Assembly (NCBI RefSeq): GCF_003610785.1
Contig: NZ_RAQQ01000011.1
Coordinates: 124,001 to 188,000, forward strand
Reading direction: 5' to 3'
DNA length: 64,000 bases
Source: Micromonospora globbae
Lineage (GTDB): Bacteria; Actinomycetota; Actinomycetes; Mycobacteriales; Micromonosporaceae
Position 1 is the stretch's first letter, and the number at the start of each line of letters is the position of its first letter. Under the pieces are notes generated by a model. It saw nothing but the letters and a program-made list of their open reading frames with translations, was not told the DNA's origin and made no database searches. This document shows positions 1-64,000 of this stretch, piece after piece. The position numbers and the translations under genes were made by a program.

Positions 1-83
1 CGGCGAGGACGGCGCGCGACGCCGGTCCGTGACGGGCGACCGGCCGTGACGGGCGTGGCCGGCACGCGGCGGTCCGCAGACGA

Positions 84-117
84 CGGTGGCCTCCGGGACG
101 CATCCCGGAGGCCACCG
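84..117 (-). terminator. Stem-loop terminator
   Basis: Perfect 15-bp stem (GGTGGCCTCCGGGA paired with TCCCGGAGGCCACC, plus a closing C-G pair) with the 4-nt loop CGCA. It lies just past the stop of the small membrane protein gene on the minus strand. There is no T tract, as is usual for actinomycete hairpin terminators. Nothing else is seen in bases 1-83. Confidence 0.7.
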
Positions 118-130
118 GCCGTACGAGGGG

Positions 131-514
131 TCACCGTCGACCCGTGCGCCGTTCACTCAGCGAGCGCTTCGGCGAGCCGGCCTTCGACAGACCCCGGCTG
201 ACCAGGTACGCGGCGGTCAGCGCGGTGATGAACCACCATGCCTGGACCGGGTTGTTGACGTTCAGCCCGTTGGTGGCCGAACCGCCCCAGAAGGCGGCGA
301 TCACCACGGCCGCGACAGCGGCGGCGTAGATCCAGAACTCGGTGGTGAGGAACGCCTGCTTGGTCTCGGTGCCGGTCTGCGGCGTCGGCTCCCGGTGTCC
401 GTCACCACTGACCATCGGCATCGGACGGGTGGGCGTCTCCTGCATGGCCTGGCGGTTCTGGATGTCCGCGTTCGGCCGGTTCATCGGCCTGGTGGATGCG
501 GCCTGCGTGCTCAT
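131..514 (-). CDS. Small two-helix membrane protein, unknown function
   Basis: A 127-residue protein. The ATG at 514 is chosen because GAGGAGG lies about 6 nt upstream; an open frame continues further upstream but has no ribosome site. Residues 1-50 are polar, rich in Thr, Pro, Asn and Gln, with a TRPM-type repeat. Two hydrophobic segments follow (FWIYAAAVAAVVIAAFWGG and WWFITALTAAYLVSRGL) separated by a short Asn-rich loop, and the tail is basic. I do not recognise a named family. It probably sits in the cytoplasmic membrane. It appears monocistronic and ends at a strong hairpin. Confidence 0.75.
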   Translation of the reverse strand: MSTQAASTRPMNRPNADIQNRQAMQETPTRPMPMVSGDGHREPTPQTGTETKQAFLTTEFWIYAAAVAAVVIAAFWGGSATNGLNVNNPVQAWWFITALTAAYLVSRGLSKAGSPKRSLSERRTGRR

Positions 515-728
515 CTTGTCCTCCTCAGGATGCGATGAGTCCTGCGCTTCCCTCGCCCCGCTACCGCGTCTCGGCCACGGCACGGTTTCGTGTTTCGTGG
601 CGGGGACGCCCACCGACTACCCGGGCCCCAGGGCGAGGTAACACCCTCCCGGAGCCGGAAAACCGGCGTACGGCCGGGCGCCGCCGCGCCGGTGGCGCCC
701 GCCGCACGGGCACCACCGGCGGGGCACG

Positions 729-2770
729 TCAGCGCAGCCCGTTGCGGATGGCGACGCCGACGAGCAGGTCGGGGTCGTCGGTGATGATCCCGTCCACGCC
801 CAGGTCGATGAGCCGCTGCATCACCGCGGCGTCGTCGACGGTGTACGGGATCACCTTCAGCCCGTACCGCGTCTGGAGGGTCCGCACGTCCGGTCCGTGG
901 AAGTACGCCGGGTTCTCCCGCAGGTACCAGTCGGCCGACGCCACGGTGCCCTGCTCCGGGTCGTGCACCTGCCAGTTCGCCGACACCGCGCCGGCGCCGG
1001 CGGCCTTCGTGAGCTTGCCCAGGTCCCGGTACCGCCACCAGTCCAGCCCGCCGGTCCACGGGCTCTTCACCGACGGGTCGCCGTACACGGCCTGCAGCGA
1101 GCACTCGTCGGCGAGGCTCGCGCACTCGGCCGGGCCGTACTGCCAGACCAGCGCGACGGTGCCGATCCGCTTGTTCAACTGGCGGGCGTAGGTGATGGTC
1201 CGCCAGTCGAAGGACTGGATGGTGGCGCGGTCGGTGAAGCCGGCCCGCTCGATGGCGCCGACGAGTTTGCGGGTGAAGCTGCGGTACGGCTCCGTGTCGT
1301 CCACCAGCGGGCTGATCTTCGTCTCGATGTTCATCCGCACGTCGGTGCGGCCGCTGCGCTTCACCAGCGCGAAGACCTCGTCGAGCGTCGGGATCCGGGC
1401 GCCCGGGGCGGGCACCTGCGCCGGCAGTTCGGGCAGCGTCTTCGTGCCGCAGTCGATCGTCTTGACCTGCGCGAGGGTCAGCTCGTGCACCGGCTTGCCG
1501 ACGTACGGGAACTCCGGGTCGCCGGGGCGGGCCGGTGCGGTGTCGACGCAGTGCGATCCGTTGATGGCGCGGTCGTGCAGCACGACCAGGTGGCCGTCCC
1601 GCGTGACGCCGGTGTCCAGCTCCAGAGTGGAGATCGCCGTGTTCGCGAGGGCGTTCGCGAACGCGGGCAGGGTGTTCTCCGGGCGGGTCGCCCGGCCGCC
1701 GCGGTGGGCCTGGATGTCGAACGGCGCCGCGTACGCCTTCGGCAGGCGGTAGCCGCGCTGCACGAGCAGGCCGCGCAGGCGGTCGGGGTAGTCGGTGATG
1801 ATGCCGTCCACGCCGTCGTCGACGAGCTTCGCCATCGTGGGCACGTCGTCGACCGTCCACGGGATCACCTTGATGCCGTGACGGTGGGCGCTGGCCACCA
1901 TCTCCTTCGTGACGTACGGCCGGTAGCCGGGGTCGGTGACGGTGCCGTTCTGCGGGAAGCCGTGCACCGGGGAGAAGGCGCTGGCGCCGAAGGTCCGGAT
2001 GGCCCGGATCGGGTCGCCGCCGAAGTCGTCGATGTCGAGGCCGCCCAGCCACGGCGAGGCGCCCGGCTGGCCGGTCTGGAGGAAGTCGTAGTTGGTCAGG
2101 GCCACCAGCGGCAGCCGAGGCTCTATCTGACGCATCCGCATGAGCGCGCCCCAGTCGAAGCTCTGGATCGTCACCTGCTTCAGCAGCCCGGCACGCCGGA
2201 CCTCGGCCGCCGTGACCTGCACGAACTGCTCACGCGGGGCGGTCTCGGTCGGCGCGCCGGCCTCCACCTTGGTCTCCACGTTGAGCATCACGTCGTCCGC
2301 GCCGTAGCGCTTGACGAGGGCGAACACCTCCCGCAGCAGGGGCATCCGCGCGCCCGGCACGGCGAGCTGGCCGGGCTTGTCCGGCAGTGTCCTCGACCCG
2401 CAGTCCAGGGTGCGTACCTGGGCCAGGGTGAGCGTGTTGACGTACCTGCCGACGTACGGGAACTCGGGGTCGCCGGGGGTCACCGGTGCGGTGTCGACGC
2501 ACTTGGCGCCGCTGATCTTCCGGTCGTGGGTGACCACGGCCTGCCCGTCCTCGGTGATCTGCACGTCCAGTTCGAGGGTGCTGACCCCGAGCTGGAGGCG
2601 TTGCCGAACGAGGCGAGGGTGTTCTCCACCCGCAGCCCGAGGCCACCGCGGTGGGCCTGGACGTCGAAGGTCCGCTCCGGTCGCGGTTTCGCCCCCGCGG
2701 GGGCCGCGAGCCCGGTGGTCACGGTCGCCGCCGCCAGGGCCGCGACCGCGATACGGCGTACTGTGCGCAC
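729..2770 (-). pseudogene. Secreted glycerophosphodiester phosphodiesterase with two GDPD domains, frameshifted
   Basis: Hydrolyses glycerophosphodiesters to glycerol-3-phosphate and an alcohol, presumably outside the cell. The GTG at 2770 follows GGAGGAGGAG and starts a signal peptide (RTVRRIAVAALAAATVTTG... cleaved near PAGAKPRP). Two tandem GDPD domains follow, each opening with an FD(V/I)QAHRGG motif and containing ENTL, TLELD and HDR motifs; domain 2 begins near base 1720. In domain 1 the frame is lost at 2594-2600: one base is missing, and adding one G to the + strand restores FGNALQLGVSTLELDVQITEDG-like sequence matching domain 2. As written, the downstream frame runs intact for 611 codons (729-2564). 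A sequencing error is possible, because everything else looks functional. Confidence 0.8.
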
Positions 2771-3074
2771 GCTGTCACTCCTCCTCCGGCGGGCCCGTCC
2801 CGCCGGTCGCCGGTCAGCATGGGCAGCGGGTGCGGCGCGGAGGCGGCCAGCGGGAGACGCCCGGGTGAACCGTGGACGGTGTCTGTCCGGTTCGGCCCGC
2901 CCGTGGCGTCGTACGGCGGTGGTGCCCGCGTGAGCCCGGACGGCGTACGTCCGCGGGGTGCGCGACGGCGATGTCGGCGTGCGGTGCGCGTCGGGATCCC
3001 CGGCGGCGGCGCGTGTTTGACCCCGGCGGCGTCGGGCACGCAGAGAGACCGACGTTTCTGCGAGGTGGTGTGAC
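2771..3074. other. Intergenic region without a gene
   Basis: Divergent intergenic space between the glycerophosphodiesterase and the gene starting at 3075. Its open frames show no codon bias or ribosome sites. It should hold promoters for both neighbours. A TTGACC near 3015 could be a -35 for the rightward gene, but no convincing -10 is seen. Confidence 0.4.
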
Positions 3075-3482
3075 GTGCGTGAGGACGACATGCGACAGGA
3101 CGCCGCCCGGCGGGCCGAGGACCGGATCGCCGGCGGCATCTACGGCGAGGGCGCCCTGGACGAGGTGACCGTGCCCCAGACCGACGTGCAGCGGGTGATC
3201 CAGGACGCCGACCCGGACGATCCGGCGGACGCCGCCGTGGACGCGACCGTGCTCCGCGACGGCGGGCCCGTCGCCGGTCAGGGTGCGGTCACCACCACCG
3301 GCGGCACTGCCGGCCCGGCCAGCGTCCGGCGGGTGGCGCGGCAGCCGGAGCGGCATCCGGGCAAGGTGGCGCCGACCACCACGGGTGACGCCACGACGGG
3401 CGGCATGAGCACCCCGGCGGGCGGCTCCACGAGTGACCAGTCCGGCACCGCCAGCCAGGTGGGCAACTTCACCAACGAGTGA
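3075..3482 (+). CDS. Acidic, Thr/Gly-rich hypothetical protein
   Basis: A 135-residue soluble protein with no transmembrane segment or signal peptide. GTG start with GAGGTGG about 7 nt upstream. The N-terminal third is charged (EDDMRQDAARRAEDRIAGG), the middle is Asp-rich (DADPDDPADAAVDATV), and the C-terminal half is low-complexity Thr, Gly and Ser ending in SQVGNFTNE. The composition suggests an intrinsically disordered protein. I recognise no family. It stands alone, followed by a strong hairpin. An in-frame ATG at 3090 is an alternative start. Confidence 0.65.
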   Translation: MREDDMRQDAARRAEDRIAGGIYGEGALDEVTVPQTDVQRVIQDADPDDPADAAVDATVLRDGGPVAGQGAVTTTGGTAGPASVRRVARQPERHPGKVAPTTTGDATTGGMSTPAGGSTSDQSGTASQVGNFTNE

Positions 3483-3493
3483 CCGGAACCACC

Positions 3494-3522
3494 GCGAGGG
3501 GCCCCACCGAGGGGCCCCTCGC
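3494..3522 (+). terminator. Stem-loop terminator
   Basis: Perfect 12-bp stem GCGAGGGGCCCC / GGGGCCCCTCGC with loop ACCGA, 12 nt after the stop of the Asp/Thr-rich gene. No T tract. Confidence 0.75.
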
Positions 3523-3551
3523 GCTCCCGCCCTCCCCGCCCTCACCCGGTC

Positions 3552-3606
3552 GATCATGAGGTTGGCGGCGTTTTCGATCTCCGAACGGCCCGCCAACCTC
3601 ATGATC
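3552..3606. repeat. Long intergenic inverted repeat
   Basis: Perfect 17-bp arms GATCATGAGGTTGGCGG (3552-3568) and CCGCCAACCTCATGATC (3590-3606) around a 21-nt loop that contains a second small stem (CGTT / AACG). It lies between the converging ends of the 3075 gene and helD. It could act as a terminator for helD, but the arms are less GC-rich than the neighbouring terminators and look like a mobile or dispersed intergenic repeat. Confidence 0.6.
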
Positions 3607-3662
3607 AACCGAGCGGGACAGGGGCAGGGGGCAGGGGGCGAGGGGCGCGAGCGGGGGCGGGG

Positions 3663-5960
3663 TCAGGACGTGGTGGGGCGGAGGACTCCCAGGCGTTGGG
3701 TGGCGCGGGTCAGGGCGACGTAGAGGTCGCTGCGCCCGCGCGGCGACTCCGCCACGATCCGGTCGGGATCGACCACCAGCACCGAGTCGAACTCCAGCCC
3801 CTTGGCCTGGGCCACGGTCAGCACCACCACCGTGCTCTCCAGCTCGGGATGCTCACCGACGGCCGCCTCGGGCAGCGCCGCGGTGACGGCCGCGCCGAGG
3901 TCGTCGATGCGGCCGGCCGGCACGATCACGCCGACCCGGCCCTCGTCGAGCCCGGCCACCTCGCGGGTCGTGGCGGCGACCAGCTCGTCGGCGAGCCGGT
4001 CCGCGGTCACCGTGCGGTCCCACGGCGGTACGCCGCTGGAGCGTACGGAGCGCGGCGGGCGCAGCGCCGGGTCGATCTCGGTGAGCAGGTCGGCGGCGAC
4101 CGCCATGATCTCGGCCGGGGTGCGGTAGCTGACGGTCAGCTCGGCCAGCCGCCACCGGTCGGCCACGTACGGCTCCAGCGCCTCCCGCCACGACGGCGTG
4201 CCGGACAGCGCGCCGGTCTGCGCCACGTCGCCGACGATCGTCATCGACCGGCTCGGGCAGCGCCGCATGAGCAGCCGCCACGCCATCGGGGACAGCTCCT
4301 GCGCCTCGTCGACGATGACGTGCCCGAAGGCCCACCGGCGGTCGGCCGCCGCCCGCTGGGCGGTCGTCAGCCGGTCTGCCTCCTCCTGCCGCTCCAGCAG
4401 CCGGTCGGCGTCGATCAGGTCGGTGACGCCGAGGATCTCACCGCCGTCGGCCTCGTCCTCCACGTCGATCGACCGGGAACCCCGGGCGATCTCCAGCACG
4501 CCCTCGGCGTACTCCCGTTGCAGCGCCCGGATCCGCTCCCGGCGGGCCGCGGCCGCGCGGTCGTCCTCGCCGAGCAGCTCGGCGGCCTCGTCCAGCAGCG
4601 GCACGTCGGCCGGCGTCCAGCCACCGGGCTCCCGGTGCAGCAGGGCCCGCTCGTCCGGGGTGAGCATGGGCGCGGCGAAGGCGATCCGGTCGGGGTCGGC
4701 GTACAGGTCGGCGAGGAGGCGCTGCGGCGTGAGCACCGGCCACAGCTCGTCCAGCGCGGCCCGGACGCCCGGCTCCTCCCGCAGTTCCCGGCGGATCTCG
4801 GCCCGGTCGGCCTCCTCGAGGAGGTTCTCCCCGCCGAGCGGGTCCGCGCCGATCCGGTCGGCCACCTGCTCGGCGAGCGCGTGGACGATCTCGATGTCGA
4901 ACAGCGGCCGGGCCAGGTTGTGCGGGCGGCCGGAGCGGCGGGCGCGGTCCCGCGCCACCCGGACGGTCTCCGGGTGGAGCGTGAGGATCTCCCGCTCCAC
5001 CTCGATCTCCATGGGCTCGTCCGGCACGTGCTGCCGGTCGCGGACGGCGGCCTCCAGCACCTCGACCATCACCGTGCGGCCCTTGAGCGCGGCGGCCTCG
5101 GCGGACTCGACCCGGCGGGCCTGCACGCCGGGGAAGAGGTCGGCCTGCGTACGCAGCAGCACGCCCGTCTCGGCCAGGGCGGGCAGCACGTGGGAGATGT
5201 AGCGCAGGAACGTGGCGTTCGGGCCGACCAGCAGCACGCCGCGGGTGGCGAGTTCCCGCCGGTACGTGTAGAGCAGGTACGCCGCCCGGTGCAGCGCCAC
5301 CGCCGTCTTGCCGGTGCCCGGGCCGCCCTGGACCACCAGCACACCGGGCAGCGGCGCGCGGATGACCTTGTCCTGTTCGACCTGGATGGTCTCGACGATG
5401 TCCCGCATGCGGCCGGTGCGCCCGGCGTTCAGCGCGGCCAGCAGCGACGCCTCGCCGGTCAGTTCCTCGTGGCCGGTGGGGGAGGCGGCGGTGATGTCGA
5501 GCACCTCGTCGTTGAGGCCGGTCACCTTCCGCTGCCGGGTGCGCAGGTGCCGCCGCCGGCGTACGCCCTGGGGGTTGGCGGCGGTGGCGAGGTAGAACGG
5601 GCGCGCGGCCGGGGCGCGCCAGTCGATCAGCAGCGGGTCGAGGTCGCCGTCACGGTCGAGGATGCCGATGCGGCCGATGTAGTGGCGGGAGTCGTCCTCG
5701 CCGTCGAGGCGACCGAAGCAGAGCCCGTCCTCCACGGCGGAGAACTGCTCGACCTGTTCGGCGTACATGCGCACGGAACTGTCGCGCTGCGACTGGGCCT
5801 GGCGGGTGCCGCCGGTCGTCCGCAGCTCCTCGGTGAGCCGGCGGGCGGCCTGCTCACGCAGCTCGTCGAGGCGGTGGTAGAGCATGGAGACGTACTCCTG
5901 CTCGCGCCCGATCTCGTCGTCGAGCGGCAATTCGCCGGTAATTCCGGAGTGCCTTGACAA
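3663..5960 (-). CDS. helD: HelD, RNA polymerase recycling ATPase (UvrD-like)
   Basis: A 765-residue superfamily 1 helicase-like ATPase that binds RNA polymerase and releases it from DNA and stalled complexes. The TTG start at 5960 follows AGGGAG at 6 nt. The N-terminal coiled arm (EIGREQEYVSMLYHRLDELR) is the part that enters the polymerase secondary channel in this family. Walker A GGPGTGKTAVALHRAAYLLY is near residue 210, DEAQELSP (motif II) near 550, SYRTPAEIM near 615, and VALTRAT near the end. The N-terminus fits canonical HelD better than the rifamycin-protective paralogue HelR, and no RAE is seen upstream. An rph gene about 48 kb away makes a link to rifamycin tolerance possible but unproven. 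Confidence 0.93.
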   Translation of the reverse strand: MSRHSGITGELPLDDEIGREQEYVSMLYHRLDELREQAARRLTEELRTTGGTRQAQSQRDSSVRMYAEQVEQFSAVEDGLCFGRLDGEDDSRHYIGRIGILDRDGDLDPLLIDWRAPAARPFYLATAANPQGVRRRRHLRTRQRKVTGLNDEVLDITAASPTGHEELTGEASLLAALNAGRTGRMRDIVETIQVEQDKVIRAPLPGVLVVQGGPGTGKTAVALHRAAYLLYTYRRELATRGVLLVGPNATFLRYISHVLPALAETGVLLRTQADLFPGVQARRVESAEAAALKGRTVMVEVLEAAVRDRQHVPDEPMEIEVEREILTLHPETVRVARDRARRSGRPHNLARPLFDIEIVHALAEQVADRIGADPLGGENLLEEADRAEIRRELREEPGVRAALDELWPVLTPQRLLADLYADPDRIAFAAPMLTPDERALLHREPGGWTPADVPLLDEAAELLGEDDRAAAARRERIRALQREYAEGVLEIARGSRSIDVEDEADGGEILGVTDLIDADRLLERQEEADRLTTAQRAAADRRWAFGHVIVDEAQELSPMAWRLLMRRCPSRSMTIVGDVAQTGALSGTPSWREALEPYVADRWRLAELTVSYRTPAEIMAVAADLLTEIDPALRPPRSVRSSGVPPWDRTVTADRLADELVAATTREVAGLDEGRVGVIVPAGRIDDLGAAVTAALPEAAVGEHPELESTVVVLTVAQAKGLEFDSVLVVDPDRIVAESPRGRSDLYVALTRATQRLGVLRPTTS

Positions 5961-5983
5961 GCCGTCTCCCTAAGCATTAAAAT
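5954..5983 (+). promoter_or_regulatory. Sigma-70-type promoter facing away from helD
   Basis: TTGACA at 5954-5959, an 18-nt spacer, and TAAAAT at 5978-5983. This is close to the vegetative consensus and unusually AT-rich for this DNA. It overlaps the helD start and points rightward toward the GDSL hydrolase. Transcription would begin near 5990, immediately before a hairpin and T tract. Confidence 0.55.
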
Positions 5984-5992
5984 TCGTTGCAT

Positions 5993-6020
5993 GAACGGCT
6001 TTCGACAGCCGTTCTTTTTT
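5993..6020 (+). terminator. Intrinsic terminator or attenuator right after the promoter
   Basis: 8-bp stem GAACGGCT / AGCCGTTC, loop TTCGAC, then TTTTTT at 6015-6020. It has the full textbook form, rare in this window. It lies in the divergent helD/GDSL interval, so no upstream rightward gene needs it. It may attenuate the GDSL gene or end a very short RNA; on the other strand it would be a hairpin in the helD leader. Confidence 0.6.
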
Positions 6021-6105
6021 GTGCCTGAACTCTGAAAGATAGCGTGCCGCGGCGGGTCGGACCAAGCCGAACCGGCGGGTCGCGCCGGCGGTGAGGGGCC
6101 ACACG

Positions 6106-6819
6106 ATGATCCTGCGGACCGGCGAGCGTGTCGTGTTCATCGGGGACAGCATCACCGACTGCGGCCGCCGGCAGGGGGCCGCGCCGTACGGCGACGGTTA
6201 CGTGAGCCTGGTCCGTGCCTTCGTCACCGCCCGCCACCCCGACCTCGACCTGACCTGGGTCAACCGGGGCGTCAGCGGCGACACCGTCCGGGACCTGGCG
6301 GCCCGCTGGGAGCGGGACGCGGTGGGGGAGCGCCCCGACTGGCTGTCCGTGATGATCGGGATCAACGACATCTGGCGCCGCTACACGGGCCGGCCGGCCG
6401 AGTCGGTGCCGATCGACGAGTACGAGCGCACGCTGCGCGGCCTGCTGCGCCGCGTCGTCGAGGCGACCGGCTGCCGGTTGATCCTCGCCGATCCGTACCT
6501 CATCGAGCCCGACCGGGCCGAGCCACAGCGCGCGGACACCGACCGCTACGCGGCGGTCGTGGCGGCGCTCGCCGCGGAGTTCGACGCGGTGCACGTGGCC
6601 ACCCAGGCGGCGTTCGACCGGGCGCTGACGGTCACCGCGCCCGGCCACTGGGCCGCCGACCGGGTCCACCCGAACCTGGCCGGGCACGCCGTGCTCGCCG
6701 ACGCCTTCCTCGCCTCCCTCGGCGCCGCCGCCCCGGCCGTGCCCGCGCCGAGAAACGCCGGTACCGCGCCGACGAGCGCCGGCGCCGCGCCGATCCCGGC
6801 CGACGATCCGACCCGCTGA
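6106..6819 (+). CDS. SGNH/GDSL-family hydrolase
   Basis: A 237-residue serine esterase or lipase-type hydrolase. ATG at 6106 follows GAGGGG. Block I FIGDSITDCG holds the nucleophile Ser (about residue 15), the block II Gly is in NRGVSGDT, block III is GINDIW, and block V DRVHPN carries the catalytic His. No signal peptide is visible, so it is probably cytoplasmic; the substrate could be an acyl or acetyl ester. The last 40 residues are an Ala/Pro/Thr-rich tail beyond the domain. It is divergent from helD, with the unusual promoter-terminator element between them, and ends before a bidirectional hairpin. Confidence 0.88.
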   Translation: MILRTGERVVFIGDSITDCGRRQGAAPYGDGYVSLVRAFVTARHPDLDLTWVNRGVSGDTVRDLAARWERDAVGERPDWLSVMIGINDIWRRYTGRPAESVPIDEYERTLRGLLRRVVEATGCRLILADPYLIEPDRAEPQRADTDRYAAVVAALAAEFDAVHVATQAAFDRALTVTAPGHWAADRVHPNLAGHAVLADAFLASLGAAAPAVPAPRNAGTAPTSAGAAPIPADDPTR

Positions 6820-6950
6820 ACCGCCCCGGCCGCGCGCCTCGCCCGGACCGGTTGGGCCGGCCCACGCCGGCATCCCGACGCCGCTGCGGGCGGCCCGGCT
6901 CGTCGGCGTACCACGTGTGTCACCCCGGCATCCGGTGCGGAAACGCCACG

Positions 6951-6981
6951 CGGCGCTGCCGGCCGGTGGCCGGCAGCGCCG
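6951..6981. terminator. Bidirectional stem-loop terminator
   Basis: Perfect 13-bp stem CGGCGCTGCCGGC / GCCGGCAGCGCCG with a 5-nt loop, between the converging GDSL hydrolase and LolA-like genes. Confidence 0.75.
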
Positions 6982-7005
6982 CGAGAGTCGGTGGACCGGG
7001 GGCCG

Positions 7006-8109
7006 TCAGCCCCGCGCGACCTCGTAGAGGCGTTCCGGGGTCACCGCGCCGGCCAGCACGCGACCGTCGTCGGTGAGCAGGACGCTGAACAGCTTCCCGG
7101 TGAGCAGGCGTCCACTGCCCCAGTCGCCGCTGACGGCCGGCAGGGCGCCGAGCACGCCGGCGAACTCGCTGTCCGCGGCGCCCTTCGCGCTCGTCGGGGC
7201 GCCGTCGCCGACGCGGGCCTCCAGCACCGTCGTCCAGCCCGTCCCGACCGTACGCATCTGCGGACGCTCGGCCGCCCGCGTGGTGGCGTCGGGGCGGCGC
7301 TCGCCAGCGGCGGGCCGGTCGGCCGTCTCCTCCTTCACCGTGACGCCCGGCGGCGGGTTGAAGGTGAACTGGTCGGCGTCCGGGCGGCGGAAGTCGATCT
7401 GGGTGAAGGCCACCTCGAACGCCGGCTGGTCGCTGCCGTCGGCGAACACCTCGAACCGCAGCGGCACGTGTTCGCGGGCGTCGATGGCGATCCGCAGCTG
7501 GTGCACGAGGGACGCCTGGTCACGCGGCTCCAGCACCAGCTCGTAGGCGTCGCGTCCGGCGACCCGGGCGGCCCGGCCCACGCTGACGGCGGTGCTCTCG
7601 TCGACGGCGGCGAGCGCCCGGTCGGCGGCCTCCTGGGGCGTGACGGGCAGCTCCGGCGCCTCGTGGATGCCCTTGGCGGTCTCGGCGTCCAGGGTGCGGT
7701 GGGTGGCCGTGTTGGTGCGGCTGTCCCAGGTCCACACGTCGCGCCCGTCGTGGATCAGATCCCGCTCGCCGAGCGTGTCCAGCAGCGCGACCCGCTGCCG
7801 CTCCGGCCCGGAGTACCAGACGCGCAGGGTGTGGGTGCCGGTGACCAGGGCGGCCAGGTCGCTGCTGTTGGCGGCCAGGCCCGCGATCGGCGGCAGGCCC
7901 AGGTCGGCGCGCTGCACCACGGTGCCGGAGAGCCCCTCCAGCTGGGACGTCTGCAGGTCGACCAGGAGTTGCGCGGCCGTGCGTGGCGGCAGGGCGGGTT
8001 CGGCCTCGGCGGCGAACGTGCCGATGGCGGCGCCACCACCGATCACGGTGGCGGCGGCGGCCACGGGCACCAGCCAGCGCAGGACGGGACGGCTCGTGAT
8101 GACGGACAT
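7006..8109 (-). CDS. Exported LolA/RseB-like lipoprotein-carrier-fold protein
   Basis: A 367-residue exported protein. ATG at 8109 follows AGGAGGTG. A signal peptide or signal anchor (RPVLRWLVPVAAAATVIGGGAAIGTFAA) precedes a domain resembling the LolA/RseB half-barrel: LLVDLQTSQLEGLSGTVVQ, then RVWYSG..RQRVALLD, DVWTWDSRTNTATH, and YELVLEPRD..LVHQLRIAIDA. The C-terminus is a regulatory-type tail (LLTDDGRVLAGAVTPERLYEVA). Actinobacterial members often sit beside two-component or sigma-factor genes and may sense envelope conditions. Here it is divergent from a response regulator/kinase pair, about 95 nt apart, which suggests it belongs to that regulon. The function is inferred. Confidence 0.8.
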   Translation of the reverse strand: MSVITSRPVLRWLVPVAAAATVIGGGAAIGTFAAEAEPALPPRTAAQLLVDLQTSQLEGLSGTVVQRADLGLPPIAGLAANSSDLAALVTGTHTLRVWYSGPERQRVALLDTLGERDLIHDGRDVWTWDSRTNTATHRTLDAETAKGIHEAPELPVTPQEAADRALAAVDESTAVSVGRAARVAGRDAYELVLEPRDQASLVHQLRIAIDAREHVPLRFEVFADGSDQPAFEVAFTQIDFRRPDADQFTFNPPPGVTVKEETADRPAAGERRPDATTRAAERPQMRTVGTGWTTVLEARVGDGAPTSAKGAADSEFAGVLGALPAVSGDWGSGRLLTGKLFSVLLTDDGRVLAGAVTPERLYEVARG

Positions 8110-8204
8110 GTGGGCACCTCCTGCGCACATCCTGCCTGCTGGTAGCTGTGAGGGTGCTGAGACGACCGTATCGGCCTCGGATGGGCGGTGGCACGCTTGG
8201 CGTT

Positions 8205-8860
<656 letters not shown>

Positions 8861-8864
<4 letters not shown>

Positions 8865-10306
8865 CCCCCGGGCCGGGGGATCGCCGCCGCGGCGGTCTGC
8901 TGTCCGCGCCCCTGCCGCGCGGCGTGGCCCTCGGCCTGCGCGGCCGGCTCATGGTGATCGGCGTGCTCGGCCTCAGCGTGGGGCTGGCGCTCGGCGGCGT
9001 GGTGCTGCTCGCCGTCCTCGGGTACGCGCTGCAACGCAGCGTGGACGCGGACGCGACCCGGACGGCCGAGGCCGTCGCCCGGCTCGCCGCCGAGGACGCG
9101 CTGCCCGATCCGCTGCCCGTCGCCGGCGGTCAGGTGCGGGTGCAGGTCGTCGACGCGCAGGGGCGGATCCGCGCCGCGTCGATCGACGCGGACCGGCTGG
9201 TGCCGATGGTGCGCCCCGACCGGCTCGACCCGGACCGGCGCGAACGCCTGGTGGTCTCGGGCGAACGCGTGGGCCTCGCCGGGCCGGTGCGGGTGGTGAC
9301 CGTGCCCGCCGGCACCGCCGCCGACCCGCTCACCGTGCTGGTCGCGAAGTCGTTGGCGGACGTCCGGCACAGCACGCACGTCGTACGGACCATCCTGCTG
9401 GTCAGCTTCCCGCTGCTGGTCGGGGCGCTCGCCGCGGTGGCCTGGCGGGTAGTCGGCGCGACCCTGCGACCCGTGGAGGCGCTGCGCCGGGGCGCCGAGG
9501 AGATCACCGGCCGCGCCGGACCGGAGCGGCTGCCGGTGCCCGCGTCCCGGGACGAGGTGCACCGGCTGGCGGTCACCCTGAACGGCATGCTGGACCGGCT
9601 GGAGTCGGCGCGGCAGCGGCAGCGGGCCTTCGTGGCCGACGCCGCGCACGAGCTGCGCAGCCCGGTGACCAACATCCGCACCGAGCTGGAGGTCGCCCAG
9701 CGCCTCGGCGACCGTACGGACTGGGCGGCCGTGACGGAGAGCCTGCTCGCCGACACCGAGCGGCTGAGCCGTCTCGTGGACGACCTGCTGCTCCTGGCCC
9801 GGCTCGACGAGGCCGCCGGCCGGGGCGCCGCCCGGTCCGGTCCGGCGGCGACCGGGCCGGTCGAGCTGGGTGAGCTGTTGACCGTGACGGCGTCCCGCTA
9901 CCCGTCGCCGCCGGTGGAGGTGACGCCGCCCGGCGCGCCGCTGTGGACCGTCGGCGACCCGGACGAGCTGCGCCGCGTCCTCACGAACCTGCTGGACAAC
10001 GCCGTGCGGCACGCGCGTACGCGGGTGGTGCTGGCCGCCGCGCCGGCCGGGGCGTACCACCTGGTGACGGTGACCGACGACGGACCCGGCATCCCGGCCG
10101 CGGACCGCGAGCGGGTCTTCGACCGGTTCACCCGGCTGGACGACGCGCGGGCCCGCGATGCCGGCGGCGCCGGTCTGGGCCTGGCGATCGTCCGGGAGCT
10201 GGTACGCCGGGCCGGCGGCACGGTGAGCCTCGACGACGCCGACGGGCCGGGTCTACGGGTGTCGCTCCGGCTGCCCGCGCTGTCCCCGAGCGACGAGGGC
10301 CGGTGA
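8861..10306 (+). CDS. Membrane sensor histidine kinase
   Basis: A 481-residue partner of the preceding regulator. The first membrane helix is near residues 30-60, followed by an extracytoplasmic sensor of about 100 residues and a second helix (TILLVSFPLLVGALAAVAWRVV). HAMP comes next, then HisKA with the phosphoacceptor His in FVADAAHELRSPVTNIR, and a HATPase domain with the N box (LTNLLDNAVRHA), G1 (DDGPGI) and G2 (GAGLGLAIV). The GTG start overlaps the regulator stop. The signal is unknown. The kinase ends directly beside a tiny opposite-strand ORF. Confidence 0.93.
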
Positions 10307-10381
10307 TCAGGCGAGCAGGAGGACACCCACGACGACGAGCGGCAGGCCGACGAACAGGAAGATCCCGACTCCGGTGAGCAC
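10307..10381 (-). CDS. Possible 24-residue hydrophobic peptide, in frame after the TPR gene
   Basis: GTG at 10381 begins 24 codons ending one base before the kinase stop. The peptide is one long hydrophobic stretch (GIFLFVGLPLVVVGVLLL). It lies in the same frame as the preceding 609-residue ORF, just after that ORF's TGA, and no other stop intervenes. It could be a small membrane protein or a tail cut off by a new stop codon. The ribosome site is weak, so the call is tentative. Confidence 0.3.
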   Translation of the reverse strand: MLTGVGIFLFVGLPLVVVGVLLLA

Positions 10382-10402
10382 CCGGCCCCCGCGACGGTCC
10401 GG

Positions 10403-12232
10403 TCACCGGCGGCGGGTGCAGACCTCGTCGGCCGTGGCGACGGTGTCCGTGGACCAGACGACCGCCACGGTGAAGCAGTAGTCGTTGCTGGGGCTCAGCC
10501 CGTAGACGACGAAGCTGGTGGTGCCGGCGGGCAGGTCGGTGAGGGCCGACTTCGGCTGGCCGGCCCGTCCACCCGAGATGACCACGGGCCCCTCGCCGCC
10601 GGCCGGGTAGGTCCAGCGCAGCGCCACGTTGTCGCGGTTGTCGCGGAGGCTCACGCCGGTGGGTGGCGTACCGGGGGAGACGGTCGGACCCGCGGGGGCG
10701 GTGGGCGGCGCGTCGCTGGTCGTCGCCGCCGCGCCCGTCGTGGCGGGGGACCGTGCCGGGGGTGACGTGTCCCCGTCGACGCGGTTGAATCCGACGATCA
10801 CCGCGGCCGTGCCGAGCAGCACGACGACCACGCCGGCGACCACCAGGGGGACGAGCCGGCGCCCCGCCGGGGACGGCGGCCGGTGCACCGGCGCCGGCAG
10901 CAGCGGGGACGGCAGCAGCGGGGACGGCAGCAGCGGGGACGGCGGTTCGGGGGCGCGGCGTACCCGGTGCACGCCGTCGGCCTCCTCACCGGCCAGGCCG
11001 GCCACCGCGGGCGGCACCGGCGTCTCGGGCGCCCCGTCGTCGCGGCTCGGCGGTGGCCACCCGTCGTCGTACGCGGTCGGCGGCCACTCGCCGGCGACCG
11101 CGCCGGAATGCGCGCGGGCTCCCGACGTCGCCTCCCCGGCCGGCCGCGCGTCGTCCGGCCACGGGGCGTCGGCCGGCGCCGAGCCATCGGACCACGGGGC
11201 ATCGGCCCCCGCCCAGCCACCCGACCATGTGGCGTCCGCCGCCGTCGGGTCGTCCGGCCACGGTGTGTCGGCCCTCGGCGTCGGGTCGTCCGGCCACGAG
11301 GCGTCGTCGGGCGCGCCGGCGCTCGCCGGCGCGTCGGGCCACGGCGCGTCGGCGGCCGGTGCCGGCGGCTCGTCGCCGGTGTGCTCCGGCGGCCACCACG
11401 CGCGATCGGCCCCGGTCGGGTCGTCCACGGGCTGGCGTGGCACGGGGACCGTCGGCGGGTACGCCGGCCCGTCACCCTGGGGTGGGGTGCGGGCCGAGGG
11501 CACCACCGGGGCGTCCCGCGTGGCCGGTGAGGTCTCGGCGCAGACGTGGTCGGGGTTGGCGGCGGCCCGGGCGAGCGCCGCCACCTGGACGGCGAGCGGG
11601 TCGTCCACGGGGAGGTGCTGCCGGCAGAGTTCCCGGGCCAGGGCGAGGTTCTCGTGCGCCTCGGCGAACTGCCCGCAGTCGCGCTGCATGGCGCCGAGCC
11701 GGGCGAGCATCTTGATGCCGCTCGGGTGCCCGTCGCCGTACACCTCCCGGTGCAGCTCCCAGGCGTCCTGGAGGCGGTCGCGGGCGACCTGGCACTGCCC
11801 GCGGGCGTACTCGACGGTGGCCAGGTCGGCGTGGGCGGCGAGCACCCGCAGCGACTCGGGGCCGTCCTGCGCCGTCAACTCGATGATGACGTCCTGGTAG
11901 AGGCGGGCGGCCCGGGAGTGCGCGCCGACCCGGTGCAGCACGGCGGCCAGGGTCGCGGCGGCCGCGACGGTGCGGGGGTCGGAGCGGCCGTGCAGGCGGG
12001 TGTGCGCCGCGTACGCGTACGCCGCCCAGCCCCGGGCGGAGTGCGGCTCGCCGAGGGCGACCAGCACCCGGGCCTGGAGGCTCGCCGCCTCGGCGAGGTC
12101 GGGCGTGGCGTTGACGGGGCGCGGGTCGGCGTCGCTCAGCGCGTCGGACAGCAGCCGTTGCGCGCCGGCGAGGTCCCCCGTGGACACCAGCCGGTGCGCC
12201 TGGTCGGTGAGTTCGCCGAAGCCGGAGGGCAC
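10403..12232 (-). CDS. TPR protein with Pro/Asp-rich linker, membrane helix and FN3-like domain
   Basis: A 609-residue single-pass membrane protein. Residues 1-230 are tetratricopeptide-like helices (AQRLLSDALSDADP, YAAHTRLHGRSDPRTVAAAATLAAVLHRVG, LHREVYGDGHPSGIKMLARLGAM), typical of a protein-binding scaffold. Residues 240-400 are low complexity, with repeated WPDDPT/WSDGSA-like units, then PSPLL repeats near residue 435. A helix (LVPLVVAGVVVVLLGTAAVIVGF) is near 460-480. The last 90 residues form a fibronectin type III-like domain (VALRWTYP, YGLSPSNDYCFTVAV), probably outside the cell. GTG start at 12232. The function is unknown. It is transcribed away from the MarR gene upstream. Confidence 0.75.
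   Translation of the reverse strand: MPSGFGELTDQAHRLVSTGDLAGAQRLLSDALSDADPRPVNATPDLAEAASLQARVLVALGEPHSARGWAAYAYAAHTRLHGRSDPRTVAAAATLAAVLHRVGAHSRAARLYQDVIIELTAQDGPESLRVLAAHADLATVEYARGQCQVARDRLQDAWELHREVYGDGHPSGIKMLARLGAMQRDCGQFAEAHENLALARELCRQHLPVDDPLAVQVAALARAAANPDHVCAETSPATRDAPVVPSARTPPQGDGPAYPPTVPVPRQPVDDPTGADRAWWPPEHTGDEPPAPAADAPWPDAPASAGAPDDASWPDDPTPRADTPWPDDPTAADATWSGGWAGADAPWSDGSAPADAPWPDDARPAGEATSGARAHSGAVAGEWPPTAYDDGWPPPSRDDGAPETPVPPAVAGLAGEEADGVHRVRRAPEPPSPLLPSPLLPSPLLPAPVHRPPSPAGRRLVPLVVAGVVVVLLGTAAVIVGFNRVDGDTSPPARSPATTGAAATTSDAPPTAPAGPTVSPGTPPTGVSLRDNRDNVALRWTYPAGGEGPVVISGGRAGQPKSALTDLPAGTTSFVVYGLSPSNDYCFTVAVVWSTDTVATADEVCTRRR
10896..10940. repeat. 15-bp tandem repeat, three copies, inside the TPR gene
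   Basis: Three perfect copies of ggcagcagcggggac, encoding PSPLL repeats just before the membrane helix. In-frame unit length means copy number could change without breaking the gene. Confidence 0.85.
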
Positions 12233-12289
12233 GCCCCATCGTGCTCATCCGAGCACGGTATGTACAAGACCCGCGCCGGTGTGGATACG

Positions 12290-12742
12290 TCAGGATCCGG
12301 TCAGGTGGTCGACCAGCGTCTCGCTGATCCGGCGCAGCTGCGTGACCTGGGCCGGGGTGAGCGCGTCGAACAGGTGCCGGCGTACGCCCTCGACGTGGCC
12401 GGGCGCGGCGGCCGCGAGCGTCGCGAAGCCGGCGTCGGTGAGGTGGGCAATCTGGCCCCGCCGGTCCGTCGGGCAGTCCTCCCGCCGCACCCAGCCGGCG
12501 TCCTCGAGTCGCGCCACGGCGTGCGAGAGCCGGCTGCGCGACGAGCCGGTCACGTCCGCCAGCTCGCTCATGCGCAGCCGGCGCTCGGGTGCCTCGGAGA
12601 GCCGGACCAGGATCTCGTAGTACGCGTGCGGCATCCCCGCGTCGCGTTGCAGCTCGCGGTCCAGGTTCTCCATGAGCCCCCGCGTGGCGGCGAGGAACGC
12701 CCGCCAGGTGCGCTGCTCGTCCGGATCCAACCACCGTGTCAT
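12290..12742 (-). CDS. MarR-family repressor
   Basis: A 150-residue winged-helix regulator. The core reads LRMSELADVTGSSRSRLSHAVARLEDAGWVRREDCPTDRRGQIAHLTDAG, the full recognition helix and wing. The ATG at 12742 is preferred over upstream ATGs because TATGAT lies 7 nt before it, the spacing of a leaderless transcript. It is divergent from the VOC-family gene, and a GTTGA-N4-TCAAC palindrome overlaps both -35 boxes, so it probably represses itself and the VOC gene. Confidence 0.88.
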   Translation of the reverse strand: MTRWLDPDEQRTWRAFLAATRGLMENLDRELQRDAGMPHAYYEILVRLSEAPERRLRMSELADVTGSSRSRLSHAVARLEDAGWVRREDCPTDRRGQIAHLTDAGFATLAAAAPGHVEGVRRHLFDALTPAQVTQLRRISETLVDHLTGS

Positions 12743-12749
12743 GACCCCC

Positions 12750-12794
12750 ATCATACGGCGGTTAGTTGAGAGTTCAACAAAACCGAGCTACCGT
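12750..12794. promoter_or_regulatory. Divergent promoters sharing a MarR-type operator
   Basis: Leftward: TTGAAC (complement of 12772-12777), 16-nt spacer, TATGAT (complement of 12750-12755). Rightward: TTGAGA (12766-12771), 17-nt spacer, TACCGT (12789-12794), 6 nt before the VOC start. The palindrome GTTGA-GAGT-TCAAC (12765-12778) covers both -35 boxes. Both transcripts would be leaderless. Confidence 0.6.
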
Positions 12795-12800
12795 CGACGC

Positions 12801-13322
12801 ATGGGAATCCACCGGCTCAACCACGCGGTCCTCTACGTCAGCGACCTCGCGCGCAGCGTCGCCTTCTACCGGGACGTGCTGGGCTTCCGGCAGGTCGAGA
12901 TGACCCCGGACGGCTTCCGCGGCGCCGCCTTCCTCCAGGCGCCCGACTCCACCAACGACCACGACCTCGGCCTCTTCGAGATCGGCGCGGCCGCGGGCCG
13001 CTCGACGGCCGGCCGCGCCACCGTGGGCCTCTACCACCTGGCCTGGGAGGTGGACACGCTCGACGAACTCGCCGCCACCGCCGAGCGGCTGGCCGCCGCC
13101 GGCGCGCTCGTCGGCGCGTCCGACCACGGCAGCACCAAGAGCCTCTACGGGCAGGACCCGGACGGCCTGGAGTTCGAGATCGTCTGGCTCGTCCCGGCGG
13201 ACCTGCTCGACGACGCCGCGCTGGACGCGCGCAAGCGCATCGGCCGGCTCGACCTCGACCGGGAGCGGCAGCGCTACGGCGGCCAGACCCGCGGCGGGGT
13301 GGGCATCTCCGTGTCCGCCTGA
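12801..13322 (+). CDS. VOC-family (glyoxalase/dioxygenase-like) protein
   Basis: A 173-residue metal-binding-fold protein. It has paired beta-alpha-beta modules: LNHAVLYVSDLARSVAFYRDVLGF at the N-terminus and LYHLAWEVDTLDELAATAERL in the second half, ending in a typical DPDGLEFEIVW. Candidate metal ligands are His8, His in YHLAWEV and Glu in EFEIV, the pattern of extradiol dioxygenase-like members. The C-terminal 30 residues are an Arg-rich extension. ATG at 12801 fits a leaderless transcript. Probable regulation by the divergent MarR suggests a role with an aromatic or electrophilic compound; the substrate is unknown. Confidence 0.85.
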   Translation: MGIHRLNHAVLYVSDLARSVAFYRDVLGFRQVEMTPDGFRGAAFLQAPDSTNDHDLGLFEIGAAAGRSTAGRATVGLYHLAWEVDTLDELAATAERLAAAGALVGASDHGSTKSLYGQDPDGLEFEIVWLVPADLLDDAALDARKRIGRLDLDRERQRYGGQTRGGVGISVSA

Positions 13323-13347
13323 ACCGGCCGTGCGGTAGAACGGCAGG

Positions 13348-14274
13348 ATGTCCAGCGACCCGATCGCCCCCGTCCTGCGTGAACTGCTCGTCCGGCAGCT
13401 GGAGGCCTGGCTGCCGGCGGCCCTGAAGCGCTCCCGCCGCGCCACCCTCGCCCTGGCGTACGCCGACGGGGACGCCCGTGGCGCGGACGACGCGCTGCGG
13501 GCGGTCGCCGCGCAGGCGGACCGGCTGCGCGGTAGCCGGCTCGCGGTGGTCGTGCTCGCCGCCGGGGCGGCCGACCTGCCGGCGCGGCTCGGGCCGATCG
13601 AGGCCGCGCTACCGGCCGACGTGGCCGTGCACGTGGTGCCGGGCGGTCCGGACCGCCTGCCCGTCGCGTTGAAGGCGGCCGGTGCCGCCGGCGCCCCGCT
13701 CCTGTCCGTCGTGGACCTCGGCGTCCCGACGGCGGGCGCGGCCGGCACCGCCGATCCGACCCCGCCCGCGGGCCTGGACCCGGCCGTGCTGGCCGCCGCG
13801 GCCGGCGGCCGGCCCTCCGAACTGCTGCTCTGGGGCGGCGGACCCGCCCGCGGCGCGCTGACGGCGGCCGGATTCCCGCTGGTGGCCGAGGCGGAGCTGG
13901 TGGCCGGCGAGGGCGGGACGGGAACGGCGATCACGCTCGGCACCGGGTGGGACCGCAGCCTGGAGGCGTTCAAGGACGCGCTGTGGGCGGTCGACGCCGG
14001 CCTGCGGTACGGCGATCCGGCCGACCCGGAACACCTGCTGGACGTCTCGCGTGACCCGGATCCCGGCCCCCTGCGCCGGGAACTGCTCGCCGAGCTGGCC
14101 CGCTCCGGTCCGCGTACGGTCAGCGAGCTGCGCCGCCACACGCTGACCGCCACCGTCTACCGGTCGGCCGACGCCGTGCGGGCGCTGACCGGGCTGGTCG
14201 ACGACGGCGAGGTGGTCCGCGAGCGGGAGTCCGGGCGGCTCGCCGGTGACGAGTTCATCTCCCTCGCCGGTTGA
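13348..14274 (+). CDS. Hypothetical protein with C-terminal winged-helix-like segment
   Basis: A 308-residue soluble, Ala-rich protein I cannot assign. The N-terminal 90 residues (VLRELLVRQLEAWLPAALKRSRRATLALAYADGDARGADDALRAV) look like a Rossmann-type alpha/beta region with repeated VVVLAAG/VHVVPGG strands. Residues 230-308 (LRRELLAELARSGPRTVSELRRHTLTATVYRSADAVRALTGLVDDGEVVRE) resemble a winged helix. It could be a DNA-linked regulator or a three-gene-defence-type accessory, but there is no supporting context. It is downstream of the VOC gene with a 25-nt gap and ends in a hairpin. Confidence 0.7.
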   Translation: MSSDPIAPVLRELLVRQLEAWLPAALKRSRRATLALAYADGDARGADDALRAVAAQADRLRGSRLAVVVLAAGAADLPARLGPIEAALPADVAVHVVPGGPDRLPVALKAAGAAGAPLLSVVDLGVPTAGAAGTADPTPPAGLDPAVLAAAAGGRPSELLLWGGGPARGALTAAGFPLVAEAELVAGEGGTGTAITLGTGWDRSLEAFKDALWAVDAGLRYGDPADPEHLLDVSRDPDPGPLRRELLAELARSGPRTVSELRRHTLTATVYRSADAVRALTGLVDDGEVVRERESGRLAGDEFISLAG

Positions 14275-14293
14275 GGGCTCCCGCCGGGAGCCC
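14275..14293 (+). terminator. Short stem-loop terminator
   Basis: 8-bp stem GGGCTCCC / GGGAGCCC with a 3-nt loop directly after the stop of the 13348 gene. Confidence 0.55.
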
Positions 14294-14352
14294 GCGGCGC
14301 ACCACGACGGGCGGGCGCCCTCCCGCCGTGATGACCGTCGGACAGGCGGATC

Positions 14353-14610
14353 TCAGTACCGGGTCTTCACCAGGAACGCGTAGCCGACCACCTTGGTGCC
14401 GTTCCAGTTGTACATGGGGTAGCACGGCCCCGGCGACGTCCACGACGAGACGTACGTCGGGCGCGCCGCCTTGCACGCCGACAACGTCGGGTAGAGCGGG
14501 CTCGTGTAGTCGGCGAGAGCGGGCGAGGCGGTGCCCAGCACCAGGCCACCGGCGAGTGCGGCGGCGGCCACGAGGCTGCGGGTGCGGGGACGACGCAGGC
14601 GGTTCGCCAT
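14353..14610 (-). CDS. Small secreted protein, unknown function
   Basis: An 85-residue precursor. ATG at 14610 follows GGAGA. The signal peptide RTRSLVAAAALAGGLVLGTASPALA is probably cleaved before DYTSPLYP, leaving about 56 residues with two Cys (SACKAARP and GPCYPMYNW), probably a disulfide. The mature part is rich in Tyr, Trp, Pro and Ser, as in small secreted beta proteins of actinomycetes. Family not recognised. It is monocistronic, with convergent transcription from the left neighbour. Confidence 0.78.
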   Translation of the reverse strand: MANRLRRPRTRSLVAAAALAGGLVLGTASPALADYTSPLYPTLSACKAARPTYVSSWTSPGPCYPMYNWNGTKVVGYAFLVKTRY

Positions 14611-14732
14611 CTGTTCTCCGTTCCGTACGGGCGGATCCATTGAGGATCTTGACGTACGGAGCATAACGGCGTTCGCTGCTGACCACCCGGCGTCCGGCGC
14701 CCAAGATCAGAAATGCGACACGACGACTGCCC

Positions 14733-14762
14733 CGGGGTGCCGGTGGTGTCACCGGCACCCCG
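14733..14762. terminator. Stem-loop terminator
   Basis: Perfect 13-bp stem CGGGGTGCCGGTG / CACCGGCACCCCG with loop GTGT, 15 nt past the DUF4236 gene stop. Confidence 0.75.
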
Positions 14763-14777
14763 CGCGACCTCGGGAGC

Positions 14778-14957
14778 TCACCGCCGGGACTTGTCCTGCT
14801 TCCACGACAGCGGACCGGGCAGGTCCACCCGGTGCGCGCGAGCCCGGGAGTTCCAGGACCACCGGCCGATCTTGATGCTCCACGAGGAGAAGCCGTTCTC
14901 GGTGAAGTTGAGGATCAGCGGCCCGATCTTCTGCCGCTTGCGGAACATCACACCCAT
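14778..14957 (-). CDS. DUF4236 family protein
   Basis: A 59-residue basic protein. ATG at 14957 follows GAAGGGAG. The sequence MGVMFRKRQKIGPLILNFTE, followed by NGFSSWSIKIGRWSWNSRARAHRVDLPGPLSW, matches the DUF4236 pattern (F-R-K-R, G-P-x-x-x-N, S-W, G-P-x-x-S-W). The domain occurs in bacteria and phage as a tiny stand-alone protein of unknown role, often beginning larger surface or toxin-like proteins. Here it is complete and alone. Confidence 0.82.
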   Translation of the reverse strand: MGVMFRKRQKIGPLILNFTENGFSSWSIKIGRWSWNSRARAHRVDLPGPLSWKQDKSRR

Positions 14958-15052
14958 CGCCGAACTCCCTTCCTCGCCGTGCCTGCCTGCCGTCGGAATC
15001 GTCAATGCCCGCGCGGCCGGATCGGGAAACTCGGAGGCGTTCCAGGGTGGAC

Positions 15053-15958
15053 TCAGCGCACGGAGTGCGGCGACCCGCGCCACGTCTCGGCCGGCGGCCG
15101 GGGCCGCACGACGCGCGCGGACGGGGGTTGCTCACGGCCGGCCCGGAACGCCCCGGGGCTGACGCCGACCTCCCGCGTGAAGAACCGGCCGAAGTTGGTC
15201 GGCTCGGAGAAGCCCAGCCCGCGGCCGATCCGGGCGATCGGCTCGTCGGTGGCGGCGAGCAGGCGGCTGGCCTGCAACGCCACCCGCTCGTCGATCACCT
15301 GCTTGGCGCTGCGTCCGGTCACCGCGAGGCAGGCGCGGGTGAGCGTACGCACCGAGCAGCCCAGCCGGGCGGCGTAGTCCTCCACCCGGCGGGTGTGCCG
15401 GTAGCCGCGCTCGACCTCGCGGCAGAAGCGCCGGAAGGTGGTCTCCTCGGGCCGGGGCGCCGGCCGCGCCTCGTTGCTCAGGGCGAGCCGGAGGAGCAGC
15501 ACGGCGAGCTGGTGACGGAGCAACCCCCGGGCGGCGGCCACCCCGCGGTGCCGCGCACAGTCGACGGCGAGCTGACTCACCTCGGTGATGACCGCGTCCT
15601 CGTCCTCGCCGGCGAGCTGCCGCCACGCCGGTACCGCGTCCGGGTCGACGTCGAGGCCGCGCAGGGCCGCGGCGTCCCAGCGCACCACGGTGGCGTCGAG
15701 CCGCGGGCAGGGGCAGCGCAGCACCTGCCCGACGTGCACCCGCAACAGGGTGCCGGGACGGCAGGGGAGCGGTTGGAAGTCCAGCTCGGCGTCGCCGTGC
15801 CCGCTCGTGGCCAGCACCAGCAGGTCCTTGTCGACGAGCACCGGACGCCGCCAGCCGGGATCGCCGGCCAGGTCGGCCAGGGCGAGGGTCTCTATCTCGA
15901 CCGGGAAGGGGAGCGCGTCGCTGACCGATGCCGGGGGGAACTGACCGCAGAAGACCAT
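15053..15958 (-). CDS. AraC-family transcriptional regulator
   Basis: A 301-residue regulator starting at ATG 15958. The N-terminal 170 residues form a poorly conserved ligand or dimerisation domain. The C-terminal domain has two helix-turn-helix motifs: VEDYAARLGCSVRTLTRACLAVTGRSAKQVIDERVALQASRLLAATDEPIARIGRGLGFSEPTNFGRFFTREVGVSPGAFR in order, the AraC/XylS signature. A proline/arginine tail follows. The regulated gene is not evident; the SDR at 16214 is divergent, about 255 nt away, and is the best candidate. Confidence 0.88.
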   Translation of the reverse strand: MVFCGQFPPASVSDALPFPVEIETLALADLAGDPGWRRPVLVDKDLLVLATSGHGDAELDFQPLPCRPGTLLRVHVGQVLRCPCPRLDATVVRWDAAALRGLDVDPDAVPAWRQLAGEDEDAVITEVSQLAVDCARHRGVAAARGLLRHQLAVLLLRLALSNEARPAPRPEETTFRRFCREVERGYRHTRRVEDYAARLGCSVRTLTRACLAVTGRSAKQVIDERVALQASRLLAATDEPIARIGRGLGFSEPTNFGRFFTREVGVSPGAFRAGREQPPSARVVRPRPPAETWRGSPHSVR

Positions 15959-16213
15959 CGCAGGTGACGGTAGTCGGCGTCGCAGGTCAACGCATCCCGA
16001 CACCGCGGGCGGGCGCCTCTCCGGCACCGGCCCGACGCCCTCGCCGGCGTCCGGTGCCGATCACGCTCGTCCCGGCCGGGCTTGTCCCGGTCGGCGCCGC
16101 CGGGCTACGTTACCCGGCGGTAGCGTCGTCCGGGACGGCGCGGCCGTGCCGCGTGGAGGTCGCGGACGGCGCGCGGGATCGGCGGACGGCCGGCGACTCG
16201 CGATGGGGTGAGC

Positions 16214-16990
16214 ATGACGGATCTGTTCTCGGTCGAAGGCAAGACGGTCCTGGTCACGGGCGGATCCCGAGGGATCGGTCTGATGATCGCCGAGGGCTTC
16301 GTGCGCGCCGGCGCCCACGTGGTCATCTCGTCCCGCAAGGCGGACGTGTGCGCGTCGGTGGCCGAGAAGCTCTCCGCCGAGGGTCGGTGCGAGGCGATCC
16401 CGGCGGACCTGTCCAGCGACGCCGGCGCCGAAGGGCTCGCCGCCGCGGTCCGCGAGCGCTTCGACCGGCTCGACGTGCTGGTGAACAACGCGGGCGCCAC
16501 GTGGGGCGCGCCGCTGGAGGCGTACCCGGAGAGCGCGTTCGACAAGCTCTGGGCGGTCAACGTCAAGGCCGTCTTCCGGCTCACCACCGCGCTGCTGCCG
16601 GCGTTGCGGGCCGCGGCCAGCGAAGACGATCCCGCCCGGGTGATCAACATCGGTTCCATCGACGGGATCCGGGTGCCGTGGATGGAGGTGTACGCGTACT
16701 CGGCCACCAAGGCGGCCGTGCACATGCTCACCCGCAGCCTCGCCCACCAGCTCGCGGGGGAGCGGATCACCGTGAACGCGATCGCGCCCGGCCCGTTCGA
16801 GAGCAAGATGATGGCGTTCGCGCTGGACGACCCGGCGTCCCGGGCGGCCATCGAGCAGCAGGTGCCGCTGGGCCGGATCGGCCGGCCCGAGGACATGGCC
16901 GGTACGGCGATCTACCTGTCCTCGCGCGCCGGGGCATACCTCACCGGAGCGGTCATTCCGGTCGACGGCGGCATCACCACCCACGGCTGA
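16214..16990 (+). CDS. Short-chain dehydrogenase/reductase (RhlG-like)
   Basis: A 258-residue NAD(P)-dependent oxidoreductase. ATG at 16214 follows GGGGTGAG; a GTG two codons earlier is possible. The cofactor motif is TGGSRGIG, with VNNAGA, catalytic Ser in INIGSIDG and Tyr/Lys in YAYSATK, and the end motif YLTGAVIPVDGG. The length is normal for classical SDRs. The SRKADVC segment after beta-2 favours NADPH. Members close to this include 3-oxoacyl-ACP reductase-like RhlG proteins; the true substrate is unknown. It is divergent from the AraC gene. Confidence 0.9.
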   Translation: MTDLFSVEGKTVLVTGGSRGIGLMIAEGFVRAGAHVVISSRKADVCASVAEKLSAEGRCEAIPADLSSDAGAEGLAAAVRERFDRLDVLVNNAGATWGAPLEAYPESAFDKLWAVNVKAVFRLTTALLPALRAAASEDDPARVINIGSIDGIRVPWMEVYAYSATKAAVHMLTRSLAHQLAGERITVNAIAPGPFESKMMAFALDDPASRAAIEQQVPLGRIGRPEDMAGTAIYLSSRAGAYLTGAVIPVDGGITTHG

Positions 16991-17026
16991 ACGTCGGCCC
17001 GGCCCGGGGGGCGGGCGGCCCGACGT
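16991..17026 (+). terminator. Stem-loop terminator
   Basis: ACGTCGG (16991-16997) pairs with CCGACGT (17020-17026), and the GC-rich interior extends the stem imperfectly. It directly follows the SDR stop. Confidence 0.55.
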
Positions 17027-17114
17027 ACGCCCGGGTGTGGTGGAGCCGCGCGGACTCGGCAGATCCGCGCGGCCCCGGTGGCCGGATGGCCGGTGTTACC
17101 CGGTGTGACGGTGC

Positions 17115-17546
17115 TCAGCGGCCGGCGAGCAGCCGGTTGACCGCTGTGTCGACGTCCAGGTGCTCGGCCTCGCGGCCGCGCGGGACGACGACGTAGGTCC
17201 GCCGCAGGAAGCGCACCAGGACGCTCCTCGGCACCTCGAAGAGAGCGTTGCCGTCGGGTGACGACAGCGCCAGCGCGACGAAGTCGCCGCGCGGGGTGGC
17301 CCACGGCCACACCCGGACGTCGCCGATACCAGCCGGCTCGTCGAGACCCGTGACCAGCAGTTCCCGCGCGAACGACCAGCTGACGGCCTCGCCCCCCGCC
17401 GACTCGGCGTGGAACAGGACATGGACCGCATACGGGTCAGCAGGGTCGTAACGCAGGCTGGCACGCACCGGCAAGGCGGTGGCGTCAGGCGCGACGAGCC
17501 TTAGCGACGTCTCGACCTCTACGGTCGTCGGTCGGATGACACTCAT
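17115..17546 (-). CDS. ssgB: SsgB-like sporulation-specific cell division regulator
   Basis: A 143-residue SsgA-like protein. In sporulating actinomycetes SsgB marks division sites and recruits FtsZ. ATG at 17546 follows GGGGGAG. Family features are LPVRASLRYDPADPYAVHVLFH, WSFARELLVTGLDEPAGIGDVRVWPW, VALALSSPDGNALFEVP and a C-terminal helix HLDVDTAVNRLLAG. The length and the GDVRVWP core match SsgB rather than the more divergent SsgA-G proteins. It is monocistronic. The 270-nt upstream region is AT-richer than its surroundings and includes a TGAAT-N6-ATTCA repeat that may carry developmental regulator sites. Confidence 0.9.
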   Translation of the reverse strand: MSVIRPTTVEVETSLRLVAPDATALPVRASLRYDPADPYAVHVLFHAESAGGEAVSWSFARELLVTGLDEPAGIGDVRVWPWATPRGDFVALALSSPDGNALFEVPRSVLVRFLRRTYVVVPRGREAEHLDVDTAVNRLLAGR

Positions 17547-17819
17547 GGACGTTCTCCCCCCGGCACCGCTGCGGAACGCGCGTGTCCCGCTTTTCCCATA
17601 CTCAGGTGCTACTCCTGGCTACGCTCCGCCATACGCTGACTTCACCCAGTGGTGGGAAGGGGTTCGGAAAGGCCTCCTGAATGTGAAAATTCATGTAGGA
17701 TTTCCGGTTCTGCCCAGTGCGTCGTCCCGCCCGGCATCGGGTGGTTCAGTCGTCGACTTACTCCGGTAACGTCCAGTCGTCGGAAGGGGTGACGGTCCCG
17801 AGCGACACTAGGGGGTGAA

Positions 17820-18404
17820 ATGGTCACGAAACGATCCTCAGTGGATCCGATCGCGGCGCCCGGCCCACCGAAAGTCGCGGTCCGAGCAGCCGAAAAGCGG
17901 GGGTACGCGGTGCCGATGGAGCAGCACGACCGGTCCGGTCGGCCGGCCGTGGGTGACGGGACGCCGGAACGGGGCGCGGCAGGTGTCGCCCTCGCCGAAC
18001 GGCGGCGCCCCCGGTGGCGGCAGCGCCTGTCCCTGACCCTCGATCTCATCCGGGCGAACCCCACGGGCCGGATCGCCCTGAAGATCTTCGTGGCCATCGC
18101 CGGTGCGATCGTCGTCACGGTCGGCGTTGCCCTCATCCCCCTGCCCGGGCCGGGCTGGCTGCTGGTGATCGCCGGCCTCGGCATCTGGGCCGTGGAGTTC
18201 CACTGGGCCAAGCGACTGCTCGCCTTCACCCGCCGCAACGTCCAGAGCTGGACCCGGTGGGTGACGCGACAGTCACTCGCGGTGCGCTTCGTGCTGGGCG
18301 CGGTGGGCCTCGTCTTCGTGGCGGCCGTGCTCTGGCTCTCCCTCAAGTACAGCCTCGGCATCGACGTGGTCGCCCGGATCATGCACTACCTCGCGACGCA
18401 CTGA
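17820..18404 (+). CDS. TIGR02611/PGPGW-family membrane protein
   Basis: A 194-residue protein. ATG at 17820 follows AGGGGGTG. The first 80 residues are polar and probably cytoplasmic. Helices then follow: ALKIFVAIAGAIVVTVGVALIPLPGPGWLLVIAGLGIWAVEF, containing the hallmark PLPGPGW motif, and AVRFVLGAVGLVFVAAVLWLSL near the C-terminus. The family is widespread in actinobacteria and has no established role. It is the last core gene before tRNA-Val and the inserted element. An internal ATG at 17916 is an alternative start. Confidence 0.85.
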   Translation: MVTKRSSVDPIAAPGPPKVAVRAAEKRGYAVPMEQHDRSGRPAVGDGTPERGAAGVALAERRRPRWRQRLSLTLDLIRANPTGRIALKIFVAIAGAIVVTVGVALIPLPGPGWLLVIAGLGIWAVEFHWAKRLLAFTRRNVQSWTRWVTRQSLAVRFVLGAVGLVFVAAVLWLSLKYSLGIDVVARIMHYLATH

Positions 18405-18454
18405 CCCCGGATTCGCCGTCCGCCCACAGGATCAGGTACAGTCATCCGCGCTGA

Positions 18455-18526
18455 GGGCGATTAGCTCAGCGGGAGAGCGCTTCGTTCACACCGAAGAGGT
18501 CACTGGTTCGATCCCAGTATCGCCCA
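18455..18526 (+). tRNA. tRNA-Val (anticodon CAC)
   Basis: Acceptor stem GGGCGAT / ATCGCCC (18455-18461 and 18519-18525) with discriminator A. D arm GCTC...GAGC, anticodon stem CTTCG / CGAAG around loop TTCACAC (anticodon CAC, reading GTG), and T arm ACTGG-TTCGATC-CCAGT. CCA is not encoded. The 3' half is repeated at 23329-23376, so the tRNA served as an integration site; the left copy keeps the gene intact. Confidence 0.95.
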
Positions 18527-18530
18527 CGCA
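18484..18530 (+). repeat. Left attachment site (attL), 3' half of tRNA-Val
   Basis: 47 bp from the anticodon loop through the tRNA 3' end and four following bases. The sequence recurs at 23329-23376 with one inserted C. Homology continues past the tRNA for about 55 bp on both sides (ggccattccc..catcgggggt..cccgtacagcagc). Confidence 0.88.
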
Positions 18531-18534
18531 GGTC

Positions 18535-18569
18535 AAAGGCCATTCCCGGTCATCGGGGGTGGCCTTTTT
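18535..18569 (+). terminator. tRNA-Val terminator
   Basis: AAAGGCCA pairs with TGGCCTTT around a GC-rich inner stem, followed by TTTTT. The matching sequence right of the second tRNA copy has lost the T tract. Confidence 0.7.
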
Positions 18570-18617
18570 GCTGCCCGTACAGCAGCCGAGGTCGTTCTGT
18601 GCGGGCGCTACCGAGGT

Positions 18618-18952
18618 GTGGTGAACGTGGCCGACGTGCTGAGGGTCGAGGATCTTCGCCGGGTGTGCGGCATGCTGCTGGACGCAGCGGAGAAGCGGTT
18701 CGGCGCGGAGGTCGATCTGTCGGGCCTCGGTGTCGACCACTATTGGAACGTCGACCTGCGGTCCGCGTTCGAGCTGGCGCATGACCCGGCGGCGGCAATC
18801 GACGTCGGGCAGAGCAGTGACGACGTTGCGGAACTGCGCGCGCTGCTGCGCACGACATGCCGGTGCTCTGGCACGACCTGCAACACCTCGCGGGCGTTCT
18901 GCGGCTGCTGGCGTACCTCGACCTGCCAGCCGCCAGCACTGGCGACAGCTGA
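18618..18952 (+). pseudogene. Integrase-adjacent hypothetical gene, frameshifted
   Basis: The first 75 codons (ADVLRVEDLRRVCGMLLDAAEKRFG, VDHYWNVDLRSAFEL, SDDVAELRALLR) have strong coding character. At about 18850 the frame fails and a second frame carries the rest: DMPVLWHDLQHLAGVLRLL, then AYLDLPAA and a stop at 18950-18952. The joined protein would be about 110 residues and resembles small acidic proteins often found beside actinomycete integrases and cargo. One base change near 18848-18855 would repair it. It is inside the relic element, so decay is more likely than error. Confidence 0.6.
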
Positions 18953-18999
18953 CGGTGCACCCTGCGCATCTGAGCCGCCGGGACCTGACCGGGTGTGTG

Positions 19000-19405
19000 T
19001 CAGATGCCGAGGAAATCGCCGAGGCGCTTGAGGGCGTCGCGGGTCGCCTTCGATGAGACCTGGGTGTATCTCCATTGTCACGGAGAAACGGGCGTGCCGG
19101 GGAGCTGCATGGCGACTCTCGGGTGGACGTCGAGGTCGGCCAGGAGCGTGGCGCCGGTGCGGCGGGCGTCGTGAACGGTGATCGGCGTGACGTTGGCTCT
19201 CCCGCATCTCGTCTGCCAGGAGCGTTGGAAGTTGCGCGGCTCGATGGGTGTGCCGTGGCGGATGGTGAAGACGTCCTTGCCCTGGGCATAGCATTGGCAG
19301 GTCCGGGCCACCTGGTTGATCCAGATCTGCACGTCCCGCGACTGGAGCCGGTCGAGCCGATTGGCCCCGAGGCCGGGGGCGATGTAGCGGCGGACGAACG
19401 TCTCG
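19000..19405 (-). pseudogene. Tyrosine recombinase (integrase) remnant
   Basis: Reading leftward from 19405, the remnant keeps part of the core-binding domain (CETFVRRYIAPGLGANRLDRLQSRDVQIWINQ in order). It then jumps to the catalytic C-terminus (GTPIEPRNFQRSW, TVHDARRTGATLLADLDVHPRVAMQ), so the middle with the first catalytic Arg is deleted. After MQ, a 1-nt and a 2-nt loss disturb the frame, which then returns to KATRDALKRLGDFLGI and a stop at 19000. HxxR and other late motifs survive, but the protein is dead. Orientation toward tRNA-Val fits an att-adjacent integrase. Confidence 0.78.
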
Positions 19406-19424
19406 CAGGTCGCCAGCGCAACGT

Positions 19425-19565
19425 CAGCGCCTCACCGTGCCAGGCGAGACCGTCGCCGCCGAGCTGGTCCGCGACCTCGCCGCGAAGCCCTGGCCTCTCG
19501 CACGCTTGCATGGCCCGCACAAAGATCGTCTTTGGGGGAATGACGCAAGGGTGTTGACGGCTTAG
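19425..19565 (+). pseudogene. C-terminal fragment of an unidentified gene
   Basis: Forty-six codons with strong third-position GC (RLTVPGETVAAELVRDLAAK, then PWPLARLHGPHKDRLWGNDARVL) and a stop overlapping the end of the secreted-protein gene. No start is present. It abuts the integrase remnant, so it is probably a piece of another element gene exposed by deletion. Confidence 0.3.
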
Positions 19566-19975
19566 AAGTAGGGGTCCAGGTAGCTGCCCCAATTCCAGTG
19601 ACCGTCTACCGCGAAACCAATGTACGTGTTGATGGTGGCTGGGACCGAAGGCCCGTCCAGCACAGAGGTGAAGTAGTAGATGCCGTTACCTGGGTCGAGA
19701 CAGGCTTGCCACGTGTAGGTTCCGGCGGCGAGAGTTATGTCTCGGAGCCAGATGTTCTCAGAGCCTCTCACGGTGCCCCACGCGTACCGCCCGCTAGCCA
19801 ACGTGATGGACCTGGTTTGGCATGACCTAGCCATGGAGTCGTTAGGGCTTGCCGATATCCACTGGATCTTGTCGAGGTATGCGGTTTGGGCCGCCTGCGC
19901 GGGTGAACCTAGCGCCAAGAGTGCGGCAGTTGCCGTCACGACCACCGCGAGAAAGGCCCGAGTCCTCTTGAGCAT
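19562..19975 (-). CDS. Secreted protein of unknown function
   Basis: A 137-residue precursor. ATG at 19975 follows AAGGAGG. The signal peptide RTRAFLAVVVTATAALLALGSPAQAA is probably cleaved before QTAYLDKIQW. The mature protein (about 110 residues) has two Cys (SCQTRSITLAS and ACLDPGNGIYYF), repeated SG(R/T)Y.W patterns, and is rich in aromatic residues, suggesting a small extracellular beta-sheet protein. I recognise no family. Codon use is less GC-biased than in neighbours, consistent with recent transfer in the relic element. Confidence 0.75.
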   Translation of the reverse strand: MLKRTRAFLAVVVTATAALLALGSPAQAAQTAYLDKIQWISASPNDSMARSCQTRSITLASGRYAWGTVRGSENIWLRDITLAAGTYTWQACLDPGNGIYYFTSVLDGPSVPATINTYIGFAVDGHWNWGSYLDPYF

Positions 19976-20564
19976 CTACGCCTCCTTGGTCGACGCTCGG
20001 CATCGACCCTCGTCATGCTGATATAGCGGACTGGCCGGACCGGTCCTCCGCCCAGTTATCGAGCCGGACAGTAGGCATCCCCGTGCTATGCAGACGGATG
20101 GAGGCTAGCAGATCAACCCGGCCCCGCGGCCTCATCGCTCCACTTAGTACCGATCATCGCCTCGAGGCAACAGTGCCCGGTCACAGGTCAGTGCGGATCG
20201 TCGCCGGTGGATACTTCTGCTGTTCGTGCCGCCTCCCGGATCGACCACCTCGCCATCCAGCACTGGGTGACGGAGCTCGGCGCCGTGGCAGAGCCGCCGG
20301 CGGCCTTCCGAGGCCGTCCAAGACCGGTGGCACGCCGTCGACGAACCCACCTCGTCGCGCTCGTCTGCGCTGGCGCACGGTGTAGCACGAACGCCCGCCG
20401 AGTAGCCACGGCGCTCCACACGGCCGGACTATCCCGTACGTCCCGCGCCTGGCGTTCACACCGAAGCGTCATGGGCAGTCTTCCACTGCTCGGGACCGGC
20501 CGCCCGTCCCCGGCTTTGGCGAAGCTGTCCCGACCGAGCGGGCCGGATCCCGTACGCTTCGGCC
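19976..20564. other. Gap in the relic element without a supported gene
   Basis: Almost 600 nt with no convincing coding frame. On the minus strand, 20188-20256 could encode a fragment reading WSIREAARTAEVSTG, which looks like a helix-turn-helix N-terminus cut off by a stop. This may be a decayed DNA-binding or excisionase gene, but it is too short to call. The promoter of the secreted-protein gene should lie near 19985-20060. Confidence 0.4.
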
Positions 20565-21170
20565 GTGTTCACCCCGATCCGCACGCGCCGGCTCACCCTT
20601 CGGCCGGTCACGATGGACGACCTTGACGACGTGTACGCGTACCAGCGCCGGCCCGACGTGTGCCGCTGGATGCTCGGCAATGAGCCGCGCAGCCGCGAGC
20701 AGTCGCGGGAGTCGGTGGCGGCGATGACAAACGAGGACGCGCTGCGTGCCGAGGGCGACGTCCTGACCTTGGCCGCGGAGGCGAATGGGCGGGTGACCGG
20801 CACCGTTGAGCTGGTCTGGCGGAGCCAGGCCGACCGCACCGCCGAGATCGGGTACGTTTTCAACCCGGAGTTCTCGGGCCGGGGGCTGGCCACCGAGGCC
20901 GTGGCGGCGCTGCTGGGATGGGGCTTCGAGGAGTTCGGCCTGCACCGCGTCTACGGCCGGTGCCACGCCGGCAACGAGGCATCGGCCCGGCTGATGACCC
21001 GGCTGGGGATGCGGTGCGAGGCGCGGCATGTCGAGAGCTACCTGTTCCGCGGCGAGTGGACCGACCAGCTCGTGTTCGCGATGTTGGCCCGGGAATGGCT
21101 GTCGCGACCGGGACAAACGAGGGGGCGAGGCACCGTTGCGCCGGCGCGGAAGTCGGTGCGCGGTGTGTGA
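20565..21170 (+). CDS. GNAT-family N-acetyltransferase (RimJ/RimL type)
   Basis: A 201-residue acetyl-CoA-dependent acetyltransferase. GTG at 20565. It opens with TRRLTLRPVTMDDLDDVYAY, the typical RimJ/RimL start, then has AEIGYVFNPEFSGRGLATEA, where the R/Q-x-x-G-x-A pyrophosphate loop is SGRGLA, and LHRVYGRCHAGNEASARLMTRLGM (C-terminal Asn/Leu-Gly motif). The substrate could be a protein N-terminus, antibiotic or small amine. About 35 extra C-terminal residues are basic. It lies within the relic element and is separate from the HTH operon by 90 nt. Confidence 0.88.
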   Translation: MFTPIRTRRLTLRPVTMDDLDDVYAYQRRPDVCRWMLGNEPRSREQSRESVAAMTNEDALRAEGDVLTLAAEANGRVTGTVELVWRSQADRTAEIGYVFNPEFSGRGLATEAVAALLGWGFEEFGLHRVYGRCHAGNEASARLMTRLGMRCEARHVESYLFRGEWTDQLVFAMLAREWLSRPGQTRGRGTVAPARKSVRGV

Positions 21171-21260
21171 GGGGTTATAAGGGCGCAGGCAGGCCGGTAG
21201 CGTTGGTGGGACGGCGGCCCGGGGGCCGATGGTGCATCCCGCGCTACGAGGAGGTTCGGG

Positions 21261-22472
21261 ATGGATTCCTTGCCGGAACTGACCTTCGGGCAGCGGTTGA
21301 AGGTCTACCGGGAGCGGTCGGGGAAGACGCGCGCGGTGCTCGGTGGGTTGGTGGGTCGCAGCGCCGAGTGGGTCAAGGCGGTGGAGACCGACCGGATCCT
21401 GCCGCCGCGCATCCACATGCTGGATCGCATCGCGCGTGCGCTCAAGGTCGACGTGTCAGCGTTGATCGGGGAGTTGAGCGACCGGTCCGCCGTGGTCAAC
21501 GGGCCGGAGCATCCGGCACTTGCGTCGGTACGGGACGCCGTGAACCGCTTCGTACTCTCCGAGGAGGCTCCCGCCGAGTCGTTGACGAGCTTGAGAGATC
21601 GGCTTGCGATGGCGTGGCGGGCACGCCATCAGGCGTCCGACCACCGAACGGTGCTGGGCGGGTTGCTGCCGGGGCTGCTGCATGATGTGCAGCGCGCCGC
21701 GTTGGGGTACGAGGGTGACGAGCGCCGGCAGGCGCAGGCGCTGTTGGCGGAGACGCTTGGGCTCACGCAGATGTTTCTCGCCTACCAACCCGCCGCCGAG
21801 CTGTTGTGGCGGGTCGCGGACCGGGCGATGGTGGCGGCGCAGGAGTCCGGCAACCCGGAGGCGGTGGCGTGCGCGGCATGGTTCCTGTGCCAGGTGCATC
21901 GGGACGCCGGCGACTGGGACACGGCTATGGCGGTGACACTGGACGTCCTGTCGACGCTGGAGCCACGGACGGCGGACGGGAACACGAATCTGCTGGCGCT
22001 CTGGGGTGCGCTGAACTTCGAGGCCGCGTACACCGCCGCTCGTGCTGGTGAGGAAGGCCGCGCCTGGCGGTACTGGGATCGCGCGGACCGGGTGGCGCAG
22101 CGCCTGCCGCAGGACTTCTACCAGCCGCAGACGTCATTCTCCCGCGTCATCATGGGCGCTCACGCGGTGACGGTGGCGGTGGAGTTGCAGAAGTCCGGTG
22201 AGGCGGTGCGGCAGGCACGCCGTCATGATTCGGCGGCGATCCCGTCGAGGCCGCGTCGGGCGCGTCATCTGATCGAGGTCGCGCGGGCGCACTACGGCAA
22301 GGACGACAAGGAACTGGCCGTGACAACCCTCCGGCGGGCCTACGAGTCGGCCCCGGAAACGATTCGCTTCAACGGGTACGCCCGCCAGATCACCTTGGAC
22401 CTGCTCGATGGCCCGCGTTCCACCCGTGCCGACGCCCGTGATCTCGCCCTGAAGGTCGGGCTTCTCTCCTGA
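21261..22472 (+). CDS. XRE-type helix-turn-helix regulator with TPR-like domain
   Basis: A 403-residue regulator. ATG at 21261 follows GAGGAGG. Residues 8-70 form an XRE helix-turn-helix (FGQRLKVYRERSGKTRAVLGGLVGRSAEWVKAVETDRILPP, in order). Residues 100-390 are alpha-helical tandem repeats (LLWRVADRAMVAAQESGNPEAVACAAWFLCQVH, and others) of the TPR-like type seen in peptide-sensing or cytosolic signal-binding regulators. It heads the cargo of three coupled Cys-motif mini-genes 150 nt downstream and probably controls them. The ligand is unknown. Confidence 0.85.
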   Translation: MDSLPELTFGQRLKVYRERSGKTRAVLGGLVGRSAEWVKAVETDRILPPRIHMLDRIARALKVDVSALIGELSDRSAVVNGPEHPALASVRDAVNRFVLSEEAPAESLTSLRDRLAMAWRARHQASDHRTVLGGLLPGLLHDVQRAALGYEGDERRQAQALLAETLGLTQMFLAYQPAAELLWRVADRAMVAAQESGNPEAVACAAWFLCQVHRDAGDWDTAMAVTLDVLSTLEPRTADGNTNLLALWGALNFEAAYTAARAGEEGRAWRYWDRADRVAQRLPQDFYQPQTSFSRVIMGAHAVTVAVELQKSGEAVRQARRHDSAAIPSRPRRARHLIEVARAHYGKDDKELAVTTLRRAYESAPETIRFNGYARQITLDLLDGPRSTRADARDLALKVGLLS

Positions 22473-22625
22473 TCTACGGGTACGAACCGTACCCGTTCCG
22501 CTCGGCGACCGCCCGTAGCTTCTTGCTCACGGGATGCGGCGGGCGGTGCGGCTGTCGCCTGGTCGTCGCGTCCCTCTCAGCTGCGAGGGCATGAGGCCGC
22601 CCTCGTGATCGACGAGGGAGGGTAT

Positions 22626-22811
22626 GTGCGGCGTGTCTCGTATGACGACTACCTCTCGGCTACCGCGCTGACTCTCGCCCGCAGGCATCGGCCGGTGTGG
22701 TCATGGAAGCTCTGGCGGCGCGTCTGCCGCTGTGGAGCAGACCTTCCCTGCCGTGCCCGGCATCGGGTTCCGATCAACCGTGGCCATTGGCCGCAGGAGG
22801 ATGAGCAGTGA
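22626..22811 (+). CDS. Cys-motif mini-protein, first of coupled trio
   Basis: A 61-residue basic protein. GTG at 22626 is favoured because GAGGGAGG precedes it by 4 nt; GTG 22605 is in frame but lacks a ribosome site. The core reads HRPVWSWKLWRRVCRCGADLPC, ending CRARHRVPINRGHWPQED, a C-x-C-x5-C-x3... cluster that may bind zinc. Its stop overlaps the next start (GTGA). Function unknown. Homologous small proteins are commonly seen beside HTH/TPR regulators in actinomycetes. Confidence 0.7.
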   Translation: MRRVSYDDYLSATALTLARRHRPVWSWKLWRRVCRCGADLPCRARHRVPINRGHWPQEDEQ

Positions 22812-22987
22812 GAAGCGGGCAGGAGCAGACGATCGTCGCCGTGCACATCCGAGGGCTCGATGGCATGTGCGTTGGCTGCCGCGCCTGGTGGTCACGGCTG
22901 ACTCCGTACCCGTGCTGGCAGGTGGAATGGGCGACCAGCCAGCAGGCCCGGACAATCACCGCTCGTTTCCTGGAGGGTGTGCGGTGA
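22808..22987 (+). CDS. Cys-motif mini-protein, second of coupled trio
   Basis: A 59-residue protein from GTG at 22808, overlapping the previous stop by 4 nt. The sequence contains GLDGMCVGCRAWWSRLTPYP and CWQVEWATSQQARTITARFL, with a CxxC and a third Cys 13 residues later. The overlaps on both sides (GTGA and GTGA) argue for a real gene, although it is short. No family name can be given. A metal-binding or protein-interaction role is only a guess from the Cys spacing. Confidence 0.68.
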   Translation: MRSGQEQTIVAVHIRGLDGMCVGCRAWWSRLTPYPCWQVEWATSQQARTITARFLEGVR

Positions 22988-23292
22988 CCACCCATGGCCC
23001 GGTCATGCCGATCTGGAGCTGCGGAGGCTGCGACCTGCCCTGGCCCTGCCCGACGCGGAAGCGGGAGCTGCGGGCCGAGTATGCCGACGCCCCGGTGTCG
23101 CTGGCCCTCTACCTCGGCTCCTACCTCGTCCAAGCCACCGAGGACATGCCCTGGACACCGGCCGGCGTGCTGCACCGCCGCTTCCTCGGCTGGACCAGGG
23201 CGGCCGACCAGCCCATGCCAGCAGTACAGCAGCGAAGTACAGCAACTGTGCCAGCCGAACCGAGCCGAGAAGCGCCTCAACAGGCCGTCTGA
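22984..23292 (+). CDS. Cys-motif mini-protein, third of coupled trio
   Basis: A 102-residue protein from GTG at 22984, overlapping the previous stop. It begins TTHGPVMPIWSCGGCDLPWP and continues with a third Cys, a C-x2-C-x5-C motif common in small actinomycete proteins (W-x-C-x-x-C-x4-P-C). LRAEYADAPVSLALYLGSYL and WTPAGVLHRRFLGW follow. The last 25 residues are low-complexity Thr/Pro/Glu and may be disordered. It ends 36 nt before the right att repeat, so the trio is the outermost cargo. Confidence 0.72.
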   Translation: MTTHGPVMPIWSCGGCDLPWPCPTRKRELRAEYADAPVSLALYLGSYLVQATEDMPWTPAGVLHRRFLGWTRAADQPMPAVQQRSTATVPAEPSREAPQQAV

Positions 23293-23328
23293 CCTCGTAC
23301 CAAGCCCGGTCCAACCGGCTCGCCGAGA

Positions 23329-23376
23329 GTTCACACCGAAGAGGTCACTGGTTCGATCCCCAGTATCGCCCACGCA
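23329..23376 (+). repeat. Right attachment site (attR), second tRNA-Val 3' copy
   Basis: Repeats 18484-18530 with one extra C in the T stem, which would break the tRNA T arm. There is no 5' tRNA half here, so this is not a tRNA gene. Homology to the left flank continues to about 23420, with an internal deletion that removes the terminator T tract. Confidence 0.88.
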
Positions 23377-23403
23377 CGTAAAGGGCCATTCCCTTTCATC
23401 GGG

Positions 23404-23476
23404 GGTGCCCGTACAGCAGCTCGCCGTGCCCCAGCACCTGCATGGGGGCTCGCAGGTGGACGTCCAGGGCGGCCAG
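23404..23476 (-). pseudogene. Second integrase C-terminal fragment, outside the right att site
   Basis: About 24 codons reading leftward as LAALDVHLRAPMQVLGHGEL, closely like the LADLDVHPRVAMQ end of the left integrase remnant. It sits immediately right of the tRNA copy, the place expected for the integrase of a second, tandemly inserted element whose remainder is lost. Too short to act. Confidence 0.55.
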
Positions 23477-23483
23477 CCGGGGT

Positions 23484-24563
23484 TCACCAGCTGATTCTGG
23501 CCGCCACCGGCAGGTGGTCGCTGCCGGTGGCCGGCAGCACCCACGAGCTCGTCGGCTCCACGCCGCGGACCAGGATCTGGTCGATCCGCACCATCGGGAA
23601 CGCTGCCGGCCAGGTGAAGCCGAAGCGGTCCCCGGCCGCGTCGTGAGCCGAGCGCAGTTGCGAGGTGATGCCGGCGAACGCGCGGTCGTCCGTGGTGCCG
23701 TTCAGATCGCCGAGCAGCACCACCCGCTCGTTCTGCTCGGCGGCGATGGCCTCGCCGAGCGCCTGCGCGTTCCGGTCCCGGTGGGCCGTCGAGAAGCCCG
23801 CCCTGGGATTGACCCGTACGGACCCCAGGTGGGCCACGTACACCGCCAGCGGGCCCTGGTCCGTGCTCACCGTGGTGCGCAGCGCCCGGGTGTAGCCCAT
23901 CCTGATGTCGACCGGCTGGGTGGCCGCCAGCGGCCCGGCGTCCATCTTGATGTCGACCGGCTGGGTGTCCGACAGTGGCAGCTTGCTCCACAGCCCGACC
24001 GTGCCCTGCACCGCGTGGTACGGGTACGCCTCCGACAGCGCATCCTCGTACGTGCCCCGGGCCTGCTCGGTCAGCTCCACCAAGGCCAGCACGTCCGCCC
24101 CGGAGGCGGCCAGGTCGCGGGCCGTGCCGACCGGGTCGGAATTGCCGGCGCCGACGTTGTGCTCGGCCACGGTGAGGTCGCCGCCGGGGTGGGACCTGTC
24201 GCCCAGCAGCCCGCCGAAGAGGTTCAGCCACACCACGGCCGGCACCAGCAGCGCGACCACCGCGGAGGCGGAGCGACGCCACAGCGCCCCGATCAGCAGT
24301 ACGGGGATGAACAGACCGAACCACGGCAGGAAGGTCTCCACCAGGCTGCCGACGTTCCCGATCCGGTTCGGGATCTTCGCATGTAGCAGCATGAGGAGCC
24401 CGAGCAGGAGTGCCAGCGCCGCGATCGGTCGGCCGCGCTTCCAGGGGCCCGGCCGGGAGGCGGCGCGTATCGCCCGGCGGATGCGGGCACGGCCGGTTCC
24501 GGCGCCGGCATCCCGGCTGCTGGCGTCGTCCCGCCCGGACTCCGCCTCGTCCACCCTCGTCAT
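23484..24563 (-). CDS. Membrane-anchored endonuclease/exonuclease/phosphatase family protein (VanJ-like)
   Basis: A 359-residue protein with three hydrophobic helices near residues 45-120 (PIAALALLLGLLMLLHAK, LPWFGLFIPVLLIGALW, SAVVALLVPAVVWLNLFGG). An extracytoplasmic EEP catalytic domain follows: AEHNVGAGN, DVLALVELTEQ, YVAHLGSVR, LLGDLNGTTDDRAF, and final SDHLPVAARI. This topology is that of VanJ-type teicoplanin-resistance phosphatases and related lipid-pyrophosphate hydrolases; the exact substrate is not shown. A 20-bp direct repeat (23903-23922 and 23948-23967) marks an in-frame 15-codon duplication around TQPVDI(K/R)M. Confidence 0.88.
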   Translation of the reverse strand: MTRVDEAESGRDDASSRDAGAGTGRARIRRAIRAASRPGPWKRGRPIAALALLLGLLMLLHAKIPNRIGNVGSLVETFLPWFGLFIPVLLIGALWRRSASAVVALLVPAVVWLNLFGGLLGDRSHPGGDLTVAEHNVGAGNSDPVGTARDLAASGADVLALVELTEQARGTYEDALSEAYPYHAVQGTVGLWSKLPLSDTQPVDIKMDAGPLAATQPVDIRMGYTRALRTTVSTDQGPLAVYVAHLGSVRVNPRAGFSTAHRDRNAQALGEAIAAEQNERVVLLGDLNGTTDDRAFAGITSQLRSAHDAAGDRFGFTWPAAFPMVRIDQILVRGVEPTSSWVLPATGSDHLPVAARISW

Positions 24564-24943
24564 GTCTGTCCTCGCTCACGTGCCGGTCACTGCTGCGGCC
24601 TCGGGTCTCGGGTGAGGTCGGCCGGGCCGGTCAGGTGGTCGTCGGGTGCCCCGACCAAGGCTCTCCACCGTGTTCCGGATACCGGCGGCAGCGGTGAGCA
24701 GGAGCATCCGGATCCCGGCGTCGGACCCGGCGGGGCTCCGGCCCACCTCGTCACCCGTGCTCTCCGTATCCCTCGTCTTCCGGCAATACGGTCTCAAGCG
24801 GGAGTTAAGGGTTCTGTAAAGGCCCGCCGGAGCCATCCGATCGTGCCGTGGATTCGGTGACAGATCCTCCCTGGGCGCCGACGCGGCTGCGCCTGCCCGG
24901 GGCGTCCGTCAGGTTCCATGAGCGGTGGGGAGCGCGGGCGGCC
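24564..24943. other. Intergenic region upstream of the VanJ-like gene
   Basis: No supported gene in about 380 nt. It contains two similar half-sites 11 bp apart, GTTAAGG (24804-24810) and TGTAAAGG (24815-24822), the spacing typical of OmpR/PhoB-type response regulator boxes. They could regulate the leftward VanJ-like gene. Confidence 0.4.
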
Positions 24944-25168
24944 TCACATCCGGGCTCTCAGCACATCCCACCTCGCCGCCCGGCGCGGCCGGGTCGGGAA
25001 GCCGTGCTCGACCAGCCAACGGACCGCCACCAGGCTGCGCCACGACCACCATCCGCGGATCACGTCGAGGTCGACATCGGTGCGGTAGCCGGCGACCACG
25101 TCGTCAAGGTGCTCCTCGTGTCCGAGCGTCAGGACGGCGAGGTCGTACAGGGCGTCGCTCTGGCGCGG
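24944..25168 (-). pseudogene. C-terminal fragment of an aminoglycoside-phosphotransferase-like protein
   Basis: Seventy-five codons without a start: SDALYDLAVLTLGHEEHLDD, VVAGYRTDVDLDVIRGWWSW, RSLVAVRWLVEHGF and a stop at 24944. This is the typical helical C-terminus of APH/choline-kinase-like phosphotransferases, including the GY..DVDLDVIRGWW segment. The ATP-binding and HGDxxxxN catalytic parts are missing; upstream sequence belongs to an unrelated gene. A deletion remnant in the accessory zone next to the tRNA island. Confidence 0.65.
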
Positions 25169-25180
25169 TAGCGTGTCGGC

Positions 25181-25339
25181 ATGTACGAGGCGCCCGAAAG
25201 CGACGATTACGAGGCCGAGTCCGAGCCGGTGCGGGTCGTGCCGGAGGCGACCGCTGCGGGGGACTGGTTCATCCTCGCCGCCATCGCGGTCGCGGTCGCA
25301 GGTCTGCTCGGGTGGCGTCGATGGAGCCGACGCAGCTAG
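25181..25339 (+). CDS. Small single-helix membrane protein, leaderless
   Basis: A 52-residue protein: acidic N-terminus (YEAPESDDYEAESEPVRVVP), one helix (WFILAAIAVAVAGLLGW) and a basic tail (RRWSRRS), giving an N-out/C-in topology. No ribosome site, but TAGCGT lies 6 nt before the ATG, the -10 spacing of leaderless actinomycete transcripts. Unknown function. The clear composition zoning and codon bias support it despite its size. Confidence 0.6.
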   Translation: MYEAPESDDYEAESEPVRVVPEATAAGDWFILAAIAVAVAGLLGWRRWSRRS

Positions 25340-25351
25340 GCCGTCGAGAAG

Positions 25352-26587
25352 TCACGCCTCGGAGTCGGGGTTGCCGGATGCCTCCTGCCCGATCGGCGAG
25401 GCGGAGAACTCCAACGACCGTCTCCGGCTCCGCAGCGCGTCGAGTAGCGCGACCAGGGCCAGCACCCCGGCAACCACGCTCAACCCGACCATCGGCGTCC
25501 CGTGGACCAACGCCGGCGTGAGCAGCAACAGGGCCGCCAAGCCGGTCATCTGGGATCGGGGAGCGCTGCCGAAGATCTCGTACTCCAGCCGCATCCGGGC
25601 GACGAGGAAGAGCACCGGGCCGCCTACCACGAACAGAAGCCAGCTTGGCCGCGGCGGCCCGTACGGATGATCGATCACCAGCTCGTAGCCGACCGCGGTG
25701 ACGAGCACGCTGAGCACGACCAGCAGATGCGTCCGTTCCGACGCTGCGCCCAGCCGGCCGGGCATGGCCGCCCGGCCAAACGCCTCGGTCAGCAGCAGAC
25801 CGGCGCGGTGGAAGTAGATCCGCCAGAGCAGCGCGCTGGTGGCGAACGCGATTCCGAAGGCGGCGGCCCGCCACGCCGAGTATTCCGTCCCGCTGAAGAC
25901 CACGCCGATGACCAGAATCGACTCACCCAGCGCGATGAGGAAGATCTGCTGGTAGCGGTCGGCAAGATGCGTCCCGGCGATCCGCCAGCGGCCCACCGCC
26001 GAGGCCCCGAGCCGCGGCAGCGGCCAGCCCAGGGCCCAGGCGAGGTAGTCGCCAGCGAGGGCGGCAACCCACAGTGGCAGGCGAAGGTCGTCCGGGCCCA
26101 ACGCGCCGGCCAGCCACAGCGGAGCGGTCGCCGCCGACCACGCGGCAAGCCGGAACGGCACCAGCCGTCGCGGATGGCCACGCAGCGCGGCGGCGACCAC
26201 CAGCGGCCGCACCACCATCACCAACAGGTACGCGACCGCGAACGGCAGCGCTCGCTCCTCCATGGCACGTGGCAGCGTCACCGCCATGACGAGGCCGGCG
26301 AACATGGTGCCGACCACGACGGCCTGGATGATCGGCCGCTCTGGTTCGTAGCGACTGGTGATCCAGGCGGTGTGCGACCAGATCAGCCAGAGCGCCAGGA
26401 AGAGCAGCAGCGTACGCGCACATCCCGTGACGAGCTGCCAGCCCGTGTCATCGTTCAGACCGGCAAATCGTTGCGAGACCCGGGTGAGGGCCACGACGAA
26501 GGCAAGGTCGAAGAAGAGCTCCAGGAATGTGGCGCGGCCCGAACTCCTGGGAGGGCGTAGCAGGTCCGCACCGCCTCCCACCGCCAT
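25352..26587 (-). CDS. Low temperature requirement protein A (LtrA) family membrane protein
   Basis: A 411-residue polytopic membrane protein of the LtrA family, first linked to growth of Listeria at low temperature; its biochemical role is unknown. ATG at 26587 follows GGAGGCGGGACC; a GTG at 26665 is an upstream alternative. It has the family signature ATFLELFFDLAFVVALTRVS near the N-terminus and LADRYQQIFLIALGESILVIG in the middle, and about ten hydrophobic segments. The C-terminus is charged. It is monocistronic, 180 nt after the dehydrogenase operon end. Confidence 0.9.
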   Translation of the reverse strand: MAVGGGADLLRPPRSSGRATFLELFFDLAFVVALTRVSQRFAGLNDDTGWQLVTGCARTLLLFLALWLIWSHTAWITSRYEPERPIIQAVVVGTMFAGLVMAVTLPRAMEERALPFAVAYLLVMVVRPLVVAAALRGHPRRLVPFRLAAWSAATAPLWLAGALGPDDLRLPLWVAALAGDYLAWALGWPLPRLGASAVGRWRIAGTHLADRYQQIFLIALGESILVIGVVFSGTEYSAWRAAAFGIAFATSALLWRIYFHRAGLLLTEAFGRAAMPGRLGAASERTHLLVVLSVLVTAVGYELVIDHPYGPPRPSWLLFVVGGPVLFLVARMRLEYEIFGSAPRSQMTGLAALLLLTPALVHGTPMVGLSVVAGVLALVALLDALRSRRRSLEFSASPIGQEASGNPDSEA

Positions 26588-26766
26588 GGTCCCGCCTCCG
26601 TCCGCCTCCCGCCGCACCAACGAGCCGACTGCGAGAGGCGTTGCTCCGGGACCGGCGGCGGACACCGCATTGTCGTTGTGGCGGCACAGGCGATCGCCGG
26701 TTCAGCCACCAGCGGGCAACCGCGGCAAGACCGGTGTCTTCCCGGCCCGGACGAAGGTCGAGTGGG

Positions 26767-27720
26767 TCAGGTCAGCGTCCGGATCGGGTTGCCGTCGAGG
26801 AAGGCGCCGATGTCGTCCACGGCGTCACGGAAGAACGTGGCGTAGTTCCGCTCGGTGACATAGCCGAGGTGCGGCGTGGCGAGCACGTTCGGCAGCGTAC
26901 GGAAGTCATGGCCGGCGGGGAGCGGCTCCTCGTCGAACACATCCAGCCCGGCCCCCGCGATCCGCCCCTCGCGCAGCGCGGACGCCAGGGCGGACTGGTC
27001 GACGATCGCCGCCCGCGAGGTGTTGACCAGGTAGGCGGTGGGCTTCATCGCCGCGAGTTCCCGCGCGCCGACGAGGCCACGCGTCCGGTCGCCGAGCACG
27101 AGGTGAACGGAGACGACGTCGGAGTCGGCGAGCAGGGCGTCCGGGCTCGGGGCCAGCCGCGCGCCGGCCGCCTCGGCCCGCTCCCGCGTCAGGTTCTGGC
27201 TCCAGGCCAGCACGTCCATGCCGAACGCCCGCCCGACCGCCGCCACCTGCGATCCGATCCTGCCCAGGCCGAGCAGCCCGAGGGTGCGTCCGTGCAGGTC
27301 GGTGCCGAGGGTGTGCTGCCAGGGACCGCCGCCGCGCAGCGCGGTCGCCTCGGGCACCAGGTGACGGGCCAGGCCGAGGATCAGCGCCCAGGTCAGCTCG
27401 ACGGTCGAGGTCCAGCCGCCGCCGGTGCCGCTCACCGTGACACCGTGCGCCCGCGCCGCCTCCAGGTCGATGGCGGCGTTGCTCATGCCGGTGGTGACGA
27501 GCAGCCGCAGGTGGGGCAGCCGGTCGAACACCTCGGCGGGGAACGGCGTGCGCTCCCTCATGGCGACCACGATCTCGTAGTCCTGGATGGCCGCCACGAG
27601 ATCGTCGGCGCTGGTGAAGTGCTCGCGGAAGCTGGTGGCCCGGACTCGGGACCAGTCCGCCAGCCCGAGTGCCACCCCCTGGTAGTCGTCCAGCACGGCG
27701 CAGCGTAGGTCGGTTGACAC
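26767..27720 (-). CDS. D-2-hydroxyacid dehydrogenase family protein
   Basis: A 317-residue NAD(P)-dependent dehydrogenase. GTG at 27720 follows AAAGG. The nucleotide-binding loop is GLLGLGRIGSQVA, substrate-binding Arg is in VNTSRAAIVD, the Asp/Glu relay is in AGLDVFDEEPLP, and catalytic His is in TPHLGYVT. The opening VLDDYQGVALGLADWSRV resembles phosphoglycerate dehydrogenase-like enzymes of soil bacteria. It is the third gene of an operon (MBL hydrolase, aldo-keto reductase, this gene) probably repressed by the divergent MarR. Confidence 0.9.
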   Translation of the reverse strand: MSTDLRCAVLDDYQGVALGLADWSRVRATSFREHFTSADDLVAAIQDYEIVVAMRERTPFPAEVFDRLPHLRLLVTTGMSNAAIDLEAARAHGVTVSGTGGGWTSTVELTWALILGLARHLVPEATALRGGGPWQHTLGTDLHGRTLGLLGLGRIGSQVAAVGRAFGMDVLAWSQNLTRERAEAAGARLAPSPDALLADSDVVSVHLVLGDRTRGLVGARELAAMKPTAYLVNTSRAAIVDQSALASALREGRIAGAGLDVFDEEPLPAGHDFRTLPNVLATPHLGYVTERNYATFFRDAVDDIGAFLDGNPIRTLT

Positions 27721-27767
27721 GACGAAGGATCCGCCTTTCGTGTAGGTGGGTGCGTGCGGCGCCGGGG

Positions 27768-28745
27768 TCACCGCTCCAGCATGCGCAGGCCGGCTTCGTC
27801 GTGGGTGTCGCCGACAGCGGGGGGAAGGTTGTCGAGCTTCGCCAACTGTTCCGCGGTCAGTTCCACGGCGTCGGCGGCGGTGTTCTCCTCGACGCGGGCC
27901 ACACGCTTGGTGCCGGGGATGGGGGCGATGTCGTCGCCCCGGCTCAGCAGCCAGGCCAGTGCGATCTGTGCCGGGGTGGCACCGGCTTCGGCGGCGATGG
28001 CTTGGACCTCGTCGGCGATTCGCAGGTTGCGTCGGAAGTTCTCGCCGGTGAAGCGCGGGTTGTTCTTCCGCAGGTCGGTGTCGTCGAAGTCGCTGGTCGA
28101 GCGGATCTGCCCGGTGAGGAAGCCGCGTCCGAGGGGCGAGTAGGGCACGAAGCCGATGTTCAGCTCGCGCAGCAACGGCAGCACCTGCGCCTCGGGGTGC
28201 CGGGTCCACAGGGAGTACTCCGACTGGACGGCGGTGAGGGGGTGTACGGCGTGGGCGCGGCGGATCGTCTCCGGTCCGGCCTCGGACAGGCCGATGTGGC
28301 GGATCTTGCCCTCGGTGACCAGCTCGGCCAGTGCCCCGACCGTGTCCTCGATGGGCGTGTTCGGGTCGACCCGGTGCTGGTAGTACAGGTCGATGTGGTC
28401 GGTGCCCAACCGCTTGAGCGACCCTTCGACGGCGGTGCGGATGTTGGCCGGGCTGCTGTCGGGCTGTCCTGCCTCACCGCGCACATGCGAGATCAGGCCG
28501 AACTTCGTCGCCACCACGGCCTGGTCGCGGCGGCCCTTGAGTGCCTTGCCGAGAAGTTCCTCGTTGAGGTACGGACCGTAGAACTCGGCGGTGTCCAGGT
28601 GCGTGACACCCAGGTCCAGGGCCCGGTGGATGGTGCGGATCGACTCGGCGTCGTCCGTGCCGGCTCCGGTGTAGGCGTAGGACATCGATACCAGGCCCAG
28701 ACCGATACGGGAGACCTCCAGGTCTCCCAGCTTGATGTACTTCAT
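27768..28745 (-). CDS. Aldo/keto reductase
   Basis: A 325-residue NADPH-dependent oxidoreductase with the (beta/alpha)8 fold. ATG at 28745 follows GGAGAAC. Catalytic residues appear as Asp ([10 protein letters not shown]), Tyr in the same motif, Lys (VATKFGL) and His (YYQHRVDP). The cofactor site is [17 protein letters not shown]. It resembles the AKR13-type reductases ([13 protein letters not shown]). It is the second gene of the MBL/AKR/dehydrogenase operon and may detoxify aldehydes or ketones generated under the MarR regulon. Confidence 0.92.
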
Positions 28746-28870
28746 CAGCGTTCTCCGTTCCTCTGCCAGGTGGTAGGCGTTGCTGGCGCCGCTGAGCGCG
28801 GCGATGGCGATCTGCTTGTTGTCTCGGTGCGCGGCGGCTCGCGGCCGTTCCAGGGCCGGGTGGCCGACGG

Positions 28871-29764
28871 TCAGGCGACGGGGACCCAGGTGAACCGGCC
28901 GTCGGGACGGCGCTCGGCGCGGCCGAAGACCACGTCGGCGAAGTGGCAGCCGTAGCCGACGGTGTCGGGGCGGCTCAGCTCGTGGACGAGGCGGCGGCGG
29001 TGCTCGGCGGATTCGGCGGGGTCGTGGTCGATGCCGCAGGACCACTCGGTGTGGGTGACCTGGATCGGCGCGTGCAGCGCGTCGCCGAACGCGATGAGCC
29101 GCCGGCCGCCGCCGGTGATGGTGTACGTGGTGTGGCCCACGGTGTGTCCGGCCGCGAACGACGCCCGCACGCCGGGGAAGATCTCCTCGCCGTCCTCGAT
29201 CTCACGGACGCGGGGTGCGAAGGCGGCCAGACGGTCCTCGGTCGCCCCGCCCTGGGCGGCCAGATCGCGTCGCTGCCACTCGGGTGCGGCGACGAGGTGG
29301 GTGGCGTGCCCGAACGGGTGCGTGCCGGTGCCGGGCGCGGTGCTCCACGCCCAGCCCAGGTGGTCGGTGTGCAGGTGGGTGATGGCGACGGCCTCGATCC
29401 GGCTCGGCTCCCGGCCCAGCCGCCGCAGGCTGTCCAGCAACTCGCCGCCGTGGATGCTTCCGTACAGCGGGTTGGTCGGGTCGTCGGGGTAGGACTCGGG
29501 TCCGAACCCGGTGTCGATGAGCAGCGCCCGCTCACCCCGCTCGACCAGCAGCCCGCCGATGCTCGCGACCAGGAAGCCGCCGTCGTCGAGATGATCGGGG
29601 TACGCCGCCCAGTCGGCGTGGGTCGCGGCGGGCAGCCAGCCGCCCGGTTTGAGGCGCACCCCCCCGTCCGGGACGTGGGTGATGGTCAGGTCGCCCAGGG
29701 AGAGCGTACGCACCCGCGATGCGGTGGTCAGTCGTGAACGGTCGAAATCGGGCGCCGTGGCCAT
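28871..29764 (-). CDS. MBL-fold metallo-hydrolase
   Basis: A 297-residue metallo-beta-lactamase-fold hydrolase. ATG at 29764 follows AAGG. Metal ligands are THLHTDHLG (HxHxDH), His in [10 protein letters not shown], Asp in AFGDALH and His in YGCHFADV. It looks like the lactonase/arylsulfatase-like clade with the DGG motif ([11 protein letters not shown]) near the N-terminus. First gene of the three-gene operon. The promoter (TTGCAA-17-GTAACT) overlaps MarR-type operators shared with the divergent marR gene. Confidence 0.9.
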
Positions 29765-29818
29765 GTGGTCCTTGCCTCGTGTGCGAAGAGGTGCCGCCGG
29801 GCGGCGGTGCGGACCGAA

Positions 29819-29868
29819 AGTTACAACTAGAACGGATCTAGTTGCAACTAATTCAGTTGGAGTAAACT
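29819..29868. promoter_or_regulatory. Divergent promoters with multiple MarR-type operators
   Basis: Leftward promoter: TTGCAA (29842-29847, self-complementary), 17-nt spacer, GTAACT (complement of 29819-29824). Rightward -10: TAAACT (29863-29868), 6 nt before marR ATG (leaderless). Overlapping palindromes are CAACTAG-N7-CTAGTTG (29824-29844), TAGTTGCAACTA (29839-29850) and CAACT-N5-AGTTG (29845-29859). Binding would block both promoters. Confidence 0.65.
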
Positions 29869-29874
29869 CGTGCC

Positions 29875-30300
29875 ATGGCCACCGAGCGCGAGACCCGAGC
29901 CCAAGCCGACCGCCAGCTGTGCGGCTTGGTCAACGGTCTTGCCAGCCAGATCGAAGCCCACCTTCGGGTCCGGGCGACCACCCTCGGTCTGACCGCCTCG
30001 CAGGGCACGGCGCTGCGTGAGCTGACCCGACCCATGACCCTGCGCGAACTCGCCGAACGGATGAGCTGCGAGCCCTCCAACGTCACCTTCGTCGCCGATC
30101 GCCTCGAAGAGCAGGGCTACCTCGAACGCCATCCGCATCCCGACGACCGTCGTGCCAAGCAGCTCGTCCTGACACCCAAGGGCACCGAACTGCGCGAACG
30201 CCTGCTCGCGTTGCTCGCCGAAGACTCGCCCCTGGCCCCGCTGGCTCCCGAAGAGCGGGACGTCCTGCAGCACCTGCTCACCCGCGCTCTCATTCGCTGA
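29875..30300 (+). CDS. MarR-family repressor
   Basis: A 141-residue regulator. Winged-helix core MTLRELAERMSCEPSNVTFVADRLEEQGYLERHPHPDDRRAKQLVLTPKG in order, with the DxRxK wing. ATG at 29875 is leaderless, with TAAACT 6 nt upstream. Divergent from the MBL/AKR/dehydrogenase operon with palindromic sites in between, so it most probably represses that operon and itself in response to a phenolic or aldehyde-like ligand (inferred). Confidence 0.92.
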   Translation: MATERETRAQADRQLCGLVNGLASQIEAHLRVRATTLGLTASQGTALRELTRPMTLRELAERMSCEPSNVTFVADRLEEQGYLERHPHPDDRRAKQLVLTPKGTELRERLLALLAEDSPLAPLAPEERDVLQHLLTRALIR

Positions 30301-30406
30301 CCTCGCACCGCGCATCCTCGGGCGCCGCAAGCGCCCGTCCGAGACGTACTCGATTCACCCCCGCGGCGACAGCGTGGGCCGTCGGGTGACCGCCCCCACA
30401 GTTGTG

Positions 30407-30420
30407 GACTGATCGGTTCC
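30407..30420 (+). promoter_or_regulatory. TetR operator at the tetR promoter
   Basis: GACTGATCGGTTCC, between a TGGACT -35 (30405-30410) and a TACGGT -10 (30429-30434) that lies 6 nt before the tetR ATG. The reverse complement recurs before the SDR gene at 31036-31049. Confidence 0.6.
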
Positions 30421-30440
30421 TTATCCCGTACGGTTGCCCC

Positions 30441-31016
30441 ATGGGTAGGCCGAGGACGTTCGACATCGACGCGGCGGTGGACCGCGCGATGGAGTTGTTC
30501 TGGCGTCAGGGATTCGAGGCGACCTCGACCGAGGACCTCGTGGAGGGTCTCGGGATCGCCCGGGGCAGCCTCTACAAGGCGTTCGGATCCAAGGAACAGC
30601 TCTATGCGTTGGCGCTTCGCCGCTACTGCCAGCGTCACGCGGAAGGGCTTGTCGAGGTGCTGGACCGGGCGGAGCAGGTGCGTCCGGCGATCCGGGCGGT
30701 GCTCCTGGAGTTGGTGGAAGCCGACCTGGCCGATCCGGAGCGGGGGTGCCTGCTGGTCAACGCGGCCACCGAGCGCTCGACGCATCCGGACACGGTGCAG
30801 CAGGTGTCCCGCACGATGGGTCGCATCGAGTCGGCCCTGGCGGGGGCGTTGGAGCGGGCCCGGGCCCGAGGGGAGATCGCGGCGGACAAGAAGCCGCGGG
30901 AGCTGGCCCAGTTCCTGACCACGTTCATCCAGGGCCTCCGGGTCATGGGGAAGGCGCGGGCCGATCGCGAGTTCCTCGACAACGCCGTGGAGGTCGCCCT
31001 GGGCGCGCTCGACTGA
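30441..31016 (+). CDS. TetR-family regulator
   Basis: A 191-residue repressor. ATG at 30441 is leaderless (TACGGT 6 nt upstream). N-terminal HTH: FDIDAAVDRAMELFWRQGFEATSTEDLVEGLGIARGSLYKAFGSKEQLY in order, then a ligand domain ending FLTTFIQGLRVMGKARADREFL, typical of the AcrR/TetR_C_6-like group. The next gene, an SDR, is 51 nt downstream with an own copy of the operator. It most likely represses itself and the SDR. Confidence 0.92.
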   Translation: MGRPRTFDIDAAVDRAMELFWRQGFEATSTEDLVEGLGIARGSLYKAFGSKEQLYALALRRYCQRHAEGLVEVLDRAEQVRPAIRAVLLELVEADLADPERGCLLVNAATERSTHPDTVQQVSRTMGRIESALAGALERARARGEIAADKKPRELAQFLTTFIQGLRVMGKARADREFLDNAVEVALGALD

Positions 31017-31035
31017 CCTTTTGTTACCCGAATTT

Positions 31036-31049
31036 GGAACCGATCAGTC
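31036..31049 (+). promoter_or_regulatory. TetR operator at the SDR promoter
   Basis: GGAACCGATCAGTC, the exact 14-bp reverse complement of the site at 30407-30420, 18 nt before the SDR start. Strong evidence of shared regulation by the TetR protein. Confidence 0.6.
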
Positions 31050-31067
31050 AATAACTGGGGAGTTGAA

Positions 31068-31856
31068 GTGGATCTCGAACTGCAGGGCAAGGTCGCCATC
31101 GTCACCGGCGCGAGCAAGGGCATCGGCCTGGCGACCGTGTCGGCGTTGCTCGACGAGGGTGCGCACGTGGTGGCGAGCAGCCGTACGCGCACACCCGAGC
31201 TTGAGGCCCTGACCGCGCGTGGGGCCACCGTCGTTCTGGCGGACATCACCGACGCGGACACCCCGCAGCGGCTCGTCGACACCGCGCTGTCGACGTACGG
31301 GCGCCTGGACGTGCTGGTCAACAACGTCGGCGCGGGCAGCGCACGGTCAGGATTCCTCGACGTCGACGACGCCGAGTGGGCGCGGGTCTTCGACGTGACG
31401 TTCCTGAGCGCCGTGCGTACCACCCGGGCGGCCCTGCCCGCCCTGCTGGGCAACGGCGGGGCGATCGTCAACATCAGCAGCATCAACGCCCGGCTGCCGT
31501 TCCCGATGGTGGTCGACTACTCCGCGGCCAAGGCAGCGGTGACCAACCTGACCAAGAGCCTGTCGGAGGAGTTCGCGCCACGCGGCGTGCGGGTCAACGC
31601 CGTCTCGCCCGGTCCGGTGCGGACTCCGTTCTGGACCGGGCCTGACGGTTTCGCCCACGCGGTCGCCGCCGGCGCGGGAGTCACCGCCCAGCAGGCGCTC
31701 GACGAGGTCGTGCCGCAGAGCATGGCGATCAGCACCGGCCGGATCACGGAGGCGCGCGAGGTCGCCGACCTGGTCCTGTTCCTCGCCTCCGCCCGCTCCG
31801 CGAACACCACCGGGGCCGAGTTCGTCCTCGACGGCGGCCAGGTCAAGACCATCTGA
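31068..31856 (+). CDS. Short-chain dehydrogenase/reductase
   Basis: A 262-residue NAD(P)-dependent oxidoreductase. GTG at 31068 follows GGGGAG. Motifs: TGASKGIG, LVNNVGAG, catalytic Ser in INISSINARL, Tyr/Lys in VDYSAAK, and an end NTTGAEFVLDGG. The ADITDAD after beta-3 and SSRTRTP after beta-2 favour NADPH. Together with the TetR gene it forms a typical single-target regulon for a xenobiotic or quorum-type metabolite; the substrate is unknown. Confidence 0.92.
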   Translation: MDLELQGKVAIVTGASKGIGLATVSALLDEGAHVVASSRTRTPELEALTARGATVVLADITDADTPQRLVDTALSTYGRLDVLVNNVGAGSARSGFLDVDDAEWARVFDVTFLSAVRTTRAALPALLGNGGAIVNISSINARLPFPMVVDYSAAKAAVTNLTKSLSEEFAPRGVRVNAVSPGPVRTPFWTGPDGFAHAVAAGAGVTAQQALDEVVPQSMAISTGRITEAREVADLVLFLASARSANTTGAEFVLDGGQVKTI

Positions 31857-32214
31857 CGGATGCTGCGAGAGCGGATCACCCCCGGACTCGTCCCTTCGGC
31901 AGGATCCGCCGGAGGGGCGGGTCTCGGGCGCTCGGGCGTCATGGACCATCAGGCACTTCTCGCGAGCGGCGCTTCCGTCTCAGGTGACGGTGGCGGCGGT
32001 ACGGGATTTCGCCCACCCAGTAGGCCGAACAGTTCAGGGCTGCTCGCTGGCAGGCGTCGTCCTGGTGTGCGCGGGCGGTGGTCTGACTGAGCCATCCTGC
32101 CGCCGCCCTGGTGGGATCCGGCGAAGAAACAGGCTTGCCGATGCAGCAGCAGGTCCGGCTCGCACCCGGCGGCCGCACGTTCGTCGAGTACGTGAAGGTG
32201 AGCTGCGTTGGTCG
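31857..32214. other. Intergenic region without a supported gene
   Basis: About 360 nt between the converging SDR and MFS genes. Open frames here lack codon bias and ribosome sites, and none resembles a known family. It may contain decayed sequence. Confidence 0.4.
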
Positions 32215-33402
32215 TCAGCGGGCAGGGCCGCTCGGGGCTGCCGCGACGAGCGCGGCCGCCGCGCACAGGGCAGCGGTCCAGGCGAGCGTGGCGGCGGCCG
32301 AGGTGCGGTCGGCGATGGCCCCGGCCGCCCACGGCCCGACGGTCTGGCCGGCGGCGAAGACCGTGGTGAACGCGGAGAGGGTGGGTGCCCAGTCCTCGGG
32401 GCGCGTCGCGCCGCGGATGGTCGCGGTGACGGCGGCCGGAACGGTCATGAAGGTGGCGCCGTAGGCCAGGACCGAGACGGCGAGGACGGCGTACGAGGAA
32501 CTGACGAGGGGGAGGGCGCTCGCGGCGGCGAGGAGCGCCAGCAGCGTGGTGATGACGCGCGCCGGTGGCCATCTGCCGATCAGGGGGTCCCACACGCGCG
32601 GCGCGGCCATGGCGCTGATCCCCAGCAGGGTCCACAGCATGCTGATCTGCCACACGGGCGTGCGTTCCTGACCGAGGGCGGCGGACAGGAAGGTGACGTA
32701 CGCGATGTATCCGCCGGCGAAGAGCAGGTAGGCGACGGCGGTGCGCCACAGACGCCGTACGTGGCGTCGGCCCGCGGGCGACCGGAGTTCGGGTTCGTCG
32801 ACGCGGGCGGCGGTCCAACTGGCGGCGGTGGCCAGGACGGCGAAGGCGGCCAGGCCGATCCAGGCCGCCGGCCAGCCGTGCGGGGCGTGCGCCATCAGGC
32901 CGGGAAGCGACGCGCCACTGAGGGCGATGCCCAGCCCGGCGCCGGAGAAGTAGATCGTGATCGGGGCGGGCGAGCGCGCGGCGGCGGCGCCGCGCGAGGC
33001 GATCACGCCCCCGGCGACGAAGACCAGGGCGCCGCCGACGCCTGCCGCCGTGCGCGCGGTGAGCAGCGCCAGGTATGCGCTGCTCACCGCGGTGGCGGCC
33101 AGGGACAGGGCGGTGAGCGCCATGCCCAGGCGGAACGTGACGGTCGGCCCCCACCGCCGCGCCGCGACGCCGGCGAGGGCGGCTCCCAGGAGGTATCCGA
33201 CGCTGTTGGCGGTCGTCAGCGCGCCGGCTCGGGCAAGGCTCCAGTGCAGATCGGTGCGCATGGCCGGCAGGAGCAGGCCGTAGGCGAAGCGGGAGATCCC
33301 CAGGGCCGAGGCGGTGCCGAGGGCCAGTCGTGCGGCGGTCCACCAGTGTGTGGGAGCGCGTCGGGAAAGGGAATCCGCGGCCGGGGTGGGGACCGGGCTC
33401 AC
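32215..33402 (-). CDS. MFS transporter, YbfB/YjiJ type
   Basis: A 395-residue polytopic transporter with about twelve helices. GTG at 33402 overlaps the upstream hydrolase stop (GTGA). The start of the fold reads LGTASALGISRFAYGLLLPAMRTDL, then NSVGYLLGAALAGVAARRWG, a motif-A region. Its mid part is VDEPELRSPAGRRHVRRLWRT, the cytoplasmic loop. Likely an exporter for a compound handled by the coupled alpha/beta hydrolase. The operon is under the divergent TetR. Confidence 0.9.
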   Translation of the reverse strand: MSPVPTPAADSLSRRAPTHWWTAARLALGTASALGISRFAYGLLLPAMRTDLHWSLARAGALTTANSVGYLLGAALAGVAARRWGPTVTFRLGMALTALSLAATAVSSAYLALLTARTAAGVGGALVFVAGGVIASRGAAAARSPAPITIYFSGAGLGIALSGASLPGLMAHAPHGWPAAWIGLAAFAVLATAASWTAARVDEPELRSPAGRRHVRRLWRTAVAYLLFAGGYIAYVTFLSAALGQERTPVWQISMLWTLLGISAMAAPRVWDPLIGRWPPARVITTLLALLAAASALPLVSSSYAVLAVSVLAYGATFMTVPAAVTATIRGATRPEDWAPTLSAFTTVFAAGQTVGPWAAGAIADRTSAAATLAWTAALCAAAALVAAAPSGPAR

Positions 33403-34244
33403 CGGGCGACGTCCTTCAGGTGCCTGTCGAGGAAGGCGATGACCGTGCGGGCGAGGGCGACCCGATGGTCGGACAGGGCGTGGTCGGTGGGGAAGACGTG
33501 GTGCTCGAGGCCGGGGACGGGGTGGGCGAGGTAGGCGTCGACCAGTGGTCCGTGGTGGATGCCGGCGGGGGTGACGGTGTCGCGGTCGGCGCCGATCAGC
33601 AGGACGGGGCGGGTGGCGAGCCGCGGCGCGAGCCGGGCGAGGCGCCACGCGTCGCCTGCCGCCTCCATCTCCGCGACCAGCGCCGGCGCGGTGGTGCCGC
33701 GCAGGGGCAGCAGTTCGCCCGCCCAGTCGTCGAGGTAGGCGGCGCGTACGGCCGGGTCGCTCCGGCAGGCGGCGGCGGCCGTGCCGAAGTCGAAGCCGAG
33801 CACCGAACCGACGGCGGTCACACCGGGATCGGCGGCGGCGGTCATCAGCGCGGCGAAGCCGCCCGCGCTGTGGCCGATGACGGCCAGCCGGCGCGGATCG
33901 AGGGCGTGGGCGGTGGTTGCCTGCGGTTCGCGCAGGCGGGCGACGACGCGAGCGGAGTCCTCCAGCATGTGCGCCCACGACCAGGAGCCGTCCATGCCCC
34001 AGGAGCCGCGGTAGTGGAACACCAGCGCCGCGTAGCCCGCTCGCCGCAACGCCTGCGCGAGGTCGAAGTTCCGCTCCGTGCCGGGGAAGCCGTGCAGCAG
34101 GACCACGACGGGGTGCGGGCCGGGACCCGGCGGCAGGTGCAGGACGCCCAGCAGCGTCGTACCCGCGCTGTCGAAGGTCACGGGCACTGTGCGGGCGGCG
34201 GGTTCCTGCGTGGGGACGGGGTCGGTGACGAGGGGGTCCGGCAC
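33399..34244 (-). CDS. Alpha/beta hydrolase
   Basis: A 281-residue hydrolase. GTG at 34244 follows AAGGAG. Oxyanion region VLLHGFPGTERN, nucleophile Ser in VIGHSAGGFAAL, acid in LIGADRDTVTP and catalytic His in FPTDHALSDHR. Dienelactone-hydrolase/peptidase S15-like arrangement; it has no signal peptide. It is the first gene of a two-gene operon with the MFS transporter. A perfect-armed TetR palindrome lies only 14 nt before its start. Confidence 0.92.
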   Translation of the reverse strand: MPDPLVTDPVPTQEPAARTVPVTFDSAGTTLLGVLHLPPGPGPHPVVVLLHGFPGTERNFDLAQALRRAGYAALVFHYRGSWGMDGSWSWAHMLEDSARVVARLREPQATTAHALDPRRLAVIGHSAGGFAALMTAAADPGVTAVGSVLGFDFGTAAAACRSDPAVRAAYLDDWAGELLPLRGTTAPALVAEMEAAGDAWRLARLAPRLATRPVLLIGADRDTVTPAGIHHGPLVDAYLAHPVPGLEHHVFPTDHALSDHRVALARTVIAFLDRHLKDVAR

Positions 34245-34257
34245 GGCGTACTCCTTA

Positions 34258-34316
34258 GATCGAACCGGTCGGTTCGATCAGGACGGTAGCAGGAGATCGA
34301 ACCGACTGGTACCATC
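34258..34316. promoter_or_regulatory. TetR operators in the hydrolase/tetR intergenic region
   Basis: Palindrome with perfect arms GATCGAACCG (34258-34267) and CGGTTCGATC (34270-34279) around GT. A second site begins with the same GATCGAACCG (34295-34304) and has a degenerate right half (TGGTACCATC). The second site overlaps TACCAT (34310-34315), the likely -10 of the leaderless tetR gene. Confidence 0.68.
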
Positions 34317-34321
34317 TATCC

Positions 34322-34942
34322 GTGCCCGTTCCCAGAGGCAGCAGCCTGGACCCCGACCGCACCCGTGCCGCGGTCCTTCGCACGGCGGAGGGCATCCTCT
34401 ACTCCCGCGGGCTCGACGGCGTGGGCATCGCGGAGCTGTGCGCCGAAGCAGGCATCTCCAAGGAGACGCTCTACCGCCACTTCGGGTCGAAGGACGGGCT
34501 CGTCCGCGCCGTCCTGGAAGCCCGCAGCGATCGCGTCACGCGCTGGCTGGCCCGGGCCGCCGCCGACGCGGGCGACGAGCCGGCGGCCCAGCTCGCCGCG
34601 GTCTTCGACGCCCTCGGCGGCTGGTTCAACGAGCCCGGATTCCGCGGCTGCGCGATCGTCAACGCCGCCACCCAGCACCACACCACGCCGGCCAGCACCA
34701 TCGCCACGCGCCATCTCGGCCGCCACCTGGAGCTGCTCACCACGATCGCCGCGCGAGCCGGGGCGGCGGATCCCGCCGCCCTGGGGCGGCAGCTCCTCCT
34801 GCTCCTGGAAGGCGCCATCGTGGTCGCTGACCACCACGACGGCCCGGGCGCGGCCGACGACGCCCGGGACGCGGCCCTCGCCCTCCTGGACCACGCGACC
34901 AGACGCCGCGACGGGCACTCGGGAGGCGGGCGGCGCGGGTGA
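34322..34942 (+). CDS. TetR-family regulator
   Basis: A 206-residue regulator. GTG at 34322, leaderless (TACCAT 6 nt upstream). HTH: AAVLRTAEGILYSRGLDGVGIAELCAEAGISKETLYRHFGSKDGLVRAVLEA in order. The ligand domain contains GGWFNEPGFRGCAIVNAATQHH, as in TetR_C group proteins controlling efflux or ester hydrolases. Divergent from the hydrolase/MFS operon with two palindromic sites in the shared region, so likely autorepression and control of the operon. Confidence 0.92.
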   Translation: MPVPRGSSLDPDRTRAAVLRTAEGILYSRGLDGVGIAELCAEAGISKETLYRHFGSKDGLVRAVLEARSDRVTRWLARAAADAGDEPAAQLAAVFDALGGWFNEPGFRGCAIVNAATQHHTTPASTIATRHLGRHLELLTTIAARAGAADPAALGRQLLLLLEGAIVVADHHDGPGAADDARDAALALLDHATRRRDGHSGGGRRG

Positions 34943-34951
34943 CGCGTGGCC

Positions 34952-37227
34952 CTACCGCAGGCCGTCGGGGTCGAACAGACCGCTGAGATCCCGTACGGCG
35001 GCCTGGTACTCGGGCTGGGTGTGGTACGGCCAGTGACGTTCGACCGGTGGTGGCACCGTGTCCGCCGGGTCGATGGTCACCGAACGGGGGTCGCGTAGCC
35101 GGACGTCGACCGCCTCGGCCGCTCCGTCGCCGCAGGATCGCACCCCGCGACGGCCGTCGAAGACCGGCCCGCCGATCGGATCGGTGTCCCGCCAGAGGTT
35201 GCGCCAGCGCCATTCGAGTCGTTCACCGAGGTCACACAGCGTGCGCTCGCCGAAGTATGCGGGGTAGAGGCGCGCGTAGATGCGGTGCAGGGGACAGCCG
35301 TAGGTCAGCATGGCGACGCGGGGCAGGACGGCCGGGGCCAACTGCAGGACGGTGGCCGCGGCCAGGACGGAGCCGTGGCTGTGTCCCGAGATGACCACCC
35401 GGCCGCGCGCGGCGAGCCCGGACACCCGCTTGACCAGTTCGGGTACGGCCCGGGCGGCGTAGCACGGGGGCGCGAACGGATGGACGGTGCGCGGCCAGAA
35501 GGTGCCCAGATCCCACAGGATCGCGACGAGCCGTCGCGTCTCGGCCGACCGGTAGGCGCGGAAGCCCAGGACCAGCAGCCCGATGACGAGCAGACTGATG
35601 ACCCAGATCCCGGCGTCGGTGACGTACGCGGCGAGCATGGCGGTCCCGTCGCGCTCCCCGCTGATCATGGCGGCGATCTGGGTGGGACCGATCCCGACGA
35701 GGTCGAGCACCACGGAGGCCAGGCCGAGCGAGGAGATCACGAAGAACGCCACCAGCATGGGACCGAGTTCTTCGGCCACGTGGGACCGGGCGATGGTGTC
35801 GCGGACCGCCTCGAGTCGTGGCGCCGCCGAGGCGGGGGCGTCGGGATAGTCCTGCTCGACGACGCGCTCCGCACGGGCCCGTCGCCGTCGTCGGCTGGTG
35901 AGCAGCGAGAGGGCGGCGAAGAGGGTGACGATCAGCAGGGCGGTGAGCCCGGCGAGGGCGGCCCACCAGTACGCCACGGGCGGCTCCAACGGCCCGAGGG
36001 CCGGCGGGTTCGGCCGGATCGGGTCGGGGATGTTGCCGCGGTCGAGGTGGTCGGCGACGCGGAACACGAGGGTGGCCGTGAACGCGGAGGCGACGATCAC
36101 GGACAACGCCGCCACCAGGGGCGTGCCGAGCCCGCGCAGGAACGGACGTGCCCGGGGCGGGTGCCGCCGCTGCCGCGCGACCGTGACCGCGGCGATCATC
36201 ACGAGCAGGACGCCCTGCACCGCCACCACACCGGCGACGCTGCCCTCGTATCCCGGCATCTGGCCGACGACGACCGGCACCTCGCGGGTCGACGCCGCGT
36301 AACCCAGGCTCAGGGCGGTCACACCGGCGACGACCATCCACAGCAGGCGCAGGAAGCGCCGCGACTGGCCGTGCCCCGCCGGCACGGGCAGGAAGAGCAG
36401 GACCACGCAGAACAGCACCAGGCCCGCGGCGGCGTCCAGCAGGAGCGCGCCCACGAGGTTCCGCCCGTCGCCGGAGACGCCGATCAGCAGGCTGACGTCG
36501 ACCATGCCGGCGCCGAGCCCGACGTGGATGTGCCGCAGCCACGAGGTGAGCCGCTCGTCGTCCCAGAACCCCGGCGTGCTGAGGCTCCCGGTCATCTCCG
36601 CCCGCGGCGGTCGCGGCGGCGACGGGCGGAAGCCCTCGAAGGCGCGCGCCGACCGGGCGCCGATCGCCCAGAACAGGCGCAACGCGACGAGCGGGAGCAG
36701 CGCCAACACCGCCAACCGGGTGCCCATCGGCAGCGCCACGAGCCAGGAGAGGTAGGGGCGGTCGGCGCGGCACGCGGCGTACGGCACGCACTGCCAGCCC
36801 ACCAGGTTCATGGTGACACCGACGATCGCGAGCGTGAACGCCACGGTGAGGGAGCCGGCGAGCAGGCGACACAACCCGCCGAGCAGACCGAACCGGTCGG
36901 ACGAGGTGGGGCGCAACCAGATCGCGAGGTTGCCCAGCATGAACGGCAGCAGCAACAGCATCGAGGCCGTGCGCACCGCCGCGCCGGCGGTCAACGCCCC
37001 CCAGCGGTAGGCCTCGACCACCACCCCCGCGGTCGCCCCACCGGCCTCACCGTCCCCGGCCGGACCCGGAAGAACCCGGCATGCCGGTCACCGGCGACGC
37101 GCACGGTGATGGGGTGGTCGAGGATCGTCTCCGCCGGCGCGCCCGACACGCCGTGCACCCGCAACTCGACCGTGTCGCCGTCACCCGCTGCTGCCACGTC
37201 GACAGGGTCACAAACGACCTCCGTCAC
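34952..37227 (-). pseudogene. Large integral membrane protein with lipase-like domain, frameshifted
   Basis: About 760 residues when repaired. The N-terminus, in one frame from GTG 37227 (start uncertain), is VELRVHGVSGAPAETILDHP and VAGDRHAGFFRVRPG. At the CCCC run 37054-37057 one base is missing, and the rest reads DGEAGGATAGVVVEAYRWGA, about ten membrane helices, then an alpha/beta-hydrolase-like C-terminus with the nucleophile motif VVISGHSHGSVLAA. LRVHGVSG at the start is the known N-terminal mark of this actinobacterial family. As written, the downstream frame runs 690 codons (34952-37024). The frameshift may be a sequence error. Confidence 0.78.
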
Positions 37228-37294
37228 CCGCTGCCGAACCGTCGAACTGCCCCGACCGGAGATCGGGCGTCGAGAGGTGGGGCGCGCTCGCCAG

Positions 37295-39400
37295 CTAGGG
37301 CCGCCGTCCGCCGCGCCGGTCCTGGTCGCGCCGGTTGGCCTCGGCGAGGAAGGCGTTGTAGCGGGCCAGCTCGTCGTCCTCGCCGCGGGCCTCCGCGCGG
37401 TCGGCGGCCCGGTCGAGGCGGGCCTGTTCGCGCTGGTCGTCCCGGATCCACTGGCGGACGAGGAGCCCCATCACGAAGGCGCCGGGGATCTCGCCGAACG
37501 CCCAGGCGATGCCGGCGCCCAGCTTCTGGTCCTCCAGCAGGGATGACGCCCAGGCGGGGTGGACCGAGACGTACCACTCGGGAGCGAGGAGGCTGGTGGT
37601 CTGCATGAGCGCGAGCCCGAAGAACCCGTGCGCCATCATCGCGACCAGGTGGACGAGCACCAGGATGGGGTGGGGGACTCGACGCCGGCCCGGATCGACG
37701 CCCACGAGCACCCAGAACAGCAGGTAACCGGAGGCGACGAAGTGGGCGACCATGGCGAGGTGGCCGAGGTGGGAGCGCATCAGCGTGCCGAGCAGGTCGC
37801 TGAAGTACAGGCCGAAGAGGCTCCCGCTGTAGATGGCGAGCGCGACGAGCGGGTGGGTCAGCACCCTGGCGGGTCGGCTGTGCAGGGCGCGTAGCAGCCA
37901 CTCCCGGGCACCGCGGACCTGCGGGTCGGTGGGCCGGCGCAGCGCGCGGAGGGCGAGGGTCACCGGGGCGCCCCCGACGAGCAGGATGGGCACCAACATC
38001 GACAGCATCATGTGCTGGGCCATGTGGGCGCTGAACAGGACGTACGCGTAACGGGCGACGCCCAGGTTGGTGCACGCGGCGAACAGGAGCAGGCCGGCGA
38101 GCCAGCTGGCGGTCCGGGGCACCGGCCAGCGGTGCCCGGCGCGGCGTAGACGCCGCACGCCGGCCAGATAGGCGTACGCCCCGACGGCGGCCACGGTCAG
38201 GAAGAACAGGTCGGGCAGGGGCTGGCCGAGCAGGTTGCCCGGTGTGGGAGCGGCCGGCATGGGGAAGCCGAGCAACTCGGTGACCGGGTCGGCGTCCACC
38301 GGGTCGGTCACCGCCGGCGTGGGACTGCGCGACAGCGCCACGGCCAGGCCGAACGTCGCCGCGAACACCACCACCTCGCCGGCCGCCAGCCGCGTGAACG
38401 CAGCCCGTTGCCCGGCGCGCATCGCCGGCAGGGTCCGTGACCGGTGCGCCGCGCCGACGACGCCCAGGACGACCAGCGCGACGAGCTTGCCGCAGACCAG
38501 CCACCCGTACCGGGACTGCCAGAGCTGCGCGACCGAGCCGAGGCGGACGGCCGCGTTGGCGAGGCCGCTGACGGCGACGGCGAGGAAGCACCACAGGGCG
38601 ACGCGGCTGTAGCGGGCGGCCGCGTCGGCGATCTGCCGGCTGCGACGGATCACCAGTAGCGCGGCGAGGCCACCGACCCACACGGCGGCGGCCAGTACGT
38701 GCAGCACGAGACTGCTCACCGCCGTCTGGTGGTTGCCGGCCCCGGCGGCGTGCCCGGTGAACGCCGGCGGCGTCACCGCGACCAGCGCGAGCACCGCCGC
38801 CGCGGCGGCGAGTCCGCGGGACACGCCGACCCGGGCCAACACCGCCGCGGTCAGGGCCAGCGTGGCCTGCAGCAGCAGGGCCCGCCCCTGGGTGATCGAC
38901 GACGCGAAGCTCACGACAGCCGCGGTGTTGAGCCGCTGCGGCGGGACGCCGAGGAGGTCCGAGACCGTGAGCACGATCGACGCCAGCGCGGCGGCCGCCC
39001 AGCATGCGGACAGGAGGCCGGCGCGCCGCAGCAGCAGCCAACCGTGCGGGGAGACGCTCGGTCCGTCGCCGGGTAGCAGGAAGGCCGCCGTGACCAGCAT
39101 CCCGACGGTCAGGATGGCGAGTGCGTCGCTCAGCAGGCGGGTCACCGGCAGGGCCCAGGTCGTGACGGGGCCGGGATCCGGGAGGCCGGGGATCGCGACC
39201 GCGAGCGCGCCGCCGGCCCGCAGGCCGACCAGGAGCGCGGCCGCGGCCGCCGCCACGACCAGGACTGGCACGACGACGGCGCCCGTTCCGCCGTGGGAAC
39301 GGTTGCCGCTTCCCCGGTCGCTCCGGAGGTGGCCGGCGGCCGTCGCCGCGGCGGGGGAGAGGCCGGAGCCCTGCGCCTGGGGCGAACGCGTTTCTGGCAT
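37295..39400 (-). CDS. CopD/CtaG fusion: copper transport and cytochrome oxidase assembly
   Basis: A 701-residue polytopic membrane protein. ATG at 39400 follows AAGG at about 9 nt. The N-terminal half is CopD-like (GHAAGAGNHQTAVSSLVLHVLAAAVWVGGLAALL, with several His). The C-terminal half is CtaG/Caa3_CtaG: FSAHMAQHMMLSMLVPILLVGGAPVTLALR, HLAMVAHFVASGYLLFWVLVG, LVHLVAMMAHGFFGLALM and DQKLGAGIAWAFGEIP. It probably moves Cu across the membrane and delivers it to the cytochrome oxidase. Last gene of the copper operon, 56 nt after CopC. Confidence 0.93.
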   Translation of the reverse strand: MPETRSPQAQGSGLSPAAATAAGHLRSDRGSGNRSHGGTGAVVVPVLVVAAAAAALLVGLRAGGALAVAIPGLPDPGPVTTWALPVTRLLSDALAILTVGMLVTAAFLLPGDGPSVSPHGWLLLRRAGLLSACWAAAALASIVLTVSDLLGVPPQRLNTAAVVSFASSITQGRALLLQATLALTAAVLARVGVSRGLAAAAAVLALVAVTPPAFTGHAAGAGNHQTAVSSLVLHVLAAAVWVGGLAALLVIRRSRQIADAAARYSRVALWCFLAVAVSGLANAAVRLGSVAQLWQSRYGWLVCGKLVALVVLGVVGAAHRSRTLPAMRAGQRAAFTRLAAGEVVVFAATFGLAVALSRSPTPAVTDPVDADPVTELLGFPMPAAPTPGNLLGQPLPDLFFLTVAAVGAYAYLAGVRRLRRAGHRWPVPRTASWLAGLLLFAACTNLGVARYAYVLFSAHMAQHMMLSMLVPILLVGGAPVTLALRALRRPTDPQVRGAREWLLRALHSRPARVLTHPLVALAIYSGSLFGLYFSDLLGTLMRSHLGHLAMVAHFVASGYLLFWVLVGVDPGRRRVPHPILVLVHLVAMMAHGFFGLALMQTTSLLAPEWYVSVHPAWASSLLEDQKLGAGIAWAFGEIPGAFVMGLLVRQWIRDDQREQARLDRAADRAEARGEDDELARYNAFLAEANRRDQDRRGGRRP

Positions 39401-39456
39401 GCGGGTGACCTTGGCTGGTTGGGGCGGCGAGGCGTGCTCGGCGCCGTGGAGCGGGT

Positions 39457-40074
39457 TCAGGCGGTGGTGCCGCGCCGGCGCCGCCGCGACAGGAGCACGC
39501 CGGCCGCGGCGGCGAGGACGACGAGGCCGCCGACCGCCAGCGGCCACGGACCGCGACCTTCCGAGCGGGACGACGAGGCGGCCGGGCTGGCCGGCGCATC
39601 CGGGGCCGCGCCCCCCGAGGTGGCGACTCCCGACGCGGGCGCATCCGGGGCGGCGACGCCCGACGCGGCCGGGGCGGCGCCGGCGGCCGGCTCGTCGACC
39701 GTGAAGGAGTAGGAGCCCTGCACCGGGTGCCCGTCGGCGGACACGATCCGGTACGCGACGGTGTAGCTGCCGGCGGCGAGGGGCTCGTCCACGGTGACGG
39801 TGCCGGTGGCCCCGGTGACGGTGGGTTCGCTCGTGCGTACCTTCCGCTTGCTGGCGTCACTGAGGACGATGGTGGTGAACGCGGGGTCCAGCCTCTGCGC
39901 GAACTCCAGGATGATGTGCGCCGGCGGGGCGGAGAGACGCGCCTCCGGGGCGGGGGTCGCCGCGCGCAGGGTGTTGTGAGCGGCGGCGGGCGAGGCCGGT
40001 GCCAGCAGCACCGTCATGGCCGCCAGCGCGGCGACGAGAGCGCTGCTGGCCAGGCGGCGGATCCGAGTAGACAT
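39457..40074 (-). CDS. copC: CopC-domain copper-binding protein with C-terminal anchor
   Basis: A 205-residue exported protein. Signal peptide SALVAALAAMTVLLAPASPAAA, then mature AHNTLRAATPAPEARLSAPPA with the N-terminal Cu(II)-binding His, and VSADGHPVQGSYSFTV with a second His, the CopC beta-barrel pattern. An Ala/Pro linker precedes a C-terminal helix (LAVGGLVVLAAAAGVLLS) with RRRRR tail, typical of actinobacterial CopC fused to a membrane anchor. It lies between the DyP peroxidase and CopD-CtaG genes in a single operon. Confidence 0.92.
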   Translation of the reverse strand: MSTRIRRLASSALVAALAAMTVLLAPASPAAAHNTLRAATPAPEARLSAPPAHIILEFAQRLDPAFTTIVLSDASKRKVRTSEPTVTGATGTVTVDEPLAAGSYTVAYRIVSADGHPVQGSYSFTVDEPAAGAAPAASGVAAPDAPASGVATSGGAAPDAPASPAASSSRSEGRGPWPLAVGGLVVLAAAAGVLLSRRRRRGTTA

Positions 40075-40105
40075 GTCTGACGGCTTCTCTCCGGGTCGGT
40101 CGTGG

Positions 40106-41323
40106 TCAGTCGAGCAGTTGCTGGCCGATCCAGCCGCCCTCCGCGCATCCGGGCGGGATGGCGAAGACGGCGGAGCCGATCGGCGTCGTCCACTCGTTGA
40201 GCAGATCCCGCTCGGCCAGCCGTTGCTGGATGGGCAGGAACTGGCGGGTGATGTCGGCCTGGTACGAGGCGAAGATCAGGCCGCTGTCGGCGTGCCCGTC
40301 GGGGTTCGGCGCGCCGTCGTAGTTGTACGGGCGCCGCAGGATCTTCAGCCGGTCGTCGCTGACGTGCGAGCGGGTGACGTGGGAGAAGTCGGGCATGACG
40401 GCGAGTCCGTCGGGCCCGGTGGCGGCGAAGTCGGGTTCGTCGTGCTCGTCCTCCCCGGTGAGCGGCGCGCCGGTGTCGAGGCGCCGGCCGACGGCGAGTT
40501 CCCGGTCGGTGCGGCCGAGCAGGTCCCAGGTCTCCAGGTTCATGCTGATCCGGCGGACGACCAGGGTGGTGCCGTCACGCAGCCAGACCGGCCCGTCGGG
40601 CACCCACACCGCGGCGTCCAGCGCGGCGCCGGGTCTCGGGTTGGCCGTGCCGTCGATCTGCCCGAACAGGTTCCGTTGGGTGCGGCCGGGCTCGGCGCCG
40701 GCGGCGCGACGGAAGCCCTGTTGCACCCAGGCGACGGTGGCGAACGGCCGGCTGTCCTTGACCAGGACCCGTTGGGTGTGGGCGACCGTGAGCGGGTCGT
40801 CGGCGCAGATCTGCAACAGCAGGTCCCCGCCCGACCAGCGGCGCTGAAGCCGGTCGATGCGGAACGCCGGCAGGTCGACCACCGACGGTGGCCGCTGCGC
40901 GTGGAGGCCGGCGGCGGTGTAGAAGCCGGGGCCGAAGCCGAAGGTGACCGTGAGCCGGGCCGGGAGGAGCCCTAGTTCGGGTTCGGTGTCGGCCAGGGCG
41001 GGCCGGCCCTGCGTCAGGCGGGCGGCGTCGTCGGAGAGCAGGCGCAACATCCGGCCGAGCGCGGCCCGGTCGGTGCCGGGCCTGAGGGTGAACGCGACGA
41101 ACGCCGCGTGTGCCTGCGGCTCGGTGGCCACTCCGGCCTGCCGGGGGCCGTGGAACGGCTCGACGGCGGTGCCCACCTCCGCGACCGGGACCGGGCTGGC
41201 CGTTCGTACCCACGGGGGATCGGCGACGGCGACGCCGCCGGCCAGCGCGCCCCCGGCGGCCAGGGCCCCACCGGTGAGCAGGCCACGCCTGCTCACCCGC
41301 CGCGCGGTCGGCGAGTCGCTCAT
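40106..41323 (-). CDS. DyP-type haem peroxidase, Tat-exported (EfeB-like)
   Basis: A 405-residue haem peroxidase. ATG at 41323 overlaps the PCuAC stop (ATGA). Tat signal RRVSRRGLLTGGALAAGG. DyP motifs: GQIDGTANP (GxxDG with catalytic Asp), HVTRSHVSD with the proximal His, and ILRRPYNYDG plus GLIFASYQADITRQFLPIQ. The length and Tat signal match EfeB/deferrochelatase-type DyPs. Its placement with PCuAC, CopC and CopD-CtaG is common in actinomycetes and links it to copper handling or envelope oxidative stress. Confidence 0.93.
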   Translation of the reverse strand: MSDSPTARRVSRRGLLTGGALAAGGALAGGVAVADPPWVRTASPVPVAEVGTAVEPFHGPRQAGVATEPQAHAAFVAFTLRPGTDRAALGRMLRLLSDDAARLTQGRPALADTEPELGLLPARLTVTFGFGPGFYTAAGLHAQRPPSVVDLPAFRIDRLQRRWSGGDLLLQICADDPLTVAHTQRVLVKDSRPFATVAWVQQGFRRAAGAEPGRTQRNLFGQIDGTANPRPGAALDAAVWVPDGPVWLRDGTTLVVRRISMNLETWDLLGRTDRELAVGRRLDTGAPLTGEDEHDEPDFAATGPDGLAVMPDFSHVTRSHVSDDRLKILRRPYNYDGAPNPDGHADSGLIFASYQADITRQFLPIQQRLAERDLLNEWTTPIGSAVFAIPPGCAEGGWIGQQLLD

Positions 41324-41916
41324 GCCGCGGGGCTCGCGCTCGTTCCGGGGGTGGCGCTCATCCCCGGCGTGTCGCCGTGCCCGGGTGCGTAGCTCTCCTG
41401 CGCGCCGGTGAAGGGCTTGGCCACGGCGCGGAACGTCTGTGTACGGCCGTCGGCGAACGTGAGCGTGACGGTGAGTTCGTCGCCAGCCTTCACCGGTCGC
41501 GTGAGGTCCATGAGCATCAGGTGGTCGCCGCCGGGCTGCAGCACCGTGCTGCTGTGCGCCCTGACGAGGATGCCGCCCTGCTTGGGCTGCATGACCGTCG
41601 TCCCGTCCTTCATGGTCATCTCGTGCAGCTCCATCGGCGACACGTCGGTGGCCGCCGCGGTGATCGTCACGTCGGCGTCACCGTCGTTCACGAGCGTGCC
41701 GAACGCCGCCGTCATGCCCTCGTCGGCGGCCTTCACCCACGGATCGCGGATGCCGAGCACACCCGCGTCCGCGTCCCCCGACGCCGAAGCGCTCGGTTCG
41801 GGAGCGGAGGACCCGCCCGACTGGCCGCAGCCGACGGCGCCGGCCGCGAGCAGTGCCGTGGCGGCGGCGAGCAGGAAGGCCGGGCGACGGCGCGCGGCGA
41901 CGCTGGTACGGGGCAT
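41320..41916 (-). CDS. PCuAC-type periplasmic copper chaperone lipoprotein
   Basis: A 198-residue lipoprotein. ATG at 41916 follows GAAGGGA. Lipobox AGAVGC after a hydrophobic leader. The PCuAC domain has the copper ligands in MELHEMTMKDGTTVMQP, and PGGDHLMLMDLTRPVKAGD, the H-x-x-M ... H-x-M pattern of Cu(I) chaperones that load CuA or Sco proteins. The C-terminus (SYAPGHGDTPGMSATPGTSAS) adds extra His/Met. First gene of the copper operon. Confidence 0.93.
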   Translation of the reverse strand: MPRTSVAARRRPAFLLAAATALLAAGAVGCGQSGGSSAPEPSASASGDADAGVLGIRDPWVKAADEGMTAAFGTLVNDGDADVTITAAATDVSPMELHEMTMKDGTTVMQPKQGGILVRAHSSTVLQPGGDHLMLMDLTRPVKAGDELTVTLTFADGRTQTFRAVAKPFTGAQESYAPGHGDTPGMSATPGTSASPAA

Positions 41917-42389
41917 GGCGGTCCCTTCGCTGATGGTCTGTCGCTGGTTGGTCGAGCGGGACAAAAGGAAAGTTCCTGGATATAAGTGATTGATCTCACC
42001 CAGCCCCGGTCCGCTCTGGGCCGCAGGCAGCCCGGGCGGCCCGCGGCGGGAGCCGGGAGAGGCGGCCGCAGGCCATCGGAATCCGTGCCTCAGCACGCCC
42101 GGGGTCGGTCACGGCGTGCGGCCGCACCCCACGTACCGGTAGTCGGCCCACAGGGCCTCCGGGTTCCCGACGAATCGCGTCTTCGCGCAGGTCAGGCGAT
42201 GCGCTGGCGGTCGCGTCGGGTACGTGTCGGCAGGCGTGGGAGCCGCGGGCCGCGGCTTCTCCGTGGCGTGTGGACACGAACTGGGGGCCGGCGGTGACGC
42301 CGTGTTCCGTGAGGGCCGGACGAGTGGTTCGTGTCACATCCGGGTCGCCGCGGTGAACCTGCCCGGACGGGGCCGCTACCCAGGTGGGA
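41917..42389. other. Divergent intergenic region between copper and sigma-factor operons
   Basis: About 470 nt with no supported gene; its open frames lack codon bias. It should carry the copper operon promoter (AT-rich near 41960-41990) and the sigma operon promoter. TGTCACA (42332-42338) and GTGAAC (42352-42357) resemble ECF -35 elements, but a matching -10 is not convincing. Confidence 0.4.
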
Positions 42390-43034
42390 ATGGGCGCGAC
42401 GGTCGAGGGAGAGCAGGATGCCGACCGGCGGCTGCTGTGTCTGGTGGCCGCCGGCGACGAGTCTGCCCTCGAAGAGCTGTACGTCCGGCACGGGCCGGCG
42501 TTGCTGGCCTACGCCGAGGGATTGCTCGCCGACCGTCAGCTCGCCGAGGAGACGGTTCAGGACACGCTGCTGGCGGTCTGGCGAGGGGCCGGCTCCTTCC
42601 AGGACCGCTCCACGGTCCGGACCTGGCTGTTCGGCATCTGCCGCAGACAGGCGTCGCGTCGCGGGGGCGCCCGTCGCGGGACCGTGCACGTCCCGATCGA
42701 CGCCGCCGTCGGCGTGGCCACCGACGAGCCGGGCCCGGAGGCGGTCACGCTCGCCCGGGCGGACGCGCGGGCGGTCGCGGCCGCGATGGTCGAACTGCCC
42801 TCGATCCACCGGGAGGTGTTGGACCTCGCCTTCGGCGCCGGGCTCACCCGCGACGAGATCGCCGCCGTACTCGACGTGCCGGTCGGCACGGTCAAGAGCC
42901 GCCTGTTCCACGCCCGGGTGGTCCTCGCTCGGGCGCTGGCGGACGGGCCGGCGGACGGGCAGGGAGACGGCGACGAGACACCCGGCCGGGCAGCGGCGAC
43001 GAGACAGCCGACGCGACAGGGGGGACGGCGATGA
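42390..43034 (+). CDS. ECF-type RNA polymerase sigma factor
   Basis: A 214-residue sigma-70 group 4 factor (start uncertain between ATG 42390 and GTG 42384). Region 2: LEELYVRHGPALLAYAEGLLADRQLAEETVQDTLLAVWRGAGSFQDRSTVRTWLFGICRR in order. Region 4: LPSIHREVLDLAFGAGLTRDEIAAVLDVPVGTVKSRLFHAR. The last 40 residues are low-complexity Gly/Asp/Thr. Its stop overlaps the anti-sigma start (ATGA). The five overlapping genes suggest the sigma factor drives an ABC-2 transport operon. Confidence 0.92.
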   Translation: MGATVEGEQDADRRLLCLVAAGDESALEELYVRHGPALLAYAEGLLADRQLAEETVQDTLLAVWRGAGSFQDRSTVRTWLFGICRRQASRRGGARRGTVHVPIDAAVGVATDEPGPEAVTLARADARAVAAAMVELPSIHREVLDLAFGAGLTRDEIAAVLDVPVGTVKSRLFHARVVLARALADGPADGQGDGDETPGRAAATRQPTRQGGRR

Positions 43035-43924
43035 GACACCCGACCGATCAGCTCGCCGAGTACGCGGCCGGCACGCTCACCCCGGACGGCGCGGCGGCGG
43101 TCGCGGCGCACCTGTCCCGGTGCGCGGCGTGCCGGCAGGAGGCCGCCGCGTGGCAGCGCACCGCCGACGGCGTACGGTCCCGGCTGGCGCCCGCGCCCGC
43201 CTCCATCCTCGCCGCGGTACGTCGCCGACTCGCCACGCCGTACGCCGCTGGCCGTGCCGCCGGGCCACCGGTCTACCAGGCGGTGCCCGGCTCGCGTCCG
43301 CTGGCCCGTGCGGCGGGCCTGCTCGCCCACCAGCGGCGGCTGGTGGGCTGGCGGGTGTGGGCGGTCTCCGTCGTGGTGCTCGTCGCCGGGATGGGGCTCG
43401 CCGCCTGGGCGTCGGTCCCGGCGCCGCCGGTGCTCGCCGTGGTCGTCCCGATGGTCGCGGCGCTCGCGGTGGCGGGCACCTGCGGCGGAGACGAACCGCC
43501 CCAGGAGCTGATCCAGGCCACGCCGACGTCGGTGCGTACGGTGCTGCTCGCCCGGTTGACCCTCGTGCTCGGTGCCGTCTTCGTGGCCTCGGTGGTCGGT
43601 TCCCTGGTGCTGAGTCTCGTCGGCGCGGGCGGTCCGGGCAGGCTGCTGGCCGCGTGGCTCGGTCCGATGGTGCTGCTGTCCGCGGTCAGCTTCGCCTTCT
43701 CGGTGGTGTGGCGTCCGGCGGTCGGCCTGTCGGCCGCTCTGGCCCTGTGGGTGCTGCGGGTTCTGATCGCGTCCGGGCACGTCGGTGGCGCCGTGGGTGG
43801 CATGGTCGAGGCGATGTGGCGGACGTCGTGGCCCGTGCTGGCCGCCGCCGGTGCCCTGGTGGTCGGAGTGCTGGCGCTCGCGCCCCGGGTGGCGTCGTCG
43901 CGGATCGTCCGGTTCGGATCGTGA
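43031..43924 (+). CDS. Zinc-finger anti-sigma factor with multi-helix membrane domain
   Basis: A 297-residue protein; ATG 43031 overlaps the sigma stop. The N-terminal zf-HC2 domain reads DQLAEYAAGTLTPDGAAAVAAHLSRCAACRQEAAAW, with the HxxxCxxC ligand set of ZAS anti-sigma factors. A linker leads to six hydrophobic helices (VWAVSVVVLVAGMGLAAWA, LAVVVPMVAALAVAG, LVLGAVFVASVVGSLVLSL, and others), more than the single helix of standard anti-sigmas. The membrane part may sense the state of the following ABC transporter. Confidence 0.88.
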   Translation: MRHPTDQLAEYAAGTLTPDGAAAVAAHLSRCAACRQEAAAWQRTADGVRSRLAPAPASILAAVRRRLATPYAAGRAAGPPVYQAVPGSRPLARAAGLLAHQRRLVGWRVWAVSVVVLVAGMGLAAWASVPAPPVLAVVVPMVAALAVAGTCGGDEPPQELIQATPTSVRTVLLARLTLVLGAVFVASVVGSLVLSLVGAGGPGRLLAAWLGPMVLLSAVSFAFSVVWRPAVGLSAALALWVLRVLIASGHVGGAVGGMVEAMWRTSWPVLAAAGALVVGVLALAPRVASSRIVRFGS

Positions 43925-44661
43925 CCTGGATCACGGGTGCGGCGAGTGAACCGGCGCCGGCGGCCGGCGCACTCAGCGACGTGGAGATGTGGAGACACGA
44001 GGCGGGACGGCTCGGCTGGGCCACGGGTTGCACACCCGTCGTGGCCGTCGTCGCGGTGGCGGCGGTGGCGGTTCTCGCCGCTGGTGACGGTGCGGGGCGT
44101 CCGCAGGTGTCCCTGGTCCTGCTCACCGGGCTGGAGGCGTTGCTGCCCCTCGCGGTGGCGATGGCGGCAACGTCGGTCGTCGCCACCGACCGGGCCCGCG
44201 AGTTGCACCTCTCGCTCCCGACCCGCTACGCGACGGTGCTGGGCCGCCGGCTCGCGTTGCTGGCCGGTGCCACCGCCGTGGTCGCTGTCGTCTTCACCGG
44301 CGTCCTCTGGGCGGCGGGCCTGTGGTCGGGGCCGCCGGTGGCCGCGTCACCGCTGCTCTGGGCCCCGGCTACGGCGTGGCTGGGGGCGCTGGCGGTCTTC
44401 GTGGCGCTGCTCACCCGCAGCCTGCTGCTGGCCACCACCGCCGCCGGCGGCGTGTGGCTGGCGCATCAGCTGTTCGCCTCGGGCTTCGCGGCGCACGCCT
44501 GGGCCCGGCCGCTGTACCTGTTCCCGGTCAGTCGGCTCGACGCCTACCCGGGCTGGATGACCGACCGGCTCCTTCTCACCGCCACGATCGTGCCGTTCGC
44601 CGTCGGCGTCGTGATCCTTCTGCGGCGACCGGAGCGGATGCTGACCGAGGAGGACGTGTGA
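43921..44661 (+). CDS. ABC-2-type membrane subunit
   Basis: A 246-residue integral membrane protein with six hydrophobic segments (TPVVAVVAVAAVAVLAAGD, LVLLTGLEALLPLAVAMAATSVVA, LLAGATAVVAVVFTGVLWAAGL, and others). GTG 43921 overlaps the anti-sigma stop. Between helices it has DRARELHLSLPTRYATVLGRRL, the loop common in ABC-2 permease subunits. No family beyond ABC-2-like is clear. It overlaps the second permease gene (GTGTGA). Confidence 0.8.
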   Translation: MTWITGAASEPAPAAGALSDVEMWRHEAGRLGWATGCTPVVAVVAVAAVAVLAAGDGAGRPQVSLVLLTGLEALLPLAVAMAATSVVATDRARELHLSLPTRYATVLGRRLALLAGATAVVAVVFTGVLWAAGLWSGPPVAASPLLWAPATAWLGALAVFVALLTRSLLLATTAAGGVWLAHQLFASGFAAHAWARPLYLFPVSRLDAYPGWMTDRLLLTATIVPFAVGVVILLRRPERMLTEEDV

Positions 44662-45461
44662 CCGGGGTGCGGGCGACGCTGGCCGTCTGCCGGTACGAGT
44701 TCCGGATGCAGATCCGCAGACGATCCCTGTGGATCACGATCGCGCTCGTGGCGGGAGCACTCGCCGCCGGTCGGTTCGGGATGGGGCCCCGGTACGCGCC
44801 GGCGCCACCCGGCGCCCCCGCCCGGGAGGTGATGACCCGGTGGGCGTTCCTGTTCTCCGTGATCCTGCCGATCGCGTTCGGGATGGCGCTGGCCGACAGG
44901 CTGCTGCGCGACCGGCGGCTGCGCACCGCCGAACTGCTGGCGAGCCTCCCGCCCGGACCGGCGGGCCGGCTCACCGGCACCTTCCTCGGCGGTGTCGCGG
45001 CGACCGGCGCACCCGCCCTGGCCGCGATGCTCGTCGCGGCCGGCTACGAGACGGTCCGCCGGGGCGACCTCACGATGATTCCGTGGGGCCTCGCGGCGTT
45101 CGCCGCCGTCCTGGCCCCGGCCCTGGTCTTCGTCGCCGGGTACGCCCTGGTCTGCCCGTTGGTCCTGACCGCGCCGCTGTTCCGGGTCCTGTTCGTCGGC
45201 TACTGGTTCTGGGGCAACGTGCTCCTCCCGGCGACCCTCCCCACGCTCACCGGCTCCCTGTTGAGCCCGATCGGCAGCTACGCGGCGAGCTGGCTGTTGG
45301 GGACGCCGGTCCTCTACGCCGGCATTCCCGGCCCGCTGCCGGTCCTGCGCCCGGAACCGACCGGATCCGCCGCGGCGGCGAGCATCGCCCTGCTCGTCGT
45401 CGCCGGCCTGGTCCCGCTCCTGGCAGTCGGCCTGCTGCGTGGCCGCCGGCGTACGGCCTGA
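44658..45461 (+). CDS. ABC-2-type membrane subunit
   Basis: A 267-residue integral membrane protein; GTG 44658 overlaps the previous stop. It starts RATLAVCRYEFRMQIRRRSLWITIALVAGALAAG, typical of ABC-2 permeases, then VILPIAFGMALADRLLRDRRLRTAELLASLPPG, and four more helices. Together with the 43921 protein it likely forms the membrane pore. The next gene supplies ATPase activity. Confidence 0.82.
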   Translation: MTGVRATLAVCRYEFRMQIRRRSLWITIALVAGALAAGRFGMGPRYAPAPPGAPAREVMTRWAFLFSVILPIAFGMALADRLLRDRRLRTAELLASLPPGPAGRLTGTFLGGVAATGAPALAAMLVAAGYETVRRGDLTMIPWGLAAFAAVLAPALVFVAGYALVCPLVLTAPLFRVLFVGYWFWGNVLLPATLPTLTGSLLSPIGSYAASWLLGTPVLYAGIPGPLPVLRPEPTGSAAAASIALLVVAGLVPLLAVGLLRGRRRTA

Positions 45462-45480
45462 CTACCGGAAGGTGTACGAC

Positions 45481-46359
45481 ATGGACATCGCCATCACCGG
45501 ACTGCGTCGCTCGTTCGGCCGCGTCACCGCGTTACGGGGCGTCGACCTGACCGTGCGCGGCGGGATGTTCGGCCTGCTCGGCGGCAACGGCGCCGGCAAG
45601 ACCACCCTCATGCGGATCATGGCCGGTGTCGTCGCCCCCGGAAGCGGCCAGGTGCGCGTCGGCGGGTACGACATGACGACCCGCTCCGGGCGGCGCGACG
45701 TCCAGCGCCGGCTCGGCTACGTACCCCAGGACCTGGGGTTCTATCCGGACCTGTCGCCCCGTGAGTTCCTCGACTACGTGGCCCTGCTCAAGGGCCTGGA
45801 CGACGTGACCGCCCGCCGCCGGCAGGTCGGGGAACTCCTCGACATGGTGGGCCTGGCCGACGTCGCCGGCCGTCGGATGAAGGGCTTCTCCGGCGGCATG
45901 CGCCGCCGCGTCGGCATCGCCCAGGCGCTGCTCGGCGACCCCGCCCTGCTGATCGTCGACGAACCGACCGCCGGCCTCGACCCGCAGGAACGCATCCGGT
46001 TCCGGACCCTGCTGGCCGGGCTCGCCGGGCAACGCACCGTGCTGCTCAGCACCCACATCGTGGAGGACATCGCGCAGACCTGCCACGACACGGCGGTACT
46101 CGCCGCCGGCCGGGTCGTCTACACCGGCTCGGTGACCGACCTGACCCGGACCGCCGAGGGCGCCACCTGGCAGATGACCACCACCGGGGCGCCGCCCACC
46201 GACGGCGTCGTGGTGTCGGCCGTGACCCGCGAAGGCGGCACGCAGTACCGCGTCATCAGCCAGGCGCGCCCGAGCCCCGACGCGACGTCCGTCGCGCCGA
46301 CCCTCGAGGACGGGTACGTCGCACTCATGCGACGGCACACCCCGGCGCCCGCCGTGTGA
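45481..46359 (+). CDS. ABC transporter ATP-binding protein
   Basis: A 292-residue ATPase. ATG at 45481 follows GGAAGG. Walker A GGNGAGKTTL, Q-loop YVPQDLGFYPDLSP, signature FSGGMRRRVGIAQALLG, Walker B LLIVDEPTAGLDP, switch His in LLSTHIVED. The DrrA/ABC-2 group. Last gene of the sigma/anti-sigma/transporter operon; its stop abuts the end of the convergent LysR gene with no gap. Confidence 0.94.
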   Translation: MDIAITGLRRSFGRVTALRGVDLTVRGGMFGLLGGNGAGKTTLMRIMAGVVAPGSGQVRVGGYDMTTRSGRRDVQRRLGYVPQDLGFYPDLSPREFLDYVALLKGLDDVTARRRQVGELLDMVGLADVAGRRMKGFSGGMRRRVGIAQALLGDPALLIVDEPTAGLDPQERIRFRTLLAGLAGQRTVLLSTHIVEDIAQTCHDTAVLAAGRVVYTGSVTDLTRTAEGATWQMTTTGAPPTDGVVVSAVTREGGTQYRVISQARPSPDATSVAPTLEDGYVALMRRHTPAPAV

Positions 46360-47346
46360 CTACCCGAGGGGGTACGCGACGGCGCGCTGCACGGACCGCG
46401 CGGTGTCGCCGCGGCGTGGTGCCGGCGCCCAGGACGGGAGCCACACCGGCCCGGGGAGCGGTGCCAGGCGTGCGAGGTGGTCGACGACCGCCCGGAGCCC
46501 CGGGTGCGGGTTCGTCCTGCGGACCAGGAGGGACAGCGGGTAGGCGAGCGTCGGGTTCACGATCGGGATGCGGCGCAGGTCGTGGCCCGCCGGCCAGATG
46601 TACCGGTCGCGTGCGCCGACGAGGGTGGCCAGGTCGGCGGAGTCCGCGAGGGCGTCGAGGAGCACCTCGTCACCGAAGTTCGGGCCCGCCGCGTCGACGT
46701 GGAGGTCGAAGGCCGCGGCGAGCTGGTCGTAGAACTCCGCCCATTCGCTGCGGGGCACGATGCCGGGCACCCGGATCCGAAGTCCGCGCAGCTGCGGCGG
46801 CGTCAGTGTCCGCGCGGAGGCGAGCGGGTGCCGGGGCCCGACGAGGAGTTCCAGCGGGGAGTCGAAGGCGTGGATCATTCGCACGTCGCGCGGCAGCGTG
46901 GCCGGATCGGTGACGGTACGGAACGAGGCGTCGACATCGCCGGTCTGCACGGCGGCGGCCGCCACGTGGGGGTCGTCGACCCGGAGGGTCACCACGTCGA
47001 GGTCGGTTTCCGGATGCGACCGCCAGTAGTCGTGCAGGACGACGGCCTGCGCGCTCCGCAGGCCCAGGACGTCGATCCGAAGGGCCCGCGAGCGAGGCCG
47101 GACCGCGGCGACCGCGCGGTCGACATCCGCGACGATGCCGCGGGCGTGCGGCAGGAAAGCCCGGCCGTCGAGCGTCAGTTCGACCCCTCGGGCGGTACGG
47201 GTGAACAGCCGGACGCCCAGCTCGCGCTCCAGGGCGGCGATCCGCTTCGAGACCGCCTGCTGCGTCACACCCAGGTCGTCGGCCGCGTGGCGCAGCTGTC
47301 CGAGGTCGGCCGCCCGGACGAACGATCGCACTGCCTCGGTGTCCAT
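46360..47346 (-). CDS. LysR-family transcriptional regulator
   Basis: A 328-residue regulator. ATG at 47346. N-terminal HTH: SFVRAADLGQLRHAADDLGVTQQAVSKRIAALERELGVRLFTRTARGVELT in order. A substrate-binding-like effector domain follows, with LRIDVLGLRSAQ and RVPGIVPRSEWAEFYDQL. It starts 4 nt after the ribosome hibernation factor gene, so both are probably cotranscribed. The target is not visible; the sigma/ABC operon is only tail-to-tail with it. Confidence 0.9.
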   Translation of the reverse strand: MDTEAVRSFVRAADLGQLRHAADDLGVTQQAVSKRIAALERELGVRLFTRTARGVELTLDGRAFLPHARGIVADVDRAVAAVRPRSRALRIDVLGLRSAQAVVLHDYWRSHPETDLDVVTLRVDDPHVAAAAVQTGDVDASFRTVTDPATLPRDVRMIHAFDSPLELLVGPRHPLASARTLTPPQLRGLRIRVPGIVPRSEWAEFYDQLAAAFDLHVDAAGPNFGDEVLLDALADSADLATLVGARDRYIWPAGHDLRRIPIVNPTLAYPLSLLVRRTNPHPGLRAVVDHLARLAPLPGPVWLPSWAPAPRRGDTARSVQRAVAYPLG

Positions 47347-47350
47347 CGGT

Positions 47351-48148
47351 TCAGCCTATGCCGCCTACCACGAGCCGGCGGGGCTGTCCGTCCCGCCCCC
47401 GGGTGGCGGGGGCGACGAGGCCGAGGTCGCCGTCGTAGCGGCGGTAGAGCAGGGTGCCACGCCGGGTGTCCCGGTCGGTGTAGAACACGAACGGCAGCCA
47501 GTGTTCGGCCAGCCAGGCCGCCGCCTGGTCGGCGGTCATGACCGGGGTCCTGCGCGGGTTGACCGTCAACGGCAACAGGCGCGGCAGCGACGGCGGACGC
47601 ATCGTCCGCTGCCGCGCCAGGGCCAGCCCGGTCGGCCCGGCCCGGTACACGATCGCGTCCTCACCGGTGTCGGCGTCGGTGTACAGGTAGACGTCGTAGT
47701 CCATGGCGTCGAGGATCGCGGCGGCCTGGCACGCCATCCCCACGTGCAACCGGACCGTCTTCCGCCGGGCGATCGGTCCGGCGCCCGGCCCGCTGACCGC
47801 CCGGCGCTCAGGATCGGGCCACGGCCACGGATCCCAGGCGGTCGTGAGCCGCTTGATCTGGCGGTCGAGTCGCGCCGCCGCCGTGGCGATCGCCAACGGC
47901 AGCGTGTCACCCGGCACCTGGACCCGGGCGGGCGCCCCGCACACCGAGAGGTTCACCTGCACCAGACCCGACCCGCCCGCGCCCGGGGCTCCGGTCACCC
48001 GTACGCGCGCCGGACCGACCGCCGCACGGTGGCGGCTCAGCACCGCGGAGACCAGTGCCTGGGCGCAGTCACGCTCGTCGTCGCCGACCATGCCCTTCAC
48101 CTGCACCGTGACGGCGGTCGTGCGTGGTCGGGTCACCGGCAGGGACAT
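47351..48148 (-). CDS. Ribosome hibernation factor-like protein with two S30EA C-terminal domains
   Basis: A 265-residue protein. ATG at 48148 follows GAGGAAGG. The N-terminal 110 residues resemble the S30AE/HPF fold (VKGMVGDDERDCAQALVSAVLSRH, LVQVNLSVCGAPARVQVPGDTLPLAIATAAARLDRQIKRL). Two copies of the dimerisation/S30EA tail follow: MDYDVYLYTDADTGEDAIVYRAGPTGLALA and HWLPFVFYTDRDTRRGTLLYRRYDGDLGLVAP. Ordinary long HPF has one tail, so duplication is a feature of this actinobacterial type. Likely binds ribosomes in stress or stationary phase. Confidence 0.85.
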   Translation of the reverse strand: MSLPVTRPRTTAVTVQVKGMVGDDERDCAQALVSAVLSRHRAAVGPARVRVTGAPGAGGSGLVQVNLSVCGAPARVQVPGDTLPLAIATAAARLDRQIKRLTTAWDPWPWPDPERRAVSGPGAGPIARRKTVRLHVGMACQAAAILDAMDYDVYLYTDADTGEDAIVYRAGPTGLALARQRTMRPPSLPRLLPLTVNPRRTPVMTADQAAAWLAEHWLPFVFYTDRDTRRGTLLYRRYDGDLGLVAPATRGRDGQPRRLVVGGIG

Positions 48149-48277
48149 GCGAACCTTCCTCTTCGCGGCGTGCCCCTCCACCCTGCCGAGCCGGTGCCGG
48201 CGGTCAGTAGTGCCGAAGGTCCCGATCCGCACGGCCACCTGGCGACCGCCCGCGACGCCGTGACCGCCCGCCGGGAG

Positions 48278-48307
48278 TTGACAGCATCATAGCTAGCGGT
48301 TATCTAT
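48278..48307 (+). promoter_or_regulatory. Consensus promoter with PadR-type operator over the -10
   Basis: TTGACA (48278-48283), 17-nt spacer, TATCTA (48301-48306). The palindrome ATAGCTA-N5-TATCTAT (48289-48307, six of seven pairs) covers the -10, so the PadR protein could block RNA polymerase at its own operon. Confidence 0.65.
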
Positions 48308-48323
48308 TGTCGGTCGACGGGGG

Positions 48324-48872
48324 GTGCGCCGGGTGCAGGACGTGGTGCTGGCCATGCTGGCGAAGGAGCCGGCGTACGGCTACGAGCTGCGCAGCCGGAT
48401 CCGGGCCGCGCTCGGCCCGCTGGGCGAGGCGATGAACGCTGGGCAGGTCTACGTGACGTTGGCCCGGCTGGCCAAGGCCGGGCTGGTGACGTCGCAGCGC
48501 ACCGAGGGCCTGCCGGACCGGCCCGACCGCCGGGTCTACGCGTTGACCCCGGCCGGGCAGCAGCGCGTCGCCGCGTGGCTGACCGAGGTGAGCTGGCCGA
48601 AGCCGGACCTCGGCGAGTTCCACCTCAAGCTGGTCGCCGCCGCGGCCGGCCGGCTGGCCGACCCGGTGGCTCTGGTCGACGCGCAGCGGCGCGAGCTGCT
48701 GCGCCGACTGCGGGAAGCCCAGCGGGCCGCGTTGGATCGATCGGTGGACCCGGTCGCCGGGCTGTTGCTGGAGGGGGTCGTGCTGCGCCTGCGGGCCGAC
48801 CTCGAGTGGCTTGAGGCGTGCGAACGCGCGTGGACCGAACGCGGTCGGATCCAACGGAAGGCGAAACCATGA
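48324..48872 (+). CDS. PadR-family transcriptional regulator
   Basis: A 182-residue regulator. GTG at 48324; a GTG three codons later (48333) is also possible. N-terminal winged helix: VVLAMLAKEPAYGYELRSRIRAALGPLGEAMNAGQVYVTLARLAKAGLVTSQ, in order, followed by RRVYALTPAGQQRVAAWL and a C-terminal coiled dimerisation region (LRRLREAQRAALDRS). Controls the ABC/FtsX operon downstream, probably through the palindrome at its own -10. Its stop overlaps a 16-codon ORF (ATGA). Confidence 0.92.
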   Translation: MRRVQDVVLAMLAKEPAYGYELRSRIRAALGPLGEAMNAGQVYVTLARLAKAGLVTSQRTEGLPDRPDRRVYALTPAGQQRVAAWLTEVSWPKPDLGEFHLKLVAAAAGRLADPVALVDAQRRELLRRLREAQRAALDRSVDPVAGLLLEGVVLRLRADLEWLEACERAWTERGRIQRKAKP

Positions 48873-48919
48873 CCGAGCAGGACGAGGGCCGCGAGGGCGT
48901 GCCCGGTGGTGCGGCGTGA
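48869..48919 (+). CDS. 16-codon coupling ORF between PadR and ABC genes
   Basis: ATG 48869 overlaps the PadR stop and has GGAAGG upstream. The peptide MTEQDEGREGVPGGAA ends at a TGA overlapping the ABC GTG start (GTGA). The double overlap suggests a translational coupler keeping PadR and ABC expression in step. The peptide itself is hydrophilic and may have no further role. Confidence 0.4.
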   Translation: MTEQDEGREGVPGGAA

Positions 48920-49662
48920 GCGAGTCGGCGCTGCTGCGGGCGCGCGGGGTGACCAGGTGGTACGGGCGGGGAAGCGCGCTGGTCCGTGCGGTCGACGAGG
49001 TCGACCTGGAGGTGCCGGCCGGGCAGACGGTGGCGGTGATGGGTCCGAGCGGATGCGGCAAGTCGACCCTGTTGCACCTGCTCGGCGGGCTGCAACGCCC
49101 CACCGACGGTGAGATCTGGCTGGCCGGGCACCGCATCGACACCATGAGCGAGCGTGCCCTGGCCCGGATGCGGCGGCAGCACATCGGTTTCGTCTTCCAG
49201 TCCTTCCACCTCATGGACGAACTCACGGCCGTGGAGAACGTCGAACTGGCCGCGCTGCTGGCGGGGCAGTCTCCCCGGCGGGCCCGTCGGCGCGCCCTGG
49301 ACCTGCTCGACCGGGTCGGGCTCGCCGACCGCGCCACGCACCTGCCGTCCGCGCTGTCCGGCGGTCAACGCCAGCGGGTCGCCATCGCCCGCGCGCTGAG
49401 CAACGAGCCGCTGATCGTGCTCGCCGACGAGCCCACCGGCAACCTGGACAGCGCCGCCACCCTGGAGGTGCTGCGGCTGTTCGAGGAACTGCGTACGGCG
49501 GGGCAGACGCTGGTGGTGGTCACCCACGACGCGCGGATCGCCGCGATCGCCGACCGGATGATCTCCATGCGGGACGGGGCGTTCGCCGACGACAGCCGGT
49601 TCGCTGGTGCCGGCAACGGCAGCGCCGCCGGCACGGGCACGATCTACGGCGGGTGGCGCTGA
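48916..49662 (+). CDS. ABC transporter ATP-binding protein (MacB/LolD type)
   Basis: A 248-residue ATPase. GTG at 48916. Walker A MGPSGCGKSTLLHLLGG, Q-loop FVFQSFHLMDELTAVEN, signature LSGGQRQRVAIARAL, Walker B VLADEPTGNLDS, switch His in VVVTHDARIAA. MacB/LolD/FtsE-like, as expected for pairing with an FtsX-type permease in the next gene, 1 nt away. The C-terminus is a Gly/Ala-rich extension. Function could be efflux of a peptide or lipid. Confidence 0.95.
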   Translation: MSESALLRARGVTRWYGRGSALVRAVDEVDLEVPAGQTVAVMGPSGCGKSTLLHLLGGLQRPTDGEIWLAGHRIDTMSERALARMRRQHIGFVFQSFHLMDELTAVENVELAALLAGQSPRRARRRALDLLDRVGLADRATHLPSALSGGQRQRVAIARALSNEPLIVLADEPTGNLDSAATLEVLRLFEELRTAGQTLVVVTHDARIAAIADRMISMRDGAFADDSRFAGAGNGSAAGTGTIYGGWR

Positions 49663-49663
49663 G

Positions 49664-51442
49664 ATGGCCGGGCGTCTGCTGCTCGTGTGTCGGCTGCTCC
49701 TGCGGAATGTGCGTCGGCGACGCACCGAGACCGTACTGCTGGTGATCGCGATCAGCGCCGCGACCGGCACGCTGACCCTCGGCCTCGCCCTGAACGACGC
49801 TCTCGCCGGTCCGTACGAGCGGACCCGGGCGGTGACCGCGGGCCCGGACGTGGTGGCGACGCCGACAGCGACGGGCCAGCAGGCCCTGGCCGCCCTCGCG
49901 CCGCTGGCCACCGCGCCCGGCGTCACCGCCCACAGCGGGCCGTACCCGATGGCCTACCTGATGTTGACGGCGCGCGGTAAGACCGTGCAGGCGGTCGTCC
50001 AGGGCCGGGACGACTCCCCGGCGGCGCTCGACCGCCCCGCGGTGACCGCCGGGACCTGGGTACGCCCCGGCGGCGTGGTCGTCGAACCCACCTTCGCCAA
50101 CGCCCTCGGCGTGCGCACCGGCGACACCGTGGAGATCAACGGCCACCCGCTGCGGGTGGTCGGCACCGCGGTCACCGCCGCCAGAGCCGTCTACCCGAGC
50201 GCCGACTGGCGCGTCGACTCGGGCAGTCCCCTGGTGCAGCTCGCCGGCCTGGTCTGGGTCGACAGCAGCGAGATCAGCCTGCTGGCCGACGGGCGCCCGC
50301 TGTCGTACACGCTGAACCTGCGGCTCGCCGACCCGCACGCCAGCACCTCGTTCCGCCACCGGAGCACGGCCGGGATCGAATACACCAGCTGGGTGCAGAT
50401 CGCCGAAACGGACGGCAGGCTCGTCCGGCAGGCGCACAAGGCCCTGCTGATCGGCAGCTGGCTGCTCACCATCCTCGCGGTGGCCGGCGTCGCCGGCATC
50501 GTCGCCGGTCGCGCCGTCGAGCAACGTCGTCGGGTGGGGCTGCTCAAGGCCGTCGGTTCCGGGCCAGCCATGGTGGCCGCCGTCCACCTCGCCGAATACC
50601 TCGTGATCGGGCTCGCCGCCGCCGGCACCGGCCTGGCCGTGGGCTGGTTCGCCGCGCCCGCGCTGACCAACCCCGGCGCCGGGCTCCTCGGCTCCACCGG
50701 AGTCCAGCCGCCCCCACTGCGCACGGTCGTCACCGTCACCGCGCTCGCCCTCGCCATCGCCGCCGCGGCGACCCTCGGGCCAGTGGTGCGCGCCGCGACC
50801 ACCGACACCGTCCACGCGCTGAACGACGCCGCCACCCCGCCGCGCCGCCGCCGGTGGCGCGTGCGGCTGTCCCGCCGGATGCCCGCCGCCCTGCTGATCG
50901 GGGTACGCGTCAACGCCCGCCGCCCCCGCCGGGCCCGACTCGTCATGCTGAACACCCTGATCACCACGACCGCGCTCGCCGCCCTGCTCATGGGCCTGGC
51001 GCAGGACCGGACGGTCAAGCTCGGTGAATCGGAGCTGGCCAACCCCCGGGACACCCGGACTCTCCAGGCCATGCTCCTCGTCATCGTCGTGGTGTGCGTC
51101 CTCGCGCTCGTCAACGCCGTCGTGACCACCTGGAGCGCGATCCTCGACAACCGCCATCCCCTGGCCGTCGCCCGCGCGCTCGGCGCCACGCCCGCACAGG
51201 TGACCGTGGGCATGGCGGTGGCGCAGACGCTTCCCGCAGTGCCTGGCGTCGCGCTCGGGATTCCGGCCGGCATCGTGCTGTACGTGCTCGCCAGCAACCC
51301 CGGCATCCGTTACGCGCCCAACGCCTGGTGGTTCGCCGTCGCGCTCGCGGTCCTGCTCACGATCGCCGCGCTCACCGCCACCCCCGCGATGCTCGCCGCG
51401 CGACGTCCGGTCGCGGACACCCTCCGATCCACACCCACCTGA
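49664..51442 (+). CDS. FtsX/MacB-type ABC permease
   Basis: A 592-residue membrane protein. ATG at 49664. An N-terminal helix (TETVLLVIAISAATGTLTLGLAL) precedes a large extracytoplasmic MacB-like domain (TWVRPGGVVVEPTFANALGVRTGDTVEINGHPLRVVGTA). Two FtsX blocks follow, WLLTILAVAGVAGIVAGRAVEQRRRVGLLKAVGSGPAMVAAVHL and LVIVVVCVLALVNAVVTTWSAILDNRHPLAVARALGATPAQV. Works with the preceding ATPase, under PadR control. Confidence 0.93.
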   Translation: MAGRLLLVCRLLLRNVRRRRTETVLLVIAISAATGTLTLGLALNDALAGPYERTRAVTAGPDVVATPTATGQQALAALAPLATAPGVTAHSGPYPMAYLMLTARGKTVQAVVQGRDDSPAALDRPAVTAGTWVRPGGVVVEPTFANALGVRTGDTVEINGHPLRVVGTAVTAARAVYPSADWRVDSGSPLVQLAGLVWVDSSEISLLADGRPLSYTLNLRLADPHASTSFRHRSTAGIEYTSWVQIAETDGRLVRQAHKALLIGSWLLTILAVAGVAGIVAGRAVEQRRRVGLLKAVGSGPAMVAAVHLAEYLVIGLAAAGTGLAVGWFAAPALTNPGAGLLGSTGVQPPPLRTVVTVTALALAIAAAATLGPVVRAATTDTVHALNDAATPPRRRRWRVRLSRRMPAALLIGVRVNARRPRRARLVMLNTLITTTALAALLMGLAQDRTVKLGESELANPRDTRTLQAMLLVIVVVCVLALVNAVVTTWSAILDNRHPLAVARALGATPAQVTVGMAVAQTLPAVPGVALGIPAGIVLYVLASNPGIRYAPNAWWFAVALAVLLTIAALTATPAMLAARRPVADTLRSTPT

Positions 51443-51504
51443 CCGGACCCGACGGCGTCGGCGGCCGTCGACCGGCGACGCGCTGTTACGTGTCGGGCCT
51501 GTGG

Positions 51505-52404
51505 TCAGGTTCGTCTCCGGAACGGGGCGAGGGTGGCACGGATCTGCTCTCCCGCGCCCCAGTCGTCGTCGAACTGGGCCAGCACGGCGAGGTGCTGGCG
51601 CAGCTGGATGATCGGCATGCGCGCCCGCCAGTCGTTGTCGAGGGCGGTCAGCTCGGCGTAGACCTCGAAGAACCGGCGCGCCTCGGGCGGGGGCGCGGTG
51701 GTCCACACATGGGCGAGGTCGACCTCGGCCCACATGTAGGAGACCGCCGGGTCGATCAGCGCGGGCCGCCCGTCCGGAGTGGCCAGGACGTTCTGTGCCC
51801 ACAGGTCGCCGTGCGTCAGGCATGCCGGCCGCTGTGGCAGCAGGTCGGGCAGCCGGTGACACAGCCGCTCCAGCGCGGCCCGGTCGTCCCGGTCGAGCGC
51901 CGCGTCGACGCGAGGCTGCCCGAGCCATCGAAGCAGCCGGTGCTCGGCGAAGAACGCGAAACCGTCGTCGTTCCACGTGTTGATCTGCCGGCGGCGGCCC
52001 AGCCAGTTGTCGCGGTGCCATCCGAACCGCGGATGGGTCGTCTTCGTGTGCAGGTGGGCGAGCATGTGCGCGAACCGCTCCCAGAAGGCCTCGCCGCGCG
52101 GCCTCGGCCGGAGCACCGACAACACGAGCAGCTCCCGGTCCGCAAGGATCACCTCGGGTGTCGTCGCGCCGCCGAGTTCGCGCAGGGCGGCCAGCCCGTC
52201 GGCCTCGGCGGTGAAGACGTCGTCGGCCGGCGCCTCGACGAAGGCCTTGACGAACACCGGCGGCCCCACCCGGCGGGTGGCGATGCCCGCGAGCGCCGCG
52301 AGTCCACCCGCGGCCGGCTCGACGGTGACGGCATCGCGCATCCCGGCCCGGAACAGGCACTCCAGCAGGAACGTCGCCGGGGGCACCACGACAGGCTCCT
52401 CCAT
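51505..52404 (-). CDS. Fructosamine kinase/aminoglycoside phosphotransferase-fold protein
   Basis: A 299-residue kinase-like protein. ATG at 52404; catalytic loop THGDLWAQNVL (HGDxxxxN) and metal-binding LIDPAVSYMWAEVDLAHVW (IDPAxxYxxxExDLA). The latter and AHMLAHLHTKTTHPRFGWHRDNWLG match fructosamine-3-kinase-like proteins, which phosphorylate ketosamines; a change of glycation substrate is possible. Divergent from the SDR at 52538. Confidence 0.92.
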   Translation of the reverse strand: MEEPVVVPPATFLLECLFRAGMRDAVTVEPAAGGLAALAGIATRRVGPPVFVKAFVEAPADDVFTAEADGLAALRELGGATTPEVILADRELLVLSVLRPRPRGEAFWERFAHMLAHLHTKTTHPRFGWHRDNWLGRRRQINTWNDDGFAFFAEHRLLRWLGQPRVDAALDRDDRAALERLCHRLPDLLPQRPACLTHGDLWAQNVLATPDGRPALIDPAVSYMWAEVDLAHVWTTAPPPEARRFFEVYAELTALDNDWRARMPIIQLRQHLAVLAQFDDDWGAGEQIRATLAPFRRRT

Positions 52405-52537
52405 CTCCGGATGCTCCTTTCACGGGCGATGATCATTGTGCCTCCGGCCTTCCGGGTTCGGCAGGCCGCGCGTGGCGTGATCGTCACGCCCGTGGGTAGA
52501 TGCCTGATCTCGTTCTGCTGCGGTGCGGGAGGTCGTG

Positions 52538-53497
52538 ATGGTCAGGCGTGGAACGTTCCGTGACGCCGTGGTGGTGGTCACGGGGGCGTCGAGTGGCATC
52601 GGCCGCGCGACCGCGTTGGCGTTCGCCGGCGAGGGGGCCAGGCTGGTCCTGGCCTCGCGCAGCGAGGAAGCGCTCGCGGAGGTGGAACGCGACTGCCGAG
52701 CGCGTGGCGGGCAGGCGCTGGTCGTACCGACCGACATCGCCGATCCGGCGGCCGTCGACCGGCTGACCCGGCTGGCGGTGCAGCGGTTCGGGCAGATCGA
52801 CGTCTGGGTCGAAGCGGCGGCCGTCGGCATCGCCGCGCCGCTGGGCTCCGAGTCGGTGGACGAGATCCGCCGGCTGGTGGACACCAACGTGTTCGGCACC
52901 GTGCTGTGCGCCCGCGCCGCCGTGGCGACGTTCCGGGCGCAGGGCCACGGCGTCCTCCTGCTCGTCGGGTCGTTGCTGTCGGTCCTGCCGAACCCGCTGG
53001 TCCCGCTCTACTCCATGACGAAGTTCGCCATCCGGGGGCTGGCCCTGAACCTACGGCAGGAGTTCGCCGGTCATCGGAGGATACGGGTCTGTCTCGTGTT
53101 GCCCGGGCCGGTCGACACGCCGTTCTTCGGGCGAGCTGCCAACCACTCGGGCCGCCAGCTACGCGCCATCCCGCCCGCGTACGCGCCGGAGCGCCTCGCC
53201 GCCACGATGCTGGCGTGCGCCCGCCGCCCGCGACGGCAGGTGACGACCGGACTCGTCGCACACCTGGCGCTGTTCGCCCACCGGTTGGCGCCGCGTGTCA
53301 CCGAGTCGGTGGTCGCCCGGTGGAGCGCGACGCTCATAACGAGGCCGGTCGCGGCGGCGTCCGGGTCGGGATCGCTGTTCGATCCACCACCGACCGGGGC
53401 GGTGGACGGCGGATACCGCCGCATCGGCGTCCGCCGTCGGCTCGGCGCCTGGCTGGGCGCTGCGCAGGCACGCACAAACCGGCCGGCGTCAGGCTGA
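52538..53497 (+). CDS. Short-chain dehydrogenase/reductase with C-terminal extension
   Basis: A 319-residue oxidoreductase. ATG at 52538 follows GGGAGG. TGASSGIG, WVEAAAVG in place of NNAG, catalytic Ser in LVGSLLSVLPNP and Tyr/Lys in LYSMTKFA. The C-terminal 90 residues include a hydrophobic surface (TGLVAHLALFAHRLAPRVTE) like membrane-associated SDRs of the DltE type. The missing Asn of NNAG is unusual but known in this subgroup. The coding end overlaps the convergent P-loop remnant by 9 nt. Confidence 0.9.
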   Translation: MVRRGTFRDAVVVVTGASSGIGRATALAFAGEGARLVLASRSEEALAEVERDCRARGGQALVVPTDIADPAAVDRLTRLAVQRFGQIDVWVEAAAVGIAAPLGSESVDEIRRLVDTNVFGTVLCARAAVATFRAQGHGVLLLVGSLLSVLPNPLVPLYSMTKFAIRGLALNLRQEFAGHRRIRVCLVLPGPVDTPFFGRAANHSGRQLRAIPPAYAPERLAATMLACARRPRRQVTTGLVAHLALFAHRLAPRVTESVVARWSATLITRPVAAASGSGSLFDPPPTGAVDGGYRRIGVRRRLGAWLGAAQARTNRPASG

Positions 53498-53746
53498 ACC
53501 GCTGTTCGCGCGCAGGCGCGGGCGCAGGCGGAATCGGGTGGCGAGGTCGTCGAGATCACGCGAGCCGTCGACGGCCAGCACCGGCAGGCCCAGGTCCGCG
53601 GCCTGCCGGCGGACCTCGGCGTCCCACAGTTCGTCCCGGGCCATCCGCAATTCGAGGGTGCTCTTACCCGACCCGGTGCCTCCTGCGAGCCATCGAACGT
53701 GGGAGAGACGGCGAGCAAGGTCGACAGGGTGGTTGTCGGCAGCCAT
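53489..53746 (-). pseudogene. P-loop kinase remnant with internal deletion
   Basis: Eighty-five codons from ATG 53746. The N-terminus is MAADNHPVDLARRLSHVRWL followed by Walker A AGGTGSGKST, but about 200 residues expected for this adenylate-kinase-like family are gone; the sequence jumps to ELRMARDELWDAEVRRQAAD and a normal C-terminus (LGLPVLAVDGSRDLDDLATR). The reading frame survives, so a short protein could be made, but it lacks Walker B and the lid. Confidence 0.65.
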
Positions 53747-53854
53747 GCCAGGAGAGTCTGACGGCCGATCGCTGTCAGGAGCGCGGTGATCAGAGGACCA
53801 CATGAGAAAGGGGGAGCATCTACTCCCCGCCACTCTCAACATATAGCAGAGTGG

Positions 53855-53873
53855 GGGGCTTGCGGCAAGACCT
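53855..53873 (+). promoter_or_regulatory. Rifamycin-associated element (RAE)
   Basis: GGGGCTTGCGGCAAGACCT, an imperfect 19-bp palindrome (CTTGC-G-GCAAG with partly paired outer bases). It matches the RAE known upstream of rifamycin-inactivating genes in actinomycetes, where it is needed for induction by rifamycins. A TATAGC (53842-53847) just before it could be the -10 of the promoter. It lies 225 nt before the leader ORF and 317 nt before rph. Confidence 0.8.
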
Positions 53874-54097
53874 CACTTATGCCGCAGAATCGTCGGCCGA
53901 GCCCACAACCTGCGAAAACGGGGGTACGCCGTGCACGTACCGAGTCGGCGTACGCGGTGACGCCGGGCGCCGCCGGTTCCCGGCACGGCAAGTGCCGCGC
54001 GGCGCGCAGCCGGGATGCCAGAACGTGCTCTTCGATGCTTCGCCGCCGGCCGAGACCCGTTGGGCGGCCGGGTCGCCAGACGAAAGGAAACGAGAAC

Positions 54098-54193
54098 GTG
54101 CCCCACAAGACGTTCGAGACAGCGTTGTGCGCCGGTCGTGCGACCGGCCGGTGCGGTCCGACCCGGCACGGCCACCGCGGAGGTGCCGCGTGA
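54098..54193 (+). CDS. 31-codon leader ORF coupled to rph
   Basis: GTG 54098 with AAAGGA 9-14 nt upstream. The peptide starts MPHKTFETALCAGRATGRCG and is basic, with two Cys. Its TGA overlaps the rph GTG by two bases (GTGA). The overlap means translation of the leader would feed ribosomes to rph. This might support attenuation-type control in addition to the RAE. The peptide is not recognised. Confidence 0.5.
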   Translation: MPHKTFETALCAGRATGRCGPTRHGHRGGAA

Positions 54194-56790
54194 GCGAACA
54201 GTACGTGATGGATCTCCACGAGGTCGACGGGACGCACGTGGCGGTCGTCGGCGGTAAGGGCGCGCACCTCGGGGAGCTGTCGCGCATCGACGGGATCCGT
54301 GTGCCGGCCGGTTTCTGCGTGACGACGCACGCCTACCGGCGTGCCGTGGCGGAAGCCCCGTCGGTGGGCGAACGGCTCGACCAGTTGTCGCGCCTGGACC
54401 CGCACGATCGGGAGGCGATCCGTACGCTCGCCGCGGATATACGCCGGACCATCGAAGGGATCACCGTCCCCGACGACGCCGCGACGGCGATCACCGGCGC
54501 TCTCGCGCAACTCGGCGAGCAGGCCGCCTACGCCGTCCGCTCCAGCGCGACGGCCGAGGACCTGCCGACGGCCTCCTTCGCGGGGCAGCAGGACACGTAC
54601 CTGAACGTCGTGGGGCCGGAGGCGATTCTCCGGCACGTCAGCCGCTGCTGGGCCTCGCTGTTCACCGAGCGGGCCGTCACCTACCGCCAGCGCAACGGCA
54701 TCGACCACCGGAAGGTCCACATGGCCGTGGTCGTGCAGCGGATGGTCTTCCCGCAGGCGGCCGGCATCCTGTTCACGGCCGACCCCGTCACGGGCAATCG
54801 GAAGGTGGCCTCGGTGGAGGCCACCTTCGGCCTCGGCGAGGCCCTGGTCTCCGGACGGGTGAACGCGGACGTGTTCACGGTGCGCGACGACGAGATCGTC
54901 GCCAGGGCGGCCGCCGCCAAGCGGCTCGCCGTCCAGGCCGTGCCGGGCGGCGGGACGCGGGACGTGGCGGTCGAGCCGGAGCGGCAGGAGCAGCCCGCCC
55001 TGACCGATGCGCAGGTCCTCCGGCTCGTGCGGCTCGGACGGCGGATCGAGCAGCACGCCGGCCGCCCTCAGGACATCGAGTGGTGCCTGGTCGACGACGA
55101 CTTCCATGTGGTCCAGAGCCGGCCCGTCACCACGCTGTTCCCCGTTCCGGCGACCGACGACGGGGAGAACCACGTCTACGTCTCCGTCGGTCACGGGCAG
55201 ATGATGACCGACGCCATGAAGCCCCTCGGGCTCTCCTTCTGGCAGATGACGACCCCCCGGCCGATGGCCGAGGCCGGCGGGAGGCTGTTCGTCGACGTCA
55301 CCCCGCAACTGGCCGCGCCGGCGAGCCGTGCCAGTCTCCTGGACTTGATGGGGCGGTCCGATCCGCTGCTCGGGGACGCGCTGCGGACGGTCGTCGAGCG
55401 GGAGGGCTTCATCCGCCCGGCCCCCGACGACACCTCGGGCTGGGTGCCGCCCGGCGGTGGCGCGCCCACCGCGATCGAACCCAATCCGGCCGTCGTCACC
55501 GAGCTGATCGAACGCAACCAGGCGTCCGTCGCCGCTCTGAAGCGGGACATCCGCACGGTGTCCGGATCGGCGCTGTTCGACTTCATCCGGGCCGACATCG
55601 AGGAGTTGAGGCGGCTCCTGTTCGCGCCGCAGAGCTCCCAGGTGATCATGGCGGGGATGGAGGCCACACGCTGGCTCAACGACCAGCTGGGGGAGTGGCT
55701 GGGTGAGAAGAACCCGGCCGACACGCTCACCCAGTCCGTCCCGCACAACGTCACGGCGGAGATGGGGCTGGCGCTCCTGGACGTCGCCGACGCGATCCGC
55801 CCGCATCCGGAGGTGGTGGCCTTCCTGCAGCACGTCGAGGACGACGGCTTCCTGGACGAGCTGCCCAAGCTGGCGGGTGGGCCGGAGGCGCGGGACGCCA
55901 TCCAGGCCTTCCTCGACAGGTACGGCATGCGCTGCGTCGGTGAGATCGACATCACCAGGCCCCGCTGGAGCGAACGACCCACCACGCTCGTGCCGCTGAT
56001 CCTCGCCAACATCAGGAACTTCGAGCCCGGCGCCGGCGAGCGGCGCTTCGCGCAGGGCCTGCGGGAGGCGCAGGCGAAGGAACGCGACGTCCTGGAGCGC
56101 CTGCGGGCCCTGCCGGACGGCGAGCAGAAGGCCGCCGAGGCCAAGCGGATGATCGACCTGGCCCGGACCTTCAACGGCTACCGGGAGTACCCGAAGTACG
56201 GCATGGTCAGCCGGTACCTCGTCTACAAGCAGGCCCTGCTGGACGAGGCCGAGCGCCTCGTGCGGGCCCACGTGCTCCGTGAGCGGGAGGACATCTTCTA
56301 CCTCAGGTTCGAGGAGCTGCACGACGTCGTGCGCAGCGGAGAGGTGGACCACCGGCTCGTCAACGAGCGCAGGGAGGCGTTCCGGTCGTACGAGTCCCTC
56401 ACACCGCCCCGGGTGCTCACCTCCGACGGCGAGGCGGTCGTCGGGGCGTACCGACGCGACGACGTGCCGGGTGACGCGCTGGTCGGCCTGCCGGTCTCGG
56501 CCGGGACCGTCGAAGGGCGGGCCCGCGTCATCCTGGACATGGCGCAGGCCGACCTCGAACCGGGCGACATCCTCGTCACCGCCTACACGGACCCCAGCTG
56601 GACAGCCCTGTTCGTCGCCGTCGCGGGCCTCGTGACGGAGGTCGGGGGGCTGATGACGCACGGCGCGGTGATCGCACGGGAGTACGGCCTGCCGGCCGTC
56701 GTCGGCGTGGTGGACGCCACCCGGCGGATCCGCGACGGGCAGCGGATCCGCGTGCACGGCACCGACGGGTACGTCGAGATCCTGGCCTGA
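54190..56790 (+). CDS. rph: Rifamycin phosphotransferase (Rph)
   Basis: An 866-residue dikinase-type enzyme that inactivates rifamycins by ATP-dependent phosphorylation of the C21 hydroxyl. GTG 54190 follows GGAGGT at 5 nt. The N-terminal ATP-grasp domain contains VVGGKGAHLGELSRIDGIRVPAGFC, VRSSATAEDLPTASFAGQQDTYLN and VSGRVNADVFTV. A central rifamycin-binding helical domain follows (residues about 320-750). The C-terminal swivelling His domain has VGGLMTHGAVIAREYGLPAV with catalytic His at residue 824. Length and motifs match Rph, as does the upstream RAE. Expected to confer rifampicin resistance. Confidence 0.95.
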   Translation: MSEQYVMDLHEVDGTHVAVVGGKGAHLGELSRIDGIRVPAGFCVTTHAYRRAVAEAPSVGERLDQLSRLDPHDREAIRTLAADIRRTIEGITVPDDAATAITGALAQLGEQAAYAVRSSATAEDLPTASFAGQQDTYLNVVGPEAILRHVSRCWASLFTERAVTYRQRNGIDHRKVHMAVVVQRMVFPQAAGILFTADPVTGNRKVASVEATFGLGEALVSGRVNADVFTVRDDEIVARAAAAKRLAVQAVPGGGTRDVAVEPERQEQPALTDAQVLRLVRLGRRIEQHAGRPQDIEWCLVDDDFHVVQSRPVTTLFPVPATDDGENHVYVSVGHGQMMTDAMKPLGLSFWQMTTPRPMAEAGGRLFVDVTPQLAAPASRASLLDLMGRSDPLLGDALRTVVEREGFIRPAPDDTSGWVPPGGGAPTAIEPNPAVVTELIERNQASVAALKRDIRTVSGSALFDFIRADIEELRRLLFAPQSSQVIMAGMEATRWLNDQLGEWLGEKNPADTLTQSVPHNVTAEMGLALLDVADAIRPHPEVVAFLQHVEDDGFLDELPKLAGGPEARDAIQAFLDRYGMRCVGEIDITRPRWSERPTTLVPLILANIRNFEPGAGERRFAQGLREAQAKERDVLERLRALPDGEQKAAEAKRMIDLARTFNGYREYPKYGMVSRYLVYKQALLDEAERLVRAHVLREREDIFYLRFEELHDVVRSGEVDHRLVNERREAFRSYESLTPPRVLTSDGEAVVGAYRRDDVPGDALVGLPVSAGTVEGRARVILDMAQADLEPGDILVTAYTDPSWTALFVAVAGLVTEVGGLMTHGAVIAREYGLPAVVGVVDATRRIRDGQRIRVHGTDGYVEILA

Positions 56791-56850
56791 CCGAGCCGCT
56801 GCCCCGCACTGATGAGCGGGCCGTGACGAGGTCTCCGGCCGCAGGGGGCC

Positions 56851-56896
56851 GCCGGCGGGCGGGCAGGCGCAGGGACCCTCCTACCCGCCCGCCGGC
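56851..56896. terminator. Bidirectional stem-loop terminator
   Basis: Perfect 13-bp stem GCCGGCGGGCGGG / CCCGCCCGCCGGC with a 20-nt loop, between the converging rph and chloroperoxidase-like genes. Confidence 0.65.
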
Positions 56897-56904
56897 ATCG
56901 CCCG

Positions 56905-58212
<1,308 letters not shown>

Positions 58213-58719
58213 ATGATTCACCCCTGGGCCGGCCACGGCGTGTCCTGGGCGCGCCGGGACACGTACCGCTCGGACGTCACGCAGCCGCGCGCGGAGTCCT
58301 CGATGCACGCGGAGGCCCTCATCGCGGCGTCGCCCCAGCAGGTGTACACGCACCTGGTCGACGTCGCGCGGTGGCCCGACTGGGTTCCCGGGGTGCGTGC
58401 GACGCGTGTCCCGGGCGGGATCCGGCTGGGTGCCGAGTTCGAGGTCGAGATGTACGGCGCGCGGCTGGAGGCGGTGGTCACCGAGTACGAGCCGGACACC
58501 CGGTTCGGCTGGATCGGCTCCTCCGTCGACCTGAGCATCTACCAGGCCTGGATCCTCGTCCCGGTCGCCCCCGGCACGCACGTGATCGCCAAGAAGGTGG
58601 AGCGGGAACTCACCACGGTGCTGATGCGCAACTCTCCGGCCGAGGAGATCTACTACGCGCACCAGGACACGCTGCTGCGCCTGAAGCAGCGCGCGGAGGG
58701 CGTCGCGCCGTCGGCGTGA
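58213..58719 (+). CDS. SRPBCC-family (polyketide cyclase/START-like) protein
   Basis: A 168-residue helix-grip-fold protein. ATG 58213 follows GAAGGAGA. SSMHAEALIAASPQQVYTHLVDVARWPDWVPGVRATRVPGG is the SRPBCC opening; GTHVIAKKVERELTTVLMRNS and the long C-terminal helix complete it. The first 30 residues are extra. The family binds hydrophobic ligands. Substrate unknown. Converges with the LuxR regulator. Confidence 0.88.
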   Translation: MIHPWAGHGVSWARRDTYRSDVTQPRAESSMHAEALIAASPQQVYTHLVDVARWPDWVPGVRATRVPGGIRLGAEFEVEMYGARLEAVVTEYEPDTRFGWIGSSVDLSIYQAWILVPVAPGTHVIAKKVERELTTVLMRNSPAEEIYYAHQDTLLRLKQRAEGVAPSA

Positions 58720-58747
58720 CGGCCGACACCGGCGCGGCCCCGGGCGT

Positions 58748-61552
58748 TCAGGGTGGTTCGTCGGGCTCCGGGGCCTCGTCGTCGCCGAGTGCCGCCAGGG
58801 CGTCGCGGAGCGCCACTCTGGAGGTGATGCCCAGCTTGGGGAAGATCTGGTACAGGTGAGTGCCGACGGTCCGGTGCGAGAGGAACAACTTCTCGCCGAT
58901 CTGCTTGTTCGTCAGTCCGGACCCGGCCAGCTCCGCGATCTCCCGCTCCTGCGGGGTGAGGACGGTGGACCGGGTGCCGGTCCGCGGCTTGGTCAGGCCG
59001 GTGGCCCGCAGTTCGTTGGCCGCGCGTTCGGCCCACGGCCGGGCGCCCAACAGCTCGAAGGTCGCGAGCGCGGTCCGGAGCTGCGTCCGAGCCCTCGCGG
59101 TCGCCCGGAGCCGGCGCAGCCGTTCCCCGTACACGAGCCGCACCCGGGCGAGGTCGAACGGCCAGCGCTCGACGCCGGGCAGCGCCAGCGCCGCCTCGAA
59201 CAGCTCCTCGGCCTTGTCGTCGGGGGCGGCGAACGCCGATGCCGCGGCGCTGAGCAGCGCGAGCCGCGGTGACACGCCGGCCAGGTTCGCCTCGTCGACG
59301 GCGGCGGCGTGAGCGGCGGCCTCGGTGAGGCGGTTGGTGCGTACGGCCGCCTCGACGAGATCCAGGCATCCCCACAGGGCGTGCGGCACGTACGGCGCGA
59401 GCCGGCCCGCGGGGCTGATGGCGGTCGCGTGCTGGTACGCGCTCTCGTGGTCGCCACGCGCCAGGTCGTTGAGGCCCCGGACGTGGTAGGCGTAGACCTC
59501 CACTGCCCGGGCGCCGCGCGGCACCGCGAAACGCAGGATGGCGTCGGTCAACGTGTCGCTGGCCTCGGCGTCGCCGCGCGCCGCCGCGAGCAGCGCCTGG
59601 ACGTACTGGAAGTACCGGGCGACGAACCGGAAGCCGCGCTCGTCGCACAGGCGGAGGCCCTCCTCGGCGAGTTCCGCCGCCTCGTCCCACCGCCCGCTGT
59701 GGTAGTCGTCGAAGCAGAGGTGCAACAGCACGCCGAGGTGGCGGCGGGCCGGCGCCGCGCCCTCGCGCCCCAGGCGCACCACCCGCCAGTGGGCGTCCCG
59801 GCAGTCGGAGAGCCGGTCCAGGTAGATCGCGGCGATGCCGATCCGGACGATCTGATTCGGGTCGACCTCGTCGCTCATGCCGGCGACCATCGCGTCGAAG
59901 CGGCTCGCCGCCGCCTGACCCGTACGTGCCGGGTCACCGAAGCTCGCCGCCGCCACCGCGAGCGGCGCGGGCACCTCGGGTGTCAGCCGGCCGAGGGCGG
60001 CGAAGAACGGCTCCCACGCCGCGGGCTCGCCGGAGAAGAAGCACAGCAGCAGGAGCGTGTGCAGCGCGTCCAGGAGAGCCGGGTCGTCGGCGTCGTAGCC
60101 GTGGTCGCCGGACTCGATGGCGCCGACCAGCAGCCGGTGCGCCGTCCGGACGTCGCCGTCGCTGTTGAGGAGCAGGTACACGGCGGCGGCGCTGGCGTAC
60201 AGCGAGCCGCCGGGACTTGCCCGTCGGGAGTCGTCCAGCAACTGCGACGCGTTGGTCAGCTCGCCGCCGGCGTCCGCGCCGATGTACGCGGCCTGGGCGA
60301 GACGCCGGCCACGGTCGACGGCGTCCGGGGTGAGTTCGGCCGCGCGCGTCAGGGATGCCACCGCGCCCACCGCGTCACCCCGGCGCAGGATCCGGTGCGC
60401 GGCCTGTTCCAGCAGGCCGGCCACCTCCTCGTCGGGGCCGACGGTGGCCTCGCCGAGGTGCCACGCCCGGCGCTCCGGCTGGGTGACCAGCGTCCGGGCG
60501 AGGGCGGTGTGTGCCCAGCGCAGCTCGCTGCTCGTGGCGACCTCCACGACGGCCGACTCGATCAGCGGGTGCCGGAAGGCGAAGCGGCGGCTGTTGCCGT
60601 GGACGTGGACGAGCTGGTCACGTTCGGCCGGTGCGAGGTCGTCGAGGTCGTACTCGCCCGCGGCCGTGAGCAGGACGCCGAGATCGCCCGTACCGTCGAG
60701 TGCTCCGAGCAGCAGGAGCCGGCGGCAGGGCTCGGGCAGTCGGGACACCCGCGACGCGAAGAGCACCTGGAGACGCCGGGTCAGCGGGAGGACCGCGGGC
60801 AGCGACGCCGCGGCGAGACGTTGCGGCCCGGTCAGGGCGCTGGGGAGTTCCAGCAGGGCGAGTGGATTCCCGCGAGCCTCGGACAGCAGCCGGCGCCGGA
60901 CGGCGGGCGCGAGGTCGGGAAAGCGTCGGTCGATCAGCTCCTCGGCGGCGGCGGCCGGCAACGGTTGCAGTTCGAACTCGGGGATCCCGCCGTGCTCGAA
61001 GAAGCTGGCGGTCTGCGCCCGGCACGCGGCGAGGAACCCGACGCTGGTGCCGACCAGCCTGCGCGCGACGAACCCGAGCACCGCCGAACTCGCCCGGTCC
61101 AGCCAGGGCAGGTCGTCGACGATGAGCAGCAGCGGCTGCGCGACGGCCGTGGCCCGCAACAGCAGCAGCACCGCGTTGGACACCAGCAGCCGGTCCGGCG
61201 GCTGGCCGGTGCCGAACCCCAGCGCCACCCGCAGCGCCTCCCGGTGGGCGGGCGCCAGCTCGCCGAAGGCGTCGTAGAGCGGGAACAGGAGCTGGTTCAG
61301 CCCCGAGTAGCTGACGTCGGCCTCGAACTCGACCCCGGCGGCCCGGAGCACCCGCGTACCCGTCTCCGCGGCGGCCTCCGCGACGGCGTCGAGCAGTGCC
61401 GTCTTGCCGACCCCCGGCTCTCCCGAGATCAGCAACGCCCCGCCGTTGACCGCCGCCTGCCGCAGGAACCTGCGGGTCGACAACAGCTCGTCCGCACGGC
61501 CGACCAGCGACCCGGTCAGGGTGCCGGAATCATCAGCGATGCGAAGGTCCAA
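58748..61552 (-). CDS. LAL-type LuxR-family transcriptional regulator
   Basis: A 934-residue ATPase regulator. TTG at 61552, start uncertain. Walker A GEPGVGKTALLDAV near residue 45, Walker B PLLLIVDDLPWLDRASS near 145, then a long alpha-helical, TPR-like middle region with sensor role, and a LuxR HTH at the end: LTPQEREIAELAGSGLTNKQIGEKLFLSHRTVGTHLYQIFPKLGITSRVALRDAL in order. LAL regulators often control secondary metabolism, but no cluster is visible in this window. Confidence 0.92.
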   Translation of the reverse strand: MDLRIADDSGTLTGSLVGRADELLSTRRFLRQAAVNGGALLISGEPGVGKTALLDAVAEAAAETGTRVLRAAGVEFEADVSYSGLNQLLFPLYDAFGELAPAHREALRVALGFGTGQPPDRLLVSNAVLLLLRATAVAQPLLLIVDDLPWLDRASSAVLGFVARRLVGTSVGFLAACRAQTASFFEHGGIPEFELQPLPAAAAEELIDRRFPDLAPAVRRRLLSEARGNPLALLELPSALTGPQRLAAASLPAVLPLTRRLQVLFASRVSRLPEPCRRLLLLGALDGTGDLGVLLTAAGEYDLDDLAPAERDQLVHVHGNSRRFAFRHPLIESAVVEVATSSELRWAHTALARTLVTQPERRAWHLGEATVGPDEEVAGLLEQAAHRILRRGDAVGAVASLTRAAELTPDAVDRGRRLAQAAYIGADAGGELTNASQLLDDSRRASPGGSLYASAAAVYLLLNSDGDVRTAHRLLVGAIESGDHGYDADDPALLDALHTLLLLCFFSGEPAAWEPFFAALGRLTPEVPAPLAVAAASFGDPARTGQAAASRFDAMVAGMSDEVDPNQIVRIGIAAIYLDRLSDCRDAHWRVVRLGREGAAPARRHLGVLLHLCFDDYHSGRWDEAAELAEEGLRLCDERGFRFVARYFQYVQALLAAARGDAEASDTLTDAILRFAVPRGARAVEVYAYHVRGLNDLARGDHESAYQHATAISPAGRLAPYVPHALWGCLDLVEAAVRTNRLTEAAAHAAAVDEANLAGVSPRLALLSAAASAFAAPDDKAEELFEAALALPGVERWPFDLARVRLVYGERLRRLRATARARTQLRTALATFELLGARPWAERAANELRATGLTKPRTGTRSTVLTPQEREIAELAGSGLTNKQIGEKLFLSHRTVGTHLYQIFPKLGITSRVALRDALAALGDDEAPEPDEPP

Positions 61553-61892
61553 GCCGTGCTCGCCCCTTTCGCCGTCGCCGCGGCCTCGTGGGGCCGATAC
61601 CGGACAAGCAGGCCGGCACCGGCCGCGGGCGGGTCACGATCGGCTCGTCGTGCCCCGCACCCGCGGTGCCACCCTACCCAGCTGGAATGGTCATTCCGAA
61701 GATGGGCGGATCAGGAGAGGGCACGCTCACTCCGAGGACAGGGCGGGCCTTCCGGCGGCCGCGGTCCCGTCGGCAGGTGCCCGCCGAGCCCGGGCGTTGC
61801 CGGTGCCGCCCAACTTGCCCATCTGCCGGCGCCGGACCACCTGGCGTCCGCGCGGGCCCTGCGGGTCGTCCGGTGAGCCTCGCCGGTCCGGC
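61553..61892. other. Intergenic region with an orphan palindrome
   Basis: About 340 nt with no supported gene, upstream of the LuxR regulator. It contains GGAATG-GT-CATTCC (61684-61697), a perfect-armed palindrome of the type bound by TetR-family proteins, 130 nt before the LuxR start. No tetR gene lies adjacent. Confidence 0.45.
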
Positions 61893-62501
61893 TCACCCGT
61901 CCGTCACGACCGCCGCGACGGCGGCGTGCGGCCGGTGGGTGCCGTCGCCGGGCCGCGCCAGCCGCTCGACCTCCGTGAACCCGGCCTGCGCCAGCCGCTG
62001 GGAGAACTCGTCGAGGGGCCAGCGGTAGGCGGTCGCCACCTTGTGGTCGAAGGCGGCGACCTCGTCACCGGTGAAGAGACCGAGCACCAACGTCCCGGCC
62101 GGGGCCAGCACCCGCCGGAACTCGGCGAGCACGCCGTCGACCTCCTGCGGCGGTAGGTGGATCAACGAGTACCAGGCCAGGATGCCGGCCACGGAGTGGT
62201 CGGCCGCGGCGAGGTCGTCGATCGACCCGAGGCGGTAGTCGCCGCCCGGGTGGGTCGCCCGCGCGTGGGCGACGAACTCGGGCACCATGTCGATCCCCGT
62301 CGCGTCGGCGCCCAGCGAGCGGAGGTAGTCGGTGATGTGGCCCGGCCCACAGCCCAGATCGAGCACCCTGCCGGGCCGGCCCGCCAGATGTCGCCCGATG
62401 AAGGCGAGGTCGTCGGCGTGCACCTGCTGGCGCGTGCCGAACAGCTCGATGTAGAGCTCCGCGACGGAGGCGTACGCCTGCCGGACCTGCTCCGCGTTCA
62501 C
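61893..62501 (-). CDS. Class I SAM-dependent methyltransferase
   Basis: A 202-residue methyltransferase. GTG at 62501. Motif I VLDLGCGPGHITDYLRSLG, motif II acidic ATGIDMVPEF, and post-motif RLGSIDDLAA, SLIHLPPQEVDGVLAEFRRVLAPAGTLVLGLF. Ubiquinone/menaquinone biosynthesis-like or small-molecule type; substrate unknown. It lies close after the response regulator gene (24 nt) on the same strand, so both may be cotranscribed. Confidence 0.92.
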   Translation of the reverse strand: MNAEQVRQAYASVAELYIELFGTRQQVHADDLAFIGRHLAGRPGRVLDLGCGPGHITDYLRSLGADATGIDMVPEFVAHARATHPGGDYRLGSIDDLAAADHSVAGILAWYSLIHLPPQEVDGVLAEFRRVLAPAGTLVLGLFTGDEVAAFDHKVATAYRWPLDEFSQRLAQAGFTEVERLARPGDGTHRPHAAVAAVVTDG

Positions 62502-62525
62502 CGCCCGACTATAGGGGCACGCGGA

Positions 62526-63182
62526 TCAGGCGATCCGGTAGCCCACTCCTGGCGTCGTGGCGATGACCGGTGGGTTGCCGAGTTTGCGGCGCAGCCGGCC
62601 GACCGTCACGGTCACAGTGTTGGTGAACGGGTCGGCGTTCTCGTCCCAGACCTGTTCGAGCAGCGTCTCGGTGCTCAGGAAGCCGGGGCTCGCCAGCAGC
62701 AGCGCTTCCAGCACGGCGAACTCCTTCACGGAGAGGTGCAGGTGCCGCCCGTCGCGAACCGCGGTCCGGCGTACCGGGTCCAACTCGATCCCGGCGACGC
62801 GCAGTGTCCGCGGGCGTGCGTCGGGCCTGCGGCGGGCCAGCGCACGGACGCGCAGGATCAGCTCCGGGAAGTGGAAGGGCTTGGCCAGGTAGTCGTCCGC
62901 GCCCAGGGTCAGGCCGCTGACCCGATCCCCGGGTGCGCCGGCCGCAGTCAGCATCAGCACCATCGGCCGGTCCGGCCGCTCGCTGATCATTTGGCACAGT
63001 GTGTCGCCGTGGAGGCCGGGCAGGTCCCGGTCCAGCACCACCACGTCGTGCGCGGTGAGGTCGAGTTTGGCGGCGGCGGTCAGCCCGTCGTGGGCGAGGT
63101 CGACGGCCATCCCCTGGTCGCGCAGTCCCTCCGCGACGACCTCGGCCAGCGCGTGGTCGTCTTCGACGACGAGGATCCTCAT
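62526..63182 (-). CDS. OmpR/PhoB-family response regulator
   Basis: A 218-residue regulator. ATG at 63182 overlaps the histidine kinase stop (ATGA). Receiver: VVEDDHALAEVV, phosphoacceptor Asp in VVLDRDLPGLHG, Lys in DDYLAKPFHF. Winged helix: LSVKEFAVLEALLLASPGFLSTETLLEQVWDENADPFTNTVTVTVGRLRRKLG, ending GVGYRIA. Partner of the kinase upstream. Confidence 0.94.
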   Translation of the reverse strand: MRILVVEDDHALAEVVAEGLRDQGMAVDLAHDGLTAAAKLDLTAHDVVVLDRDLPGLHGDTLCQMISERPDRPMVLMLTAAGAPGDRVSGLTLGADDYLAKPFHFPELILRVRALARRRPDARPRTLRVAGIELDPVRRTAVRDGRHLHLSVKEFAVLEALLLASPGFLSTETLLEQVWDENADPFTNTVTVTVGRLRRKLGNPPVIATTPGVGYRIA

Positions 63183-64000
63183 GCCCGCACCGGCACCTTC
63201 GCGGCCGGGAGGGTGACCGACACACGCAGGCCGCCCTCCGGTCGGGCGAGCAGGGCGAGCCGGCCACCGTGCGCGGCCGCCACGGCCGCCACGATGGACA
63301 GGCCGAGGCCGGACGAACCGGTACGCTCGGCGCCGAGCCGCTCGAACGGCTGCGCCAGCCGGTCGACCTCCCGCTGGTCGAGGACGCGCCCGCCGGTCTC
63401 CACGATCAGCGCGATCTCCTGCTCCTCGGTCGCGGACGCGGCCATCCGGATCCAACCTCCCTGCTCGTTGTGGGTCACGGCGTTGTCGACGAGGTTGCCC
63501 ACCAACCGCCCCAGCAGCGCCTCGCTGCCCTGGACGTGTGTCGCCGACGGCACGACCGACGCCACGCGCAGCCCCTTCGCCCGCGCGTCGGCGGACCTCT
63601 CCCGCAGCGCCGCGCCGACGAGGTCGGCGAGGTCGACCACGGCCGTGTCGGCCAGCGCGCCGTGTTGCGCCCGGGCCAGCACGAGGAACCCGTCGAGCAG
63701 GTGGTCGACCCGGTCCAGTTGCGTACGGAGGCGGTCCGCGAGCGCCACCGTCGAGGCGTCCGGGTCCGGCTTGGCGACCGCGACGTCCAGCGACGCCCGC
63801 ATCGTCGTGAGCGGCGTACGCAGTTCGTGCGAGGCGTTGGCCACGAAGCGGCGTTGTGCGACGAACGACGCCTCGAGCCGTTGGAGCAGTTCGTCGATGG
63901 TGTCGGCGAGGTCCTTCACCTCGTCGGCGGGCCCGGTGACGGCCAGCCGCCGGTGCAGGCTGTCGGCGGAGATGTCCCGCGTGGCCCTGGTGATGAGCCG
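63179..64000 (-). CDS. Sensor histidine kinase, 5' end beyond the window
   Basis: Partial: the gene enters at 64000 and ends at 63179, about 273 residues here. From the edge a HAMP linker (ATRDISADSLHRRLAVTGPADEVKDLADTIDELLQRLEASF), HisKA with the phosphoacceptor in FVANASHELRTPLTTMR, and a HATPase with LVGNLVDNAVTHNEQ and GSSGLGLSIV. The sensor and membrane helices lie outside the window. It overlaps the response regulator start. Confidence 0.93.
   Translation of the reverse strand, partial: RLITRATRDISADSLHRRLAVTGPADEVKDLADTIDELLQRLEASFVAQRRFVANASHELRTPLTTMRASLDVAVAKPDPDASTVALADRLRTQLDRVDHLLDGFLVLARAQHGALADTAVVDLADLVGAALRERSADARAKGLRVASVVPSATHVQGSEALLGRLVGNLVDNAVTHNEQGGWIRMAASATEEQEIALIVETGGRVLDQREVDRLAQPFERLGAERTGSSGLGLSIVAAVAAAHGGRLALLARPEGGLRVSVTLPAAKVPVRA

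Follow-up and report, generated by a model that had tools for sequence, protein, structure and literature searches.

The window analysed here, a stretch of 64,000 nt of Micromonospora globbae (contig NZ_RAQQ01000011.1, bases 124001-188000), lies on contig 11 of a 7.09-Mb genome assembled in 95 contigs. Positions refer to the window unless a locus is stated. ARAGORN identifies a single tRNA gene in it, tRNA-Val(CAC). Family I denotes the element family defined by a shared left end and integrase at tRNA-Val. From left to right, the features at the locus are:

18455..18527, plus strand: tRNA-Val(CAC), the integration target, its 3' half inside the repeat (ARAGORN)
18484..18530, plus strand: att copy 1, 47 bp (sequence comparison)
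18535..18570, no strand: left end of element A, a hairpin followed by CCCGTACAGCAGC, the family-I left end (sequence)
18618..19031, plus strand: small ORF between att and integrase (121-aa homologue at the same place in locus L017)
18999..19413, minus strand: remnant of integrase A, without its N-terminus, with a 534-bp gap at 19272/19273 and a disrupted frame close to the C-terminus (comparison with relatives)
19425..19503, plus strand: short stretch resembling a single place on contig 37 of the same genome and three places in two relatives (sequence similarity)
19562..19975, minus strand: cargo gene for a small protein with an N-terminus resembling, by eye, a signal peptide (homologue in L112)
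20454..20466, plus strand: possible third att trace, 13 bp exact (repeat comparison)
20565..21170, plus strand: cargo gene for a GNAT acetyltransferase (profile and homologue matches)
21261..22472, plus strand: HTH_31 regulator gene of the right-hand module, intact, 403 aa (domain match, homologues)
22605..22811, plus strand: small ORF of the right-hand module (ORF list; no Pfam match)
22984..23292, plus strand: small ORF smallR of the right-hand module (near right att sites in relatives; no Pfam match)
23319..23328, plus strand: right-end motif CTCGCCGAGA of element A (sequence comparison with relatives)
23329..23376, plus strand: att copy 2, 48 bp, one inserted C (sequence comparison)
23377..23424, no strand: left end of element B, its hairpin carrying a deletion (sequence comparison)
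23425..23476, minus strand: tail of integrase B, 52 bp (comparison with genus genomes)
23484..24563, minus strand: VanJ-like gene, abutting the relic at about 23476/23477 (NCBIfam VanJ match)

The comparison genus is Micromonospora in the wide (GTDB) sense, Salinispora included. A search with the regulator gene yielded 64 loci, picked by that gene, among them 35 from Micromonospora and 4 from Salinispora. Near-complete genomes numbered 54 with that of the window, and left-end counts are based on the other 53; the integrase B tail and the VanJ-like gene were compared with 160 genus genomes, again with the window's own. Loci L017, L032 and L172 belong to genomes G134, G047 and G073, L060 to M. 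zingiberis and L068 to M. radicis.

Att copy 1 consists of the tRNA-Val 3' half plus three more bases. The first-pass annotation, made from the sequence alone, had described this 47-bp half as repeated at 23329-23376, which holds, the second copy being extended to 48 bp by the inserted C. The two copies share a 32-bp exact block followed by 18 identical bases that start a 65-bp pair at 82%, and they lie 4845-4846 bp apart. Their surroundings can be read by comparison with relatives, whose arrays have two to four att copies and the order att, left end with integrase, cargo, right end, att. Att copies that start a family-I element are followed by a hairpin, then CGTACAGCAGC, then the integrase gene, which lies on the opposite strand and has its C-terminal end closest to att. 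Ahead of att copies distant from the tRNA stands a right-end motif, for example CTCGCCGAGA, CTTGCCGAGA or CCTGCCGTGA. Since in the window a left end follows att copy 1, a right-end motif precedes att copy 2, and a left end and an integrase tail follow att copy 2, bases 18531-23328 constitute an att-bounded element A and bases 23377-23476 the stump of an element B. The homology said to continue past both repeats is thus real, and it represents the common left end of an element family, not the chromosomal flank.

Could the second repeat be a chance tRNA fragment in ancestral DNA that happens to lie next to 52 bp resembling an integrase? Only the short length of the B fragment favours this explanation, which is contradicted already by the succession of right-end motif, att, left end and integrase tail in the order typical of the family, and which we consider hardly conceivable. 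For att copy 2 itself a chance origin is excluded by the preceding motif together with the rarity of the 21-base pattern formed by right end and att start, for which 0.00 matches were expected (100 shuffles). An element right end precedes the repeat and an element left end follows it.

The integrase facing the tRNA on the left is broken, as had been recognized: the remnant at 18999-19413 reads toward the tRNA gene, and the hairpin of the element A left end sits between the two convergent genes. The 534-bp loss at 19272/19273 was determined from L015, L017, L018, L026 and L032; L004 and L068 give a gap of the same size, and L012, itself broken, one of 531. Similarity to the integrases of relatives stops at 19413, and the longest open piece scores 24.2 bits against the Pfam integrase, under the curated cut-off of 27.1. 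Beside att in element A, the integrase gene is present only as this broken remnant. Outside the window, the best integrase match in the genome's own assembly is 40% identical over 382 residues, and no intact family-I integrase was found there, so element A is probably immobile today unless an element arriving at the site moves it in cis.

The second integrase tail placed outside the second repeat is likewise real. Its 52 bp are 79-87% identical to stretches in many genus genomes; the matches in L018 (twice) and L029 fall within the integrase at the left end of a tRNA-site element, beside an att copy. These data bear on the possibility that only one foreign element is present and that the sequence after att copy 2 is a duplicate of A's own left end. 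In its favour, the same left-end family occurs at both copies and the two integrase tails are 85% identical over 39 bp. However, the B tail matches other genomes (up to 87% over 52 bp) no less closely than it matches A, the damage is not the same, and arrays of two or more elements are common at the site. A single element is therefore very improbable.

Element A is composed of the left end, the small ORF, the integrase remnant, a mosaic at 19414-21141 and the right-hand module at 21142-23376. The small ORF at 18618-19031, which has no Pfam or NCBIfam match at E 0.01, is also present in L013/L053, L017, L018 and L172, a subset of the elements. The mosaic contains a small-protein gene, short dispersed pieces and the GNAT gene, and it has no match at E 1e-8 in the other loci compared. 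The stretch at 19425-19503 may be a scrap of an IS110-type transposase; the frame at 19422-19562 has no Pfam match. The small protein of 19562-19975 is probably secreted. Close homologues of the GNAT gene occur elsewhere in several genomes, and a homologue in G073 (88%) lies inside another att-bounded integrase relic at the same tRNA. The right-hand module is conserved across many loci. Its regulator gene is intact and yields dN/dS values of 0.095-0.18 against eight homologues, which indicates that it was functional for most of its past and does not imply present usefulness. Preferential keeping of the regulator gene in relics is not claimed because the regulator-bearing loci had been picked by that gene; among 20 tRNA-side loci, some of them short, only L013 matches it at the DNA level. 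The ten ORFs scanned between 17820 and 24563 have no match to a Rep family, nor to an FtsK/SpoIIIE-type transfer protein.

Within the mosaic, the 13 bp at 20454-20466 may be a right-end/att trace of a further element, in which case more than two insertions would have occurred and A would be a fusion of two relics. The trace is identical to the start of att over 13 bp (0.04 matches expected) and matches the right end plus att start at 18 of 21 positions (0.00 expected; 100 shuffles each). Its M. musae counterpart matches att still further, at about 24 of 28 positions as judged by eye, and the regulator relic and the GNAT relic occur separately in relatives. Against this, the trace and the bases on either side of it are homologous (35 of 40 bases) to a segment of M. 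musae that lies 660 bp upstream of this regulator gene, so the trace may have been inherited as an internal piece of the element. Moreover, no left end follows 20454-20466, and the trace was picked post hoc from a repeat list. At first accepted as strong evidence, it was later weakened by the M. musae homologue, and a third element within A is doubtful.

Further att copies downstream of the same tRNA are common in the genus. A 41-base att pattern with at most two mismatches matches in all 54 near-complete genomes, the window's own included, and 23 of them have a further same-strand copy, again with at most two mismatches, within 50 kb downstream; the window's genome is not among the 23, its att copy 2 being uncounted because of the indel. 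Three of the 23 (G047, G109, G132) have two further copies. The G047 tally presumes that the chromosome is circular, and the first of its further copies is part of a second tRNA that has a left flank of its own; leaving G047 out reduces the counts to 22 and 2. On contig 1 of G047 the tRNA-Val left flank occurs twice (17156-17575 and 6707456-6707876), with about 18 kb between the two occurrences on the assumption of circularity. A family-I left end follows the tRNA in 28 of the 53 other near-complete genomes and is absent from 25. According to our reading, a single integrase ORF of at least 400 aa lies in the first 3 kb in only eight of the 28 (G047, G051, G056, G080, G101, G102, G132, G134), indicating that decay is common at the site; the other 20 have a shorter or a split integrase in that interval, or none was detected there.

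A full-length integrase goes together with RepSA in L017, where both lie between att copies 9.0 kb apart, in L068, and in L032, which also encodes an HTH_17 protein in the usual place of the excisionase. Seven ORFs scanned from the L017 family-I element included no FtsK-like gene. An FtsK-like gene and a NUDIX gene lie between the first two att copies of G109, in an element whose integrase is 25% identical to that of family I. G073 has the tRNA copy and three further att copies within about 10 kb, the last interval (L172, 8085 to 10462) holding integrase pieces and the GNAT homologue. M. zingiberis (L060) has att copies at 5014, 8958 and 12057; the last interval, 8958-12057, contains a small ORF as well as the regulator, with no integrase match at E 1e-6. 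L060 includes neither the tRNA nor its left flank, so that its position at tRNA-Val is presumed. These decayed mini-elements of M. zingiberis and G073 are the nearest counterparts of element A. In L045 (12070) and L051 (11374), right ends of the regulator module are followed by only the first 13-16 att bases, either decayed att copies or insertions at other sites.

The chromosome to the left of the tRNA is conserved: the immediate flank (to 18400) is present in 20 of 20 other complete genomes, and 18030-18454 in 120 of 121 genus genomes including the window's own, the exception being G074. To the right, pieces of 24600-36000 match at scattered places in 20 other genomes, G089 being without a match, and the same holds, in 11 other genomes each, for pieces of 45000-64000 and for contig bases 207001-226000, which lie 83-102 kb right of the window start. 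Exceptions, by our reading of the coordinates, are 25343-26654, found in G121 at about 82 kb downstream of the tRNA, and 51492-52402, which lies 10, 19, 73 and 82 kb downstream in G081, G127, G002 and G133, respectively. No empty tRNA-Val site with a syntenic right flank was found in the genomes searched, and an empty-site alignment is not available because synteny with these genomes is absent to the right of the array.

The VanJ-like gene beside the relic matches NCBIfam VanJ with an E value of 5e-161 and 535.6 bits, below the 700-bit cut-off. Close copies (88-94%) occur in 13 other genomes and weaker ones (66-74%) in more. All 13 close matches begin at or after 23477 and none enters the integrase tail, so this genome alone shows the junction at about 23476/23477. 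Some matches to the integrase tail extend to 23481-23483, and the junction is therefore located only to about 7 bases. Eight of the 13 VanJ-like loci were examined (L033-L040); they lack the tRNA-Val left flank, and in pairwise comparison (E 1e-20, more than 300 bp, stretches of 17.5-19.5 kb) only the gene itself aligns, over 1.0-1.2 kb. Regarding the gene as the native right flank is untenable for now, with 0 of the 160 genomes except the window's own matching across the junction. As an observation on the gene itself, it is a single gene found in many settings, the eight loci having no flanking DNA in common, and in comparison with seven of the eight loci dS is 0.13-0.23 and dN/dS 0.39-0.73.

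Directly observed are the two att copies, the two left ends, the integrase fragments and the fuller elements of relatives. They are best explained as the decayed remains of at least two elements that once lay head to tail in tRNA-Val, a reading to which we assign a probability of about 0.9. Two same-orientation left ends, each directly behind a copy of the tRNA 3' half, require two insertions at one site, in support of the original proposal; the sequence itself gives no order of insertion. Also supported is the near-complete loss of the second element, of which the left end and the 52-bp integrase tail, about 100 bp, are left. The case for element B rests on these 100 bp. We infer the recombination events and the order in which they occurred, as well as the deletion that produced the 23476/23477 junction. 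As expected from its family, a tyrosine integrase would recombine the attP of the circular element with the tRNA 3' half. The incoming element would restore the 3' half and add its own hairpin behind it, so that the tRNA would stay whole. Raw folding energies of the 75 bases 3' of the tRNA range from -29.7 to -44.6 kcal/mol over 54 of 54 sites, and a long hairpin was seen by eye at all of them, with sequences that are unlike between element families. Stable but unlike hairpins at all 54 sites fit the idea that each element supplies the tRNA with a new terminator. Insertion at the tRNA 3' end would have occurred twice or more and been followed by deletions in both elements. Element A would have lost the integrase core and any replication and transfer genes, keeping both ends and the regulator module beside unrelated cargo. 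Element B would have been deleted from inside the integrase outward, right att included, which would have fused its tail to the VanJ-like gene.

The relic is a fossil of a RepSA-type (pSAM2-like) AICE, of an ordinary and already published kind. Element A is inserted in a tRNA 3' end and bounded by direct repeats; it keeps both ends and cargo, its mobility genes are lost or broken, and it has fuller kin at the same site, as decayed AICE remnants do. A left end and an integrase tail directly after att copy 2 are indicative of tandem accretion. Since A contains no Rep or Tra gene, the AICE label depends on the element ends, the integrase remnant and the relatives; the filing of family I itself as an AICE rests on integrase, RepSA, HTH_17 and tRNA target. 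CIMEs are cis-mobilisable elements, att-bounded cargo without working recombination genes. Element A resembles them in this respect and differs in that it still carries an integrase remnant.

With pSAM2-type AICEs, surveyed in PMC3218068, the locus shares the tRNA 3'-end target, the direct repeats and the integrase facing the tRNA, and relatives of its element contain RepSA and HTH_17; unlike them, element A has no Rep, Xis or Tra gene and its integrase is broken. The same survey describes tandem AICEs in Frankia sp. EAN1pec (tRNA-Lys) and S. avermitilis (tRNA-Arg). The Frankia tandem likewise has two elements head to tail in one tRNA gene; its elements excise singly or together, whereas those of Micromonospora are broken. 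PMC9513070 documents accretion and decay of AICEs in a Streptomyces population, including accretion at tRNA-Arg, with several same-repeat elements in one tRNA gene and remnants consisting of a partial integrase, cargo and two repeats, for which mobilisation in cis is suggested; one family lies in a tRNA-Val gene with a 46-nt repeat. Compared with this Streptomyces case, the genus is another one, the outer element is reduced to about 100 bp, and the search for a conserved right flank found none. A title-level literature search, mostly of journals outside subscription, yielded no title on the Micromonospora tRNA-Val site.

Taken alone, the locus is a common genomic fossil, and its value is modest, comparative and lies in the hotspot: the genus-wide comparison documents tRNA-Val(CAC) as a site at which AICE-like elements accumulate and decay, and the many decay stages at one site offer material for studying the speed of integrase loss and renewed movement of cargo between att copies. 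The att-bounded regulator module, the HTH_31 gene with its small ORFs, might even be a travelling minimal cassette under purifying selection that lacks its own integrase and would be moved in cis by any AICE landing at the same att, with M. zingiberis and this genome as examples; we consider this unlikely.

The tRNA-Val 3' half itself exists in two versions with matched T-stem changes, ACTGG/CCAGT and GCTGG/CCAGC (L013-L032), and both occur at element-carrying sites.
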